Source: a virus. Taken from it: a stretch of 44,918 bases of DNA. The stretch's first letter is position 1; each line of letters begins with the position of its first letter. This document shows positions 1 to 44,918 of this stretch, piece after piece. Below the pieces are notes generated by a model. The model was not told the origin of the DNA. It saw nothing but the letters and a program-made list of their open reading frames with translations, and ran no database searches. The stretch covers positions 1 through 44,918 of IMG/VR virus record IMGVR_UViG_3300010885_044600. The stretch is one strand, 5' to 3'. The position numbers and the translations under genes were made by a program.

Positions 1-17
1 AAGCAGTCAGGAAGTCT

Positions 18-779
18 TTATTGTGTTCCATCAGCAACAGCAGTCTTAACTTTGTTAGGGCCACGTGTGCGCTTGGCAGGCACTGCAATACCGTCGATGT
101 CTTGAACCACTACTGATTTACTTTTGCTTGGACGACTAACTGTGGGATCCATACGCTCGGCATCTTTCTTCATACGTGCCGCTTCTGCAATCATTGACTT
201 GGCATTTGCTTCCATTGCCTGTGCCTGTGACAACATATTGGCAGCAATATCGCGATCAGTCAATGCACCATCAGCACCAGCGCGAAGAACTGGAGGAGCA
301 ACATAACCCGGTGCCGACTTGGCAGCCTGGCCGGCTTTGTATTCTGCTTCTGCTTTGCGTTTGACTTCTGGTGCCACCATTCCGCGACTGGCATCATTTA
401 GTGCCATGCGTTTGATTGCTTCTTCGCCAGTTTTCATTTCGTTCAACATTTTGTTGAGTTCGTCTAGGCGGATTTTTGAACTGCCAGTTGGCGTAATAAT
501 AATGTCGCTAGAACGTACTTTCTTGATCATGCGCTCTTGGTGCAGTGTTTCTAAGATAGGACGACCATCTGGAAAGTAACTGCGATGTAGCGCATCAGCA
601 AATTCTTCTGCTGATTGACCAATTGTGCTTTCTAATACCTTTTGCACAGAATCTTGCCAGTGTGCCTGTAGCGTTTCAGGATAGACAACCAGACTCATGT
701 GATCTTCTCCGGGTACCTGACGGAACAAGATGCAGACCTTACGGTCACCGTGTTTACCAACGTGTTTCATAAATGCCAT
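18..779 (-). CDS. Hypothetical phage protein, 253 aa
   Basis: Function not recognised. The protein is soluble-looking, with no signal peptide or membrane segment. Residues about 105-215 are rich in Ala, Glu, Lys and Met and look helical or coiled-coil; the C-terminus is basic (PAKRTRGPNKVK). The start is supported by AAGGAG a few bases upstream of the ATG. It begins 2 nt after the stop of the 67-aa gene at 782-985, so the two are probably co-transcribed. A scaffold or DNA-associated role would fit the composition but is a guess. Confidence 0.75.
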   Translation of the reverse strand: MAFMKHVGKHGDRKVCILFRQVPGEDHMSLVVYPETLQAHWQDSVQKVLESTIGQSAEEFADALHRSYFPDGRPILETLHQERMIKKVRSSDIIITPTGSSKIRLDELNKMLNEMKTGEEAIKRMALNDASRGMVAPEVKRKAEAEYKAGQAAKSAPGYVAPPVLRAGADGALTDRDIAANMLSQAQAMEANAKSMIAEAARMKKDAERMDPTVSRPSKSKSVVVQDIDGIAVPAKRTRGPNKVKTAVADGTQ

Positions 780-781
780 TG

Positions 782-985
782 TTACTCTCCTTGTGTGTTA
801 CTGGCCGCAGATTCTTCCTGGGCCTTGGCTTGTGCTACTACTGCTTCAAGGAAACTGGTTAGTTTGTTGTAAACTTCTCCAATCTCCTTCATTTCTGCGG
901 CACGGAACGCACCGCGTGTGCTTGCTAAGTCAACGATATCTTTTAACAGATTTAAATCGGCGATAGTAATTTCTTTGTTTTCCAT
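782..985 (-). CDS. Small hypothetical phage protein, 67 aa
   Basis: A short acidic, helix-rich protein with no recognisable domain. It lies immediately before the 253-aa gene and after a possible hairpin terminator, so it is likely the first gene of a two-gene unit. An AT-rich TAAATATC stretch precedes its start; no strong Shine-Dalgarno is seen. Confidence 0.6.
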   Translation of the reverse strand: MENKEITIADLNLLKDIVDLASTRGAFRAAEMKEIGEVYNKLTSFLEAVVAQAKAQEESAASNTQGE

Positions 986-1000
986 ATAGATATTTAATAA

Positions 1001-1041
1001 AAAAGATAGCAGTGCAAAAGTTTTTTACTGTGTATTGCACT
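1001..1041 (-). terminator. Probable intrinsic terminator
   Basis: On the minus strand AGTGCAA pairs with TTGCACT across a 17-nt loop and is followed by GCTATCTTTTTTATT. It would end the run of small genes between 1073 and 2559. The loop is long, so the call is moderate. Confidence 0.45.
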
Positions 1042-1072
1042 CAAAATTAGTCACTTAGGACAAATTGATTGC

Positions 1073-1306
1073 TCAAAACTCCACCAGTTTTTTTATGTCT
1101 TTTGTTGGAACCCACATGACATTGTGAATATCTTGTTTGACTTTTACAGGAAGATCGGCATGTACTAGCACACGTTTATCTTGTTCTCGTACTACGGTGC
1201 CAATAAATGGCACTCCAGTAAACCGTCCGAATACTCTAGCTCCAAGATCAAACTTTGGTCGTGGAGTATCTTTGTTTTTGTCGGCAAAGTATTCAGCGTA
1301 GCCCAT
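1073..1306 (-). CDS. Small hypothetical phage protein, 77 aa
   Basis: Not recognised. Begins MGYAEYFADKN; the middle (residues 20-60, LGARVFGRF...GTVVREQDKRVLVHADLPV) has alternating hydrophobic residues that suggest a small beta-barrel or SH3-like fold. It shares the base of its start codon with the stop of the upstream gene, implying translational coupling. Confidence 0.65.
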   Translation of the reverse strand: MGYAEYFADKNKDTPRPKFDLGARVFGRFTGVPFIGTVVREQDKRVLVHADLPVKVKQDIHNVMWVPTKDIKKLVEF

Positions 1307-1527
1307 TACTCAAAGTGCTTTCTTAATGCGTCAACACTTTGGTCGATTGTGCATTTGACAATGTCTTCTTGGAAAGTGGTTTTAGCACAGTGCAATGGCG
1401 TGTCTTTGACCACTTGAATGCATTCTTCGATTAGCAGCTCTGCAAATTTTTCCAATGTAGTGCCACCTACTGTGGGGTAATGGCTACCTCCCGCTGCCAA
1501 TGCGAGATCGTGTATTTTTTGTTTCAT
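1306..1527 (-). CDS. Phage conserved small protein, FAELLIEEC family (paralogue 3)
   Basis: One of three tandem paralogues. It has the motif KFAELLIEECIQVV and ends in a degenerate HFE where the other two end in IKQHFGVE. Proteins of this pattern (FAELI.REC ... IK.HFGVE) are widespread short ORFs in T4-like and jumbo phages, but no function is known to me. The start overlaps the preceding paralogue's stop by 4 nt. Confidence 0.75.
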   Translation of the reverse strand: MKQKIHDLALAAGGSHYPTVGGTTLEKFAELLIEECIQVVKDTPLHCAKTTFQEDIVKCTIDQSVDALRKHFE

Positions 1528-1721
1528 CGTTCGACTCCAAAGTGTTGTTTAATCTGCATCACGGCATCGTCGTAGCCGTTTAGATATAGGTTAGACATGC
1601 ATTCTCGCACCACCAACTCAGCAAACTTTGCAGTATCAAAGTGTAATTGACCGTCTACCAGTGCACCTTCCACACGATGACTCCAGCATTGTTTTTCAAA
1701 TTCTGCAATACGATTGTGCAT
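1524..1721 (-). CDS. Phage conserved small protein, FAELVVREC family (paralogue 2)
   Basis: 65 aa, N-terminal MHNRIAEFEKQ, central KFAELVVRECMSN and C-terminal IKQHFGVER. It is the middle of three tandem paralogues and starts on the last base of the upstream copy's stop codon. The conserved ends with a variable middle suggest duplication followed by divergence. Function unknown. Confidence 0.8.
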   Translation of the reverse strand: MHNRIAEFEKQCWSHRVEGALVDGQLHFDTAKFAELVVRECMSNLYLNGYDDAVMQIKQHFGVER

Positions 1722-1933
1722 TATTCGACTCCAAAGTGTTGTTTAATCATTGAAGCGGCACCACTGCTGGTAGTCTGAGTTGCAGTACCTTGTTCACATA
1801 TCTGAACACATTCTGCTATAATCAACTCGGCGAACTTTGACTCGAATGCTTCGGACCAGGTAGGTTCACCTCTAAAGTTATCGTCGGCATACTTTTCAGC
1901 CTGTTCAGAAAGTAGTTTAATTCGCTTGTTCAT
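1721..1933 (-). CDS. Phage conserved small protein, FAELIIAEC family (paralogue 1)
   Basis: 70 aa, begins MNKRIKLLSEQAEKYA, with KFAELIIAECVQIC in the middle and IKQHFGVE at the end. It is the first of three adjacent paralogues and overlaps the 3' end of the upstream MGFFSW-type gene by 17 nt. The family is typical of T4-like phage accessory regions; its role is unknown. Confidence 0.8.
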   Translation of the reverse strand: MNKRIKLLSEQAEKYADDNFRGEPTWSEAFESKFAELIIAECVQICEQGTATQTTSSGAASMIKQHFGVE

Positions 1934-2252
1934 TGGTTACACCAAATTCTTGTTCCAGGTCTTCATCATTGTAGAAGAAACCTTGGCCTTGATCCCAGGG
2001 ATTTTTCTCAAATTGATCAAACGTTTCTCCGTTGTAGTATTTTTCTATGACCATGCGCCATCGTTCTTCGGAATGATCCACCAGTTCAAGTTCGCCAACT
2101 CGGCCGTAGCCATCATAGGTGCCACTGACACGATCGCCATTCTTAAACAGCACAACAACCTCTGAAGCAAATGCCCAAGGTGTGTTTCTTACTGCAACCT
2201 CTGCCATCACAGGCTTGTCTGATTTAGCACAGCGCCAACTGAAGAATCCCAT
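1917..2252 (-). CDS. Phage conserved hypothetical, MGFFSW-type, 111 aa
   Basis: I place the start at the internal ATG that overlaps the upstream stop (TAATG), giving MGFFSWRCAKSDKPVM, an N-terminus I have met repeatedly in phage hypothetical proteins. Residues 30-60 (VVLFKNGDRVSGTYDGYGRVGELEL) look like a small beta domain; the C-terminus is acidic. An in-frame extension of 20 residues upstream is not credible. Function unknown. Confidence 0.75.
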   Translation of the reverse strand: MGFFSWRCAKSDKPVMAEVAVRNTPWAFASEVVVLFKNGDRVSGTYDGYGRVGELELVDHSEERWRMVIEKYYNGETFDQFEKNPWDQGQGFFYNDEDLEQEFGVTNEQAN

Positions 2253-2419
2253 TATACCAACTCCTCGACAACACCCAGCACTTCTGCAAGAATTAAAAAT
2301 GTTCCTGCCCAAAATAAATTGCCTAGTACTAGATTACCGCCAGCAACAACTCGTAATGCACTCTTAGCCAGGCTAACATAAAAATGCCCCCGGCTTGTAT
2401 CTTTAGGTTGTATTTCCAT
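2252..2419 (-). CDS. Small membrane protein, 55 aa
   Basis: Encodes MEIQPKDTSRGHFYVSLA then a hydrophobic stretch (about residues 24-54, VVAGGNLVLGNLFWAG and on) that could form one membrane helix. Start and stop overlap both neighbours by 1-4 nt, forming an ATGA/TAATG chain that supports a real gene. A good AGGAG-like site (GGGAGAAATA) precedes the ATG. Role unknown. Confidence 0.6.
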   Translation of the reverse strand: MEIQPKDTSRGHFYVSLAKSALRVVAGGNLVLGNLFWAGTFLILAEVLGVVEELV

Positions 2420-2559
2420 TATTTCTCCCATTTAGTGTCTTGACAAGTGCAGTTGCGACCTTGATTGCAATCGCCTGTACATCCGGTTGCAGGCATTGTA
2501 GCAAATAACACTACAATGCTCACCACTACCGCTAATGTAATTAATAATACCGCAATCAT
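2419..2559 (-). CDS. Small Cys-rich membrane-anchored peptide, 46 aa
   Basis: Begins MIAVLLITLAVVVSIVVLF, one N-terminal membrane helix, followed by a short tail with four Cys (TGCTGDCNQGRNCTCQD). It could be a signal-anchored periplasmic peptide or a membrane-bound metal or thiol site. A GAGGAGTGCCA-type site lies upstream and its stop overlaps the next start. No family recognised. Confidence 0.55.
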   Translation of the reverse strand: MIAVLLITLAVVVSIVVLFATMPATGCTGDCNQGRNCTCQDTKWEK

Positions 2560-2568
2560 TGGCACTCC

Positions 2569-3876
2569 TCAATTTTCTTCTTCTTCACCATAGTAGGCAT
2601 ATTGCCCGAATGGTGGAACAATAGATCTGGTACCGTGCAAGATGAACACTGTTTCTGTGTAGTTCTCGTCGCCCCAGCTACCGTACGGGTATCCGTCTGT
2701 AAACATGACCAATCTCTTGGGCTCAATCTCGTTATCTTTCAAGTACCGGTACACACAATCAAAATCTGTACCACCACCACCTGCTGGCTCATAGTCGCAG
2801 ATTGTGTCCAAGTTGTCTGAATCGTATTGCACAGGATTGTAAGTTTCTGTATCAAAGCTAACAACATGGATCTTGTACGCTGGGAACGATTCCATAATGC
2901 CCTGGATCTCACTTAGGAAGTCTTTCAGCATGGCCTCGCCAATAGAACCCGATGTGTCGATTGCCACTGCAATATCGATCATGGGCTCCAGCTTCATACC
3001 GGGCATAATAGCATCCATGTCCCAGCCTTTGCGGCCGGTTCGCATCCAGGTATAGTCACTCTTAATAGTGCTTTCTAACTGCATACGGAGCAGTTCGCGC
3101 CAGTTCATTTTGGGTTCTGTCAAGTCCTTTAAGATACGACGGACACCTGCGGGCAAGTTACCTGCGCCATCTGCGTCTGCGGCCACAGCCGACAACATGG
3201 CTTCTTTAATCTCGTCTTTAATTTGCTGACGATCCTCGGCACTCAACTTAGGGCGACCCTTGCCTTTTTTATCGCCGTCTTCACCTTCCTCACCTGAGCC
3301 GCCACTGTCATCATCGCCTTCGCCATCCAAGTGCTCGTCGATCATCTGGTCCATCAACTTACCAATGTCGATCTTGTCGGCTTTCTCATACAAGATATCG
3401 TACACTTCCTCGGCACAGAGACCTTCATATTTTTTGTCGTACAAGCAAGGCACACTGGTAATGAACTCGCCAACACCGTGCTTCTTCAAGTCTCCATTTA
3501 CACAATAGTCATCTGCAATATTCCACAGCATGGGATCTCGCTCACCTCTGCGTCCAAAGTGATCATATACACAATGCAGGACCTCGTGTCCAAACAGGAA
3601 CTCTACTTCTTTAGGTTTCAACAGTTTAATAAACTTGCAATTGTAATAGAAATTACGGCCATCTGTTGCGGCAGTAGGGCACCATTCGTCTGCATTGACA
3701 AGTTTTAAACGAGTTGCTAAGTTGCCAAAAAAGCTAGCCTTAAGCAACAGGCCCACACGGGCTGTGGTCAAAATTTCTCGCACTTCTCGATCCAGTTTGG
3801 GATCCATTTTACCCACAAGATCTTTAATCTTGTCGTTTTCTTTAGAGTCTGCAGTGGTACCTTTTTTGGAGCTCAT
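2569..3876 (-). CDS. Zinc metallopeptidase-like plus VWA domain protein, 435 aa
   Basis: Two-part protein. The N-terminal half has a zinc-peptidase signature, GHEVLHCVYDH at about residues 97-107 (HExxH with a further His). An acidic linker (about 165-205, Asp/Glu/Gly-rich) follows. The C-terminal half is a VWA-like domain with a MIDAS motif AIDTSGSIG near 310. This matches the DUF2201/VWA-like family usually encoded beside MoxR-type AAA ATPases, as here (4303-5388). MoxR/VWA pairs act as chaperones that remodel or load metal into partners; the phage target is unknown. Start supported by AAGGAATTGT before the ATG; a consensus promoter lies upstream. Confidence 0.85.
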   Translation of the reverse strand: MSSKKGTTADSKENDKIKDLVGKMDPKLDREVREILTTARVGLLLKASFFGNLATRLKLVNADEWCPTAATDGRNFYYNCKFIKLLKPKEVEFLFGHEVLHCVYDHFGRRGERDPMLWNIADDYCVNGDLKKHGVGEFITSVPCLYDKKYEGLCAEEVYDILYEKADKIDIGKLMDQMIDEHLDGEGDDDSGGSGEEGEDGDKKGKGRPKLSAEDRQQIKDEIKEAMLSAVAADADGAGNLPAGVRRILKDLTEPKMNWRELLRMQLESTIKSDYTWMRTGRKGWDMDAIMPGMKLEPMIDIAVAIDTSGSIGEAMLKDFLSEIQGIMESFPAYKIHVVSFDTETYNPVQYDSDNLDTICDYEPAGGGGTDFDCVYRYLKDNEIEPKRLVMFTDGYPYGSWGDENYTETVFILHGTRSIVPPFGQYAYYGEEEEN

Positions 3877-3904
3877 ACAATTCCTTTTTGTTTCATTATG
3901 CTAT

Positions 3905-3933
3905 ATTATAGCAAAATACATATTATTTGTCAA
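3905..3933 (-). promoter_or_regulatory. Sigma70 promoter for the metallopeptidase/VWA gene
   Basis: Minus strand TTGACA at 3928-3933, 17-bp spacer, TATAAT at 3905-3910 with TGC just before it (extended -10). Perfect consensus at both hexamers, 30 bp upstream of the ATG. Confidence 0.85.
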
Positions 3934-3935
3934 TC

Positions 3936-4268
3936 TTAAGCAGTGTTAGGATGACTCAGCATAAACCAATTTAGCTCTTTGTCTGTGGCCACATAGATTC
4001 TATAATCATTGTACCGGGCACTGTATGCCCAAAGAGTATTGATATCATCAGGCTCAAACAGCATGGGATTGGCACTGCCACTTCGGATTATGGCAACACG
4101 GGTTTCAACATCTTGGCTCCATCCAAATGTGGTATTAAACCATTTCCGACTATGATCAAAGTCCAACACACCAGTGCCTTTCCAGTGCGCCTTTGAGAAT
4201 TCAATCATGTACTGAAAGTATTCTTTTTGACTATACCGCTTATCAAGTCTAGTAACTTTGTATTTCAT
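3936..4268 (-). CDS. Hypothetical phage protein, 110 aa
   Basis: A compact, Trp/Tyr-rich soluble protein (KAHWKGTG, RKWFNTTFGWSQD, YRIYVATDKELNWFML) with no recognised domain. It lies between the MoxR gene and the VWA gene, downstream of a terminator, with no strong promoter visible immediately upstream. Its position between the two partners suggests but does not prove a shared function. Confidence 0.7.
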   Translation of the reverse strand: MKYKVTRLDKRYSQKEYFQYMIEFSKAHWKGTGVLDFDHSRKWFNTTFGWSQDVETRVAIIRSGSANPMLFEPDDINTLWAYSARYNDYRIYVATDKELNWFMLSHPNTA

Positions 4269-4274
4269 AATAAA

Positions 4275-4296
4275 GAAGCGGTATTGCTACCGCTTC
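4275..4296 (-). terminator. Intrinsic terminator after the MoxR ATPase gene
   Basis: Minus strand GAAGCGGTA-gcaa-TACCGCTTC, a 9-bp stem with a 4-nt loop, followed by TTTATTATG. It lies 7 nt after the ATPase stop codon and separates it from the 110-aa gene. Confidence 0.75.
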
Positions 4297-4302
4297 CTTG
4301 TG

Positions 4303-5388
4303 TTATGCCCTAGCTTGCAAAATGTACTTGCCGTACTTTTGATGGAACTCGTCAAAGTTCTTTAACTTGGTAGGTTGGAATGGCAAGTCGTATGTGGTAA
4401 GAGCAATACGAGCACCCATAACAACTAGTTCTGTTTCAAAGTTCTTCATCATATAGCCCAGGAAGTTGTCAGACATGGTATGGAACTCTTTGTCTGGCAC
4501 TTTACGGGCCACTGCATCTTTGAGCTCGTAGCACATACTGATAACCAAACTGTACATGGCACTGACTTCTTTAACTGACAGGTCGGTGACCTTACCTGAC
4601 AAGATATCCTCGGGCTTGGGCAGTTTAGAACTAATCTTACGATGGGCCATGAACTTCACAGCAAGACCTTCGCCAATTGTACCGGCAATTAAGTTGGTCA
4701 AAGTGTCGTTGTCGGTGTCCTCGTCATCCAACAACTGGCTCACAAAAGTCCATGAGCGTGGAGTAGCAAAGGCACGGCTGGCACTCTTAGCATCGAAGTC
4801 GTATAAGTCTTGCTTGGCAAAACTTAAATAACCCACCACGTCTTTGTGGATATTGTGTTGAACAGCCCAGGCCTGGTAGCTGGCAAAGTCTACCTTCATC
4901 TCTTGGTGGATGAAACGATTGGCCAGCGGAGTGGGCATACGATAAGTTACGCCTTTGTCACTCTCTCTGTTGCCTGCGGCCACCATAACAACATTGTCCG
5001 GCAGTTTATACTTGCCTACACGTCGGTTCAAAATAAGTTGGTAAGCGGCTGCCTGCACGTTACCTGCGGCACTGTTCATCTCGTCCAGGAACAAGACCAC
5101 AATAGGATACTGGCTGGCAGTTTCCTCGTCCGGCAAGTCGATAGGGGGAGCCCAGTCCATTTTACCAATTTCTTTATTGTAAAAAGGAATGCCTCGAATG
5201 TCTGTGGGCTCCATTTGTCCCAGTCGGCAGTCATACATAATGCCACCTAGTTCGTTTGCAAGTTCCTCTACCAGTTCACTTTTACCAATGCCAGGGGGAC
5301 CCCAAAGGAACAACGGGCGTTTAACTTTAAATGCTTTTAACAAACTCTTGCGAGCCTGTGTAGAGGTAACTGTACGGGTATCTGACAT
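4303..5388 (-). CDS. MoxR-type AAA+ ATPase, 361 aa
   Basis: AAA+ ATPase with Walker A GPPGIGKS at about residues 30-37, Walker B VVLFLDEMNSA near 97-107 and a sensor-type VMVAAGNRES near 135. Length and layout match MoxR/AAA_5 proteins, which work with VWA-domain partners; such a partner lies 0.4 kb downstream. ATP hydrolysis probably remodels a complex bound through the VWA MIDAS site. The start has AAGGAAACACT upstream, and a consensus promoter overlaps the end of the preceding gene. Known MoxR roles are in maturation and stress; what a phage does with it is open. Confidence 0.9.
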   Translation of the reverse strand: MSDTRTVTSTQARKSLLKAFKVKRPLFLWGPPGIGKSELVEELANELGGIMYDCRLGQMEPTDIRGIPFYNKEIGKMDWAPPIDLPDEETASQYPIVVLFLDEMNSAAGNVQAAAYQLILNRRVGKYKLPDNVVMVAAGNRESDKGVTYRMPTPLANRFIHQEMKVDFASYQAWAVQHNIHKDVVGYLSFAKQDLYDFDAKSASRAFATPRSWTFVSQLLDDEDTDNDTLTNLIAGTIGEGLAVKFMAHRKISSKLPKPEDILSGKVTDLSVKEVSAMYSLVISMCYELKDAVARKVPDKEFHTMSDNFLGYMMKNFETELVVMGARIALTTYDLPFQPTKLKNFDEFHQKYGKYILQARA

Positions 5389-5414
5389 AGTGTTTCCTTG
5401 TTGCTAATGTATGT

Positions 5415-5443
5415 ATTATACTGTTAAACTGTTTTTCCGTCAA
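5415..5443 (-). promoter_or_regulatory. Sigma70 promoter for the MoxR gene
   Basis: Minus strand TTGACG at 5438-5443, 17-bp spacer, TATAAT at 5415-5420. It lies partly inside the 3' end of the upstream 128-aa gene and gives the ATPase its own start of transcription. Confidence 0.75.
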
Positions 5444-5810
5444 CCAGGCGTCGGATACGTACACCCATGTCCTCGGGTGTGTCGCCTTTGCCTGTGAGCA
5501 TGTAGGCATAGTGCTCCACCATGTCGGCTTGTTTGAACTCCAGGTCAATGCCCAAGTTCTTAAACACAAGGTTAACTTGTTTAAGTGTTTCTTCCACTGT
5601 TTTTTGCACAATGTCCAACTGATCATCGTCAATCTCGTCTTGCTCGTAGCCCATGTCGCCTAATATGTCGTGAAAGGCTATTTGGTCATCCATAATGCAA
5701 AACTTGCCAAAAGCCCGGTTCAAATTTTCGTCGCCAAAGTCCTCAATGTGCTCGCCAATGTCGTTCGTATCGATCTCATTGAGTCTGGACTGTTTTGTGT
5801 ATGTGTGCAT
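5424..5810 (-). CDS. Acidic hypothetical phage protein, 128 aa
   Basis: Not recognised. Start chosen at MHTYTKQSRLNE because AGGAG sits 7 nt upstream; an upstream in-frame ATG would place the site inside the gene. The protein is strongly acidic and helix-rich (DTNDIGEHIEDFGDENL, EQDEIDDDQLDIVQKT). Its own promoter (5843-5871) precedes it and the MoxR ATPase follows, so it may be an adaptor of that system; this is inference from position. Confidence 0.7.
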   Translation of the reverse strand: MHTYTKQSRLNEIDTNDIGEHIEDFGDENLNRAFGKFCIMDDQIAFHDILGDMGYEQDEIDDDQLDIVQKTVEETLKQVNLVFKNLGIDLEFKQADMVEHYAYMLTGKGDTPEDMGVRIRRLVDGKTV

Positions 5811-5842
5811 TAGTTGGCTCCTAATTAAGTTACAATACAAGT

Positions 5843-5871
5843 ATTATAGCAAAATGGGAATTATGGGTCAA
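5843..5871 (-). promoter_or_regulatory. Sigma70 promoter before the acidic 128-aa gene
   Basis: Minus strand TTGACC at 5866-5871, 17-bp spacer, TATAAT at 5843-5848 with TGC before the -10. It sits between the terminator of the 6-10 kb operon and the gene. Confidence 0.8.
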
Positions 5872-5901
5872 CCAGACTAAAAGTGTCTATTTTTTAAGCA
5901 A

Positions 5902-5933
5902 AATGCAGTGTTGTTTTTACACAACACTGCATT
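5902..5933 (-). terminator. Long hairpin terminator of the 5.97-9.9 kb operon
   Basis: Minus strand AATGCAGTGTTGT pairs perfectly with ACAACACTGCATT (13 bp, 6-nt loop) followed by TTGCTTAAAAAATAG. The long perfect stem just after the operon's last stop marks its end; the U-tract is short, so some read-through is possible. Confidence 0.7.
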
Positions 5934-5966
5934 GTAGGGTTTAAAAGGTAATACTTGAGTATTACT

Positions 5967-6704
5967 TTATTGTATATCTACTAAGTGCTCTAGTTCTTCT
6001 TGTCCATGCACATCCACAATAAGATGCAGTCGTGCCAGACTACTGTTGTTTTTGACCCAATGTTTGAATCCAGCATTGAAAAAATAAACACGGCCGTCTG
6101 CTGGCAGATACTGCTCGTGCTCATGCCCTTGTTTTTCGATGTACATTTTAACATCAGGGTTGGTCAACACCGGAATGTGGTACCTAGTAATAAAACTAGG
6201 ATCATAGTCAATGTGTGGTTTGATCTCGTGTCCGCCTGCTAGATAATTCAATCTGGCTCTGGTTATTGGGCTGGTAAATTGATTGAATATTTTTTCAATT
6301 TCGCCCACAACCAATGGTCCTCTACGACCAAAATTTAACTCGTCTGCTTCTGCAATGTATTTTGGATGATTGTGATCTCTGCGACGAACTCGTTCTACAA
6401 ATGATGTTGATACTAGATCAACCGGGGATTCACTGCCGGTACCTACAAATTCTGTGAGCTGAACTTGACGAAACTTTTCGCTTTCGAGTCCAGTAGCGTC
6501 ATCTTCTTTAAAGTACTGATTATAGATAGTATGATTTGCGGCCATGAATCCCTTGTAACTATCGACTGCGGTACTATATCGGCAGCAGTTATAAGAATTC
6601 CAGTCCATTAGATTATTCTCTAATAAATGACTAACCAACGAATCAATATCAATGTGAATATTGTCGAGGTAGCCAAATGCCGGAAGCTGTTTACGAGTTT
6701 TCAT
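5967..6704 (-). CDS. 2OG-Fe(II) oxygenase, aspartyl/asparaginyl hydroxylase-like, 245 aa
   Basis: The C-terminal half has the iron and 2-oxoglutarate signatures of the Asp/Asn beta-hydroxylase-like group: IKPHIDYDPSFITRYHIPV (HxD plus Arg-x-His) at about residues 160-178 and KHWVKNNSSLARLHLIVDV (distal His and Arg) near 210-232. The N-terminal part is variable and may recognise the substrate. It is the last gene of an ATGA-coupled operon with a desaturase, two TauD-like proteins and an acetyltransferase, so it probably hydroxylates a product of that pathway or a protein. Substrate unknown. Confidence 0.8.
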   Translation of the reverse strand: MKTRKQLPAFGYLDNIHIDIDSLVSHLLENNLMDWNSYNCCRYSTAVDSYKGFMAANHTIYNQYFKEDDATGLESEKFRQVQLTEFVGTGSESPVDLVSTSFVERVRRRDHNHPKYIAEADELNFGRRGPLVVGEIEKIFNQFTSPITRARLNYLAGGHEIKPHIDYDPSFITRYHIPVLTNPDVKMYIEKQGHEHEQYLPADGRVYFFNAGFKHWVKNNSSLARLHLIVDVHGQEELEHLVDIQ

Positions 6705-7432
6705 TGTTTTACCAATCTAATAATATATGCCGCAACGTCAATTTGCCACCATTTTTGGCCAAACCGCCAATCCATTGGGTGAGCGTGATGATTGTTGTGC
6801 CATCCCTCTCCCCAAACTAACAATCCTAAAATTGGATTGTTAACGCTGGTATCTTTTCCGGGATGATCCTGCCAACCTATAGTGTGACCAACGTTATTGA
6901 TCAGTCCACCTGCATGGAACAAAAACAATGCTGGAACCAAATGTGCATAGACCACAGCCAATGGATCTATAGCGTATAGCATCGCGGCATACGCACCGTG
7001 TATGGCCCAATAGTAGTTATGCATAAATGCATGAAAACGACTGCGCATGAGATCGGTGACCATTCTAAGACTGGGCTGGTTAAACATGATCAAAAATTGC
7101 ACACGAAAAAATCCTTTGTGTAAGGGACTGTGGGGATCACGTTCGGTGTCTACAAACCTATGATGTTCTCTATGTATGGCCACCCACGCAATGCTAGATC
7201 CAACTCCGCCAATGGTGCCAATTACAGTGCCAAAATACTCCCACCATGCAGGCGCTTTATAACTTCTATGACTTAACAGCCTATGAAAAATTGCACTGGC
7301 ACCAATGCTTCCAGTCACAGCGTATACACCAAAGGCCACAAGCCAGTGCCACCACTCACCATTCACGATTAAGCACATCAAGGCGGCTATGCACATGGTT
7401 TGAAAAACAAACAGCCAGTTTATACGTTTCAT
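6701..7432 (-). CDS. Fatty acid / acyl desaturase, 243 aa
   Basis: Membrane di-iron desaturase of the delta-9 acyl-CoA desaturase type. The three histidine boxes are present: HRLLSH near residue 49, HREHH near 84 and HNNHH near 213. Several hydrophobic segments (residues 8-45, 145-180) span the membrane. The length is near that of short bacterial versions. It would introduce a double bond into a fatty acyl chain at the host inner membrane. Start overlaps the TauD-like stop by 4 nt (ATGA) and its stop overlaps the next ATG. A phage could alter host lipid fluidity, or make an unsaturated building block for the neighbouring enzymes. Confidence 0.88.
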   Translation of the reverse strand: MKRINWLFVFQTMCIAALMCLIVNGEWWHWLVAFGVYAVTGSIGASAIFHRLLSHRSYKAPAWWEYFGTVIGTIGGVGSSIAWVAIHREHHRFVDTERDPHSPLHKGFFRVQFLIMFNQPSLRMVTDLMRSRFHAFMHNYYWAIHGAYAAMLYAIDPLAVVYAHLVPALFLFHAGGLINNVGHTIGWQDHPGKDTSVNNPILGLLVWGEGWHNNHHAHPMDWRFGQKWWQIDVAAYIIRLVKQ

Positions 7433-8313
7433 GATCTTATTACGTTATCCCCCAATTTAGAAATGTCGCAGTGATCAAAATTAAGAGCAATGCGATGTAC
7501 CACTCGATTTTGAATGTTTTCACAGCGCCATCTTTTGTGAATGCTTAACCATTGCTCACTTAACACAACATCACCATCTTGCCAGTCGTGGTGGTATGTG
7601 TATTTTTCTTGTTCAACATGTAGTCGTAACTTTTGAATTAGAGCATCACTTTTGTCTTTGTCGAGTCCTAGAATCTGATGAATTTGCAAAAACGAAAAAA
7701 ACATGCCTGTAACACCGGCCTGATTGGTATGTATCAAATTTGGATGCCAGCTGTGATTGATTGCATTTGAATCTCGTTTGGTGATTGCGTAGGTGTCTTC
7801 GGAGATTACTTTTGCATCAAACCCCATTACTAGTTTTAAATCTTTAATCTGTTCTTTGAGCTCTTGATCAAGATCCTGATAACTCATGATGTTGTTGATC
7901 CAACTAGTCCTACTACCTTGTGAATCTTTAACACCGTGCAACCAAATCAATGGATCTCTGGTTTCAGTACCAGTTCGATTGCTGTGCCATTCCATATCAC
8001 TTACGTGTTCAAACACCCCTGCTACTCCTTCGTGATGATTGCTACCACCAACTCTGACAATTTTGCCAAGCCCGTCTTTTACAATAACTGTGCCTTGAGT
8101 CGGAGCACCTGGTGGCGCAAATTGCTCACACACACCAATTTTTTCACAGATAGCAACTTCATCACCGGGCAAAAGATGTTGATTGCGTATTACAACCACA
8201 GTGTCTTTGGCAGCTAACCAAGCTATGGTGTTCATCTCTTGCTGTGAAGCAGAACGTAAATCGATGCCGGTGATGATCGAAGTCCATCCATTCTTGTCTA
8301 GTTCTATTTTCAT
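7429..8313 (-). CDS. TauD/TfdA-like protein with HxN instead of HxD, 294 aa
   Basis: The overall pattern is that of the TauD dioxygenase fold: MEWHSNRTGTETRDPLIWLHG near residue 105, where TauD has WHTD, and a distal SIHKRWRCENIQNRVVHRI near 258-276 that supplies the second His and the 2OG-binding Arg. The Asp of the 2-His-1-carboxylate triad is replaced by Asn, as also in its paralogue at 8981-9901. The enzyme may therefore bind iron differently, catalyse another outcome, or be inactive. It is coupled by ATGA overlaps to the acetyltransferase and the desaturase. Confidence 0.75.
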   Translation of the reverse strand: MKIELDKNGWTSIITGIDLRSASQQEMNTIAWLAAKDTVVVIRNQHLLPGDEVAICEKIGVCEQFAPPGAPTQGTVIVKDGLGKIVRVGGSNHHEGVAGVFEHVSDMEWHSNRTGTETRDPLIWLHGVKDSQGSRTSWINNIMSYQDLDQELKEQIKDLKLVMGFDAKVISEDTYAITKRDSNAINHSWHPNLIHTNQAGVTGMFFSFLQIHQILGLDKDKSDALIQKLRLHVEQEKYTYHHDWQDGDVVLSEQWLSIHKRWRCENIQNRVVHRIALNFDHCDISKLGDNVIRS

Positions 8314-8993
8314 AATCGTATTACTTCTCCATAAATTCTTCTTGTATTGCCACCTGCCAATGATACTATTTCCCCGGGTTCAACATCTCTTGCCACAGTG
8401 ACTTTGGGATAGATAATTGCATCGTTACCCACAACTGTGTGATTTTTTCCAGTTCGTAAAATTGCCGCGCCTGGCATGATCACTACATTGTCTTTGACAG
8501 TGGTACTACTAGAAATCATACTGTACGAGTGTATATAACAATTATCTCCTATTTCTACATCGTGCGAGATCATTGAAAAACTGTCAAGACGAGAGTGAGC
8601 GCCAATGGTAACATGGTGAGAAATGCCGGCACAAAACCCAATCAAGCAACCGGGTCCTATTTCAACATTGTTGTAAATTTCACTTCCGGGGTGGATCAGT
8701 GTTGCACAATTTAGATTGTGGCGGTTAATTATTGATATGTAATCTAATCTCTTTTTTCTAGACCTCTGATATTGAGTATTGGATGACTGCCCAACAAAAA
8801 AATCAAATTGATCTCGGGCCGCATCAAAATCAAATGAATGTTCACTGCCGATGATTTCTACATCATTTTTTTTGTCAGTGTTTCCATAGTAATCACTGTC
8901 AACAATACCGGCCACTGGTATATTACGTAGCTGGCAGATACGCAACGGGACTTCTAAGTTTCCGCTTGTTCCTAAAAAAATTACAGGGCGCAT
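8310..8993 (-). CDS. NeuD/PglD-like sugar O/N-acetyltransferase, 227 aa
   Basis: An N-terminal Rossmann-like part (VIFLGTSGNLEVPLRICQL, PVAGIVDSD) is followed by left-handed beta-helix hexapeptide repeats from about residue 100 (IHPGSEIYNNVEIGPGC, AHSRLDSFSMISHDVEIGD). This is the layout of the NeuD/PglD/DapH-like acyltransferases that acylate amino or hydroxyl groups of sugars. The donor is probably acetyl-CoA; other acyl groups are possible given the neighbouring desaturase. It lies between two TauD-like genes with ATG overlaps on both sides, so all act in one pathway. Confidence 0.8.
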   Translation of the reverse strand: MRPVIFLGTSGNLEVPLRICQLRNIPVAGIVDSDYYGNTDKKNDVEIIGSEHSFDFDAARDQFDFFVGQSSNTQYQRSRKKRLDYISIINRHNLNCATLIHPGSEIYNNVEIGPGCLIGFCAGISHHVTIGAHSRLDSFSMISHDVEIGDNCYIHSYSMISSSTTVKDNVVIMPGAAILRTGKNHTVVGNDAIIYPKVTVARDVEPGEIVSLAGGNTRRIYGEVIRL

Positions 8994-9901
8994 GAATATT
9001 TTTCCAGAGTTGAAATGTCTATATTAGATGAATCGAACTTTGAAGTGTATCCCATGATTCTCCATAACAATCGATCTTGAATGTGTTCAAACGGATCTCT
9101 AGCATGCATACTCAGCCACTGACAATTTATAATAATTTCGTTATCGACCCAATTTTGAGAATAGCAGTATTTAGGTTGAGTTAAAAACTCTAACAAAAAA
9201 TGATGCCACTGAATTTGCTGACGTTTAGAAACGGGCTGTTGATCTATGTAAAATTTAGGATATTGCATTGGGCTCCAGTGTATTCCTTGGCTCCCGGACT
9301 TGTTGTAATTAACCAGTTTGTTAAAGCCTGTACGACCTTGATAATTCACATCAACAGAATCTGGTCCGTTGTCGGTGCTGCCTTGATAATTGTAATAGCA
9401 ATAAATTTTATCTAAATTTTCAAGTAAACCATTGGGTGCATTATCTGCTGATCTCAAATCTTTTAGTGCCGCTATGCTGTTGCTAAAAAGTGTGGCACTA
9501 CCTTGTGTATGCTCGACTGCATACAAGCATAAAGCATCGGGTCTTTCTTCAGCAGTTCTACCCGGTTCGTTGCAATGCCACGGCAAGTGTTCGGGCATAC
9601 CAAATAGTCCTACCATGTCTCCAGTTTCGTCTCTACGACCAGTAACACGGATCACTTCTTTGTTAGTGCCTTCCACAAACACTTTCTCTTTGGCCGGAAG
9701 ATCATTGTTAAGACCTTCAAACACCTGTTGCGAAAAATGATGATATTGTTCCAGTGTTAACTTTTCTTTGTTATGAATCACTGTTAACAAATTTATATAA
9801 GGTAGTTTTTTCAAGACGTTGGCATCTGCTGGATCAATATTAAAAATGTCAAAATCGGTAACATGAATCACCCAGCCGTTTGGATCGATTGATAATTTCA
9901 T
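8981..9901 (-). CDS. TauD/TfdA-like protein with HxN instead of HxD, 306 aa
   Basis: First gene of the operon. TauD-like layout: LPWHCNEPGRTAEERPDAL near residue 107 and distal SMHARDPFEHIQDRLLWRI near 270-288. As in the paralogue at 7429-8313, the metal-binding Asp is Asn (WHCN). The following Glu could in principle replace it. Two paralogues in one operon that share the same change argue for retained function. An AT-rich intergenic stretch with AATAAATATT lies just before the ATG, and a radical SAM gene diverges on the other side. Confidence 0.75.
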   Translation of the reverse strand: MKLSIDPNGWVIHVTDFDIFNIDPADANVLKKLPYINLLTVIHNKEKLTLEQYHHFSQQVFEGLNNDLPAKEKVFVEGTNKEVIRVTGRRDETGDMVGLFGMPEHLPWHCNEPGRTAEERPDALCLYAVEHTQGSATLFSNSIAALKDLRSADNAPNGLLENLDKIYCYYNYQGSTDNGPDSVDVNYQGRTGFNKLVNYNKSGSQGIHWSPMQYPKFYIDQQPVSKRQQIQWHHFLLEFLTQPKYCYSQNWVDNEIIINCQWLSMHARDPFEHIQDRLLWRIMGYTSKFDSSNIDISTLEKYSCAL

Positions 9902-9942
9902 GCAAATATTTATTTAAATACAGCAATGCATAAATATTTTCT

Positions 9943-11409
9943 ATGCAAGTTATTCTATTCACTGACGTATCCGACACCATTGGATACGGCAAATATGCCG
10001 GTACATATAAAATAGCCACGGAAATAAGAAACAACGGATATACTTGTCAAGTTGTAGATTTGTTTAGCTATTATTCTACTGTAGAATTAGAAAAAATTGT
10101 ATCTAAGTTTTGTTCTAGCGAAACTGTTCTAGTTGGATTTAGTTGTAGCTTGATGCCAAAACACCATAGCCCTTGGTTAACTTTCGGAAGGCCAGATCAA
10201 GAGTTTATATCAATTGTTGACAAAATTAAATCAATAAACAATAACATTAAAGTATGTTTGGGTGGTGCTACAATGACAGTAGATTCCCATTGGCAAGGAG
10301 TTGACTATGTTATTATTAATAAAGGTGATATTGCTATCATTAAATTAATCAAACATTTGATTGAGGATGATGACATAAAAGTTATCAAGTCTAGTCCATG
10401 TCAAGTTATTGACGGTAATGATTATTTTTACACTCAGGAACAATTTGCAGTAAGCAATATAAAATATGTTCCGGAAGATATTATCTTCCCAGGAGAGTCA
10501 CTACCAATTGAAGTTGCCCGCGGTTGTATATTTCAATGTGCATTTTGTCATTATGATTTAATAGGAAAACGAGCAGGTGACTGGCAGAAAACTGAATCAG
10601 CATTGCGTGATGAGCTGATAATGAATTATGAAAAGTTTGGTACTACTCATTTTATGTTTACTGACGAATTAATCAATGAGAGTCTTCCTAAAATGGAATT
10701 GATACACAGTGTTCTTACTAAACTACCATTTAAGATATCATACACAAGCTATGCCAGATTAGACTTGATATGGAAATTTCCCGAAATGCGAGAAATGTTG
10801 CTCGAAAGCGGGGCAAAGAGTTTGGTGTTGGGTATTGAGACATTACACGAGGCCGCTGGTAAAAAGATAGGCAAAGGTTTAGGCGAGAAACGTGTTAAAG
10901 AAACACTTAATTATTGCGCTGAAACTTGGAAAGGTAAAATTATTACTAGTAGCAATTTTATTGTGGGCCTTCCTGGGGAAGATGAAAGTAGTGTGCGTAA
11001 CACTGTTGATTACTTGGTTAGTGATGACTGTCCATTGGATATAATTGGCTTTACACCATTATCTATTAGACAAAAACATGACGGTAGGAGCAGCACTAGC
11101 AAGATAGATCAAGATCCAAAAAAGTTTGGTTATATAGTTGAAGTCGGTCAACCTTGGAAAGGCAATGATATGAACTTTATGCAAGCACATGCTTTAGTGC
11201 GTGATATATATGCAGACAAAAGGGTGGTGGACAAGCGTAAGTTTCCCACATCTTGGATTGGCAGAATTCTAAACATAGGTTATACATTTGAAGATGTATT
11301 TAAAATGATAAATGATGAAACATATTCCTACGAAAACATTAAAAACCGCTTAATAAATGAAAGTGACTCTAAGAAAAAATGGTATTTTAATCAGTTAATG
11401 GCCCTTTAA
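9943..11409 (+). CDS. B12-binding-type radical SAM enzyme, 488 aa
   Basis: The N-terminal third (residues 1-140: ILFTDVSDTIGYGKYAGTY, VLVGFSCSLMP, KVCLGGATM) resembles a cobalamin-binding Rossmann domain. The radical SAM core starts at about residue 190 with RGCIFQCAFCHYD (CxxxCxxC for the 4Fe-4S cluster), then SLVLGIETLHEAAGKKIGKG and NFIVGLPGEDESS, typical of the core. Such enzymes methylate, epimerise or link carbon centres. It is one of few large plus-strand genes and diverges from the TauD/desaturase operon with only 41 bp between them, so co-function is likely but unproved. It is AT-rich compared with the region to its right. Confidence 0.85.
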   Translation: MQVILFTDVSDTIGYGKYAGTYKIATEIRNNGYTCQVVDLFSYYSTVELEKIVSKFCSSETVLVGFSCSLMPKHHSPWLTFGRPDQEFISIVDKIKSINNNIKVCLGGATMTVDSHWQGVDYVIINKGDIAIIKLIKHLIEDDDIKVIKSSPCQVIDGNDYFYTQEQFAVSNIKYVPEDIIFPGESLPIEVARGCIFQCAFCHYDLIGKRAGDWQKTESALRDELIMNYEKFGTTHFMFTDELINESLPKMELIHSVLTKLPFKISYTSYARLDLIWKFPEMREMLLESGAKSLVLGIETLHEAAGKKIGKGLGEKRVKETLNYCAETWKGKIITSSNFIVGLPGEDESSVRNTVDYLVSDDCPLDIIGFTPLSIRQKHDGRSSTSKIDQDPKKFGYIVEVGQPWKGNDMNFMQAHALVRDIYADKRVVDKRKFPTSWIGRILNIGYTFEDVFKMINDETYSYENIKNRLINESDSKKKWYFNQLMAL

Positions 11410-11454
11410 ACTTATCTATACGAAAGTGATAGCACGGCCCTAAATGTAAATCTA

Positions 11455-12060
11455 TTACATTGTAGGACCGTTGCCGCTGTTAAATCCCACGATGCCACCT
11501 TGTTCCGTAATCCTCTTTAAGGCATCCTCAAAAAGGATAGGAGCAAAGTCTGTTTGTTCAACACAGGCACACCAATAGCGAGGATCAATTTCAGTTCCGT
11601 ACAAGATTTCGCCAGTGCAGGCATCAACACCACAGGCCTTCTTCACACGACTAGCGTGTAAGTGTCCGTGAATATTGCACCCAAATCTACCAAGGCTTGC
11701 TTCGTGTACAGGAATGTGACTCAATATCATTCCGTTCATCACATGGTATGCACGTAACTCACGAAAGTACTCGCGATATTCATCGTCACGGAAGATATCA
11801 TGGTTACCACGGATCAATACTTTGTCGCCGTTTAATCGTGACAATGTCTTCATGGCCTTTCGGTTGATTACAACATCACCCAAATGGTAAACTTTGTCCT
11901 TGGGCCTAACACGCTCGTTCCAGCGACGGATCATTTCCTCGTCCATCTCATCAGGATCCGCCCAGGGACGTAACTTCACAGTGGCATCATCAGGGTGTGT
12001 GAAGCGACACACGCCGGCATGTCCAAAGTGCGTGTCGCTAACTAAAAATACTGCTGGCAT
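11455..12060 (-). CDS. Calcineurin-like metallophosphoesterase, 201 aa
   Basis: Metal-binding motifs in order: SDTHFGH at residue 8, GDVV near 62, RGNHD near 84, SHIPVHE near 114 and GHLH near 131. This is the standard single-domain phosphoesterase common in large phages and probably acts on a nucleotide or nucleic acid phosphate. AAAGGAGCACACA precedes the ATG and a near-consensus promoter lies at 12084-12112. It ends convergent with the radical SAM gene. Confidence 0.9.
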   Translation of the reverse strand: MPAVFLVSDTHFGHAGVCRFTHPDDATVKLRPWADPDEMDEEMIRRWNERVRPKDKVYHLGDVVINRKAMKTLSRLNGDKVLIRGNHDIFRDDEYREYFRELRAYHVMNGMILSHIPVHEASLGRFGCNIHGHLHASRVKKACGVDACTGEILYGTEIDPRYWCACVEQTDFAPILFEDALKRITEQGGIVGFNSGNGPTM

Positions 12061-12083
12061 TGTGTGCTCCTTTCTTTAAACTA

Positions 12084-12112
12084 CAAGTATAGCACAAGAT
12101 GACTTTTTGGTC
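12084..12112 (-). promoter_or_regulatory. Sigma70 promoter for the phosphoesterase
   Basis: Minus strand TTGACC at 12107-12112, 17-bp spacer, TATACT at 12084-12089 preceded by TGC. It sits in the gap after the SAH hydrolase stop. Confidence 0.75.
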
Positions 12113-12116
12113 AACC

Positions 12117-13403
12117 TTAGTATCTATACGTGTCTGGCTTGTAAGGACCTTCGACTGTGACACCAATATATGAGGCTTGTTTTGGCGTCATTGCTGTGAG
12201 CTCTGCACCAATTTGCTCCAAGTGCAGTCGTGCAACTTTTTCGTCCAAATGCTTGGGCAACAAATACAACTTGCCTGTTTCGTATTTACTGGTGTTATTG
12301 TACAGATCAATCTGTGCCATTACTTGGTTGGTAAAACTATTTGACATAACATAGCTAGGATGTCCTGTACCACAACCCAGGTTAACTAGTCGACCTTCTG
12401 CCAACAAGATAATGCGCTTGCCATCTGGGAAGATGATGTGATCCACTTGTGGCTTGATGTTTTCCCACTCACAGTCCCGGATGCCTGCAACATCAATCTC
12501 AGTATCAAAGTGACCAATGTTACAAACGATAGCATTATTCTTCATTGCATTCATGTGTGCGCGAGTGATAACATCCACGTTACCTGTGGCAGTTACAAAG
12601 ATGTCTGCTTTGTCAGCAGCGTATTCCATTGTAACAACACGGAAGCCTTCCATGGCAGCCTGTAATGCACAGATAGGATCAACTTCGGTAACCCAGACTT
12701 GCGCAGATAGTGCTCGCAATGCTTGTGCAGAGCCCTTGCCCACGTCTCCGTAGCCGGCTACTACAGCAACCTTACCTGCAATCATTACGTCAGTGGCACG
12801 TTTGATAGCATCAACCAAACTCTCACGGCAACCATACAAGTTGTCAAACTTTGATTTGGTCACTGAGTCGTTTACGTTGATAGCAGGCATTAATAATGTG
12901 CCAGCCGCAATGCGTTCCAATAACTTGTGAATACCAGTTGTGGTTTCTTCTGTTACACCCTTAATACCAGGGATGAGATCAGGGTGCCGATCATGGATAT
13001 AACCAGTCAAGTCGTGTCCGTCGTCCAAGATCATGTTTGGTGTCCATCCATCTGGACCACGTACAGTTTGTTCAATACACCACCAGTATTCTTCTTCTGT
13101 TTCGCCTTTCCACGCAAACACAGGAATACCTTGGACTGCCAATGCGGCAGCGGCTTGATCTTGTGTTGAAAAAATGTTGCATGAACTCCAACGTACACTT
13201 GCACCAAGTTCAATTAATGTTTCGACTAACACGGCTGTTTGAATAGTCATGTGTAAACTGCCCACAATACGTGCGCCAGCAAGTGGCTTCTGTCCTGCAT
13301 ACTCACGGCGAATGGCCATTAAGCCGGGCATTTCGTGTTCAGCAATAGAAATTTCTTTACGACCCCAGTCGGCTAAGCTGATATCTTTAATTTTATAGTC
13401 CAT
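12117..13403 (-). CDS. ahcY: S-adenosylhomocysteine hydrolase, 428 aa
   Basis: Hydrolyses S-adenosylhomocysteine to adenosine and homocysteine, relieving product inhibition of methyltransferases. Family landmarks: [12 protein letters not shown] with the substrate site, [11 protein letters not shown], the [20 protein letters not shown] active-site block and the NAD site [16 protein letters not shown]; it ends PYKPDTYRY as typical AhcY proteins do. It is full length. The start is chosen at MDYKIK, 5 residues into the longest frame, because AAAGGA lies directly before it. It follows five tRNA genes and a 68-aa ORF from the promoter at 14258-14286. In this phage it would serve the FkbM and C-methyltransferases and the cobalamin radical SAM enzymes. 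Confidence 0.95.
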
Positions 13404-13411
13404 GGTTTCCT

Positions 13412-13618
13412 TTAACATTCTATGTCAATGTTTCGACCTTTGTCTAAATCTAACCGAAGATTTCGACGTACTCGATCTGCAATAATTTGTTCAAATCTAC
13501 GTTGTTCAATAACCTTGCTATAATCTTCGGAACGTTGTTTTTCTAAACGAGTACGATCTAGTTGATACTGTTCTAGATTGTACTTTATAACACTTTGTTC
13601 GGCTCTTGATATTTGCAT
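13412..13618 (-). CDS. Small charged phage protein, 68 aa
   Basis: Rich in Arg, Glu and Gln ([21 protein letters not shown]), probably a helical or coiled-coil peptide. It lies between tRNA-Gly and ahcY and its stop is next to the Shine-Dalgarno of ahcY. No family recognised. Confidence 0.55.
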
Positions 13619-13643
13619 CGTGCTTCCTTCAACGTATTTAATC

Positions 13644-13717
13644 TGGAGCGGGGTAACAGAATCGAACTGTCAGCATTAGCTTGGAAGGCTAAGGTATTAC
13701 CACTATACGAACCCCGC
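13644..13717 (-). tRNA. tRNA-Gly (TCC)
   Basis: Acceptor GCGGGGT pairs with ACCCCGC, discriminator T, CCA encoded. Anticodon loop CTTCCAA gives TCC. Last tRNA of the operon that reads on to ahcY. Confidence 0.93.
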
Positions 13718-13724
13718 ATAGATT

Positions 13725-13800
13725 TGGTAGGACGTGACGGGCTCGAACCGCCGACAGCTTCGGTGTAAGCGAAGAACTCTACCAACTGAGTTAACGTCCT
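13725..13800 (-). tRNA. tRNA-Val (TAC)
   Basis: Acceptor AGGACGT pairs with ACGTCCT, discriminator A, CCA encoded. Anticodon stem CTTCG/CGAAG encloses loop CTTACAC, anticodon TAC. 7 nt from tRNA-Gly. Confidence 0.94.
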
Positions 13801-13812
13801 AAAATTCTTTAC

Positions 13813-13886
13813 TGGTCTCGGTAGCAGGAATCGAACCTACGCTCGAACGTCCCAAACGTTCAGTGATACCATTTCACCATACCGAG
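13813..13886 (-). tRNA. tRNA-Pro (TGG)
   Basis: Acceptor CTCGGTA pairs with TACCGAG, discriminator A, CCA encoded; loop TTTGGGA gives anticodon TGG. Confidence 0.92.
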
Positions 13887-13892
13887 AAAAAC

Positions 13893-14045
13893 TTAACTGG
13901 GAATCATATGAGGCAAATAAGGAACTGCTCTGGGACCGTGCAGTTGTTGCAACAACTTGCGAGCCTCTTCTGCAGAGCCAGCACCCACACGAGCCTTAAA
14001 CTCCTTGCCGTCGGGTCCTCTAACTGTTGCTTCGTATAATTTCAT
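13893..14045 (-). CDS. Small phage protein, 50 aa
   Basis: Encodes MKLYEATVRGPDGKEFKARV, then GAGSAEEARKLLQQLHGPRAVP, a short beta-hairpin plus helix pattern seen in tiny phage proteins. It is wedged between tRNA-Pro (6 nt) and tRNA-Thr (15 nt) on the same transcript. The amino-acid composition is protein-like, but no family or function is recognised. Confidence 0.6.
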   Translation of the reverse strand: MKLYEATVRGPDGKEFKARVGAGSAEEARKLLQQLHGPRAVPYLPHMIPS

Positions 14046-14060
14046 TTTGTAACTTTAAAA

Positions 14061-14136
14061 TGGTGCCCTTTGTCGGATTCGAACTGACCACCTACGCATT
14101 ACAAGTGCGTTGCTCTACCAAATGAGCTAAAAGGGC
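14061..14136 (-). tRNA. tRNA-Thr (TGT)
   Basis: Acceptor GCCCTTT pairs with AAAGGGC, discriminator A, CCA encoded; stem ACGCA/TGCGT with loop CTTGTAA, anticodon TGT. Confidence 0.94.
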
Positions 14137-14154
14137 GTGTTTCTATTTATAGAC

Positions 14155-14240
14155 TGGTGCGAGTGGCCGGAATCGAACCGGCACGCCATTACAGCGGCAG
14201 ATTTTAAGTCTGCTGTGGCTACCGATTACACCACACTCGC
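14155..14240 (-). tRNA. tRNA-Leu (TAA)
   Basis: 86 nt with a long variable arm, acceptor GCGAGTG/CACTCGC, discriminator A, CCA encoded; stem GCAGA/TCTGC with loop CTTAAAA, anticodon TAA. First gene of the tRNA-ahcY operon. Confidence 0.94.
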
Positions 14241-14257
14241 ATTTCTAACTTGTATAT

Positions 14258-14286
14258 ATTATACAATAAATCAAGTTAATTGTCAA
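14258..14286 (-). promoter_or_regulatory. Sigma70 promoter of the tRNA-ahcY operon
   Basis: Minus strand TTGACA at 14281-14286, 17-bp spacer, TATAAT at 14258-14263. It lies between the AhpD gene and tRNA-Leu. Confidence 0.85.
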
Positions 14287-14297
14287 CCTCTAAGAGA

Positions 14298-14804
14298 CTA
14301 ACTGTTTAAGACTTTTGCCACCGAGTTCATCACTGAGGCAATACGGCCAATGTCACGAAGCTGTTCAACTGAGTATCCTTCTGTCTTTAATGTTTCGTAG
14401 TGTGCCTTGACACAGAAGTGGCACTTGCCAACAATACTTGCGGCCAAACTAAATGCTTCAAAGTTTGACTTGGTAGTTCCACCATGACTAGCAATAGCGT
14501 TCATACGCAACTGAGCTGGAAGACCTTTAAGAGCAGGATCATCAGCCATTTCAACATATGGGTACCACACATTGTTAGTCGCCATTATTGATGCGGCCGT
14601 CATCGCTGATTCAGCATACACTGGATTGTCCGCAAGCATAATGCTCAACAACTTACCATTCCCTGTTGCCGCTAATGCCGCTACAGCACACCCCATTGCT
14701 ACATCAGCATCAAGAGTGCTACGCAATAACACAGCATCAATGTTTAACCGTGTATCTTTGGCATAATCTGGTAATGCCGGTTTAACTACTTCAATAAAAC
14801 TCAT
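14298..14804 (-). CDS. ahpD: AhpD-type alkylhydroperoxidase, 168 aa
   Basis: The active site matches AhpD: Glu, then GKCHFCVKAH with Cys-x-x-Cys and His four residues after the second Cys; the Glu lies 12 residues before the first Cys as in the mycobacterial enzyme. AhpD reduces the paired AhpC peroxiredoxin with electrons from dihydrolipoamide. A peroxiredoxin lies four genes upstream in the same operon (16543-17082), so the pair could form a full peroxide reductase. ATGA overlap with the upstream gene; the operon promoter is at 17138-17166. Confidence 0.85.
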   Translation of the reverse strand: MSFIEVVKPALPDYAKDTRLNIDAVLLRSTLDADVAMGCAVAALAATGNGKLLSIMLADNPVYAESAMTAASIMATNNVWYPYVEMADDPALKGLPAQLRMNAIASHGGTTKSNFEAFSLAASIVGKCHFCVKAHYETLKTEGYSVEQLRDIGRIASVMNSVAKVLNS

Positions 14805-15436
14805 TCTTTTCTTTCTTCTATATTATAAAACCAATCATCTCCTGCTGACCACTTGCGTGTGCCATCCACTGTGAATATGGTCTGGGCGGCTTGGAAGTCT
14901 GGAAACTTGACATTGCCTGAAATCAAACTTTGATCATACCACAGGCATCGGTTGTTGGGTTGACAAGCAAACTGCCCGTTTTCTAATCTAATAAAGTTAA
15001 AACTCTTGTGTTCTTCCGCAACTTCAGTGAAGCCGGTATCTACATCCATACCATCGGCACAAAAATCCACTGTGAACAAATAAGTTCCGTGATGCCACTC
15101 TCGATCTTTGCCCAGGAATTTGACACCTAGATTACGCAGACCTATTTTTTCAACAATGGTAAACCGATAGCCCATGCAGTCCCAGAGTTGCAAGATATCT
15201 ATGGGCAACGTGCCTGTGTAGTTCTCCTGCCACACATAAGCATGAATAGGCAGTTTGTCGTACAGTGCTCCGTAGTTGGGCAACAAGCTCTCGATGCGAA
15301 ACACCTGTCCTCTTAGTGCTTTGAGACTGACCCAGATGGCAGGTTCTAATTCTCCGTGACCTTTTTCAAAGTTGTAGAGAAATTCACGCTTGACAAAACA
15401 TTTGACAGGCGGTAGAGATCCTACAATATAACTCAT
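14801..15436 (-). CDS. Phage conserved hypothetical, 211 aa
   Basis: Begins MSYIVGSLPPVKCFVKREFLYNF and is rich in aromatic residues, with a pattern I associate with hypothetical proteins of T4-like cyanophages. No catalytic motif or membrane segment is seen. It is coupled by overlaps to the BI-1 gene upstream and to ahpD downstream, which places it in the stress operon, but the link may be only transcriptional. Confidence 0.75.
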   Translation of the reverse strand: MSYIVGSLPPVKCFVKREFLYNFEKGHGELEPAIWVSLKALRGQVFRIESLLPNYGALYDKLPIHAYVWQENYTGTLPIDILQLWDCMGYRFTIVEKIGLRNLGVKFLGKDREWHHGTYLFTVDFCADGMDVDTGFTEVAEEHKSFNFIRLENGQFACQPNNRCLWYDQSLISGNVKFPDFQAAQTIFTVDGTRKWSAGDDWFYNIEERKE

Positions 15437-16125
15437 TATTTTCTATCTCCAAACAGTTGCAACAAGTTTAAGAACAAGTTGATAAAGTCCATGTACAGAG
15501 TTAGTGCGCCTCGAACTTCCACAACATCACTAGTGTTTACACTAACCTCTTCACGGATCTTTTGTGTGTCATAGGCTGTTAAACCAAGGAAGATGATGAC
15601 AGCCAAGGCGGAGATCACCATCTGCATCACGGTGCTGCCAATAAAGATATTAACGATACTGGCAATGCAGATGGCAATCAAACCCACAATCATAAACTTG
15701 CCCATGCTGTCCAGGCTCTGTTTGGTAAAGTAGCCGTAACCACTCATGACACCAAACAGGATTGCCGCGCCCATAAATGCCGACACAATACTGCCCATGG
15801 TAAACACAGCAAAAATTGTGGCAAAACTCAAGCCCATCAGTGCGGCAAATCCATGTAGGCATAACTGTGCTACACCTTTACTAGGATTGTTTCCTAGGAT
15901 CATAGCAACACCAAAGATTGCTGCCAATGGTGCAAAGATCACAATCCATTTCATCCAACCTGTAAAAAAGAATGCCAGCAACTCTGGACTAGATCCCACA
16001 AAGTAACTGACCATCATTGATACAATAACAGCAAGGCTCATATGTCCATAAACACGGCCCATTGCAGAGTTGATTTCACTGGCAGAACGATATGACATTC
16101 CACCTGTATAACTTGTTTCAAACAT
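15436..16125 (-). CDS. Bax inhibitor-1 / YccA family membrane protein, 229 aa
   Basis: Seven hydrophobic segments between residues 27 and 225 and the typical BI-1 features: an N-terminal NSAMGRVYGHMSLAVIVSM and a C-terminal FLGLTAYDTQKIREE followed by ALTLYMDFINLFLNLLQLFGDRK, the last being very characteristic of bacterial members. These inner-membrane proteins are thought to be calcium/proton leak channels or FtsH regulators. Stop-start overlap with the next gene; 1 nt from psiE. Very unusual cargo for a phage; it might delay host death or affect FtsH/HflB control. Confidence 0.92.
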   Translation of the reverse strand: MFETSYTGGMSYRSASEINSAMGRVYGHMSLAVIVSMMVSYFVGSSPELLAFFFTGWMKWIVIFAPLAAIFGVAMILGNNPSKGVAQLCLHGFAALMGLSFATIFAVFTMGSIVSAFMGAAILFGVMSGYGYFTKQSLDSMGKFMIVGLIAICIASIVNIFIGSTVMQMVISALAVIIFLGLTAYDTQKIREEVSVNTSDVVEVRGALTLYMDFINLFLNLLQLFGDRK

Positions 16126-16126
16126 T

Positions 16127-16543
16127 TTATGCTACCTCATCTTTCTTGTCACTAGGAAATTTTGCACTGGTGTATCGAATAACCAATACACTGACAGCAA
16201 TAACAAATGTAGAACCAGCCACTGCTAACATCTCAACAATGTCAATGGGCTGGTGACTCATGATGTCTACCATGTGCCTGGTCAATGCTGTTATTGCTAT
16301 GTAAAGTAGAAATCTAACAGGCATATGATTGGTTCTAAAATAAATCCCAACCATGGCCCCAATTTCCAAATAGATAAACATCAGCAATAAGTCGCCAACT
16401 TCGGCATGGTGCTTTTGAAGCATTTCAAAAAACGTCCAACCTGCGGCCCATACCGTTGCGGCACCTATGCCAAAAAGTGCCAACCGGTGAAATATATCAA
16501 CTAAGGTATTTCCAACCCGATCAACATTTTTTGTATTCAACAT
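16127..16543 (-). CDS. psiE: PsiE-like phosphate-starvation membrane protein, 138 aa
   Basis: Four membrane helices and the PsiE pattern LLLMFIYLEIGAMVGIYFRTNHMPVRFLLYIAITALTR (shown in parts: LMFIYLEIGAMVGIYF, then NHMPVRFLLYIAITALTR) near residues 53-90. PsiE is induced by phosphate starvation in enterics; its biochemical role is unknown. The gene starts on the stop of the peroxiredoxin gene and ends 1 nt before BI-1. Phosphate limits phage replication in fresh and sea water, so a phosphate-linked role is plausible but unproved. Confidence 0.82.
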   Translation of the reverse strand: MLNTKNVDRVGNTLVDIFHRLALFGIGAATVWAAGWTFFEMLQKHHAEVGDLLLMFIYLEIGAMVGIYFRTNHMPVRFLLYIAITALTRHMVDIMSHQPIDIVEMLAVAGSTFVIAVSVLVIRYTSAKFPSDKKDEVA

Positions 16544-17082
16544 TATAATGTCTCGCCGCCAACTGTGCGGTTACAAGCACACAGCTCGCCAGTTTGTAGC
16601 GCATCCAATACACGAAGTGTTTCTTCTGGACTACGACCAACGTTCAAGTTGTTCACAGTCACGTGTTGGATAACGTTGTCTGGGTCCACAATGAATGTGG
16701 CACGAAGTGCGGCACCTGCTGGAGCATAGAACACGCCTAGTTGTTCAATCAAGCTCAACTCACCACGCTGTGTGTCAGCAAACTGGTGATGAGTGATCTT
16801 CTTTAGATCTGCGTGTGCTGTTTGCCAAGCAACCTTACAAAACTCATTGTCTGTGCTACCGGTGAGCAATACAACATCACGGTCAGCAAAGTCCGATGCC
16901 AACTTGTCGTAGGCCACAATCTCTGTGGGGCAAACGAATGTAAAGTCCTTTGGGTAGTAAACGATTACTTTCCACTTGCCTTCAAAACTATTTTCTGTAA
17001 TAGTATAGAAAGCATCTTCTGGTTGTCCTGGACGGACGCCTGTGACTGCGAATGGGGTTAATTTATCTCCAACTGTTTTCAT
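16543..17082 (-). CDS. ahpC: AhpC-type peroxiredoxin, 179 aa
   Basis: Two-Cys peroxiredoxin with peroxidatic motif YPKDFTFVCPTEI at about residues 43-55, the conserved Arg region GAALRATFIVDP near 125 and a C-terminal resolving site ELCACNR. It reduces hydrogen peroxide and organic peroxides. The C-terminal double Cys and the co-operonic AhpD resemble the mycobacterial AhpC/AhpD pair. First gene of a five-gene operon; AAAGGAGATATT precedes the ATG and a promoter lies at 17138-17166. Confidence 0.93.
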   Translation of the reverse strand: MKTVGDKLTPFAVTGVRPGQPEDAFYTITENSFEGKWKVIVYYPKDFTFVCPTEIVAYDKLASDFADRDVVLLTGSTDNEFCKVAWQTAHADLKKITHHQFADTQRGELSLIEQLGVFYAPAGAALRATFIVDPDNVIQHVTVNNLNVGRSPEETLRVLDALQTGELCACNRTVGGETL

Positions 17083-17137
17083 AATATCTCCTTTGTGCTA
17101 AATGAAAATGTTTGCAGAAGTTGTTCTGCATGTGTGT

Positions 17138-17166
17138 ATTGTACAGTTATTTACATGAGAAATCAA
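17138..17166 (-). promoter_or_regulatory. Sigma70 promoter of the redox/stress operon
   Basis: Minus strand TTGATT at 17161-17166, 17-bp spacer, TACAAT at 17138-17143 preceded by TG. Somewhat weaker than the other promoters. About 55 nt of leader follow before ahpC. Confidence 0.7.
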
Positions 17167-17218
17167 CCTGATCTCATGGTTTCTACTGAATATATATCTA
17201 TGGCAGCAATAGAAAAAA

Positions 17219-17247
17219 TCAATAAAGAAACCCGCCGAATCGGGGTT
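17219..17247 (-). terminator. Intrinsic terminator after the 2OG oxygenase gene
   Basis: Minus strand AACCC-cgattcggc-GGGTT followed by TCTTTATTGATTTTTT. It ends the 17278-17856 transcript ahead of the ahpC promoter. The stretch 17083-17277 otherwise holds only this and the promoter. Confidence 0.65.
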
Positions 17248-17277
17248 GCATCGAGCATTAATTAATTATGTATTTTT

Positions 17278-17856
17278 TTACAAGATATTTTGATACAATT
17301 TGACTTTGTGAACTACTTCTTCAAAACTGGGATTACCTGCCAATCTCATGGTCAATGTTATTCTATAAGATCCGTCCAGCGCACTAGTAGCATTATGTGG
17401 CACACTAACCTTGGCCAATACTGGTCCCGAGGCTATTTCTACACTATCAAACTCATTGGGCGCCTCAATCCATTCTACAGCGGCGTAGTCAGAGTCTTCA
17501 AATTTTTTTGGTACTACGTTGTAGTCACCATTGTACCAGTACATCTTTGTATCCACGCAACCTTTGACTGGAATCAAAATAGATGAATGAATCATTTCAT
17601 TAGTTGTCCCATCAAAATCTATGTGTACTTTTTCACTAGTGCAATCAAAATAATTTTTTCTTTTGAAACACAAAAAGTTTGATGCTGTTGGCAATCCCAT
17701 GTCAACTAAACTGCAATTGACTGCTTGAATAACGTTGGTATCAAACGGTACATAGCGAAGGTACAGATTTTCACTATTAAGATCTTGCATGTACTGCTCA
17801 GCAACTGCACACATTGCATCAAAAGACGGCAAACTTGGAAAAGCACAATATAACAT
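17278..17856 (-). CDS. 2OG-Fe(II) oxygenase-like phage protein, 192 aa
   Basis: Start placed at MLYCAFPSLPSF; the longer in-frame extension reads through a tmRNA-like sequence and is not real. Signatures of phage 2OG oxygenases: VHIDFD near residue 75 (HxD), ILIPVKGCVDTKMYWYNGDYN, then KVSVPHNATS (distal His) and YRITLTMR (Arg) near 150-175. Substrate unknown. Its leader RNA carries an orphan tmRNA acceptor half with its own promoter. Confidence 0.7.
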   Translation of the reverse strand: MLYCAFPSLPSFDAMCAVAEQYMQDLNSENLYLRYVPFDTNVIQAVNCSLVDMGLPTASNFLCFKRKNYFDCTSEKVHIDFDGTTNEMIHSSILIPVKGCVDTKMYWYNGDYNVVPKKFEDSDYAAVEWIEAPNEFDSVEIASGPVLAKVSVPHNATSALDGSYRITLTMRLAGNPSFEEVVHKVKLYQNIL

Positions 17857-17871
17857 AGTTTTTAAAATATT

Positions 17872-17933
17872 TGGTGGAAGACCGGGGAGTTGAACCCGCC
17901 CAAGACACTTTTCTCTCGGCTTCATATAGCAAT
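17872..17933 (-). ncRNA. Orphan tmRNA acceptor-half-like RNA
   Basis: Minus strand ends CTTCCACCA and carries a T-arm GGGCGGGTTCAACTCCCC almost identical to classical bacterial tmRNA, preceded by TGAAGC..GAGAGAAAAGTGTCTTGG, which matches the acceptor piece of the complete permuted tmRNA at 20674-20745 nearly base for base. Promoter hexamers at 17940-17968 place the transcription start right at its 5' end. No matching coding half (expected start GGAAGAC or GGGAGAC) follows; a 2OG oxygenase gene does. Either a decayed duplicate or an expressed orphan half. Confidence 0.65.
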
Positions 17934-17939
17934 ACAACA

Positions 17940-17968
17940 ATTATATATGATAACCGATTAAAAGTCAA
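17940..17968 (-). promoter_or_regulatory. Sigma70 promoter for the orphan tmRNA half and 2OG gene
   Basis: Minus strand TTGACT at 17963-17968, 17-bp spacer, TATAAT at 17940-17945. It directly abuts the porin terminator. Confidence 0.8.
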
Positions 17969-17991
17969 CAAAAAGCCCACCGAAGTGGGCT
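17969..17991 (-). terminator. Intrinsic terminator of the porin gene
   Basis: Minus strand AGCCCAC-ttcg-GTGGGCT followed by TTTTGTTG, a 7-bp GC-rich stem with a TTCG loop. Confidence 0.88.
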
Positions 17992-18013
17992 TGGAAATCT
18001 ACGTTATGCTAGA

Positions 18014-18898
18014 TCAGAAGCGGTGTGTTACACCAACTCCAACTTGTTTAACATCATTGGCTGTGCCGGCCACATTAACATTACGATATGCAATGACGGC
18101 TGCAGTACGCTTGCTGAAATTGTAATCAGCACCTACAGCATAGGCCTTGACATTGGTATTTGTTTTACCATAGCTGGCCTTGGCAGTCACTGGTCCAAAT
18201 GTTTGACTTGCGCCAATCAAATCGCCTTTGTGTGCGCCTGTGCCCTTGTCATCACTGTGTGTATAAAACACCTGTGTGTTACCTAGCTTGGCGTTGGCAC
18301 CATACACTGTGCTCTTTTCGACACCTTGTGAATATTGAGCAACAACTGCGTTGATGCCAAACAATTTAGCACCTGCACTGTAACTGGTTGCTTCTGCGCC
18401 TACGGCTGTTTGTGTACGGTCATACGTGGCAGTAACACCTTTGATTGGTGTCACAGAAACAAATGTACCGTTGCTCAAGCGCAAGCCACGTAAATTGTGT
18501 ACATCACCGGCAACACTGCCATACAATGTGTCAAATGCATCATTGCTGGTAATTGCCAAGAAGTGACTGTGCAGATTGCGACCAAGGTCAATGCTGCCTA
18601 AATTGTTGGCCAAGCCCACTGTGCTTTGACGATCACCTAACTTGGTTGCAGAGCCACCTGTGGGATCATTGGCTGCCAAACTTGTGTCTACTACCACGCG
18701 AGCCTTCAACCCACCGCCGATGTTTTCTGTGGCAGTAAATGTGATGTTGCTGGTTGGATCAGTAGCAAGACCTGTTGCTTTCACAGCACCTGTTTTGGCA
18801 CTGTCAACAACTGTACTGATTTTGCCAGAGACTGATACTTGTGCAGTTGCAACCAAAGCGGTTGCGGCCAATAATGTCGCTAATGCGATTTTCTTCAT
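18014..18898 (-). CDS. Phage-encoded outer membrane porin, 294 aa
   Basis: N-terminal signal peptide MKKIALATLLAATALVATAQ, then a beta-barrel-like alternation throughout, with internal motifs usual in betaproteobacterial porins (VSGKISTVVD, NITFTATENIGGGLKARVVVDTSL, RQSTVGLANNLGSIDLGRNL) and a C-terminal Phe after GVGVTHRF, the recognition signal for barrel assembly. Slightly short (294 vs about 330-380 aa). The gene stands alone between terminators with a hairpin in its leader. It would be inserted in the host outer membrane. The known precedent is the porin of lambdoid phage PA-2, which changes the host surface and blocks superinfection. Confidence 0.92.
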   Translation of the reverse strand: MKKIALATLLAATALVATAQVSVSGKISTVVDSAKTGAVKATGLATDPTSNITFTATENIGGGLKARVVVDTSLAANDPTGGSATKLGDRQSTVGLANNLGSIDLGRNLHSHFLAITSNDAFDTLYGSVAGDVHNLRGLRLSNGTFVSVTPIKGVTATYDRTQTAVGAEATSYSAGAKLFGINAVVAQYSQGVEKSTVYGANAKLGNTQVFYTHSDDKGTGAHKGDLIGASQTFGPVTAKASYGKTNTNVKAYAVGADYNFSKRTAAVIAYRNVNVAGTANDVKQVGVGVTHRF

Positions 18899-18919
18899 AT
18901 AAATTTTCCTTTAAAATAT

Positions 18920-18937
18920 AGCCGACTTTTGTCGGCT
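18920..18937 (-). promoter_or_regulatory. Leader hairpin just upstream of the porin Shine-Dalgarno
   Basis: Minus strand AGCCGAC-aaaa-GTCGGCT, 7 bp with a 4-nt loop, about 10 nt before the AAAGGA site of the porin gene. It could protect the mRNA 5' end or tune translation. No clear promoter hexamers are seen between it and the upstream terminator. Confidence 0.5.
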
Positions 18938-18987
18938 AGAATAATACTTAGTCGCGTTACATGATCCCCGGCTTTTTTATAGAAGAA

Positions 18988-19006
18988 ACCCACCAAAAAG
19001 GTGGGT
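18988..19006 (-). terminator. Intrinsic terminator after the glycosyltransferase-like gene
   Basis: Minus strand ACCCACC-ttttt-GGTGGGT followed by TTCTTCTATAAAAAAG. A 7-bp GC-rich stem 5 nt after the stop codon; it isolates the porin gene from upstream transcription. Confidence 0.8.
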
Positions 19007-19011
19007 CTTGC

Positions 19012-20319
19012 TCATTGAGATCTCAGCAACCGAATCATTTTGCTATACCAATCATCATCATATTTTGTAATCAAACTGGGATCTGCTTTTAATATTTTTT
19101 TTCTCACTGTTCTTAGAAACATGCCACGTGGTTTTTTAATGTGTTGAATTGTATGTGTTAAATTAGTTTTTAATTCTTCAATCACCTGTTGTTGAAACGC
19201 ATCGCTGAAAAAATGTTTTTTGTTAAAATCAGCTATGAGTCTGATTTCTACTAGAAATTGATCAAACTCCTCGGCGCCAAGCAAATTAATTTTATTCATG
19301 CTGTTGATAATTTTTTCAAGTCTGCACAAACTGTCAGATTCTTGATCATAACTTTCGTCAATCCAGGGAGCAAATGTTCGAAATCCGTAATTTCTAAGAT
19401 ACTCTAAACTGCGTGGCCCTGCTGCCAATATAAATGGATGACCGCATGCAATTGGTCTCAGTATCTTTTCTGTCAGGTGGATTCTTGAGTCGTCAAACAT
19501 GGTTTCTAAAACTACACTTATTGCAGTTGAATTGAAATCATCATGATTGTACTGTGCGCTCTCGTTGCTGTCGCATTGATTATCTTTGAGCAGATCTAAT
19601 ACAGTGCTATCTTTAAGCGCAAAATTGACATTTTTAAATTTATGATCATGATAATGATGTCCTTGATTGCCTTCGGACCGGGTTGATATACTGGTTTTAC
19701 TTGATTCATGTAATCCATGTTCGATTAATAATTCCATGAACTTTAATCTGTATTCTCTGGTATTGCCCCAGGCGCGATTATATATAAGGAATTTTTCTTG
19801 TATATGAGATTGCGGAACAAGCCGAGCATCTATTTCAGCAAATCTATACCAGTCACGAGCAATAATTGCATGACACCAATAGTAAACCGGCAAAAAATTA
19901 TTTTGAGAATACTGTTCTACTTCAACAGAATTTTTTTCAGAATGCAGTAAAATTGCCTGGTCGCACTGCGTGCCATATGCCAATGGCATTGCCAATAAAT
20001 TTTTATCAACTAAGACCTGACATCTTATTTCCATGGCAGCGGCCTTGCTTACTGCCAGTCTGGCATGCAAATTCTGAATAAAAACATGCATTGATGCTGG
20101 GTCAATATTTGCATACAAATTATAATCCAATGGTTCCTGGTCGTGTACAACAACTGGAATATTAACATGATGTTCCTGGCCCTGATCCTGGCCCAAGGGA
20201 CTCAGTGGAGTCAGATCAAAAATGTTTTTACTACCATGCGGATAAAATCTATAGATTACTACAGGAACAGGAATAATTGATTGTACCCAATGGTATAAAT
20301 TGTCTATGGGAATATTCAT
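19012..20319 (-). CDS. Exostosin/fucosyltransferase-like phage glycosyltransferase, 435 aa
   Basis: No short catalytic motif is certain, but the C-terminal block DDSRIHLTEKILRPIACGHPFILAAG and SLEYLRNYGFRTFAPWIDESYD (about residues 275-335) is a known pattern in phage glycosyltransferase-like proteins related to exostosin/GT10 enzymes (TEK.LRPI..G.PF). The N-terminal half is variable. It may glycosylate virion proteins or a surface glycan. Transcribed alone, ending at a strong terminator. Confidence in the broad class is moderate. Confidence 0.6.
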   Translation of the reverse strand: MNIPIDNLYHWVQSIIPVPVVIYRFYPHGSKNIFDLTPLSPLGQDQGQEHHVNIPVVVHDQEPLDYNLYANIDPASMHVFIQNLHARLAVSKAAAMEIRCQVLVDKNLLAMPLAYGTQCDQAILLHSEKNSVEVEQYSQNNFLPVYYWCHAIIARDWYRFAEIDARLVPQSHIQEKFLIYNRAWGNTREYRLKFMELLIEHGLHESSKTSISTRSEGNQGHHYHDHKFKNVNFALKDSTVLDLLKDNQCDSNESAQYNHDDFNSTAISVVLETMFDDSRIHLTEKILRPIACGHPFILAAGPRSLEYLRNYGFRTFAPWIDESYDQESDSLCRLEKIINSMNKINLLGAEEFDQFLVEIRLIADFNKKHFFSDAFQQQVIEELKTNLTHTIQHIKKPRGMFLRTVRKKILKADPSLITKYDDDWYSKMIRLLRSQ

Positions 20320-20351
20320 ACTATGGTGTTGGAGTTTATTATTGAATAAAA

Positions 20352-20384
20352 GGTAATTTAATTCTGTTACGAGGATAAATTACC
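20352..20384 (-). terminator. Second terminator downstream of tmRNA
   Basis: Minus strand GGTAATTTA pairs with TAAATTACC (9 bp, 15-nt loop) followed by TTTTATTC. It backs up the tmRNA 3' hairpin. Confidence 0.55.
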
Positions 20385-20394
20385 AAAAACCCTA

Positions 20395-20573
20395 GGCAGT
20401 GTTTAGACTGCCAATGCTTCCTTGGCTGAACGAGCAGAGAACTTGAGATTCTTGCCTGAAACAGTTACGGTTTTGTTTACGTTTGCATTTACGTTTTTTG
20501 CTTGATTAACGGTCATCGCCTACCGTGCTGTCCACTTGTTTACTTGTTGCCCTGTCGAATCTAGGTCAGGCCC
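20395..20573 (-). ncRNA. ssrA: tmRNA coding piece (permuted ssrA)
   Basis: Minus strand begins GGGCCTGACCTAGATTCGAC, the classical tmRNA 5' consensus. GGGCCTG pairs with CAGGTCC of the acceptor piece 100 nt upstream in the same transcript and includes the G3-U70 wobble that marks alanine identity. After a PK1-like segment comes a resume codon GCA and a 27-codon tag that starts ANVNKT and ends AKEALAV before TAA (20403-20405). The stop lies inside a hairpin GGCAGT-ctaaac-ACTGCC followed by TAGGGTTTTT, which also works as terminator. The order acceptor-then-coding shows a circularly permuted, two-piece tmRNA. Confidence 0.92.
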
Positions 20574-20673
20574 TTCATAAAGAATCTATGTAATACTATC
20601 CAGTAAAAGTAGTTTAGCGGAACTGCTAAACATAACAATACGTGATACCATTCTATCGTCATAAACTTCCTTA

Positions 20674-20745
20674 TGGTGGACCTGGGGGGATTCGCACCCC
20701 CGTCCAAGACACTTTTCTCTTTGCTTCATACAGCAATAACACTTA
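20674..20745 (-). ncRNA. ssrA: tmRNA acceptor piece (permuted ssrA)
   Basis: Minus strand ends CAGGTCC-A-CCA. T-arm GGGGG-tgcgaat-CCCCC is intact; upstream lies TGAAGCAAAGAGAAAAGTG, shared with the orphan half at 17872. The acceptor strand pairs with the coding piece at 20567-20573. An intervening segment of 100 nt (20574-20673) separates the pieces and would be removed by processing. The exact 5' end is uncertain. It follows tRNA-fMet by 5 nt in a Ser-fMet-tmRNA transcript. Confidence 0.9.
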
Positions 20746-20749
20746 TTTA

Positions 20750-20824
20750 TGGTTGCGGGGGAAGGACTCGAACCTCCGGCTTCCAGGTTATGAGCCTGGC
20801 GGTCTACCACTGACGTACCCCGCG
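20750..20824 (-). tRNA. Initiator tRNA-fMet (CAT)
   Basis: Acceptor CGCGGGG with CCCCGC leaves an unpaired C1-A72, the hallmark of bacterial initiator tRNA; the 3' end is CCCCGCAACCA. Anticodon loop CTCATAA. The anticodon stem has AGG/CCT in place of the usual three G-C pairs, a deviation. Confidence 0.88.
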
Positions 20825-20830
20825 ATAAAT

Positions 20831-20920
20831 TGGCGGAAGCGGTGAGATTCGAACTCACGAGGGACGTTAATCCCTGCTGGGTTAGTAATCCAGTTCCATC
20901 GGCCACTCGGACACGCTTCC
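20831..20920 (-). tRNA. tRNA-Ser, anticodon read as ACT
   Basis: 90 nt, long variable arm, acceptor GGAAGCG/CGCTTCC with discriminator G (serine-like) and encoded CCA. The anticodon arm is CTGGA-TTACTAA-CCCAG: U33 fixes the anticodon as ACT (codon AGU), with an A31-C39 mismatch. An unmodified A34 for the AGY box is unusual. Confidence 0.8.
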
Positions 20921-20930
20921 TACACTTGTA

Positions 20931-20958
20931 ATTATAACAGAAAAAAACTAAAAGTCAA
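20931..20958 (-). promoter_or_regulatory. Sigma70 promoter of the Ser-fMet-tmRNA unit
   Basis: Minus strand TTGACT at 20953-20958, 16-bp spacer, TATAAT at 20931-20936, just upstream of tRNA-Ser. Confidence 0.8.
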
Positions 20959-20965
20959 TGACTTT

Positions 20966-21466
20966 TTAGAATTTTTCGTTAACTCTGGCTCTATAACTTG
21001 CAGTTGATAATCCTTTAAATCGGTCGGCAGCATAACTGGCAGCAAATGCATTGGGTTTAACCGATGGTGTCACATTGCAAGTACCTTTGATGTAGCCCAC
21101 TGCTTGTGAGATCACACAGCTAGAACCGTACTGATCGTCGGGATTGATGTCTAAATGTACTTCAACATGCCGACCTTCTAGTACTTCGCCCAGCTTAAGG
21201 TACAGTTCAGATACTTTATAAACTTCGTTCATCAATCGCATACTAGGACGAGAAGTTTTTTGATCAAAATCCCGCTCACGTTGTACTTCGCCAAACAGTT
21301 TACAGCCGTTGTTGCCGTTGATGTGCACCACAACAGCCAGCACATAGTCAGCATGCCAAACTCCGTTTACTCTTAGTCGCTCTGAGTCACAGCCAAGATA
21401 AATTCGAGTTTCGGGTGTCTGCGCTTCGATGAACTTTTTTACTTTAACAAGATTTATCTTTTCCAT
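20966..21466 (-). CDS. RNase H-like DUF458/YkuK-type protein, 166 aa
   Basis: Matches the DUF458 RNase H-like family: YLGCDSERLRVNG near residue 24 (first Asp), VHLDINPDDQYGSSCVISQAVGYIKG near 103-128 and KPNAFAASYAADRFKG near 137-152. The acidic residues would bind metal for nuclease activity, although none has been shown for the family to my knowledge. It lies between tRNA genes; the promoter of the tmRNA unit starts just after it. Confidence 0.85.
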   Translation of the reverse strand: MEKINLVKVKKFIEAQTPETRIYLGCDSERLRVNGVWHADYVLAVVVHINGNNGCKLFGEVQRERDFDQKTSRPSMRLMNEVYKVSELYLKLGEVLEGRHVEVHLDINPDDQYGSSCVISQAVGYIKGTCNVTPSVKPNAFAASYAADRFKGLSTASYRARVNEKF

Positions 21467-21478
21467 AATGTTCTACTT

Positions 21479-21563
21479 TGGTGCGGATGGAGAGACTCGA
21501 ACTCTCACGATTTTACTCGCTGGAACCTAAATCCAGTGCGGCTACCAATTACGCCACATCCGC
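21479..21563 (-). tRNA. tRNA-Leu (TAG)
   Basis: 85 nt, long variable arm, acceptor GCGGATG/CATCCGC, discriminator A, CCA encoded; stem CTGGA/TCCAG with loop TTTAGGT, anticodon TAG. Confidence 0.93.
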
Positions 21564-21570
21564 TTTTTCT

Positions 21571-21646
21571 TGGCTCCTCGACCTGGGCTCGAACCAGGGA
21601 CAACTTGATTAACAGTCAAGTGCTCTACCAACTGAGCTATCAAGGA
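21571..21646 (-). tRNA. tRNA-Asn (GTT)
   Basis: Acceptor TCCTTGA with TCGAGGA, discriminator G, CCA encoded; stem CTTGA/TCAAG, loop CTGTTAA, anticodon GTT. Confidence 0.93.
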
Positions 21647-21652
21647 ATAATC

Positions 21653-21808
21653 TTATTTGCGTTCTTTAGGTGAGAACGCAACTGGGGTTGCTTGTGCGTC
21701 AACCATTGCTCTTTTAAATCCGTTGCGATCGTGTTGATCTCTAAACTTTAGCAATGCCAGTAATGTTTTTGTTCTTTTGCTGAGTTTAAATGCTGATGTT
21801 GTTTTCAT
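21653..21808 (-). CDS. Small basic phage protein, 51 aa
   Basis: Encodes MKTTSAFKLSKRTKTLLALL followed by KFRDQHDRNGFKRAMVDAQ, a basic helical peptide. AAGGAAAC precedes the ATG. It sits 6 nt from tRNA-Asn. A similar basic peptide (24268-24411) lies in another tRNA group, so they may be related. Function unknown; RNA binding is a guess. Confidence 0.6.
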   Translation of the reverse strand: MKTTSAFKLSKRTKTLLALLKFRDQHDRNGFKRAMVDAQATPVAFSPKERK

Positions 21809-21859
21809 TTGTTTCCTTGTTGTGTGGGGTATTTATTGGTACAAAGTTGAGGTATAAAT

Positions 21860-22054
21860 ATGTGCATGCAGACGCAAACACAAGATTTTATTTCAAACAG
21901 CGGACATTTGCAAGTGCACCTGTCACTCAGTGAGTATAACACATCTTACATCTTTGTCAATGATATTTTCAATGATCGGCTAATTATGCGTTACTTCAGC
22001 AATCATGAAACTGCAGTCAACTGGATCAAGTCCTTCAAAGACGACTATCAATAA
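21860..22054 (+). CDS. Small phage protein on the opposite strand, 64 aa
   Basis: Encodes MCMQTQTQDFISNSGHLQVHL followed by SLSEYNTSYIFVNDIFNDRL and a helix, an alpha-beta pattern that looks like a real small domain. It is one of few plus-strand genes and ends 2 nt before tRNA-His on the other strand. TATAAATA (21853-21860) overlaps its start, resembling a T4 late promoter, but the spacing to the ATG is too short for a leader. Function unknown. Confidence 0.55.
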   Translation: MCMQTQTQDFISNSGHLQVHLSLSEYNTSYIFVNDIFNDRLIMRYFSNHETAVNWIKSFKDDYQ

Positions 22055-22056
22055 TC

Positions 22057-22132
22057 TGGGGAGAAGTATGGGAATCGAACCCATATTAACGGAATCACAA
22101 TCCGTGGTGTTGACCTTTACACTAACAACTCC
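22057..22132 (-). tRNA. tRNA-His (GTG)
   Basis: Anticodon stem ACGGA/TCCGT, loop TTGTGAT, anticodon GTG; extra 5' G opposite C73 as expected for tRNA-His; CCA encoded. Two adjacent U-U mismatches appear in the acceptor stem, so efficiency is uncertain. Confidence 0.85.
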
Positions 22133-22138
22133 ATAATA

Positions 22139-22213
22139 TGGCCTCGCCTGCAGGAATCGAACCCACATTCAAGAGGTAGAAGCTCTTTGTATTATCCATT
22201 ATACTAAGGCGAG
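22139..22213 (-). tRNA. tRNA-Arg (TCT)
   Basis: Acceptor CTCGCCT/AGGCGAG, discriminator G, CCA encoded; stem AAGAG/CTCTT, loop CTTCTAC, anticodon TCT. Confidence 0.93.
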
Positions 22214-22219
22214 AATGAC

Positions 22220-22290
22220 AGAAGGCACTGGATTTGAACTCTGATCCACTGGTTAAAAGCCAGTTGCTTTGGCTGTTAATTTATGCCCCC
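22220..22290 (-). tRNA. tRNA-Lys (TTT), copy 1, no encoded CCA
   Basis: Stem ACTGG/CCAGT with loop CTTTTAA, anticodon TTT. Acceptor GGGGGCA/TGCCTTC uses two G-U pairs, and the 3' end reads GTCA in place of CCA, so CCA would be added after transcription. It lies 26 nt from the divergent plus-strand oxygenase gene. Confidence 0.85.
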
Positions 22291-22316
22291 TAAAATCAAC
22301 TGGTAAATAACAGATC

Positions 22317-23111
22317 ATGAGTACCTGGCATCAATTTTATCAAGCAGTAAGAGATCCTTCGTGGCCTGACTGTGCCACCGAAGATTCTTATCCGCTTCTA
22401 CCCGATTTCATACGTCAGGAATGCGAGACCGTACATAGCTATGTACCGGGTAGTTTCAAACGTGCCGCCGTTAATGCGTTGTTAGTGCATGCAATCAGCC
22501 CAGTACCCGAATCTATACTGAATGCGGCTATAGCCGAAATAGACAACATGGATTGGGCGCAGACACAAACAGATTTATATATTCAAACTTTCCAAGCAGT
22601 TGAATATCATGGCGCTACTGATACTACTCCACCAATCCAACAGAATTTTGTAAATAAAACCCAATCAATTTTTCTGCGCACTCACGCACCGAATGATAAT
22701 ATAGCTGAGTTGAAAGATTATTTCAAAAATCTTGAATCGGTGGACACTGAATGGCAAGTGCGACTGCCCGGTGTGACCAAACTTTTACACTGGACACAAC
22801 AAAAAATGAATGCCAAGGCCATTGGTAACAGTTTTTTAAACTGCATGCAGCCAGGTGGTAGTGTTCTGCTACATGTTGACACAGGTCGTTATTTTGACAC
22901 CTACTGTAGATTTCACATACCACTGCAAACCAACAGTCAAGTAACTTTTACTGGAACATCTGACAGTCAAGAACACATGTCTTTAGGTTGGCTGTATAGA
23001 CTCAACAATCTAGCGTGGCATCAAGTTCAAAATCAAGGAACAACCCATCGTGTACATTTGATTGTTGATCTGTTGTTGGATCAACCCAACAGAACCTTTA
23101 ATACCACCTAA
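22317..23111 (+). CDS. 2OG-Fe(II) oxygenase, aspartyl hydroxylase-like, 264 aa
   Basis: C-terminal signatures: LLHVDTGRYFDTYCRFHIPL near residue 180-200 (HxD and Arg-x-His) and LAWHQVQNQGTTHRVHLIVD near 232-252 (distal His, Arg). Same subgroup as the 5967-6704 protein. The N-terminal 100 residues are unique (WHQFYQAVRDPSWPDC). It is on the plus strand in the midst of minus-strand tRNAs, so it must have its own promoter, which I cannot identify. Substrate unknown. Confidence 0.8.
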   Translation: MSTWHQFYQAVRDPSWPDCATEDSYPLLPDFIRQECETVHSYVPGSFKRAAVNALLVHAISPVPESILNAAIAEIDNMDWAQTQTDLYIQTFQAVEYHGATDTTPPIQQNFVNKTQSIFLRTHAPNDNIAELKDYFKNLESVDTEWQVRLPGVTKLLHWTQQKMNAKAIGNSFLNCMQPGGSVLLHVDTGRYFDTYCRFHIPLQTNSQVTFTGTSDSQEHMSLGWLYRLNNLAWHQVQNQGTTHRVHLIVDLLLDQPNRTFNTT

Positions 23112-23117
23112 TATTTT

Positions 23118-23195
23118 TGGCAGAGGGTACTGGATTCGAACCAGTGATCATGGAGTCAAAGTCCAATGCTTTAGACCAAACTAAGCTAACCCCCA
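23118..23195 (-). tRNA. tRNA-Gln (TTG)
   Basis: Loop CTTTGAC gives TTG; 3' end ACCCTCT-G-CCA pairs with TGGGGGT apart from a weak U1-U72, in line with the naturally open first pair of tRNA-Gln. Confidence 0.88.
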
Positions 23196-23206
23196 GTAAT
23201 AATTGT

Positions 23207-23280
23207 TGGAGCGGGATAGGAGAATCGAACTCCTGACTAAACCTTGGCAAGGTTTCGTTTGACCATTAAACTAATCCCGC
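23207..23280 (-). tRNA. tRNA-Gly (GCC)
   Basis: Acceptor GCGGGAT/ATCCCGC, discriminator T, CCA encoded; stem AAACC/GGTTT, loop TTGCCAA, anticodon GCC. Confidence 0.93.
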
Positions 23281-23283
23281 ACG

Positions 23284-23358
23284 TGGTGGTGATGAGTAGA
23301 GTTGAACTACTACCAGACTCCGTATGAAGGAGGCGCACTACCGTTATGCTACATCACC
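23284..23358 (-). tRNA. tRNA-Met elongator (CAT)
   Basis: Acceptor GGTGATG/CATCACC, discriminator A, CCA encoded; loop TTCATAC, anticodon CAT. Paired first base, so not an initiator. A tRNA-Ile with modified CAT cannot be excluded by sequence alone. Confidence 0.85.
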
Positions 23359-23361
23359 CGA

Positions 23362-24096
23362 TTAATCAAAGTAGTATTCAAGATCAGTAAGACCAGCCAC
23401 ATTAGAATGGTCTAACCCAGTGATATAAGAGTCACGGCGTAGTTCAGTGCCGGGCACCAGGTCTCGGCGAATGTGTGTTAGTTCCATACATCCAAACACA
23501 CCATCTGAATCAAATCCCACGTGATTGTTGCCGTGTACGTGTACTATGGCATAGTGTTCTTGCCACCGCTCCACAGCCTGTTGCCATTGTTTGCTACGAT
23601 TGGCACAGTTGTGCCATTCCATTGCAACGCCTACTATACGGTCGCGATGTTGTACGATGCTTTCAATCAAACTGTATTCGCCACCTTCGATGTCCATCTT
23701 AATGAACACCTGATCTACACCCATTCTGTCTAGGGCTCGAGCAAAATTTTCTGGCCCGATAAATTCAGGCCAATGTTTTACATTACCTTGAAAGAATTCA
23801 TCGTACATGGCTCGAATATCCAAGTGTCCACGAACAGGCGTATTAATGCTGATACGCATAGTATCTCTAGTGACACTGGCGTCATACATCTGAATTGGAT
23901 CTGTAGGCTTGAGATCATGCCAGTCTTGGTCAAATGTAAAATCGTCACCTAGTCCAAAACTCAGCAGGCCCTGTGCTTGGTCCACTGCTGAACGTGGCAC
24001 AATGTAGCCGCCATCCATTTTTCCACCTAATCTAATTAGGTCTGGCACTGCAACAGGGCAGAGCCAATGTAGTTCTTGGGGTAGTTTAATTTTCAT
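23362..24096 (-). CDS. FkbM-family SAM methyltransferase, 244 aa
   Basis: FkbM-type O-methyltransferase: LRLGGKMDGGYIVPR-like N-terminus (IRLGGKMDGGYIVPR near residue 21-35), GLLSFGLGDDFTFDQDW as the SAM-binding region, and VFIKMDIEGGEYSLIE near residue 130-145, the family hallmark. Probably methylates a sugar hydroxyl. It ends 3 nt before tRNA-Met. Its leader contains a strongly folded RNA (24124-24218) and AATAAATA 6 nt before the ATG region. Confidence 0.88.
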   Translation of the reverse strand: MKIKLPQELHWLCPVAVPDLIRLGGKMDGGYIVPRSAVDQAQGLLSFGLGDDFTFDQDWHDLKPTDPIQMYDASVTRDTMRISINTPVRGHLDIRAMYDEFFQGNVKHWPEFIGPENFARALDRMGVDQVFIKMDIEGGEYSLIESIVQHRDRIVGVAMEWHNCANRSKQWQQAVERWQEHYAIVHVHGNNHVGFDSDGVFGCMELTHIRRDLVPGTELRRDSYITGLDHSNVAGLTDLEYYFD

Positions 24097-24123
24097 AATT
24101 TTATTTATTAGCTGGTTCTACGC

Positions 24124-24218
24124 ACCATATAAAAGCACACTATATGCGCCCAGGTTGTCAAGCGCCACTAACAGCCTGCAACCACGCAGGGTAGCCGTGT
24201 AATGTGCTTTTATATGGT
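24124..24218 (-). ncRNA. Candidate structured RNA closed by a perfect 16-bp stem
   Basis: ACCATATAAAAGCACA at 24124-24139 is the exact reverse complement of 24203-24218. On the minus strand, inside it, GCTAC-CCTGC-gtggtt-GCAGG-..-GTGGC forms one arm and GCGC-..-GGCGC another, giving a three-way junction. It overlaps the CCA end of tRNA-Lys copy 2 by 4 nt and lies in the leader of the FkbM gene. Function unknown: a processing structure, leader regulator or independent RNA. Confidence 0.6.
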
Positions 24219-24288
24219 AGGGGTGCAGGGGAACGATCCCTGTTTTACGGATTAAAAGTCCGTTACTTCACCTTAAAGTTTCACCCCC
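24215..24288 (-). tRNA. tRNA-Lys (TTT), copy 2
   Basis: Acceptor GGGGGTG/CACCCCT (G1-U72), discriminator A, CCA encoded; stem ACGGA/TCCGT, loop CTTTTAA, anticodon TTT. Its CCA is part of the outer stem of the structured RNA at 24124-24218. Confidence 0.9.
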
Positions 24289-24411
24289 TAATGAGCTTTG
24301 TTTTTGTGCTCGTCGCAGAGCCTTGTTGGTCTTGCGATGCGCACCTGCTTTGCGAAACAGTGCAAGACGAACGAAGCAGTTACGTTCGCGCACGATCGGT
24401 TTATGTTTCAT
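24268..24411 (-). CDS. Small basic phage protein, 47 aa, overlapping tRNA-Lys
   Basis: Encodes MKHKPIVRERNCFVRLALFR then a lysine/arginine-rich helix (KTNKALRRAQKQSS). AAAAGGAAATTGT precedes the ATG at a good distance. The reading frame runs 21 nt into the tRNA-Lys gene before its stop, so the mRNA and the tRNA share sequence. Composition resembles the 51-aa peptide at 21653. Function unknown. Confidence 0.5.
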   Translation of the reverse strand: MKHKPIVRERNCFVRLALFRKAGAHRKTNKALRRAQKQSSLGGETLR

Positions 24412-24430
24412 ACAATTTCCTTTTATAAAA

Positions 24431-24504
24431 TGGTGGAGGATGCGAGAGTCGAACTCGCGAATGAGCCTTGCAAAGGCACCGGTTTCCCACTAGCCTAATC
24501 CCCC
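24431..24504 (-). tRNA. tRNA-Ala (TGC)
   Basis: Acceptor GGGGGAT/ATCCTCC with G3-U70, the alanine identity pair, discriminator A, CCA encoded; loop TTTGCAA, anticodon TGC. One T-T mismatch in the anticodon stem. Confidence 0.88.
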
Positions 24505-24707
24505 AATATGCTCTGCATCCCCCGGCGGTAATTATAGAGTATCAAGATATGACGCTATCATACCCATCACACACTCCTTCCACCCGCTTCCCGGCAGGGA
24601 CCGTTCTCGCATTGCCAGCGGCCTTTGGGTTCGAAGACTACCACCCGTAGCTGTCACACTACTTCTCATCCTGTGGGTCACAGTATCCGGAGACACCCGG
24701 AACGTTC
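24505..24707 (-). other. 203-nt GC-rich gap with possible RNA structure
   Basis: No convincing gene. A 45-codon frame (24532-24669) lacks a Shine-Dalgarno. Several short hairpins exist on the minus strand (CTGTG/CACAG, CTAC/GGTAG, GTATGATA/TATC..GATAC), and GGGGGAT at 24525-24531 repeats the 5' end of tRNA-Ala. GC content is higher than in the surroundings. May be a decayed tRNA region or an unrecognised RNA. Confidence 0.35.
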
Positions 24708-24792
24708 TGGTGGAGATGACAGGGATCGAACCTGTTGTGACCTGAGTCGGAAGATTTACAGTCTCCTGCCATACCATTACGGCGGCATCTCC
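24708..24792 (-). tRNA. tRNA-Tyr (GTA)
   Basis: 85 nt, long variable arm, acceptor GGAGATG/CATCTCC, discriminator A, CCA encoded; loop CTGTAAA, anticodon GTA. Confidence 0.92.
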
Positions 24793-24797
24793 ATGTC

Positions 24798-24872
24798 TGG
24801 TACTCGATAGCGGAATCGAACCGCTCTTGCCTGGATGAAAACCAGATGTCCTAACCGATAGACGAATCGAGC
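24798..24872 (-). tRNA. tRNA-Glu (TTC)
   Basis: Acceptor GCTCGAT/ATCGAGT, CCA encoded with discriminator A; loop TTTTCAT, anticodon TTC. Confidence 0.9.
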
Positions 24873-24880
24873 AAAAAGGG

Positions 24881-24945
24881 GAGAGCCACGGTTGCAGGAC
24901 CTAGTGCTTCGTTACCGAAGGAAGTATCCAGGCGATGTGGCTCTC
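24881..24945 (-). ncRNA. Candidate 65-nt hairpin RNA with GNRA loop
   Basis: Minus strand GAGAGCCAC pairs perfectly with GTGGCTCTC (9 bp). Inside, CCTGG/CTAGG and CTTCG-GTAA-CGAAG stack into a second arm capped by a GNRA tetraloop. The outer stem is followed by CCCCTTTTTG, so it may double as a terminator or be a small RNA between tRNA-Asp and tRNA-Glu. Not a tRNA: no T-loop or anticodon arm. Confidence 0.5.
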
Positions 24946-24950
24946 AAACT

Positions 24951-25025
24951 TGGCGGTCTGTGGGGGAATCGAACCCCCGTAAGTGGATAGACAATCCACA
25001 GTAATAACCTCTATACGAACAGACC
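24951..25025 (-). tRNA. tRNA-Asp (GTC)
   Basis: Acceptor GGTCTGT/ACAGACC, discriminator G, CCA encoded; stem GTGGA/TCCAC, loop TTGTCTA, anticodon GTC. Confidence 0.94.
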
Positions 25026-25030
25026 AAAAT

Positions 25031-25282
25031 CACTATATAAAAACACATTAGGATGAGTGATAGAAGAAACAGTTTTGATCCTGCCCTACCGTGCCGTCCA
25101 CGGACTTGTCTATCAACCACATTACTTGCCAAGTTGTTCCAGCGTGACTACCGTAACTCGTGATTTGCATCACTGATACGCCCATCTTTCGTGTAACTTA
25201 GCAGAGCCTAGCCGTCACTAGGATTTAGATCTCTGCATAAGTCACCTACTGGCTTGGTAACCCGATGTGTTTACATATAGTG
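25031..25282 (-). ncRNA. Candidate 250-nt structured RNA
   Basis: CACTATATGTAAACACAT and ATGTGTTTTTATATAGTG (minus strand) pair at 16 of 18 positions and close a 250-nt domain. Inside, GTGACTTA-t-GCAGAG-..-CCTAG-tgacgg-CTAGG-CTCTGC-TAAGTTAC is a 19-bp hairpin with one 8-nt bulge, and GTGAT-gcaa-ATCAC has a GNRA loop. A segment GTGGACGGCACGGTAGG nearly equals the PK1 region of the tmRNA coding piece. Two consensus promoters precede it and no ORF fits. I find no RNase P, 6S or SRP RNA core motif. Confidence 0.6.
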
Positions 25283-25355
25283 CCCGGATTGGATCCGAGT
25301 ACTACACAAACTTAATTTTTTAAAGAACAATTAGTTAATTTCCTAACTAGTCTCT

Positions 25356-25384
25356 AGTATAACACAATGGCTATATCTAGTCAA
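25356..25384 (-). promoter_or_regulatory. Proximal sigma70 promoter (P1) of the structured RNA/tRNA-Asp unit
   Basis: Minus strand TTGACT at 25379-25384, 17-bp spacer, TATACT at 25356-25361 preceded by TG. About 65 nt upstream of the structured RNA. Confidence 0.8.
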
Positions 25385-25399
25385 TTTGTTTTGCAAAGT

Positions 25400-25416
25400 C
25401 CCTACACAGTGTAGGG
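25400..25416 (-). other. Hairpin between the tandem promoters
   Basis: CCCTAC-actgt-GTAGGG on the minus strand, repeating the stem of the terminator at 25494-25514 (GTAGGGTTATTTG also repeated on the plus strand). May partly end transcripts from the distal promoter. Confidence 0.5.
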
Positions 25417-25453
25417 TTATTTGCAGATCCAGCTAATTTCTTAACTTGTTTCT

Positions 25454-25482
25454 ATTATAGCAAAACGGCATTAAATGGTCAA
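25454..25482 (-). promoter_or_regulatory. Distal sigma70 promoter (P2) of the structured RNA/tRNA-Asp unit
   Basis: Minus strand TTGACC at 25477-25482, 17-bp spacer, TATAAT at 25454-25459 preceded by TGC. Stronger -10 than P1. Confidence 0.82.
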
Positions 25483-25493
25483 CTTGATATTTT

Positions 25494-25514
25494 AACCCTA
25501 CTGACTGTAGGGTT
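25494..25514 (-). terminator. Intrinsic terminator after tRNA-Thr
   Basis: Minus strand AACCCTAC-agtca-GTAGGGTT, 8-bp stem, followed by AAAATATC on the minus strand; a weak U-tract, but the position just after tRNA-Thr and before P2 fits. Confidence 0.5.
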
Positions 25515-25517
25515 ATT

Positions 25518-25591
25518 TGGTGCTCTTAACAAGAATTGAACTTGTGTTTTACCCTTACCAAGGGCATGTAATGCCATTATACTATAAGAGC
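25518..25591 (-). tRNA. tRNA-Thr (GGT)
   Basis: Acceptor GCTCTTA/TAAGAGC, discriminator A, CCA encoded; stem TGCCC/GGGTA, loop TTGGTAA, anticodon GGT. Confidence 0.93.
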
Positions 25592-25596
25592 TATAC

Positions 25597-25670
25597 TGGC
25601 GTACCTCCAAGGACTCGAACCTTGACTGACGGTTTTGGAGACCGCGGTGCTGCCATTACACCAGAGATAC
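25597..25670 (-). tRNA. tRNA-Trp (CCA)
   Basis: Acceptor GTATCTC/GAGGTAC, discriminator G, CCA encoded; stem GCGGT/ACCGT, loop CTCCAAA, anticodon CCA. A decayed second copy of its 5' two thirds is at 28711-28782. Confidence 0.93.
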
Positions 25671-25680
25671 ATTGTTTGGT
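25631..25680. repeat. Left tRNA-Trp-derived direct repeat of a 3.1-kb cassette
   Basis: The plus-strand stretch with GTTTTGGAGACC, CCAGAGATACA and TGTTTGGT recurs at 28742-28792 in the same order and spacing. It covers the tRNA-Trp anticodon to 5' end plus the 7-nt spacer to the next tRNA CCA. Confidence 0.75.
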
Positions 25681-25800
25681 GAACCGTTCCGGGATCAAAC
25701 CGGGGACTGAAGCTTGCATACTACAATTGGTAAAACTCGTCAACCTGGTAGTAAGGGTAAGATTCGAACTTAAATATTTTCTATTAACCAAACGTATGCC
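25677..25800 (-). pseudogene. Two tRNA 3'-half remnants
   Basis: Two CCA-ending fragments with T-loop-like sequences: one ends GATCCCGGAACGGTTCACCA (3' end at 25677) and one has GTTCGAATC then CCCTTACTACCA (3' end at 25746). Neither has a matching 5' acceptor strand or a sound anticodon arm. The second overlaps the stop region of the 140-aa gene. They mark the left edge of the inserted cassette. Confidence 0.55.
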
Positions 25801-26192
25801 GGGGTATAAAATTTAAATTTTATAACCCCATTACAACCCAACTGATGAAAAAACTGCCCCACCACTGGTTTTGGATTATTATAATAATAGATTGAATGCC
25901 CATAAAAAACTTGACCAAGGTCTATGTTTGATAATTTAACATCAAATATCTCAGCCAACACATCTTCAATAATTTCATTGTTTTGATTTACTTTAGTTTG
26001 CTCGGGTCTCTTATTTGAAAGTTCAATTTCAAAAAGATGGTTGTTGGGCGAATCATCAAATTCGTGATAAAAATTTTGTATGCTATCAGTCAATGTCATT
26101 GATGCAACGTGGGTTCCGTCAAATTTAAAATCCAATTTGAGATCAGATGAAATATTTGATTTTGCGTTTAACGATATGCTAGCAGTTGTCAT
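25770..26192 (-). CDS. Hypothetical cassette protein, 140 aa
   Basis: Start taken at MTTASISLNAKSN, after the amidinotransferase stop; the longer frame overlaps that gene. The protein is beta-rich and acidic (LKLDFKFDGTHVASMTLTDS, LFEIELSNKRPEQTKV) with no recognised domain. AT-rich like the rest of the cassette. The C-terminal codons and stop lie in a tRNA-like remnant, so the end may have been changed by recombination. Probably works with the next two genes. Confidence 0.6.
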   Translation of the reverse strand: MTTASISLNAKSNISSDLKLDFKFDGTHVASMTLTDSIQNFYHEFDDSPNNHLFEIELSNKRPEQTKVNQNNEIIEDVLAEIFDVKLSNIDLGQVFYGHSIYYYNNPKPVVGQFFHQLGCNGVIKFKFYTPAYVWLIENI

Positions 26193-26203
26193 AGTAGAAA
26201 TAA

Positions 26204-27220
26204 TTAAAGTTTTATATATTTTTCCGCAACACCTTCTCGATAGAGATCGCTGGTAATGCAGTGTATTCCTCCGTCCCAAAAAAATCTATGTCGGAAAGGA
26301 GTAATTATTGGCTCAATTTGATGTTTTTTAAAATATTCAAACAGTCCTTTGTGATAGTTGTTTACTAATACATGTTTTTCATCTATTACCAACATATTTA
26401 CATCAAACACTGTTTCGGAAGCGTATCCTAGCCAGTGACAGAGCCAGGTGTCAACAAAATTAGAAAAATCTGTATTGTTTTGTTCATCGGGTATCCACCA
26501 TTTGGTGGTATTAGAATGTTTTTCTTTTCTCCAGTGAGTCATTGCATTCCAACTTTGATCTGGCAGGTGATAAACTTCCCAACCTGGGAAACTATCTTGG
26601 TAACAATTTTTATAGTGAGAAGAAATTAATAATCCAGGTTTAATTGGTGCAAAAACAGCATCGTTATGACCACCAATGTCGACTGGTATGATTGTATGTT
26701 CTAAAAAACTGTTTTCTATTAATTTTCCTAGTCCAGGAACATCTTTCTGATCACATATAATATGTTTACCAATCACAGTGACCAACGGTGCGTCAAATTG
26801 ATCAGACTCGGGCAAAACGCAGTCTGGTAAAAAATCAATACCACTTTTTTTATATAGATTAATATCACTATTAGTGGCCCAAAATACATCAGCAACAATT
26901 AACTGAGAATCTCTTGGTTGCATCGGCGGCTTTGGAATCAAAGAGTAGGTGCCAGTTTTATCAAATGTAAGTCGATTATTACAGTCAACGTAATTCATTA
27001 TACTGTCTTGATTGTCAAGACTTGGACGAACAACCTCGATATTTAAACTTTTAAATATGCTTTTAATATAGTTAAAATCTTCTTGAGTTTCTCTTGATAT
27101 TGTTTGAAGCATGTCTCGAACTTGATTGTTTCGAACATCTCGATAAAAGTCTTCAGGATAGGTATCTCCAAGGCATACAGATTTAAGTGGATGCCACGGT
27201 GCGTTGTATTTAAATATCAC
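26204..27220 (-). CDS. Amidinotransferase-family enzyme, 338 aa
   Basis: Related to glycine/inosamine amidinotransferases. Catalytic pattern: VDIGGHNDAVFAP near residue 183-195 (Gly-His-x-Asp region) and WDGGIHCITSDLYREG near 315-330 holding the nucleophilic Cys in the GGxHCxT motif. Such enzymes move an amidino group from arginine to an amine, or hydrolyse a guanidine. It overlaps the upstream PP-loop synthetase by 11 nt; together they could build a guanidino-modified amide product. AT-rich, within the tRNA-Trp-bounded cassette. Confidence 0.82.
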   Translation of the reverse strand: MIFKYNAPWHPLKSVCLGDTYPEDFYRDVRNNQVRDMLQTISRETQEDFNYIKSIFKSLNIEVVRPSLDNQDSIMNYVDCNNRLTFDKTGTYSLIPKPPMQPRDSQLIVADVFWATNSDINLYKKSGIDFLPDCVLPESDQFDAPLVTVIGKHIICDQKDVPGLGKLIENSFLEHTIIPVDIGGHNDAVFAPIKPGLLISSHYKNCYQDSFPGWEVYHLPDQSWNAMTHWRKEKHSNTTKWWIPDEQNNTDFSNFVDTWLCHWLGYASETVFDVNMLVIDEKHVLVNNYHKGLFEYFKKHQIEPIITPFRHRFFWDGGIHCITSDLYREGVAEKYIKL

Positions 27221-28367
27221 GGGTAAAAAGATAATCTAGTTGATTTCCGTATTTTTTTCTATATTCAAATTTACTCAAAAACGGCAAATTATCAGTGTAA
27301 ATTGAATCTCCATTTGATAGAATACAAATGTGTTCAGTTTTTTTCAATAACTTTGATTTGTTTGCAAATATCTTATAACCTCCAGAATTTTCCTTGCATT
27401 TATAGTCTCGATAATCAGAGTCTGGATGATACTCGTATATAAAATCTTTTATAGTGTGTTTGTAACTGTTCCAGGCGGTTGATCCAAATAACGAGTCTAT
27501 ATTGTGATAAAAATGTGCAGTAAATAAAGGATCATTAAAAAACGATTCTATGTTATTAGTTGTGTTAACTATAGCACTACGATAATTAGGTCTCATTTTA
27601 TTCAGATAAAACCACCATCTTGCGTGTAACACTGTGGTTATATCTCTTCCTGATAACGCAAACCATTTTTCGCAAAAATCAATAAAATTTTGATCTGGAT
27701 TTTGCTTCCAGAAAAAATCTCTCCACGAAGATTGTAAATTACACCATTGATATTTTTTAAAAAATGACTGATCAACACTGGCTGTAATATCGTCGCCCTC
27801 CCCACCAGAAATTTCAACTCCGTCAAACTCGTTGTTATAATATACACTACCGCCCATGTCTATTAACTCAATTTGTTTAAGTTTAATAGTTTTTAAATGT
27901 AAAAAAAACTCAATGTTTTCTTTGATACTATCAAGTGTATATAGAATTCGTATTTTGCTGTGACCTCTGGAGAATTTTAACCAGGCAACAACCATAGCGG
28001 TAGAATCAATACCGCCACTCCATAATAAATTAACAACCGGATATTGAGATTCTAAGGATGTAACTCTATTAGAAAAACAAGTTTCTAGATCGGGTGCCTG
28101 GTCTGGAATACTCCATGTTGCTGCCGATTCTGTTAAAAACGGAAACTTTATACTATTTGTTCGGTCCCTAACCAGCGATGACGGGTAACTACTTAAACAA
28201 AGATTTATATCTATTAGAAAATTATATTCACGGTACCCTGAAATTTTTTGTTGATCACCACCCCAGATTCCTGGCCCAGGACATACGGGCGTAAATTCCA
28301 TATTATGAAATTTTAAAAATTTTTGAAAATACGGCCAAGTGACTGAATTTATTTTTGGGTAAGTCAT
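27210..28367 (-). CDS. PP-loop (asparagine synthase-like) ATP pyrophosphatase, 385 aa
   Basis: Residues near 113-122 give LLWSGGIDSTAM, the SGGxDS ATP-pyrophosphatase loop. The downstream region resembles the C-terminal domain of asparagine synthetase-type enzymes, but the N-terminal glutaminase domain with catalytic Cys2 is missing, so it must use ammonia or another amine, or act as a beta-lactam-synthetase-like cyclase. Start overlaps the upstream stop (ATGA) and the stop overlaps the amidinotransferase. The partner amidinotransferase suggests small-molecule or peptide synthesis. Confidence 0.75.
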   Translation of the reverse strand: MTYPKINSVTWPYFQKFLKFHNMEFTPVCPGPGIWGGDQQKISGYREYNFLIDINLCLSSYPSSLVRDRTNSIKFPFLTESAATWSIPDQAPDLETCFSNRVTSLESQYPVVNLLWSGGIDSTAMVVAWLKFSRGHSKIRILYTLDSIKENIEFFLHLKTIKLKQIELIDMGGSVYYNNEFDGVEISGGEGDDITASVDQSFFKKYQWCNLQSSWRDFFWKQNPDQNFIDFCEKWFALSGRDITTVLHARWWFYLNKMRPNYRSAIVNTTNNIESFFNDPLFTAHFYHNIDSLFGSTAWNSYKHTIKDFIYEYHPDSDYRDYKCKENSGGYKIFANKSKLLKKTEHICILSNGDSIYTDNLPFLSKFEYRKKYGNQLDYLFTRDI

Positions 28368-28645
28368 GAATTTAGGAGAGTAAGTAAATCTATAGATTCT
28401 CTAATTTTTTTCAAAGTATCTTCGTCAAAATCATCGGCTGGATTATCTGACACAAAATTTTCAAAGCTCACTAATAAATTTTGTTCGTATAATGACAATT
28501 CTTTTAAAAATCTTAATCGTCGTTTATATCTAACAGGATCATTTGCATAAGCAGCCAAATCACGCAATGCTAGATTTTTCTTTTTTTCAATGAGTTTTAA
28601 AGATTTATAGATTACATTTGTTTTTAAATAATTTGGATCGATCAT
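28364..28645 (-). CDS. Small helical cassette protein, 93 aa
   Basis: Begins MIDPNYLKTNVIYKSLKLIEKK, charged and helical throughout. No family recognised. First gene of the cassette, coupled to the PP-loop enzyme by ATGA. It might be a carrier-like or regulatory subunit, but lacks the Ser motif of a carrier protein. The 65 bp upstream (28646-28710) show only AT-rich sequence with CTAAATATT. Confidence 0.6.
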   Translation of the reverse strand: MIDPNYLKTNVIYKSLKLIEKKKNLALRDLAAYANDPVRYKRRLRFLKELSLYEQNLLVSFENFVSDNPADDFDEDTLKKIRESIDLLTLLNS

Positions 28646-28710
28646 AGGTTTTTGTATATTGTGGTGTTAATATTTAGTTAAGGGTGATTAGCAGTTGTAT
28701 TTTTATCTAC

Positions 28711-28782
28711 TCACCCACCAGTGCCTTGAACCCGAACCTCTAGTTTTGGAGACCAGCACTTTGCTAATTGCGCCAGAGATAC
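28711..28782 (-). pseudogene. Decayed tRNA-Trp copy
   Basis: The 5' part GTATCTCTGG, anticodon stem and loop CTCCAAA match the intact tRNA-Trp at 25597-25670, but the T-arm and acceptor 3' strand are lost: no GAGGTAC and no CCA. It lies at the right border of the cassette. Confidence 0.75.
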
Positions 28783-28792
28783 AGTGTTTGGT
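28742..28792. repeat. Right tRNA-Trp-derived direct repeat of the cassette
   Basis: Partner of 25631-25680: GTTTTGGAGACC, CCAGAGATACA and TGTTTGGT in the same order, with the same spacing to the next tRNA's CCA. Direct orientation. Confidence 0.75.
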
Positions 28793-28863
28793 AGCCATGG
28801 ACAGTTTCGAAATGTCGACCTAACGCTTATCAAGCGTTTGCTCTTCCTCTGAGCTACACGGCT
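28789..28863 (-). tRNA. tRNA-Ile (GAT)
   Basis: Acceptor AGCCGTG/CATGGCT, discriminator A, CCA encoded; stem AACGC/GCGTT, loop TTGATAA, anticodon GAT. Confidence 0.92.
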
Positions 28864-28870
28864 AAATTTT

Positions 28871-28945
28871 TGGCGGGTCCTGCAGGAATCGAACCCACAC
28901 CGCTTGGTTCGAAGCCAAGCATGATATCCATTTCACCAAGGACCC
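28871..28945 (-). tRNA. tRNA-Arg (TCG)
   Basis: Acceptor GGGTCCT/AGGACCC, discriminator G, CCA encoded; stem CTTGG/CCAAG, loop CTTCGAA, anticodon TCG. Confidence 0.93.
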
Positions 28946-28950
28946 TTAAC

Positions 28951-29040
28951 TGGCGGTGCGACTCGGACTCGAACCGAGAACCCGGATTTCGCCGAGCGAC
29001 GGTTTAGCAAACCGCTCCGATACCATTACGGGATCACACC
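28951..29040 (-). tRNA. tRNA-Ser (GCT)
   Basis: 90 nt, long variable arm, acceptor GGTGTGA/TCGCACC, discriminator G, CCA encoded; loop TTGCTAA, anticodon GCT. Its first 15 nt overlap the 3' end of the sulfotransferase-like gene. Confidence 0.92.
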
Positions 29041-29643
29041 GTTGATTATTTTCAAATACTCTTGTTGTAATTCTTCCCAATTTAAAATTATGTCTTTGTA
29101 CCGATAAGGACTCGGTTGATATACATGACCAACTTGCAATTTGTTGTAGTTTAAATCTAATTTATTAGCAACAAATTCTGCACCTTGATCTATTAGATCT
29201 TCATAGTAAATGGTTACAACTTTTTTATAACCAGACAAATTTAATCCACGTGCCTGACGACATTGTGTGTTTACTATATTAGAAAATTCTGCTTTGTCAA
29301 AAACCATTGGCTCTACAATTTTGTTGCTGTAATCTTTACCGCTCCATTCGTTAACTATGTGAGCTACGCACCCACTCATCAGTTGGGCAAATAGATCTCG
29401 TCTGAGACTCAGTATTAATGTCACAGTTGATTTATCTAAATCTCTAATTTCTATGAGATTATGAAGATGTATCACTGTGTTTTGATCGTTAATACCCTGT
29501 TGGTATTTGTCTCTGTTAGTAGGCAGCCATATTGCATGTGCGTCAGCTAATCCACCCTTAGTGCCCACAGGTCCGGTCAACATTTCTAATATGATGTGAC
29601 TTCCAGTTCTTCCAGGAGAATAAATTACATATATGTTATTCAT
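29026..29643 (-). CDS. Sulfotransferase-like P-loop protein, 205 aa
   Basis: Start placed at MNNIYVIYSPGRTGSHIILE; the longer frame runs into tRNA-Ser (TGA). YSPGRTGSHIILEML matches the 5'-phosphosulfate (PAPS) loop of sulfotransferases, and LILSLRRDLFAQLMS near residue 80-95 resembles the 3'-phosphate motif. It would transfer sulfate to a sugar or small molecule. The gene sits between two tRNA-Ser genes, and its last five codons lie inside one of them, showing how compact the array is. AT-rich. Confidence 0.72.
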   Translation of the reverse strand: MNNIYVIYSPGRTGSHIILEMLTGPVGTKGGLADAHAIWLPTNRDKYQQGINDQNTVIHLHNLIEIRDLDKSTVTLILSLRRDLFAQLMSGCVAHIVNEWSGKDYSNKIVEPMVFDKAEFSNIVNTQCRQARGLNLSGYKKVVTIYYEDLIDQGAEFVANKLDLNYNKLQVGHVYQPSPYRYKDIILNWEELQQEYLKIINGVIP

Positions 29644-29668
29644 TGTTGTATTTAAAGATTGATATCGT

Positions 29669-29760
29669 TGGCGGAAGACGGAGGAGTTGAACCCCATCCC
29701 TGTTAAGAGAACCTGGTTTTCAAGGCCAGTCGCAGGACCAACCCCGCTGCATCATCTTCC
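29669..29760 (-). tRNA. tRNA-Ser (TGA)
   Basis: 92 nt, long variable arm, acceptor GGAAGAT/GTCTTCC, discriminator G, CCA encoded; loop CTTGAAA, anticodon TGA. Confidence 0.91.
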
Positions 29761-29766
29761 AAAATT

Positions 29767-29843
29767 TGGAGTAGGTGACAGGGATCGAACCTGCATAAAA
29801 CGGATTTGCAATCCGCGGCCTGACCATTCAGCGACACACCTAC
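29767..29843 (-). tRNA. tRNA-Cys (GCA)
   Basis: Acceptor GTAGGTG/CACCTAC, discriminator T as expected for Cys, CCA encoded; stem GCGGA/TCCGT, loop TTGCAAA, anticodon GCA. First tRNA after the promoter at 29989-30018. Confidence 0.93.
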
Positions 29844-29868
29844 CTATAACACACTGTTTCCAATGTGT

Positions 29869-29924
29869 GTATTAAAGCACTCTAAACTACTTAGGCTGCC
29901 TGTTCGTAAAGAATGCTTTAATAC
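29869..29924 (-). other. Leader hairpin of the tRNA-Cys unit, 14-bp stem
   Basis: Minus strand GTATTAAAGCATTC pairs along its full length (one G-U) with GAGTGCTTTAATAC across a 28-nt loop. A second small hairpin (ACACAC/GTGTGT) follows before tRNA-Cys. No U-tract, so not an ordinary terminator; perhaps an RNase processing site or anti-decay element. The rest of 29844-30029 is leader and promoter. Confidence 0.5.
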
Positions 29925-29988
29925 GATCTAATTTTTAGTCCCACAAGAGGGATTCCATCCTAGTCGCCGCCCGTTTGTGCTTGTTTAT

Positions 29989-30018
29989 AGTGTAGCACAG
30001 GACCTCGTTTCCTGTCAA
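29989..30018 (-). promoter_or_regulatory. Sigma70 promoter of the Cys-Ser-...-Thr tRNA array
   Basis: Minus strand TTGACA at 30013-30018, 18-bp spacer, TACACT at 29989-29994 with TGC before it (extended -10). It heads the longest tRNA run. Confidence 0.75.
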
Positions 30019-30029
30019 CACTTTAGGAT

Positions 30030-30191
30030 CTATGTCCAAAGTTGATTTTTGACTCGTTTACGAGTTTCAAGCATCGACCTAGCACGTTCAATCTTTTCCT
30101 GGATCAACTTTTCACGTTGTTCTGGGGTCAGAGTATGCTCTGTTGTGTACCTTACTTCACGCATTCGTTTTTCTAAATCTAATTTCTTCAT
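30030..30191 (-). CDS. Small charged phage protein, 53 aa
   Basis: Encodes MKKLDLEKRMREVRYTTEHT then TPEQREKLIQEKIERARSML, a coiled-coil-like helix. AAGGAAAGG precedes the ATG. It begins 14 nt after an intrinsic terminator, so it is read by read-through or from a promoter not seen. Function unknown. Confidence 0.6.
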   Translation of the reverse strand: MKKLDLEKRMREVRYTTEHTLTPEQREKLIQEKIERARSMLETRKRVKNQLWT

Positions 30192-30204
30192 TTTTCCTTT
30201 CCTT

Positions 30205-30239
30205 AAAACAAAAAACCCTAGGGTTTTTAATCCTAGGGT
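30205..30239 (-). terminator. Intrinsic terminator with CCCTAGGG palindromes
   Basis: Minus strand ACCCTAGG-attaaaaa-CCTAGGGT followed by TTTTTTGTTTT, an 8-bp stem with a strong U-tract. It ends the small unit started at 30456-30484. Confidence 0.85.
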
Positions 30240-30266
30240 CCTTGGAGTTTAAATGTAAACTGTTGC

Positions 30267-30407
30267 TTACAACATAGTCTCCTGGACCCGGGTAACCTCT
30301 GGTGTGCGATCATATGACATGCTATCGATTGCCGACCAAATAGAGGGCACAAAGCCGGCCTGTTTGGCTGAACAATTTGATATAGAATGTAACACGTTTG
30401 TTTGCAT
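30267..30407 (-). CDS. Possible 46-aa protein in a stand-alone transcript
   Basis: Encodes MQTNVLHSISNCSAKQAGFV then PSIWSAIDSMSYDRTPEV. A consensus promoter (30456-30484) and a strong terminator bracket it, making a 230-nt transcript. The Shine-Dalgarno is weak (AAAGAAAC), so the RNA could instead be non-coding. After the stop, GGAGACTATGTTG and following bases can fold. No family recognised. Confidence 0.45.
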   Translation of the reverse strand: MQTNVLHSISNCSAKQAGFVPSIWSAIDSMSYDRTPEVTRVQETML

Positions 30408-30455
30408 TTTTGTTTCTTTATGTTTACATGCGTCTTTTTATTGGCGCATGTGTGT

Positions 30456-30484
30456 ATTATATAGAGTTATTTATACAATGTCAA
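30456..30484 (-). promoter_or_regulatory. Sigma70 promoter of the 46-aa / small RNA unit
   Basis: Minus strand TTGACA at 30479-30484, 17-bp spacer, TATAAT at 30456-30461; perfect hexamers. TATAAATA, a T4-late-like motif, lies within the spacer. Confidence 0.83.
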
Positions 30485-30513
30485 CCGGATGGTTGTCCAA
30501 TTTACTAAACTTG

Positions 30514-30879
30514 TTAGTAGTGATTTAGAAACTTTTCTAAATCACCGTATAACTGTGCAACCACTGCTTCTCGACTGCCAAACATACACACACCGGTTGG
30601 GATACGTTTGTCTATTCTAATGTAGTATGGACTTTGTAGTTTACGATCAAGAGTCAACACAATGCGTCTATTGCCGGGTGTTGGTTTTATCTCTAGTTCA
30701 TAATAAGCCAAGTCTAGCACACGACTGAACACATAAAACCCGTGTTCAGTAAGTCGCATGCCACCTGTCTTACGAATATTTGACCACCAGGTCTTCACAG
30801 CCACTTCCGCAGGCTCAGCAAACTCCGCTGGCAGATTGGCCACCAAGGCCGCAGTTAGTTTTAGTTTATCACGCGGCAC
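30514..30879 (-). CDS. Phage conserved hypothetical, 121 aa
   Basis: Basic N-terminal half (KTWWSNIRKTGGMRLTEHGFYVF) and a C-terminal part with YYIRIDKRIPTGVCMFGSREA; the pattern resembles small conserved proteins of T4-like cyanophages. A helix-turn-helix-like stretch (GGMRLTEHGFYVFSRVLDLA) is possible, but I cannot assign function. Overlaps the upstream gene by 11 nt. Confidence 0.7.
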   Translation of the reverse strand: MPRDKLKLTAALVANLPAEFAEPAEVAVKTWWSNIRKTGGMRLTEHGFYVFSRVLDLAYYELEIKPTPGNRRIVLTLDRKLQSPYYIRIDKRIPTGVCMFGSREAVVAQLYGDLEKFLNHY

Positions 30880-31165
30880 CGGGCTGAACTGTGTTGCCCT
30901 GTGTTAACAATACCACAGTGAACTTGTCGGTCTTGAATTGTGCGTTCAGTTTCTTTGAAAGATTGTGTGCATGGCCCGGATTAGAGAAACTGACTTTCTT
31001 GTACTTGGGCCCCGGATGTTGTACCAACATGTTGCTGGTTTTGAGATTGATAGGAGTGTTGTTGTAGAACACAGCCCACACTCCTGCTGACGATAAAACC
31101 TGCTCTGTTTTGTACGTGGTTTTATTTGTCAGTTCTAGAATAACTTTGGGTTTTGGTCTACTCAT
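30869..31165 (-). CDS. Hypothetical phage protein, 98 aa
   Basis: A basic soluble protein (KVILELTNKTTYKTEQVLSS, GPKYKKVSFSNPGHAHNLSK) with no recognised domain. It overlaps the next gene. GATAAATA and TAGGAG lie just upstream of the ATG, giving a possible late promoter and a good ribosome site. Confidence 0.65.
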   Translation of the reverse strand: MSRPKPKVILELTNKTTYKTEQVLSSAGVWAVFYNNTPINLKTSNMLVQHPGPKYKKVSFSNPGHAHNLSKKLNAQFKTDKFTVVLLTQGNTVQPGAA

Positions 31166-31210
31166 ATCATTAAACTCCTACATTTTATTTATCACAAATA
31201 TAGGGACTTT

Positions 31211-31417
31211 TTAGAATGCGCCACCTTTCATTTCCACTGTGATTCCGCTGTCTTGCGCTGCCTCTACAGCAGATTCTCTCGCGGCCTGAAGTGTTATCAA
31301 CAGTCTTGTCAAATCAGCATGCAGGTCTTTGGCATCTTTAATTGGCATGGTAAAGTCTCTTGCACCACGTGCCTCAAACCCTTGTAATCTTTCGACGAAT
31401 CGTTGAATGTGTATCAT
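31211..31417 (-). CDS. Small hypothetical phage protein, 68 aa
   Basis: Helical, charged (MIHIQRFVERLQGFEARGARDF; KDLHADLTRLLITLQAARE). Start overlaps the MazG-like stop by ATGA. Phage small proteins with this layout often follow MazG; function unknown. Confidence 0.7.
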   Translation of the reverse strand: MIHIQRFVERLQGFEARGARDFTMPIKDAKDLHADLTRLLITLQAARESAVEAAQDSGITVEMKGGAF

Positions 31418-31782
31418 TTTGTCAAGTATCCGGTTAAGTCTGGCGGAGTCCAGCCCTGTGGCTTAAGAACTTTGCCATCTTCGCGCTTGCGAACTTTACC
31501 TGTTTCTCTATCAACCTTGGCAAAGTTAGTTGCCATGACTTCTTTCCACGCACCTTCGCCGTCAAAGCCGGCTGAATGAATGGCACCGATTGTAACAACC
31601 AAGATGTCAATCAGTGCATCCAGTTGTTCGACCAAGTCGTCGGCTTCAACAGCTTCTTTGAGTTCTCGGTGTTCCTCGTCTATTAGACTCAGATACATTT
31701 TGTATTGTGATATTGAATACGCAGATGTGTGTTGGTCACAAGCCCGCATAAACTTCTCTTGATCTCTAAATGGATTGGTCAT
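31414..31782 (-). CDS. MazG/phosphoribosyl-ATP pyrophosphohydrolase-like protein, 122 aa
   Basis: Start at MTNPFRDQEKFMRACDQ, which overlaps the preceding stop by ATGA; the longer frame is out of operon context. LIDEEHRELKEAVEADDLVEQLDALIDILVV (in parts: EEHRELKEA and EQLDALIDILVV) carries the ExxE and ExxD metal motifs of all-alpha NTP pyrophosphohydrolases. The ending KVLKPQGWTPPDLTGYL is typical of the phage group. It would hydrolyse NTPs or related alarmones, a common phage function. Confidence 0.85.
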   Translation of the reverse strand: MTNPFRDQEKFMRACDQHTSAYSISQYKMYLSLIDEEHRELKEAVEADDLVEQLDALIDILVVTIGAIHSAGFDGEGAWKEVMATNFAKVDRETGKVRKREDGKVLKPQGWTPPDLTGYLTK

Positions 31783-32216
31783 AGTGTCACTTGTTCTTTG
31801 GTTCGAAATGGTCCTTGGTAAGGATAGCGTTGTAGTGCAATCAGTTTGGGATCTTGAATGATCTTCCACGTGCGTCCACGCTTGATAGAATACCATCCTG
31901 CGGCAAACCAACTTTTGCTTTTGGCGGTCTTGGTATAGATTGGTAAATGATGCACCACGTCCCACACAGGATTATAACAACGACCTGCCACTGGGAATCC
32001 GTGTACAGTGGTGTTGTCAGGTTTGGATGCAATTTCTTCTTTGGCAAACACAATGTTTGATTCACGTGCCGCAAGTTTAATTGTTTTAAACTGCTTTACT
32101 TGATTGTTGATGCGAACTTGATATCCACCATTCCATGCTTCGATGTTGCCAACTTTACGATCATCTTCTTGTAAGATCCAAAACTGCTTGTCTGCTATGA
32201 CTTTAGCTACTAACAT
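31779..32216 (-). CDS. Phage conserved hypothetical, 145 aa
   Basis: Similar in pattern to a protein conserved in T4-like cyanophages beside the exonuclease gene: KQFWILQEDDRKVGNIEAW, FPVAGRCYNPVWDVVHHLPIY and a C-terminal SWFAAGWYSIKRGRTWKI. Aromatic-rich, probably beta-structured. It overlaps the exonuclease stop by 14 nt and mazG-like start by 4, so all three are co-translated. Confidence 0.78.
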   Translation of the reverse strand: MLVAKVIADKQFWILQEDDRKVGNIEAWNGGYQVRINNQVKQFKTIKLAARESNIVFAKEEIASKPDNTTVHGFPVAGRCYNPVWDVVHHLPIYTKTAKSKSWFAAGWYSIKRGRTWKIIQDPKLIALQRYPYQGPFRTKEQVTL

Positions 32217-33210
32217 TTAAAACTCCTTTATATGTTTCATTCAACCAACGGCCAAAACCTTCGGCATTTTCACTACACTTTACTAGATCGTACTTGCCGC
32301 AAAATTGCATAAATCTCACACCCACTTGTCCAATATCCTTGTGTGATACTTGTTCAATGATAGCAAGGTCCACAGTGTCTTTCACTGCCTGTGGTTGATG
32401 TGTAAGATCAATCAACTGACAATTGCGTTCATAGTCATCCAACACACGGTGTTCTTCACCGTTGTGGTCTGTCCATCTTTGCAACATCATATTGTTCCAG
32501 TTGTAGCCTTTGGTTGTGCGGTCTGCAAATGCTTCTTGTAGACCTACCTTGTTCTTGGTGCCTTTTGTACGCACACCAGGAAATGCAGAGAACACATTGT
32601 CGCTGGTATCACCACGCATACATTTCTCGAACAACAACCATGCAGGATCCGGAATCTGTTTGGGTTCTTTGGTCTTCTTATCAACTACCGGTCGACCTTT
32701 GGCATCGTAGATGCCTTCTGTGGTGATAAGTTCGTCGGTGATACCATTGTATTGTTTTACGTTTGGTGCTACTAACTGCACAAAATCTGTGTCAGAACTG
32801 ATAATGATGTGTTCGTCTTGGGAATGTAGGGCAATCCAGCGGGCAATAATGTCATCGCCCTCTGCAGTGGCGCATCGAATCACACTGCAATTGGTTCTTT
32901 CTGACAAGTATTTAGTCAAATTATCATACGTTTCCCAGAACATTTTATCTTCTTCTGCTTCCGTTTCTGTAAGGGCGGCACGGGCTACAGCACGATTAGC
33001 TTTGTAGGGCTTATAGTGATCTTTGCGCCAGCTACGTCCTTCTAGCGCAAATACCACATGGTCTGCTTCAAAACGTTTGACAACCTTATTAGCACTCATC
33101 AAAGTAGTGTGTAATGCTACCCCAACTTTTTCCCAAGGGTCGCTGGCACGAAAAGCAGTGTGCCGGGCACGAAAAAACATATTAGCAGTGTCAATTAACA
33201 CATAACGCAT
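32203..33210 (-). CDS. T4 RNase H-like 5'-3' exonuclease, 335 aa
   Basis: FEN-family nuclease. Start at MRYVLIDTANMFFRARHTAF, where the first metal-binding Asp lies. Further landmarks: VVFALEGRSWRKDHYKPYKANR near 60-80, EGDDIIARWIAL and HIIISSDTDFVQLV near 130-160 (acidic cluster), and DNVFSAFPGVRTKG near 215, the helix-hairpin-helix DNA grip. It would remove RNA primers and process 5' flaps at the replication fork. Core phage replication gene, supporting a T4-like origin of the window. Confidence 0.88.
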   Translation of the reverse strand: MRYVLIDTANMFFRARHTAFRASDPWEKVGVALHTTLMSANKVVKRFEADHVVFALEGRSWRKDHYKPYKANRAVARAALTETEAEEDKMFWETYDNLTKYLSERTNCSVIRCATAEGDDIIARWIALHSQDEHIIISSDTDFVQLVAPNVKQYNGITDELITTEGIYDAKGRPVVDKKTKEPKQIPDPAWLLFEKCMRGDTSDNVFSAFPGVRTKGTKNKVGLQEAFADRTTKGYNWNNMMLQRWTDHNGEEHRVLDDYERNCQLIDLTHQPQAVKDTVDLAIIEQVSHKDIGQVGVRFMQFCGKYDLVKCSENAEGFGRWLNETYKGVLNVSS

Positions 33211-33218
33211 AGGGAACC

Positions 33219-33920
33219 TTAGACTTTGTTGTGGGTATTGATGTATTGTAACATAAAACGATTCCAAAAGCTATGGCCATCCTTGCCAAAATGCCATGAA
33301 TTGGGTGCAACTGTTTCTATTCCGACGGCTCTGATTCGAGCATTGTATGTGCCTTCTGGATTATATGGATCAATGTAGCTATTGCCCCATTTTTTTGGTT
33401 TCTTAATGCTACTAAAATCATTATTGCCATTGAAGAAAATATGATTCACACCTAACTCAGTTAATTCAGTGTGTAGCTGCCAAATTTCTTCGTGCGCTTG
33501 CTGGGTCTTTTGTTTCCAGTCTACTCCCACAACAAACTCTTTGTAGCGTTGTTTATGCTTGTCCGGAACATCATCCTGGCCGCTGGCGCCAATTTGATAG
33601 TACACACCGTCAATCAGCCACTCCTCACGTTCCCAGGTGCTCCACTGTATAACCATCAGCACTTCTTCTGGGTGATGTATTTTTTTTAACCACTCTCTTG
33701 TTGTGCGAAAGATTCTTGTGTTGCTACTGGCACTTTCGGCATCACAGTGAAAACTGGCCCGTAGTGCATCGCTTAATCGTCTGCCCCAACTCACTGCTAG
33801 ATTTTCAGGATGTGGCGCACGACCCATGTAAAACAACTGCCCATCGTCCTGGGCAAACGCATGAGGATTAACAGCTTCTGCTGCCGCAGTGTGGCTATCA
33901 CCGTTTACATATAAAATCAT
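33219..33920 (-). CDS. SGNH/GDSL-like hydrolase family phage protein, 233 aa
   Basis: Begins ILYVNGDSHTAAA, the GDS block I with catalytic Ser, and ends with SWHFGKDGHSFWNRFMLQYI, a plausible block V with His. SSNTRIFRTTREWLK could supply block II. This layout fits the SGNH-like phage proteins (DUF6071 type) common in cyanophages. It probably acts as an esterase on a glycan. Follows the MGFFDRF gene by 1 nt and precedes the exonuclease. Confidence 0.75.
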   Translation of the reverse strand: MILYVNGDSHTAAAEAVNPHAFAQDDGQLFYMGRAPHPENLAVSWGRRLSDALRASFHCDAESASSNTRIFRTTREWLKKIHHPEEVLMVIQWSTWEREEWLIDGVYYQIGASGQDDVPDKHKQRYKEFVVGVDWKQKTQQAHEEIWQLHTELTELGVNHIFFNGNNDFSSIKKPKKWGNSYIDPYNPEGTYNARIRAVGIETVAPNSWHFGKDGHSFWNRFMLQYINTHNKV

Positions 33921-33921
33921 A

Positions 33922-34311
33922 TCAGGACACTTCGGATCGTCCGTCTCCGATGTCTCGAGTTTTTACCACACGATTGGGATTGTTTGCCATTTCTTGTTCC
34001 CACGTTTCCATCACAACATGACGGCAAACATTTTGGAACCAGCGATCCACAATGTCTGAATCTTTGTCATCGGGTTTGCCTTGATATCCCGCACGAACCA
34101 AGTTGGCAACAAACTTGTCATTCCAATCTAGTTCAAATGCACCTTGGTGCATGTTCTCTGGATCTACATGCATACTGAGAATTGCCACGTAGGGCTCGCC
34201 TTTTTCTGTGGCAAGTTCTTTTTCAGTTTTTTGTGGTGCCTTGGGCTTGGGTTCAACCTTGACTTTGGGTTCAGGCTCTGGCCTCTTTTTAAATCTGTCA
34301 AAAAATCCCAT
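33922..34311 (-). CDS. Phage conserved MGFFDRF protein, 129 aa
   Basis: Start at MGFFDRFKKRPEPEPKVKVE, the usual N-terminus of this T4-like cyanophage family; the extended frame is not supported. After a Lys/Pro/Glu linker comes the conserved ATEKGEPYVAILSMHVDPEN and FELDWNDKFVANLVRAGYQG, then DIVDRWFQNVCRHVV. Function unknown but conserved next to queE/exonuclease genes. Confidence 0.82.
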   Translation of the reverse strand: MGFFDRFKKRPEPEPKVKVEPKPKAPQKTEKELATEKGEPYVAILSMHVDPENMHQGAFELDWNDKFVANLVRAGYQGKPDDKDSDIVDRWFQNVCRHVVMETWEQEMANNPNRVVKTRDIGDGRSEVS

Positions 34312-34312
34312 A

Positions 34313-34558
34313 TTAATTCCCTTTAATTTTAAAAATAAGATGCTCGTTTTTATCGTGCCATCGATGCTCAACCATTGGTTCACCTGGGCCAGTTAGTACG
34401 CTTGTTCCACAATATGCCTGTTCTAACCATAATCTGCGACCTGTTAAATGACAGATATTAGGCCACCATACAAATTTAAGTTGCCAACCAACACAGTTTC
34501 GATAAAACCACCCGTCTCTGTCATAAAGTTGTTCTCGCTTAAATGCGTAACCGGCCAT
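34313..34558 (-). CDS. Phage conserved small protein, 81 aa
   Basis: Aromatic-rich (AFKREQLYDRDGWFYRNCVG, LKFVWWPNICHLTGRRLWLE). It resembles short conserved cyanophage proteins found beside MGFFDRF. Overlaps the queE stop by 1 nt. Function unknown. Confidence 0.7.
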   Translation of the reverse strand: MAGYAFKREQLYDRDGWFYRNCVGWQLKFVWWPNICHLTGRRLWLEQAYCGTSVLTGPGEPMVEHRWHDKNEHLIFKIKGN

Positions 34559-35412
34559 TATTTGCCCCAGCCGTTACCCCACAGATCAACGTGCAAGCGA
34601 GGAGTGTAATAGTATCCGCGCGCCAGTGCCCAATCTGCAACGTTTACACGGTTCTCTGCATAAGGAGCAACAACACCACCTTGCGGCATAACATATACCA
34701 CGCCTTCAAATCCTGCGGCACGATACTCGGCCACTGCACGATCCACTTCTTCAAAGTGTACCTCACTGTCGATAACAAACTTAAGGTATACTGTGCCGTA
34801 GTTTTGATATGTTGCAATGATTTCTGGCTTGATTGCTTCCGCCCATGCTTCGCCACTAGCACTGAGTTTAGGACTTACAGAGAAAGTAAGTTCGTTGTGT
34901 CCAGCCAGCCACTTGTTAAGGTATGCGGCAAATTTAGGCTGTAACTGCTGAGTGCCATTGGTTTCAAATGTAACATTCTTAATGCCACGCATGTCATCGT
35001 GTTCAAACAAGTCTTGATATATACGTTGCCACCCCAGCAGTGGCTCACCGCCTGTGATCACAAGATGTGTGTCATTGCCTGTGCGATTAGTCCAGCGACG
35101 ATCTGGAATCAAGTCCAGCATTTTGTCCACCAGTTCATCAATCTCGTATGTGGGACTAAGTTCTTTAAAGTCTGGGTGCCAACTTGCATAGCTGTCGCAA
35201 CCGGTGTTAACCAACGGCAGCTCTTCAAATGTTTTATACAAGTGTACGCTTTTGGCAACTTCATCTGCTTCGGTGGATTTCTCTCCGGGTTTGCACCCAA
35301 AACCTGCACAGGTAAAGTTACAGCCAAATGTGCGTAAAAACACACTGGGCACACCGATAAAGCGGCCTTCGCCTTGTGCGGAATAAAATAGTTCTGATAC
35401 TTTTAATTTCAT
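34558..35412 (-). CDS. queE: 7-carboxy-7-deazaguanine synthase, QueE-like, 284 aa
   Basis: Radical SAM enzyme making the 7-deazaguanine core. It begins MKLKVSELFYSAQGEGRFIGVPSVFLRTFG (in parts: ELFYSAQGEGRFIG, SVFLRTFGCNFTC), typical of QueE. The cluster motif is CNFTCAGFGC, with Cys spacing x3 then x4 instead of the usual CxxxCxxC; phage QueE proteins are known to vary here. HLVITGGEPLLGWQ near 130 binds SAM. With QueD (40182) and FolE (44253) this gives GTP to CDG; QueC and the DNA transglycosylase would lie outside the window. Confidence 0.9.
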   Translation of the reverse strand: MKLKVSELFYSAQGEGRFIGVPSVFLRTFGCNFTCAGFGCKPGEKSTEADEVAKSVHLYKTFEELPLVNTGCDSYASWHPDFKELSPTYEIDELVDKMLDLIPDRRWTNRTGNDTHLVITGGEPLLGWQRIYQDLFEHDDMRGIKNVTFETNGTQQLQPKFAAYLNKWLAGHNELTFSVSPKLSASGEAWAEAIKPEIIATYQNYGTVYLKFVIDSEVHFEEVDRAVAEYRAAGFEGVVYVMPQGGVVAPYAENRVNVADWALARGYYYTPRLHVDLWGNGWGK

Positions 35413-35417
35413 ATGCT

Positions 35418-35447
35418 ATTATACAATAATTGTTTATGACTTGTCAA
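35418..35447 (-). promoter_or_regulatory. Sigma70 promoter of queE and downstream genes
   Basis: Minus strand TTGACA at 35442-35447, 18-bp spacer, TATAAT at 35418-35423. It lies between the epimerase and queE and overlaps the epimerase 3' end. Confidence 0.75.
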
Positions 35448-36345
35448 CTAAATTTTTAACAATGCGGCCAACACCTTGCTCAAACGACATTGGAGCATAG
35501 TCAGGCATAACAGATCTGAGTTTGGCGATGTTGGGTCTACGTGTGGCTGTACTGCCGGCCTTGCCAGGAGAGGTAGTCCATTCAGGATCGGCATGACCCA
35601 GTTCTTCAGCAATGACATTCACTGCATCCTGAATGGTAATTTCTCTGTCGTTGCCAATGTTGAACAGTTCACGTGTTTGTGTTTCAGCGCAGAAGATACT
35701 GGCTCGGACAGCATCTTCCACGTGGCAAAAACTGCGTGTTTCTTCTGGACCAATAACTTCAAATATGCCACGTTGGATCTTGTCAATTTGGTCTGCCAGG
35801 AAGTGTCCGGCTTTGCTGTTGTCACCGTACACATTAAAGTAACGAATCATTACATAAGGTAATGGTGAGTTGGCCAAGTAGTTTTCTGCACAGATCTTGG
35901 GCAATCGGTAACTCCATCTAGCATTGTGGATATTGTTGATTGTGATGTCTGTGTGCTCGGCCACAGGACTAACAGGATCATCGCTGACCACTTCGCTGGA
36001 ACTAGCATACACCAGTTTTTTTAACTGTTTGTTCATGCCAGCAAACTCAAACACATTGAAGTCACCCACCATGTTGTTCCATAACACTTGGTTGGGCCGC
36101 TCATAAAAGTTTTTGGTTCCGTTGATTGCACCATAGTGATAGATATAATCAAAATCCACAGGCAATTCTGCATAAGCCACATCGCCTGCAGTTAAGTCTA
36201 CATCTATGAACTTATCACAGGGCGGTATAGTTGAACTACGACTATGGTTATCCATGGCCCATACTACGTTTTTTTTGTTTTGTTTAAGTTGGCGGCAAAT
36301 TTCTGTGCCCAATAAACCGCTGGCACCGGTTACTAATATTTTCAT
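35434..36345 (-). CDS. NAD-dependent sugar epimerase/dehydratase, 303 aa
   Basis: Extended SDR: Rossmann motif ILVTGASGLLGTEI at the N-terminus, VYASSSEVVSDD near 115 (catalytic Ser/Thr), and SYRLPKICAEN with YxxxK-like region SYRLPK. FNVYGDNSKAGHFL and EETRSFCHVEDAVRA follow as in UDP-sugar 4-epimerases and decarboxylases. Acts on a nucleotide sugar. Last gene of the glycan operon, ATGA-coupled to the dehydrogenase. Confidence 0.88.
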   Translation of the reverse strand: MKILVTGASGLLGTEICRQLKQNKKNVVWAMDNHSRSSTIPPCDKFIDVDLTAGDVAYAELPVDFDYIYHYGAINGTKNFYERPNQVLWNNMVGDFNVFEFAGMNKQLKKLVYASSSEVVSDDPVSPVAEHTDITINNIHNARWSYRLPKICAENYLANSPLPYVMIRYFNVYGDNSKAGHFLADQIDKIQRGIFEVIGPEETRSFCHVEDAVRASIFCAETQTRELFNIGNDREITIQDAVNVIAEELGHADPEWTTSPGKAGSTATRRPNIAKLRSVMPDYAPMSFEQGVGRIVKNLVDKS

Positions 36346-37115
36346 TTGATAAATTTCTCGTTGTCGTCGATTACACTTTGAATCAGTTTAAAGTCAAGAC
36401 CCAGTTTCTTGATCAAGTTATTCCACGCACTGGTGTCTTTGGGCAAGCAGTGTCCGCCGTAGCCACGTGTGTTTTTATTGGCCATCAAGTATGCAGGGTT
36501 GATACAATCACGTTGTGTGATGGCATTGTACACATTCATGTAGTTGGCATCTAGTTTTTGACACACTTCATAAGTGACGTTGGCAAAGGTCACCTGCATG
36601 GCATGGTGAACATTGTTGAAGTACTTGACAATTTCTGCTTCTGTAGGTTTAACGCAGGCCACATGCTTGGGATAGAAACCGTGAATTTTCTTAATTAGCT
36701 CAAAGTCTTCATCGCGATTGCTACCAATGATTAATAAATCATGATTGTGAATGAAGTCTGCTAGTGCAGTTTTAGCACGTAAGAACTCCGGGACACTACA
36801 GATTTTCAAGCCAGGATACTCTGCACTGAGTCGCTCGCTGGTGCCGGGCACCACTGTACTTTTAACCGCAATCAATCCTCGGTAGTTTAATCCGTCTAGA
36901 TCTTTGATTACATTTTCTACAATGCTGGTATCACAGTCGCCGTTGGCTGCCTGATTAGTTGGCACACTTACAAAAACACAATCAGCGTCAATCACGTCCA
37001 TGATAGAGGATCCTTCGTATGCAGGATCAAAGAAGCACATGTTATGGCCCAGATACTCTAGTCCTTCATACACTGCTTTGCCCACAGTGCCTTTACCGAT
37101 AATACCTACTTTCAT
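36342..37115 (-). CDS. UDP-sugar dehydrogenase-like, short form, 257 aa
   Basis: N-terminal GIIGKGTVGKAVYEGLEYLG binds NAD; SVPEFLRAKTALADF near 113 corresponds to PEFLREG of UDP-glucose dehydrogenases, and GYGGHCLPKDTSAWNN near 228 resembles the catalytic block, where the usual FGGxCxPKD Cys is present. Much shorter than the usual 390-450 aa because the C-terminal UDP-binding domain is missing. Still probably oxidises, or binds, a nucleotide sugar. Coupled both sides by ATGA. Confidence 0.8.
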   Translation of the reverse strand: MKVGIIGKGTVGKAVYEGLEYLGHNMCFFDPAYEGSSIMDVIDADCVFVSVPTNQAANGDCDTSIVENVIKDLDGLNYRGLIAVKSTVVPGTSERLSAEYPGLKICSVPEFLRAKTALADFIHNHDLLIIGSNRDEDFELIKKIHGFYPKHVACVKPTEAEIVKYFNNVHHAMQVTFANVTYEVCQKLDANYMNVYNAITQRDCINPAYLMANKNTRGYGGHCLPKDTSAWNNLIKKLGLDFKLIQSVIDDNEKFIK

Positions 37116-37528
37116 TTGTCATCTCCTGGAATAATTGAATCTACTCTGTATGTGTCTGTTTCATAGTCTTCGCCGCCACGTGGGCCTTCGGCAAAGGCAA
37201 TAAACGTACAGCCATCCACTGTGGTTTGCATAGCATGTATCTCATTGGGCGGACTGATAATAAAGTCACCTTTCCTGGCCAAAAATTCTGTAGGTGTCCC
37301 GTCACTGTCTACAGGTTTGCTGTAATACACCATACTGCCGGTGAGCACATAGGTATATTGAGTAGTGAGTTTGTGATAATGATTACCACGCACTGCGCCG
37401 CCTGCATTAGTAATAAGGCAAGCATGATTAACCGCAGCCTTATAAAAGATATCTGTAATTGTACCACGTTCGTCACTGAACGTTCCTAGTCCTGTTTCAT
37501 TGTTGTTGTAAATGTTGTATTGTTTCAT
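37112..37528 (-). CDS. Cupin sugar isomerase-like (WxcM/FdtA type), 138 aa
   Basis: Single cupin domain: VRGNHYHKLTTQYTYVLTGSM near residue 46-66 and DFIISPPNEIHAMQTT near 88-103 hold the usual His and Glu residues. This fits WxcM/FdtA-like dTDP-sugar isomerases and capsular polysaccharide cupins. It would convert a keto-sugar in the glycan pathway. ATGA overlaps with neighbours on both sides. Confidence 0.78.
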   Translation of the reverse strand: MKQYNIYNNNETGLGTFSDERGTITDIFYKAAVNHACLITNAGGAVRGNHYHKLTTQYTYVLTGSMVYYSKPVDSDGTPTEFLARKGDFIISPPNEIHAMQTTVDGCTFIAFAEGPRGGEDYETDTYRVDSIIPGDDK

Positions 37529-38757
37529 TGTGATATAAACCTTGTGTTGGGATTGATACGTAATAGTGCTTGCTTAAGACCTTCACCAATGTTCCAACTT
37601 AAAATTAGAGCGTATGGATTAGGATACTTTGCAAATTCATTATCATCCAAGATTGGTATACGGCTAAGAGGAGTATACTTACCTTGCTTGTGCTCGCTTG
37701 CATCAGTAATGCAATGCAGGTGTGTTTTATTTAGGCCATGCCATGCAAGCCATGTATTTGCTTTGGCGGCAGCACCTACGCCAATGACCACTGCGTCAGG
37801 TTCATCTTGTAGGATTTGATAGAACTTAGCCAGCCATGCGTTGCGCTGTTGTTCAAACTTCTTTTGAAGACCCACATAAAAGTCAGGATCAAATAACCCA
37901 GCAGTGGTTTCTGTGTGAATAGCAGTTAACACCTTTTCTGGCACCGCCGCTCCTGTGATTTTCCTTGCTACCACACGCAAACTACCACCATGATAATCAA
38001 CCACATCAAAGTCCGCAATTTCTAATCCAGCCTCGGCCAATAAATTGTGCAAACTCTTAATAGTAAAATAACTAATGTGTTCATGATACACCATGTCTGT
38101 AAAGCGTCCGCTACGGACCATCTCTAGCCAGTACGGAACTTCAAACACAAAGATGCCATCCTTGTCCAGTAAGAAACTCACACCATGTGCAAACTCCGTA
38201 GGATCGTTAGCATGGTTAAACACATTGTTGGCAATAACAACTGCGGCACGACCATATTTGGGAACAAGATCATATGCAACATTGGGATGAAATAATGCCT
38301 GTAGTGCATCGACTCCTTGTGATTTGGCCAATTCACACATGGCACTGCTTGAATCAATGCCCAGTGTGGCAGTTAATTCTTTGTTGAATTGTTTAATTAG
38401 GTATGCATCGTTACTGCCAATTTCAATCACCAGCCCTGCAGTGTTGTATTTTGATTTGATAGTTGCGGCAAACTCGTCCCAGTGATCTCTTGCTGTCTTT
38501 GAGTTGCTGGATGTGTAACTGTAACTGTATAGGTTATATCTTGCTTCGGCATTGCTGACATACCCCAATTGCAACATGCCCGAGTTGGGATTCAAATGAA
38601 CTTGCAAAGGGAATACCGGCTCGCTTAGATTTAATTGATCCCGGGATACAAATGTATCTGCGTAGGCGTGTTGACCAAAGTCCAATACCTTGATCACTGG
38701 TTCTGTAGTGATTAGACATGTGTCCAACTGCCTGCTGTGTGTTATGTCTGTTGTCAT
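37525..38757 (-). CDS. C-methyltransferase-type sugar methyltransferase, 410 aa
   Basis: Three-part layout of NDP-sugar C-methyltransferases (TylCIII/NovU-like): an N-terminal domain normally carrying zinc Cys residues, a SAM domain with LVIEIGSNDAYLIKQF near 113, and a C-terminal domain with VVIGVGAAAKANTWLAW near 325 and a closing ALILSWNIGEGL. The N-terminal Cys pairs of the usual zinc site are not evident. Probably adds methyl to a keto-sugar; the SAH produced would be cleared by the phage SAH hydrolase. Confidence 0.82.
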   Translation of the reverse strand: MTTDITHSRQLDTCLITTEPVIKVLDFGQHAYADTFVSRDQLNLSEPVFPLQVHLNPNSGMLQLGYVSNAEARYNLYSYSYTSSNSKTARDHWDEFAATIKSKYNTAGLVIEIGSNDAYLIKQFNKELTATLGIDSSSAMCELAKSQGVDALQALFHPNVAYDLVPKYGRAAVVIANNVFNHANDPTEFAHGVSFLLDKDGIFVFEVPYWLEMVRSGRFTDMVYHEHISYFTIKSLHNLLAEAGLEIADFDVVDYHGGSLRVVARKITGAAVPEKVLTAIHTETTAGLFDPDFYVGLQKKFEQQRNAWLAKFYQILQDEPDAVVIGVGAAAKANTWLAWHGLNKTHLHCITDASEHKQGKYTPLSRIPILDDNEFAKYPNPYALILSWNIGEGLKQALLRINPNTRFISQ

Positions 38758-39578
38758 GTTTTAGGAAGTTTAAATTGTGTTGTTTGATTGTTCGGATCAT
38801 TGGCCTTCATAAGTGCCCATGGATCAATTTTTCCTGCGGCAGCCGCATCCCAGTGACTGGTATCAATATTTTTAGACCTCATATACGCGGCTAGTTTACC
38901 AACATCCACAAGACGGTTGTGTGTCACGTACTTGTTATGGAAGTCTTCGGGATTTTTTGGATTGCCTTCAAAGTATTTTTTCTTTTTGGCATTTTCATCT
39001 GCATTATTACCAGTAAGATCGTGGCGGTCGTGTGTGACATCCACTTCGATAATTTTCATTATGTCTAACAAGTAAGCCATTTGACTAACTTCAGCATCAA
39101 TCAATTGATGCTTGCTAAGGTAGCCTGTTAGTTCTGGCCACTCTGCCGGTATAATGGGAAATATACTGTATGGATGTTCATTGTGAGTATGTACTTTTAA
39201 CAACTTGAACTCTCCAGTGCATTCTATAATACGTTGGTCCCATGCTTGTGTTGACATAATAGCATCGTCGCACCAAACAAACAACCAGTCAGCGTCGGCA
39301 TGTGTGGCAAGTGTATTAAAATACCGATTAAGAGCACCGTATCCCAAGGGTTCAAATTCCAATGCAGTATACGTTACATCTCGTGCATCTAACCGGGGCT
39401 GAATTTCATTGACAAAATGGTCACGTCCAATTTCATCATTACTATCAATACCAAACACAAATTGTATTTGGCTTAAGTCAGCGGCATTATCCAGCAGACT
39501 AAACACACTGCGGCTCAGTGCATCTGTGCGTTTATGGGTCGGGAGTAGTACTGCTATTTTAAATTCACGATTTGTCAT
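38754..39578 (-). CDS. GT-A-type glycosyltransferase-like protein, 274 aa
   Basis: N-terminal IAVLLPTHKRTDALSRSVFS and FVFGIDSNDE are typical of family-2-like glycosyltransferases, and DADWLFVWCDDAIMST near 92-107 supplies a DxD-like motif. The second half is lysine-rich (NNADENAKKKKYFEG) and unlike the family. It likely transfers the modified sugar to a phage or host glycan. Overlaps the SDR gene by 14 nt. Confidence 0.72.
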   Translation of the reverse strand: MTNREFKIAVLLPTHKRTDALSRSVFSLLDNAADLSQIQFVFGIDSNDEIGRDHFVNEIQPRLDARDVTYTALEFEPLGYGALNRYFNTLATHADADWLFVWCDDAIMSTQAWDQRIIECTGEFKLLKVHTHNEHPYSIFPIIPAEWPELTGYLSKHQLIDAEVSQMAYLLDIMKIIEVDVTHDRHDLTGNNADENAKKKKYFEGNPKNPEDFHNKYVTHNRLVDVGKLAAYMRSKNIDTSHWDAAAAGKIDPWALMKANDPNNQTTQFKLPKT

Positions 39579-40185
39579 GCGGAGTTATTACGATTTGTTC
39601 TATCCTGTATTTAATAGCAGTTGCAATGGCCTCAGCAATATCTGCTGGGCTTAACACAGGTCCGGTCTTGTACATTTGTTCAATTTCGCCTGGAGTTTTT
39701 GCACCTTGATAATTTTGTTTTAACATATTGCTACGTATTTTGCCTGGCCTAATTTCTGTAAAGAGCACATTGGGATACTGTTTCTTTACTGTATTCATAC
39801 TGTAATGCAGTGCGGCTTTGGCGGCAGTGTAGAATATATTATACACAATCGGATCATCAATATTACTGCTGGTGACATAGATAAAATGTCCCGTGGAACG
39901 TTGCTGAACATATTGCTTGGCTAATAGCAGTGCACCGGTAAAGTTTACATCAACTTGATTTTTTTGATTTTGCCAAGTATTATCTTGCCAACCTTTAAAC
40001 GCACCAACATTGGCTCCTGCGCAATTTATAACAATATCGTACTGGGATAAATCCAACTTGGATATTGCTTCAAAATTGGATAAATCTAATTCATCTCGGT
40101 CCGGTGCTGTGATTGTGTGTTGGTCAAACAGTTCTACACATGCTTGACCAACACCAGAACTACCACCAGTTACAAATATGTTCAC
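39565..40185 (-). CDS. Short-chain dehydrogenase/reductase, 206 aa
   Basis: Classical SDR: NIFVTGGSSGVGQACVELF at the N-terminus (TGxxxGxG), NCAGANVGAF near 60, FIYVTSSN with catalytic Ser, and FYTAAKAALHY with YxxxK near 120. The TxxRPGKIRS region follows. It probably reduces a keto-sugar. Coupled to queD by ATGA and to the glycosyltransferase by a 14-nt overlap. Confidence 0.85.
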   Translation of the reverse strand: MNIFVTGGSSGVGQACVELFDQHTITAPDRDELDLSNFEAISKLDLSQYDIVINCAGANVGAFKGWQDNTWQNQKNQVDVNFTGALLLAKQYVQQRSTGHFIYVTSSNIDDPIVYNIFYTAAKAALHYSMNTVKKQYPNVLFTEIRPGKIRSNMLKQNYQGAKTPGEIEQMYKTGPVLSPADIAEAIATAIKYRIEQIVITPHDKS

Positions 40186-40688
40186 GCAAACAAATCCTCA
40201 TTCCATTCACGATGCCCTTCACGGTAAGCCATGTTGGCCTGTGTCTCACGAACTTCTACACGATAGCACCATAAACGCTGTGCCTCGCCTGGTCCCCACA
40301 TCTCTGGAATGTAAACACCATTAACATACTTGTATAACATGTCGCTAAGACCTTCGCATCCTATACGGGGTAATACCACAATCTTAGCCATGTTCCGCTC
40401 TTGTAACAGTCGGAATGTTTCCATCTCTGGATCATCTGCTGCCACAATTAGTGTATGATCAAATTGGTCTTCTAGTGTTTTCTTGAGCTCTTTGAGTCCA
40501 CCATAGTCAGCGGCCCAATTGCGAACATCTAGGTCATTGGTTCCAAAATAGAACTTCATTGAGAAGCTGTACCCGTGAATTAGATTACAGTGACTGTCTG
40601 CCCTCCACTGTCTGTACGCACACGGAAATGCGTCGTGATACTCTTTGGTAGAAGTAAATTTATATTGTACTGATTGAAGTTGTGCCAT
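40182..40688 (-). CDS. queD: 6-carboxy-tetrahydropterin synthase, QueD-like, 168 aa
   Basis: PTPS-family fold: DSHCNLIHGYSFSMKFYF near residues 34-51 carries the zinc His residues, and QFDHTLIVAADDPEM near 78-92 the third part of the site. Converts dihydroneopterin triphosphate to 6-carboxy-tetrahydropterin, the substrate of QueE. AGGAG lies 6 nt before the ATG. First gene of the glycan operon by position; a duplicated promoter-leader and N-terminal fragment of this gene is found at 42840-43005. Confidence 0.9.
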   Translation of the reverse strand: MAQLQSVQYKFTSTKEYHDAFPCAYRQWRADSHCNLIHGYSFSMKFYFGTNDLDVRNWAADYGGLKELKKTLEDQFDHTLIVAADDPEMETFRLLQERNMAKIVVLPRIGCEGLSDMLYKYVNGVYIPEMWGPGEAQRLWCYRVEVRETQANMAYREGHREWNEDLFA

Positions 40689-40774
40689 TGTGTTCTCCTA
40701 TGTCATTATAGCATAGGCAGCAGAGTTTGTAAAGCGGGAATGATGCCGAAGACCGCTGTAAAGAAATATTTATC
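40689..40774 (-). promoter_or_regulatory. queD promoter-leader unit (copy 1)
   Basis: Minus strand: GATAAATATT (late-promoter-like), a small hairpin GCGG/CCGC around a TTCG, then TTTACA at 40728-40733, 17-bp spacer and TATAAT at 40705-40710 preceded by TGC, then AGGAG and the ATG. The same arrangement recurs at 42918-43005. Confidence 0.75.
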
Positions 40775-42792
40775 TACAATAATTTTATATTTTTGCTAAA
40801 GTTAGATCCAAGTTGACTAACTGCTTGATATAGGTACTGTTCATGTTGTTTAGGCGAGCCTGCTGGATGCTGATGCCAATTGATATCCTGGTAAGTTTGA
40901 TTAAGAAACACAGTTTTATCATCAACTTGATAGGTACACGGGCCCGGTGTCAATACTCCAGTTTGAAAATATTTTAACCAATCGTGCTGTGTTGTAAACA
41001 CACGCCCAAGATCAGGATTGTAATCAGAATCCAAAACACCGTTTGCCAAATATATACCAAGGTCAACAATGGCAGAATCGTTGTGTTTGTCTGCCAGCTG
41101 TTGACACAACTTTTTATAAAAGTCTTTTGCATTGGTCAACATCACAAGTGTAAAATAGGTAGGGTGAGACAATCTCATTGGAAAACTCTCATGGAAATCA
41201 ATATCACTCTGAGTGTAGTTGTCATCATGTAACCAGTTGTACATTGACTGGTAACCTTTGTAAAACAATGCTTTTATTTGATCATCAGTTTCTGCGCCGG
41301 GTTTGATATAGTTCTTGTATATAAAATCTTGAATCTGGCTAGGAGGTATACCATGTTGCTGGTACAGATATTTACAAAGACTCTGATTGATGTCGGTGTT
41401 TTCATTTGAAACAGACAAAGCATTTACAAGATACATATCAACAAAATCATCTTTGCTGTAGCTGTAGGTACCAACCACACTTTCAACATTTTTGTTGGTC
41501 CAACTGTCTTCGGTGCCCATACCGTATATGGTTGAATGTGTTTTGAAATTGGTTTTTACTGACCAAATCTCAGTAGACATCATTTTTCGAATAGTTTCTA
41601 ATTGAAATTTTTCTCTCATCACTGGATCAAAAGCAGGTGCTCCGGGCAACAACATCCATATATTGGGTTTTCCAGGTGGCAACCCGTTATGGATGAACAA
41701 ATCAATTTGATCAAGTGTTTTTTGATAAGAGTCCCCGGGCAGACCCATAATGACTTCGACCTTGATCGACAGTTCGGGAAATCTTGAGCGCAGATATGCA
41801 GCATTTTTAAATTGCAGTTCAATAGGAGGATCTACTCGTTCAACGTTGTTCTTGATCTCGTCATCAAGATTTTGAAAAGAAATCTTGATGTGATTTAACA
41901 GTCCTTGCTCTGCAAGCATCTCTTTGATGCGTGTGGTTCTTTTTGGGTGATTCTTTGCATTTTCGGTAATTACTGATTTAGGATAACCGTATTTTTTTGC
42001 AACATCAACAATGTGTTTCGTTATTGTTTCATCAATATCGTAGATACCAAAGTTAGCATCATGAATGCTAACAGTCTTGATATGATTGGCACCCAACCAC
42101 TCAAGTTCATCTAATACCACACCAAATGGTTTTTTATTTACTTTTGTGTACGTGCCGCCGCCCCAGTCACAGTAGATGCATTTGTAAGGGCATCCGCGAG
42201 AAGTGTCCAAGAATCCAATGGCAACCTCTTCAATAAACGGCAACAGATATTTTTCCTGGGCCTTGTAAATGTTGTTCGGCCACTTGAAGGATTTTTTTTC
42301 TATACCAATCTTACTAAAACATGTTTGACCAGCAGAATCACGGTAGTAAATGTATGGTATTTTTTCATAATCTGTTATGGGGTAATGGTCAAGTATTTCC
42401 TTGAACACTATCTCTCCGTAAGCATCGCCAGGAACCACTATGTCAATCCAAGGATTCTCATTGAAAAAATTATCGTTGTATTTGACATTGGATTGTGGGC
42501 CGCCGTACACAATCAAACAGTCAGGATGTTGTTTTTTTACCTCTTGTGCCACTTGATTAAAAAATTCTTCGTTCCAAACAAACACACTGAATCCAAAAAT
42601 ATGTGGAGGAACTTTTTGGCACTGTTCAAGTATTTGTTCTTTGGTATTAAAATCGCTAATCCAAGGATCGGCCCATTGATACTCGTTGGATTTGGTGCTG
42701 TTCTCTTCGTAGTAGGTTTTGAGACTACACCACAATAGTGGCAGAGATCGTACAGCAAAACAATTTTTATTTGCTAGATATACGTTTTTCAT
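40774..42792 (-). CDS. B12-binding radical SAM enzyme, 672 aa
   Basis: Residues 1-150 form a cobalamin-binding-like domain (HIFGFSVFVWNEEFFNQVAQ, CLIVYGGPQSNVKYND, WIDIVVPGDAYGEIVF). The radical SAM cluster motif is LDTSRGCPYKCIYCDWGGGT near residue 200. KVEVIMGLPGDSYQKTLDQI near 345 is typical of the core. A C-terminal region of over 250 residues is unlike common members. Possible chemistry: methylation or rearrangement of a peptide, lipid or sugar. Its ATG overlaps the stop of the chimeric mini-gene at 42789-42917, so translation is coupled. Confidence 0.85.
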   Translation of the reverse strand: MKNVYLANKNCFAVRSLPLLWCSLKTYYEENSTKSNEYQWADPWISDFNTKEQILEQCQKVPPHIFGFSVFVWNEEFFNQVAQEVKKQHPDCLIVYGGPQSNVKYNDNFFNENPWIDIVVPGDAYGEIVFKEILDHYPITDYEKIPYIYYRDSAGQTCFSKIGIEKKSFKWPNNIYKAQEKYLLPFIEEVAIGFLDTSRGCPYKCIYCDWGGGTYTKVNKKPFGVVLDELEWLGANHIKTVSIHDANFGIYDIDETITKHIVDVAKKYGYPKSVITENAKNHPKRTTRIKEMLAEQGLLNHIKISFQNLDDEIKNNVERVDPPIELQFKNAAYLRSRFPELSIKVEVIMGLPGDSYQKTLDQIDLFIHNGLPPGKPNIWMLLPGAPAFDPVMREKFQLETIRKMMSTEIWSVKTNFKTHSTIYGMGTEDSWTNKNVESVVGTYSYSKDDFVDMYLVNALSVSNENTDINQSLCKYLYQQHGIPPSQIQDFIYKNYIKPGAETDDQIKALFYKGYQSMYNWLHDDNYTQSDIDFHESFPMRLSHPTYFTLVMLTNAKDFYKKLCQQLADKHNDSAIVDLGIYLANGVLDSDYNPDLGRVFTTQHDWLKYFQTGVLTPGPCTYQVDDKTVFLNQTYQDINWHQHPAGSPKQHEQYLYQAVSQLGSNFSKNIKLL

Positions 42793-42917
42793 GGAAAAAT
42801 TCTACCGGTTACACTGAATCGAATTTGGCCAGGTTCTACTCCGTTGACACTGTGCGCACACGGAAATGCGTCGTGGCACTCTTTGACGGAGGTGTATTGG
42901 TGAATCATTGGTGTCAT
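42789..42917 (-). pseudogene. Chimeric mini-gene: QueD start fused to 2OG oxygenase end, 42 aa
   Basis: The frame opens with MTPMIHQYTSVKECHDAFPC, matching the QueD N-terminus (KFTSTKEYHDAFPC), and continues AHSVNGVEPGQIRFSVTGRI, matching the C-terminus of the 2OG oxygenase at 43762-44208 (HSVEGIESGHTRFSLTGRV). AGGAG lies 7 nt upstream, and its TGA overlaps the ATG of the radical SAM gene. A deletion-fusion remnant that may now serve as a translated leader for the downstream gene. Confidence 0.8.
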
Positions 42918-43005
42918 GCTGTTTCTCCTATGTTAATTATAGCATTGGCAGCGGAATTTGTATACCGGGATGAACGCCGAAGGCCGGTGTAAAGAAATAT
43001 TTATC
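42918..43005 (-). repeat. queD promoter-leader unit (copy 2)
   Basis: Divergent copy of 40689-40774: GATAAATATT, hairpin CCGG/CCGG, -35 TATACA at 42959-42964, 17-bp spacer, TATAAT at 42936-42941, AGGAG. The hairpin's first pair is G-C in copy 1 and C-G here, a compensatory change. It drives the chimeric mini-gene and the radical SAM gene. Confidence 0.75.
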
Positions 43006-43008
43006 GTA

Positions 43009-43422
43009 TTACGCATTAGGGTGTTTATAACTACCTGTGCGATAGTTGCCTTGTCCAGGAATAGTATTACGAACACCTCCAATGGGGTCTGCTACATCTC
43101 CTGTTTTGCGCGGAATCAAGTGTACATGTGGCCATGGTACTGTCTGACCTGCTGCCGCACCATAATTCATGCCAATGTTAAATCCATCCCATTCTCCGGA
43201 TTCAACTTGCATCTGGCCATGACGAACAGCATCCTCCACAGCATCCATCAGCACACCTACTGTGTTATATTTGGGCACAAACAACAAGTGCCCTGGAGTC
43301 ACTGGATAGATATCTTCAAACACCTGCACGTGGAAATCTTCACGTACCAATTCTGTCCATGGCGCCAGCTGTTTATTAATTTCTGGATCTAATCCCGGCA
43401 CGATTTCTTTTATTGTGTGCAT
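43009..43422 (-). CDS. HIT-family protein with altered HxHxH motif, 137 aa
   Basis: Histidine-triad nucleotide hydrolase/transferase pattern: FEDIYPVTPGHLLFVPKYNT near 36-55, NIGMNYGAAAGQTVPWPHVH near 103 and LIPRKTGD. The motif reads W-P-H-V-H, where the first His of the triad is Trp; the catalytic central His appears kept. Related forms are common in phages, so this may be a phage-specific version. It ends beside the copy-2 leader and follows ferredoxin without a gap. Confidence 0.82.
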   Translation of the reverse strand: MHTIKEIVPGLDPEINKQLAPWTELVREDFHVQVFEDIYPVTPGHLLFVPKYNTVGVLMDAVEDAVRHGQMQVESGEWDGFNIGMNYGAAAGQTVPWPHVHLIPRKTGDVADPIGGVRNTIPGQGNYRTGSYKHPNA

Positions 43423-43752
43423 TTAATTTCCTCGATCTAGGTGTTGTAGTTTGTTGGGCACGTTGGTCCATTTTTCATGGTCTGGCAATGGATCTTTACT
43501 TTTGGTAATAGTAGGCCATGTCTTTGCTAATTCAGCATTGATATCTATAAACACACGGTGGGGTTCAGGAACATCTTCGTCAGCATATATAGCATTAACC
43601 GGACATTCAGGAACGCACACTGCACAGTCAATGCATTCAGCGGGATTTATTGCCAAAAAGTTAGGGCCTTCGACAAAACAATCTACAGGACACACATCAA
43701 CACAGGCTGTGTGTTTGCATAAAATGCAGTCATCGGTTACAACATAGGTCAT
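43423..43752 (-). CDS. fdxA: 7Fe ferredoxin, FdxA type, 109 aa
   Basis: Full-length bacterial-type [3Fe-4S][4Fe-4S] ferredoxin: [20 protein letters not shown] near residue 7-26 and [18 protein letters not shown] near 39-56, with the Azotobacter FdI-like C-terminal extension ([20 protein letters not shown]). Carries electrons at low potential. Genes around it suggest use by radical SAM enzymes (two in the window plus QueE) or by other redox steps. Starts 9 nt after the 2OG gene stop and touches the HIT gene. Confidence 0.93.
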
Positions 43753-43761
43753 CTTTTTTGT

Positions 43762-44208
43762 TTATTCAATTGGTAAAGGAAAAACTCTTCCGGTCAAGCT
43801 GAATCTGGTATGTCCGGATTCTATGCCTTCTACACTGTGGTGTCTGCTGGCATACAATATGTGCCATTGATGTGTTGGAATAACAAAACTGTGAGTCATG
43901 GTAGTTTTGTCATCTTCGAAGAAATTGGTTCTAACATTGTTTCCGCCAGCATCGATCAAATATGTTAATTTTACTTCAGTGCCAACATCTTTGTGTGCAA
44001 TGATATCATTGTTCATGAACTGAAATCCCCAGTGCATGGTGTCACAAATATTTTGTTTGCACCATGTATCTATCTGTTGATTAAAATCATCTGACCATCG
44101 ATAAGCACCGTTTAGATAATTGGCCTTAACTGAGTATTGATCAAAATTGTAGTTGAGATTGTTCAAAATCTCATCAGGAATTCTAGGCAGATTTAAATAT
44201 CTAATCAT
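43762..44208 (-). CDS. Small 2OG-Fe(II) oxygenase-like protein, 148 aa
   Basis: NNDIIAHKDVGTEVKLTYLID near residue 67-87 gives HxD; SRHHSVEGIESGHTRFSLTG near 119-138 gives the distal His and Arg. This is a minimal double-stranded beta-helix oxygenase of a type common in phages. Its C-terminus is the source, or a paralogue of the source, of the second half of the chimeric mini-gene at 42789. First gene of a run with ferredoxin and HIT; substrate unknown. Confidence 0.75.
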   Translation of the reverse strand: MIRYLNLPRIPDEILNNLNYNFDQYSVKANYLNGAYRWSDDFNQQIDTWCKQNICDTMHWGFQFMNNDIIAHKDVGTEVKLTYLIDAGGNNVRTNFFEDDKTTMTHSFVIPTHQWHILYASRHHSVEGIESGHTRFSLTGRVFPLPIE

Positions 44209-44252
44209 TCTTGTTCCAGTGCCGCAACAACGTTATACGTGTTGGGAAAGAT

Positions 44253-44906
44253 TTAATTACCATTTCTTGACTGAAGCAAGATGTTGTCAAAGAATTCTTT
44301 CTTTGTTCCTTTGTCGTCTTTGAATGCACCTTTAAGCACTGTGGTTTGTGTTAAACTACTGTGTGCCATTATTCCTCTATTGGTACAGCAGCCATGTTCC
44401 GCTTCAAGGTACACCGCTACATTGTCGCTGTCGGTGACTTTTGCGATTTCTCTGGCAATGTCATTAGCAAGTTCTTCTTGTAGTGTGCCACGACGAGCAC
44501 ACCACTGAGCAATACGAGTATACTTGCTAAGGCCAATGAGCTTTTGAGCGGCAATAATCCCGATATAAGCAACGCCACTGACAGGTTGGTGATGATGACT
44601 GCACATACTGCGAAGCTCACTACGCACCACAAGCATTCCTTCATATCTATCTTCTGAATCATTTGGAAAAGCCGTTGCATCTGGAGCTGTTTCATATCTA
44701 CCTGCCATTACTTCGTTAAAATACATCTTGGCCAATCGCTTGGCTGTGCCTTTTGAGTTGGGATCGTTTTCTCTATCAATCAGCAACCGATCTAGGACTG
44801 TTTCAAATGCTTCTGCGGCTTCGTTGATTAGTATTTCTTTATGTTCTTCGGTAACATAGTCGCTAATGTTGTCTCCGGCCCAGAAACGTTTGTTCTCACG
44901 TTTCAT
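44253..44906 (-). CDS. folE: GTP cyclohydrolase I, 217 aa
   Basis: FolE signatures: VVRSELRSMCSHHHQPVSGVAYIG (shown in parts: ELRSMCSHHHQPVSG, VAYIG) near 92-115 with Cys and His for zinc, IGLSKYTRIAQWCARRGTLQ near 126, and EAEHGCCTNRGIMAHSS near 170-186. Converts GTP to dihydroneopterin triphosphate, the precursor used by QueD and by folate synthesis. It completes the FolE-QueD-QueE set in the window. The longest frame starts 12 nt from the window edge. Confidence 0.93.
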   Translation of the reverse strand: MKRENKRFWAGDNISDYVTEEHKEILINEAAEAFETVLDRLLIDRENDPNSKGTAKRLAKMYFNEVMAGRYETAPDATAFPNDSEDRYEGMLVVRSELRSMCSHHHQPVSGVAYIGIIAAQKLIGLSKYTRIAQWCARRGTLQEELANDIAREIAKVTDSDNVAVYLEAEHGCCTNRGIMAHSSLTQTTVLKGAFKDDKGTKKEFFDNILLQSRNGN

Positions 44907-44918
44907 TTTAAAGCGAAT

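Follow-up and report, generated by a model that had tools for sequence, protein, structure and literature searches.

A phage-encoded general porin of the Porin_4 family with shortened outer loops and a conserved leader

Phages usually alter the surface of their host by means of lipoproteins, inner-membrane proteins and sugar enzymes. T5 Llp, for example, is a lipoprotein that blocks FhuA and is not a barrel. Phage porins and outer-membrane barrels are already known as well, from annotation and, for PA-2 and lambda, as general background. PA-2 is a temperate lambdoid phage, and its Lc is a porin of the enterobacterial Porin_1 type; this phage-encoded protein has reportedly been proposed to alter the receptor set of the host. 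Here, a viral stretch of 44,918 nucleotides (IMG/VR record IMGVR_UViG_3300010885_044600, positions 1 to 44,918, hereafter the window) was analysed, in which an earlier note had recognised a complete outer-membrane porin encoded by a T4-like phage.

18014..18898, minus strand: porin coding sequence, 294 aa, with a signal peptide at about residues 1-19 and a mature barrel of 275 aa

The reading frame is complete, running from the N-terminus MKKIALATLLAATALVATAQ to the C-terminus GVGVTHRF. In Pfam it matches Porin_4 at 7.8e-24 (85.5 bits against a curated cut-off of 27) and Porin_1 at 5.9e-8, also above the curated cut-off, while a PHROG search gave no match. AlphaFold predicts, with moderate confidence (pLDDT 75, pTM 0.70), a barrel of the 16-strand type in which L3 is the constriction loop. 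The best PDB fold match of this model in Foldseek is Omp32 (E 4.9e-16, TM 0.72), the other top folds include the betaproteobacterial porins BpsOmp38 and PorB, and a sequence-profile search of solved structures likewise returned betaproteobacterial porins as best relatives. The conserved charged residues R90, R107, D120 and R140 are retained. Thus, 18014-18898 encodes a complete porin, as the earlier note had it, and this porin is a general porin of the Porin_4 family. Three of the features on which that note relied are present: a signal peptide and C-terminal Phe can be read in the sequence of this porin and of all full-length members, and the β-barrel is seen in the model.

The porin belongs to the phage. 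Both flanks of the gene align to porin-less sister phages, and IMG/VR holds 30 further loci with relatives at 39-83% identity, on contigs of up to 524 kb. An assembly join to host DNA, named in the earlier note as the refuting case, is excluded by these two observations. Together with recent capture of a host porin it would be an extremely improbable origin: Porin_4 is a bacterial family and G+C is slightly higher across the gene, but a scan across 84,980 species of bacteria and archaea turned up no more than seven matches, all weak. The best cellular profile score, from 300 Burkholderiales genomes, was 80.6 bits versus 370-510 bits for the phage members. In the phylogenetic tree, the type A porins, i.e. 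this porin and its close relatives, group in a single phage clade (support 100/100, stem 0.84) that contains no cellular sequence. By codon comparison, the phage porin lineage is under purifying selection, with dN/dS values of 0.10-0.29 that are lowest in L3 in most pairs. No relative of the porin was detected by tblastn among 50,697 isolate phage records.

The neighbourhood in the window comprises MoxR and DUF2201/VWA genes, 25 tRNA genes in several groups (13644-29843, minus strand) and a permuted tmRNA gene (20403-20735, minus strand; Rfam RF04321, 122 bits). The isolates nearest by their MoxR and DUF2201/VWA proteins are jumbo phages, namely PA5oct and relatives, Phosso and Atu_ph07; for MoxR, the nearest are PA5oct (Arenbergviridae) and Phosso. 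The large relatives are freshwater jumbo phages as well (contigs of 230-525 kb), and a gene for a T4 Gp23-type capsid protein was found in 9/9 of those tested, so that the label “T4-like” holds in a broad sense. A run of metabolism-like genes (12117-17082, minus strand) encodes S-adenosylhomocysteine hydrolase, a member of the carboxymuconolactone decarboxylase family, a PHROG “ferredoxin”, Bax1-I, PsiE and an AhpC-type peroxiredoxin.

2569..3876, minus strand: DUF2201/VWA metallopeptidase-like protein, partner of the MoxR gene
4303..5388, minus strand: MoxR-type AAA ATPase, a conserved landmark downstream of the porin slot
17232..18994, strand not given: cassette with the porin, about 1.76 kb, missing from contigs G004 and G005
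17278..17940, minus strand: 220-aa ORF of unassigned function inside the cassette, true start possibly downstream
17880..17935, minus strand: partial copy of the first part of the permuted tmRNA region inside the cassette, 85% over 55 bp

The two sister contigs G004 and G005 carry about 28 bp in place of window positions 17232-18994, with mostly 84-93% identity to the window on both flanks (78% in one G004 segment). MoxR lies 0.8-6.4 kb downstream of the porin on the same strand in 28 of the 30 further porin loci, and 12.6 kb downstream in the window. Other barrels can occupy this slot. In G006 (347 kb) the leader is retained, 88% identical over 115 bp, and is followed by a different protein of 180 aa, modelled as a 10-strand barrel (pLDDT 86) with weak PDB matches, the best being NspA. 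Type B is a distinct Porin_4 porin of 277-279 aa on four contigs, placed in a clade separate from the A porins; on at least two of these contigs, MoxR follows it at a distance of 4.6 kb. Type C comprises relatives of the G006 barrel, on contigs of up to 364 kb; several of them share its signal peptide, whereas the whole proteins are only about 21-23% identical. A near-identical signal peptide, MKKIFAILALA, also recurs in loci L220, L224, L226 and L231 (starting at 6001), whose proteins are about 21-23% alike overall, and suggests exchange at the signal-peptide boundary among these proteins.

Judging from the sequence comparisons, genes at the porin slot are exchanged, and the exchange extends into the porin itself at L3. 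The L012 porin (8001-8882) is an intragenic recombinant with its break in L3, the N-terminal half being 82-97% like L028 and the C-terminal half 97-100% like L014. Between L026 and L002/L028, the DNA of the signal-peptide region is 84-87% identical versus 45-69% for the mature parts. Among 40 contigs picked by MoxR similarity, ten carry a recognised barrel (three A-like, four B and three C, the searches for B and C being less complete than that for A), and none showed two barrel types. Nor was an A porin found with a C barrel on the same contig, the contigs being partial. The surveyed contigs are fragments, hence such absences are soft. Still, as most of the sister phages surveyed lack a recognised barrel, the porin appears to be dispensable. 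Separately, the 343-kb phage contig G020 carries two C-type outer-membrane barrels (L246 and L247).

18899..18956, minus strand: porin leader, from alignment, covariation and covariance-model search
18950-18940, minus strand: late-promoter-like TAAGTATTATT within the leader
18938-18919, minus strand: 5′UTR hairpin of the leader, from alignment and covariation
18912-18907, minus strand: ribosome-binding site AAAGGA within the leader
17973..17992, minus strand: terminator-like hairpin 3′ of the porin, from a hairpin scan
18989..19005 (approximate), minus strand: terminator-like hairpin closing the upstream 435-aa gene, read in the sequence and not listed by the scan

The leader was defined by aligning about 58 nt from 19 porin upstream regions and that of G006. 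In all, the 20-sequence alignment gives the order (TA)TAAATATTA-type motif, short hairpin, AAAGGA and start codon. Pairing of the hairpin is kept in 98.3% of cells, with double changes at 4/6 pairs, and exceeds both shuffled and slid controls. This conserved, covarying element at 18919-18938 belongs to the porin's own leader and was thereby ruled out as the terminator of the previous gene. The earlier placement of the gene between two terminators is therefore upheld in part: terminator-like hairpins do occur at 17973-17992 and about 18989-19005, but the nearest hairpin is a leader element. In 1.31 Mb searched, the covariance model matched only ahead of these porins and the G006 barrel, which rules out a general late leader; weak matches occur ahead of some other C-type barrels. 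An 18-base string of the leader was found in viral contigs only in G006, plus one chance match (L184).

TAAATA, the core of the promoter motif of the leader, stands upstream of 32/90 genes in the capsid region versus a shuffled mean of 8.7; in the window it is no more frequent than in shuffles (2/37 genes, shuffled mean 2.0). This difference supports the motif as a late promoter. The exact T4-type late-promoter motif TATAAATA occurs in the upstream regions of L003, L008, L026 and L027; the copy in the window is the variant TAAGTA, and the motif was not seen immediately upstream of the major capsid gene. We infer that the porin is transcribed late from its leader.

The comparison of surface loops with host-type porins, suggested in the earlier note, was done by aligning the phage porins to cellular porins from Burkholderiales. 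With strand boundaries taken from the model, so that loop edges are approximate, the median lengths in phage A versus cellular porins are 7 versus 13 for L4, 12 versus 20 for the L5 region, 4 versus 9 for L6, 10 versus 17 for the L7 region and 6 versus 17 for L8. The extracellular loops L4-L8 are thus shorter, whereas L3 keeps nearly its full length and strands and periplasmic turns equal those of cellular porins. Outer loops are trimmed in the type B porin as well. From the retained L3 it can be argued that the A porin still conducts.

Our best reading of these data, put forward tentatively, is that a late-expressed, interchangeable outer-membrane-protein cassette remodels the surface of the infected cell. 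After late transcription and export, the porin would enter the outer membrane and function there as a channel, displaying little of the loop surface that is the target of most porin-binding phages. With host porin synthesis coming to an end, the infected cell could keep its solute exchange and show fewer receptors, which would lessen superinfection and the loss of progeny on a dying cell; swapping of barrels may keep the cell surface ahead of co-infecting phages. The porin is probably a channel poor in receptor surface, which would limit adsorption by superinfection exclusion or by protection of progeny. Of the two roles first suggested, superinfection exclusion is compatible with, and appears somewhat favoured by, the trimmed loops and the swapping with a smaller barrel. 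Both ideas would combine in a channel that still conducts but exposes few outer loops. It is possible, though rather doubtful, that jumbo phages reserve one slot for late display at the cell surface, with one leader and signal-peptide module behind which barrels are exchanged against rival phages, by analogy with the exchange of tail-fibre tips in other phages. Several points speak against remodelling of the surface. Conservation usually peaks in L3, which is what selection for transport itself would produce; reduced length relative to cellular counterparts is common among viral proteins on general grounds; a protein made late would miss early superinfection; and the window has only the variant TAAGTA, with most sister phages lacking a recognised barrel.

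The serious rival is nutrient uptake, a possible role but a doubtful one on its own, in which the porin would raise the diffusion of phosphate, other anions and small solutes and so supply the replication of a very large phage genome. The usual conservation of the constriction loop, the conserved charges at R90, R107, D120 and R140, the anion-selective Omp32 as closest fold, and PsiE with other metabolism-like genes nearby all agree with it. Uptake does not need trimmed outer loops, however; PsiE is near only one other locus, and the predicted 10-strand barrel of G006, in the same slot behind the same leader, probably does not form a wide pore for diffusion. As the alternatives at the slot share barrel insertion and not pore size, remodelling of the surface accounts for all of them more readily than uptake does by itself. 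A generic barrel could also occupy the assembly machinery and maintain, or later weaken, the outer membrane after host synthesis stops. Different barrel types in one slot and a late-type leader would suit such a maintenance or lysis aid, which we consider unlikely: it would predict neither strong L3 conservation nor selective loss of outer loops, and most sister phages lack a recognised barrel. If surface remodelling holds, cells infected by freshwater jumbo phages would display a virus-chosen outer membrane, and the slot would affect co-infecting phages, solute entry and the organisation of late infection.

In the open-licence literature, neither a paper on jumbo-phage porins nor a description of an exchangeable slot with its own leader or of loop trimming was found. 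Compared to Omp32, PorB and BpsOmp38, the phage porin shares the Porin_4 profile, the predicted 16-strand fold, the L3 constriction loop and the terminal Phe, but is about 40-60 aa shorter, mainly in L4-L8, and falls in a separate phage clade. The annotated porins A0A6J5L4P1 and A0A6J5LP82 of uncultured Caudovirales have the same overall fold (TM 0.75 and 0.61), albeit with a sequence identity of only 18%. Vibrio phage nt-1 R9TIU5 and lambda Lom are small phage-encoded outer-membrane barrels, comparable to the G006 barrel yet different proteins. The resemblance to T5 Llp lies in one version of the proposed role, i.e. shielding of progeny from the receptor. Like PA-2 Lc, the porin is encoded in a phage genome. 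Unlike Lc, it is found in a jumbo phage, with a late-type leader and an exchangeable slot, and its match to Porin_4 (7.8e-24) rather than Porin_1 (5.9e-8), together with its betaproteobacterial nearest folds, places it outside the enterobacterial Porin_1 lineage.
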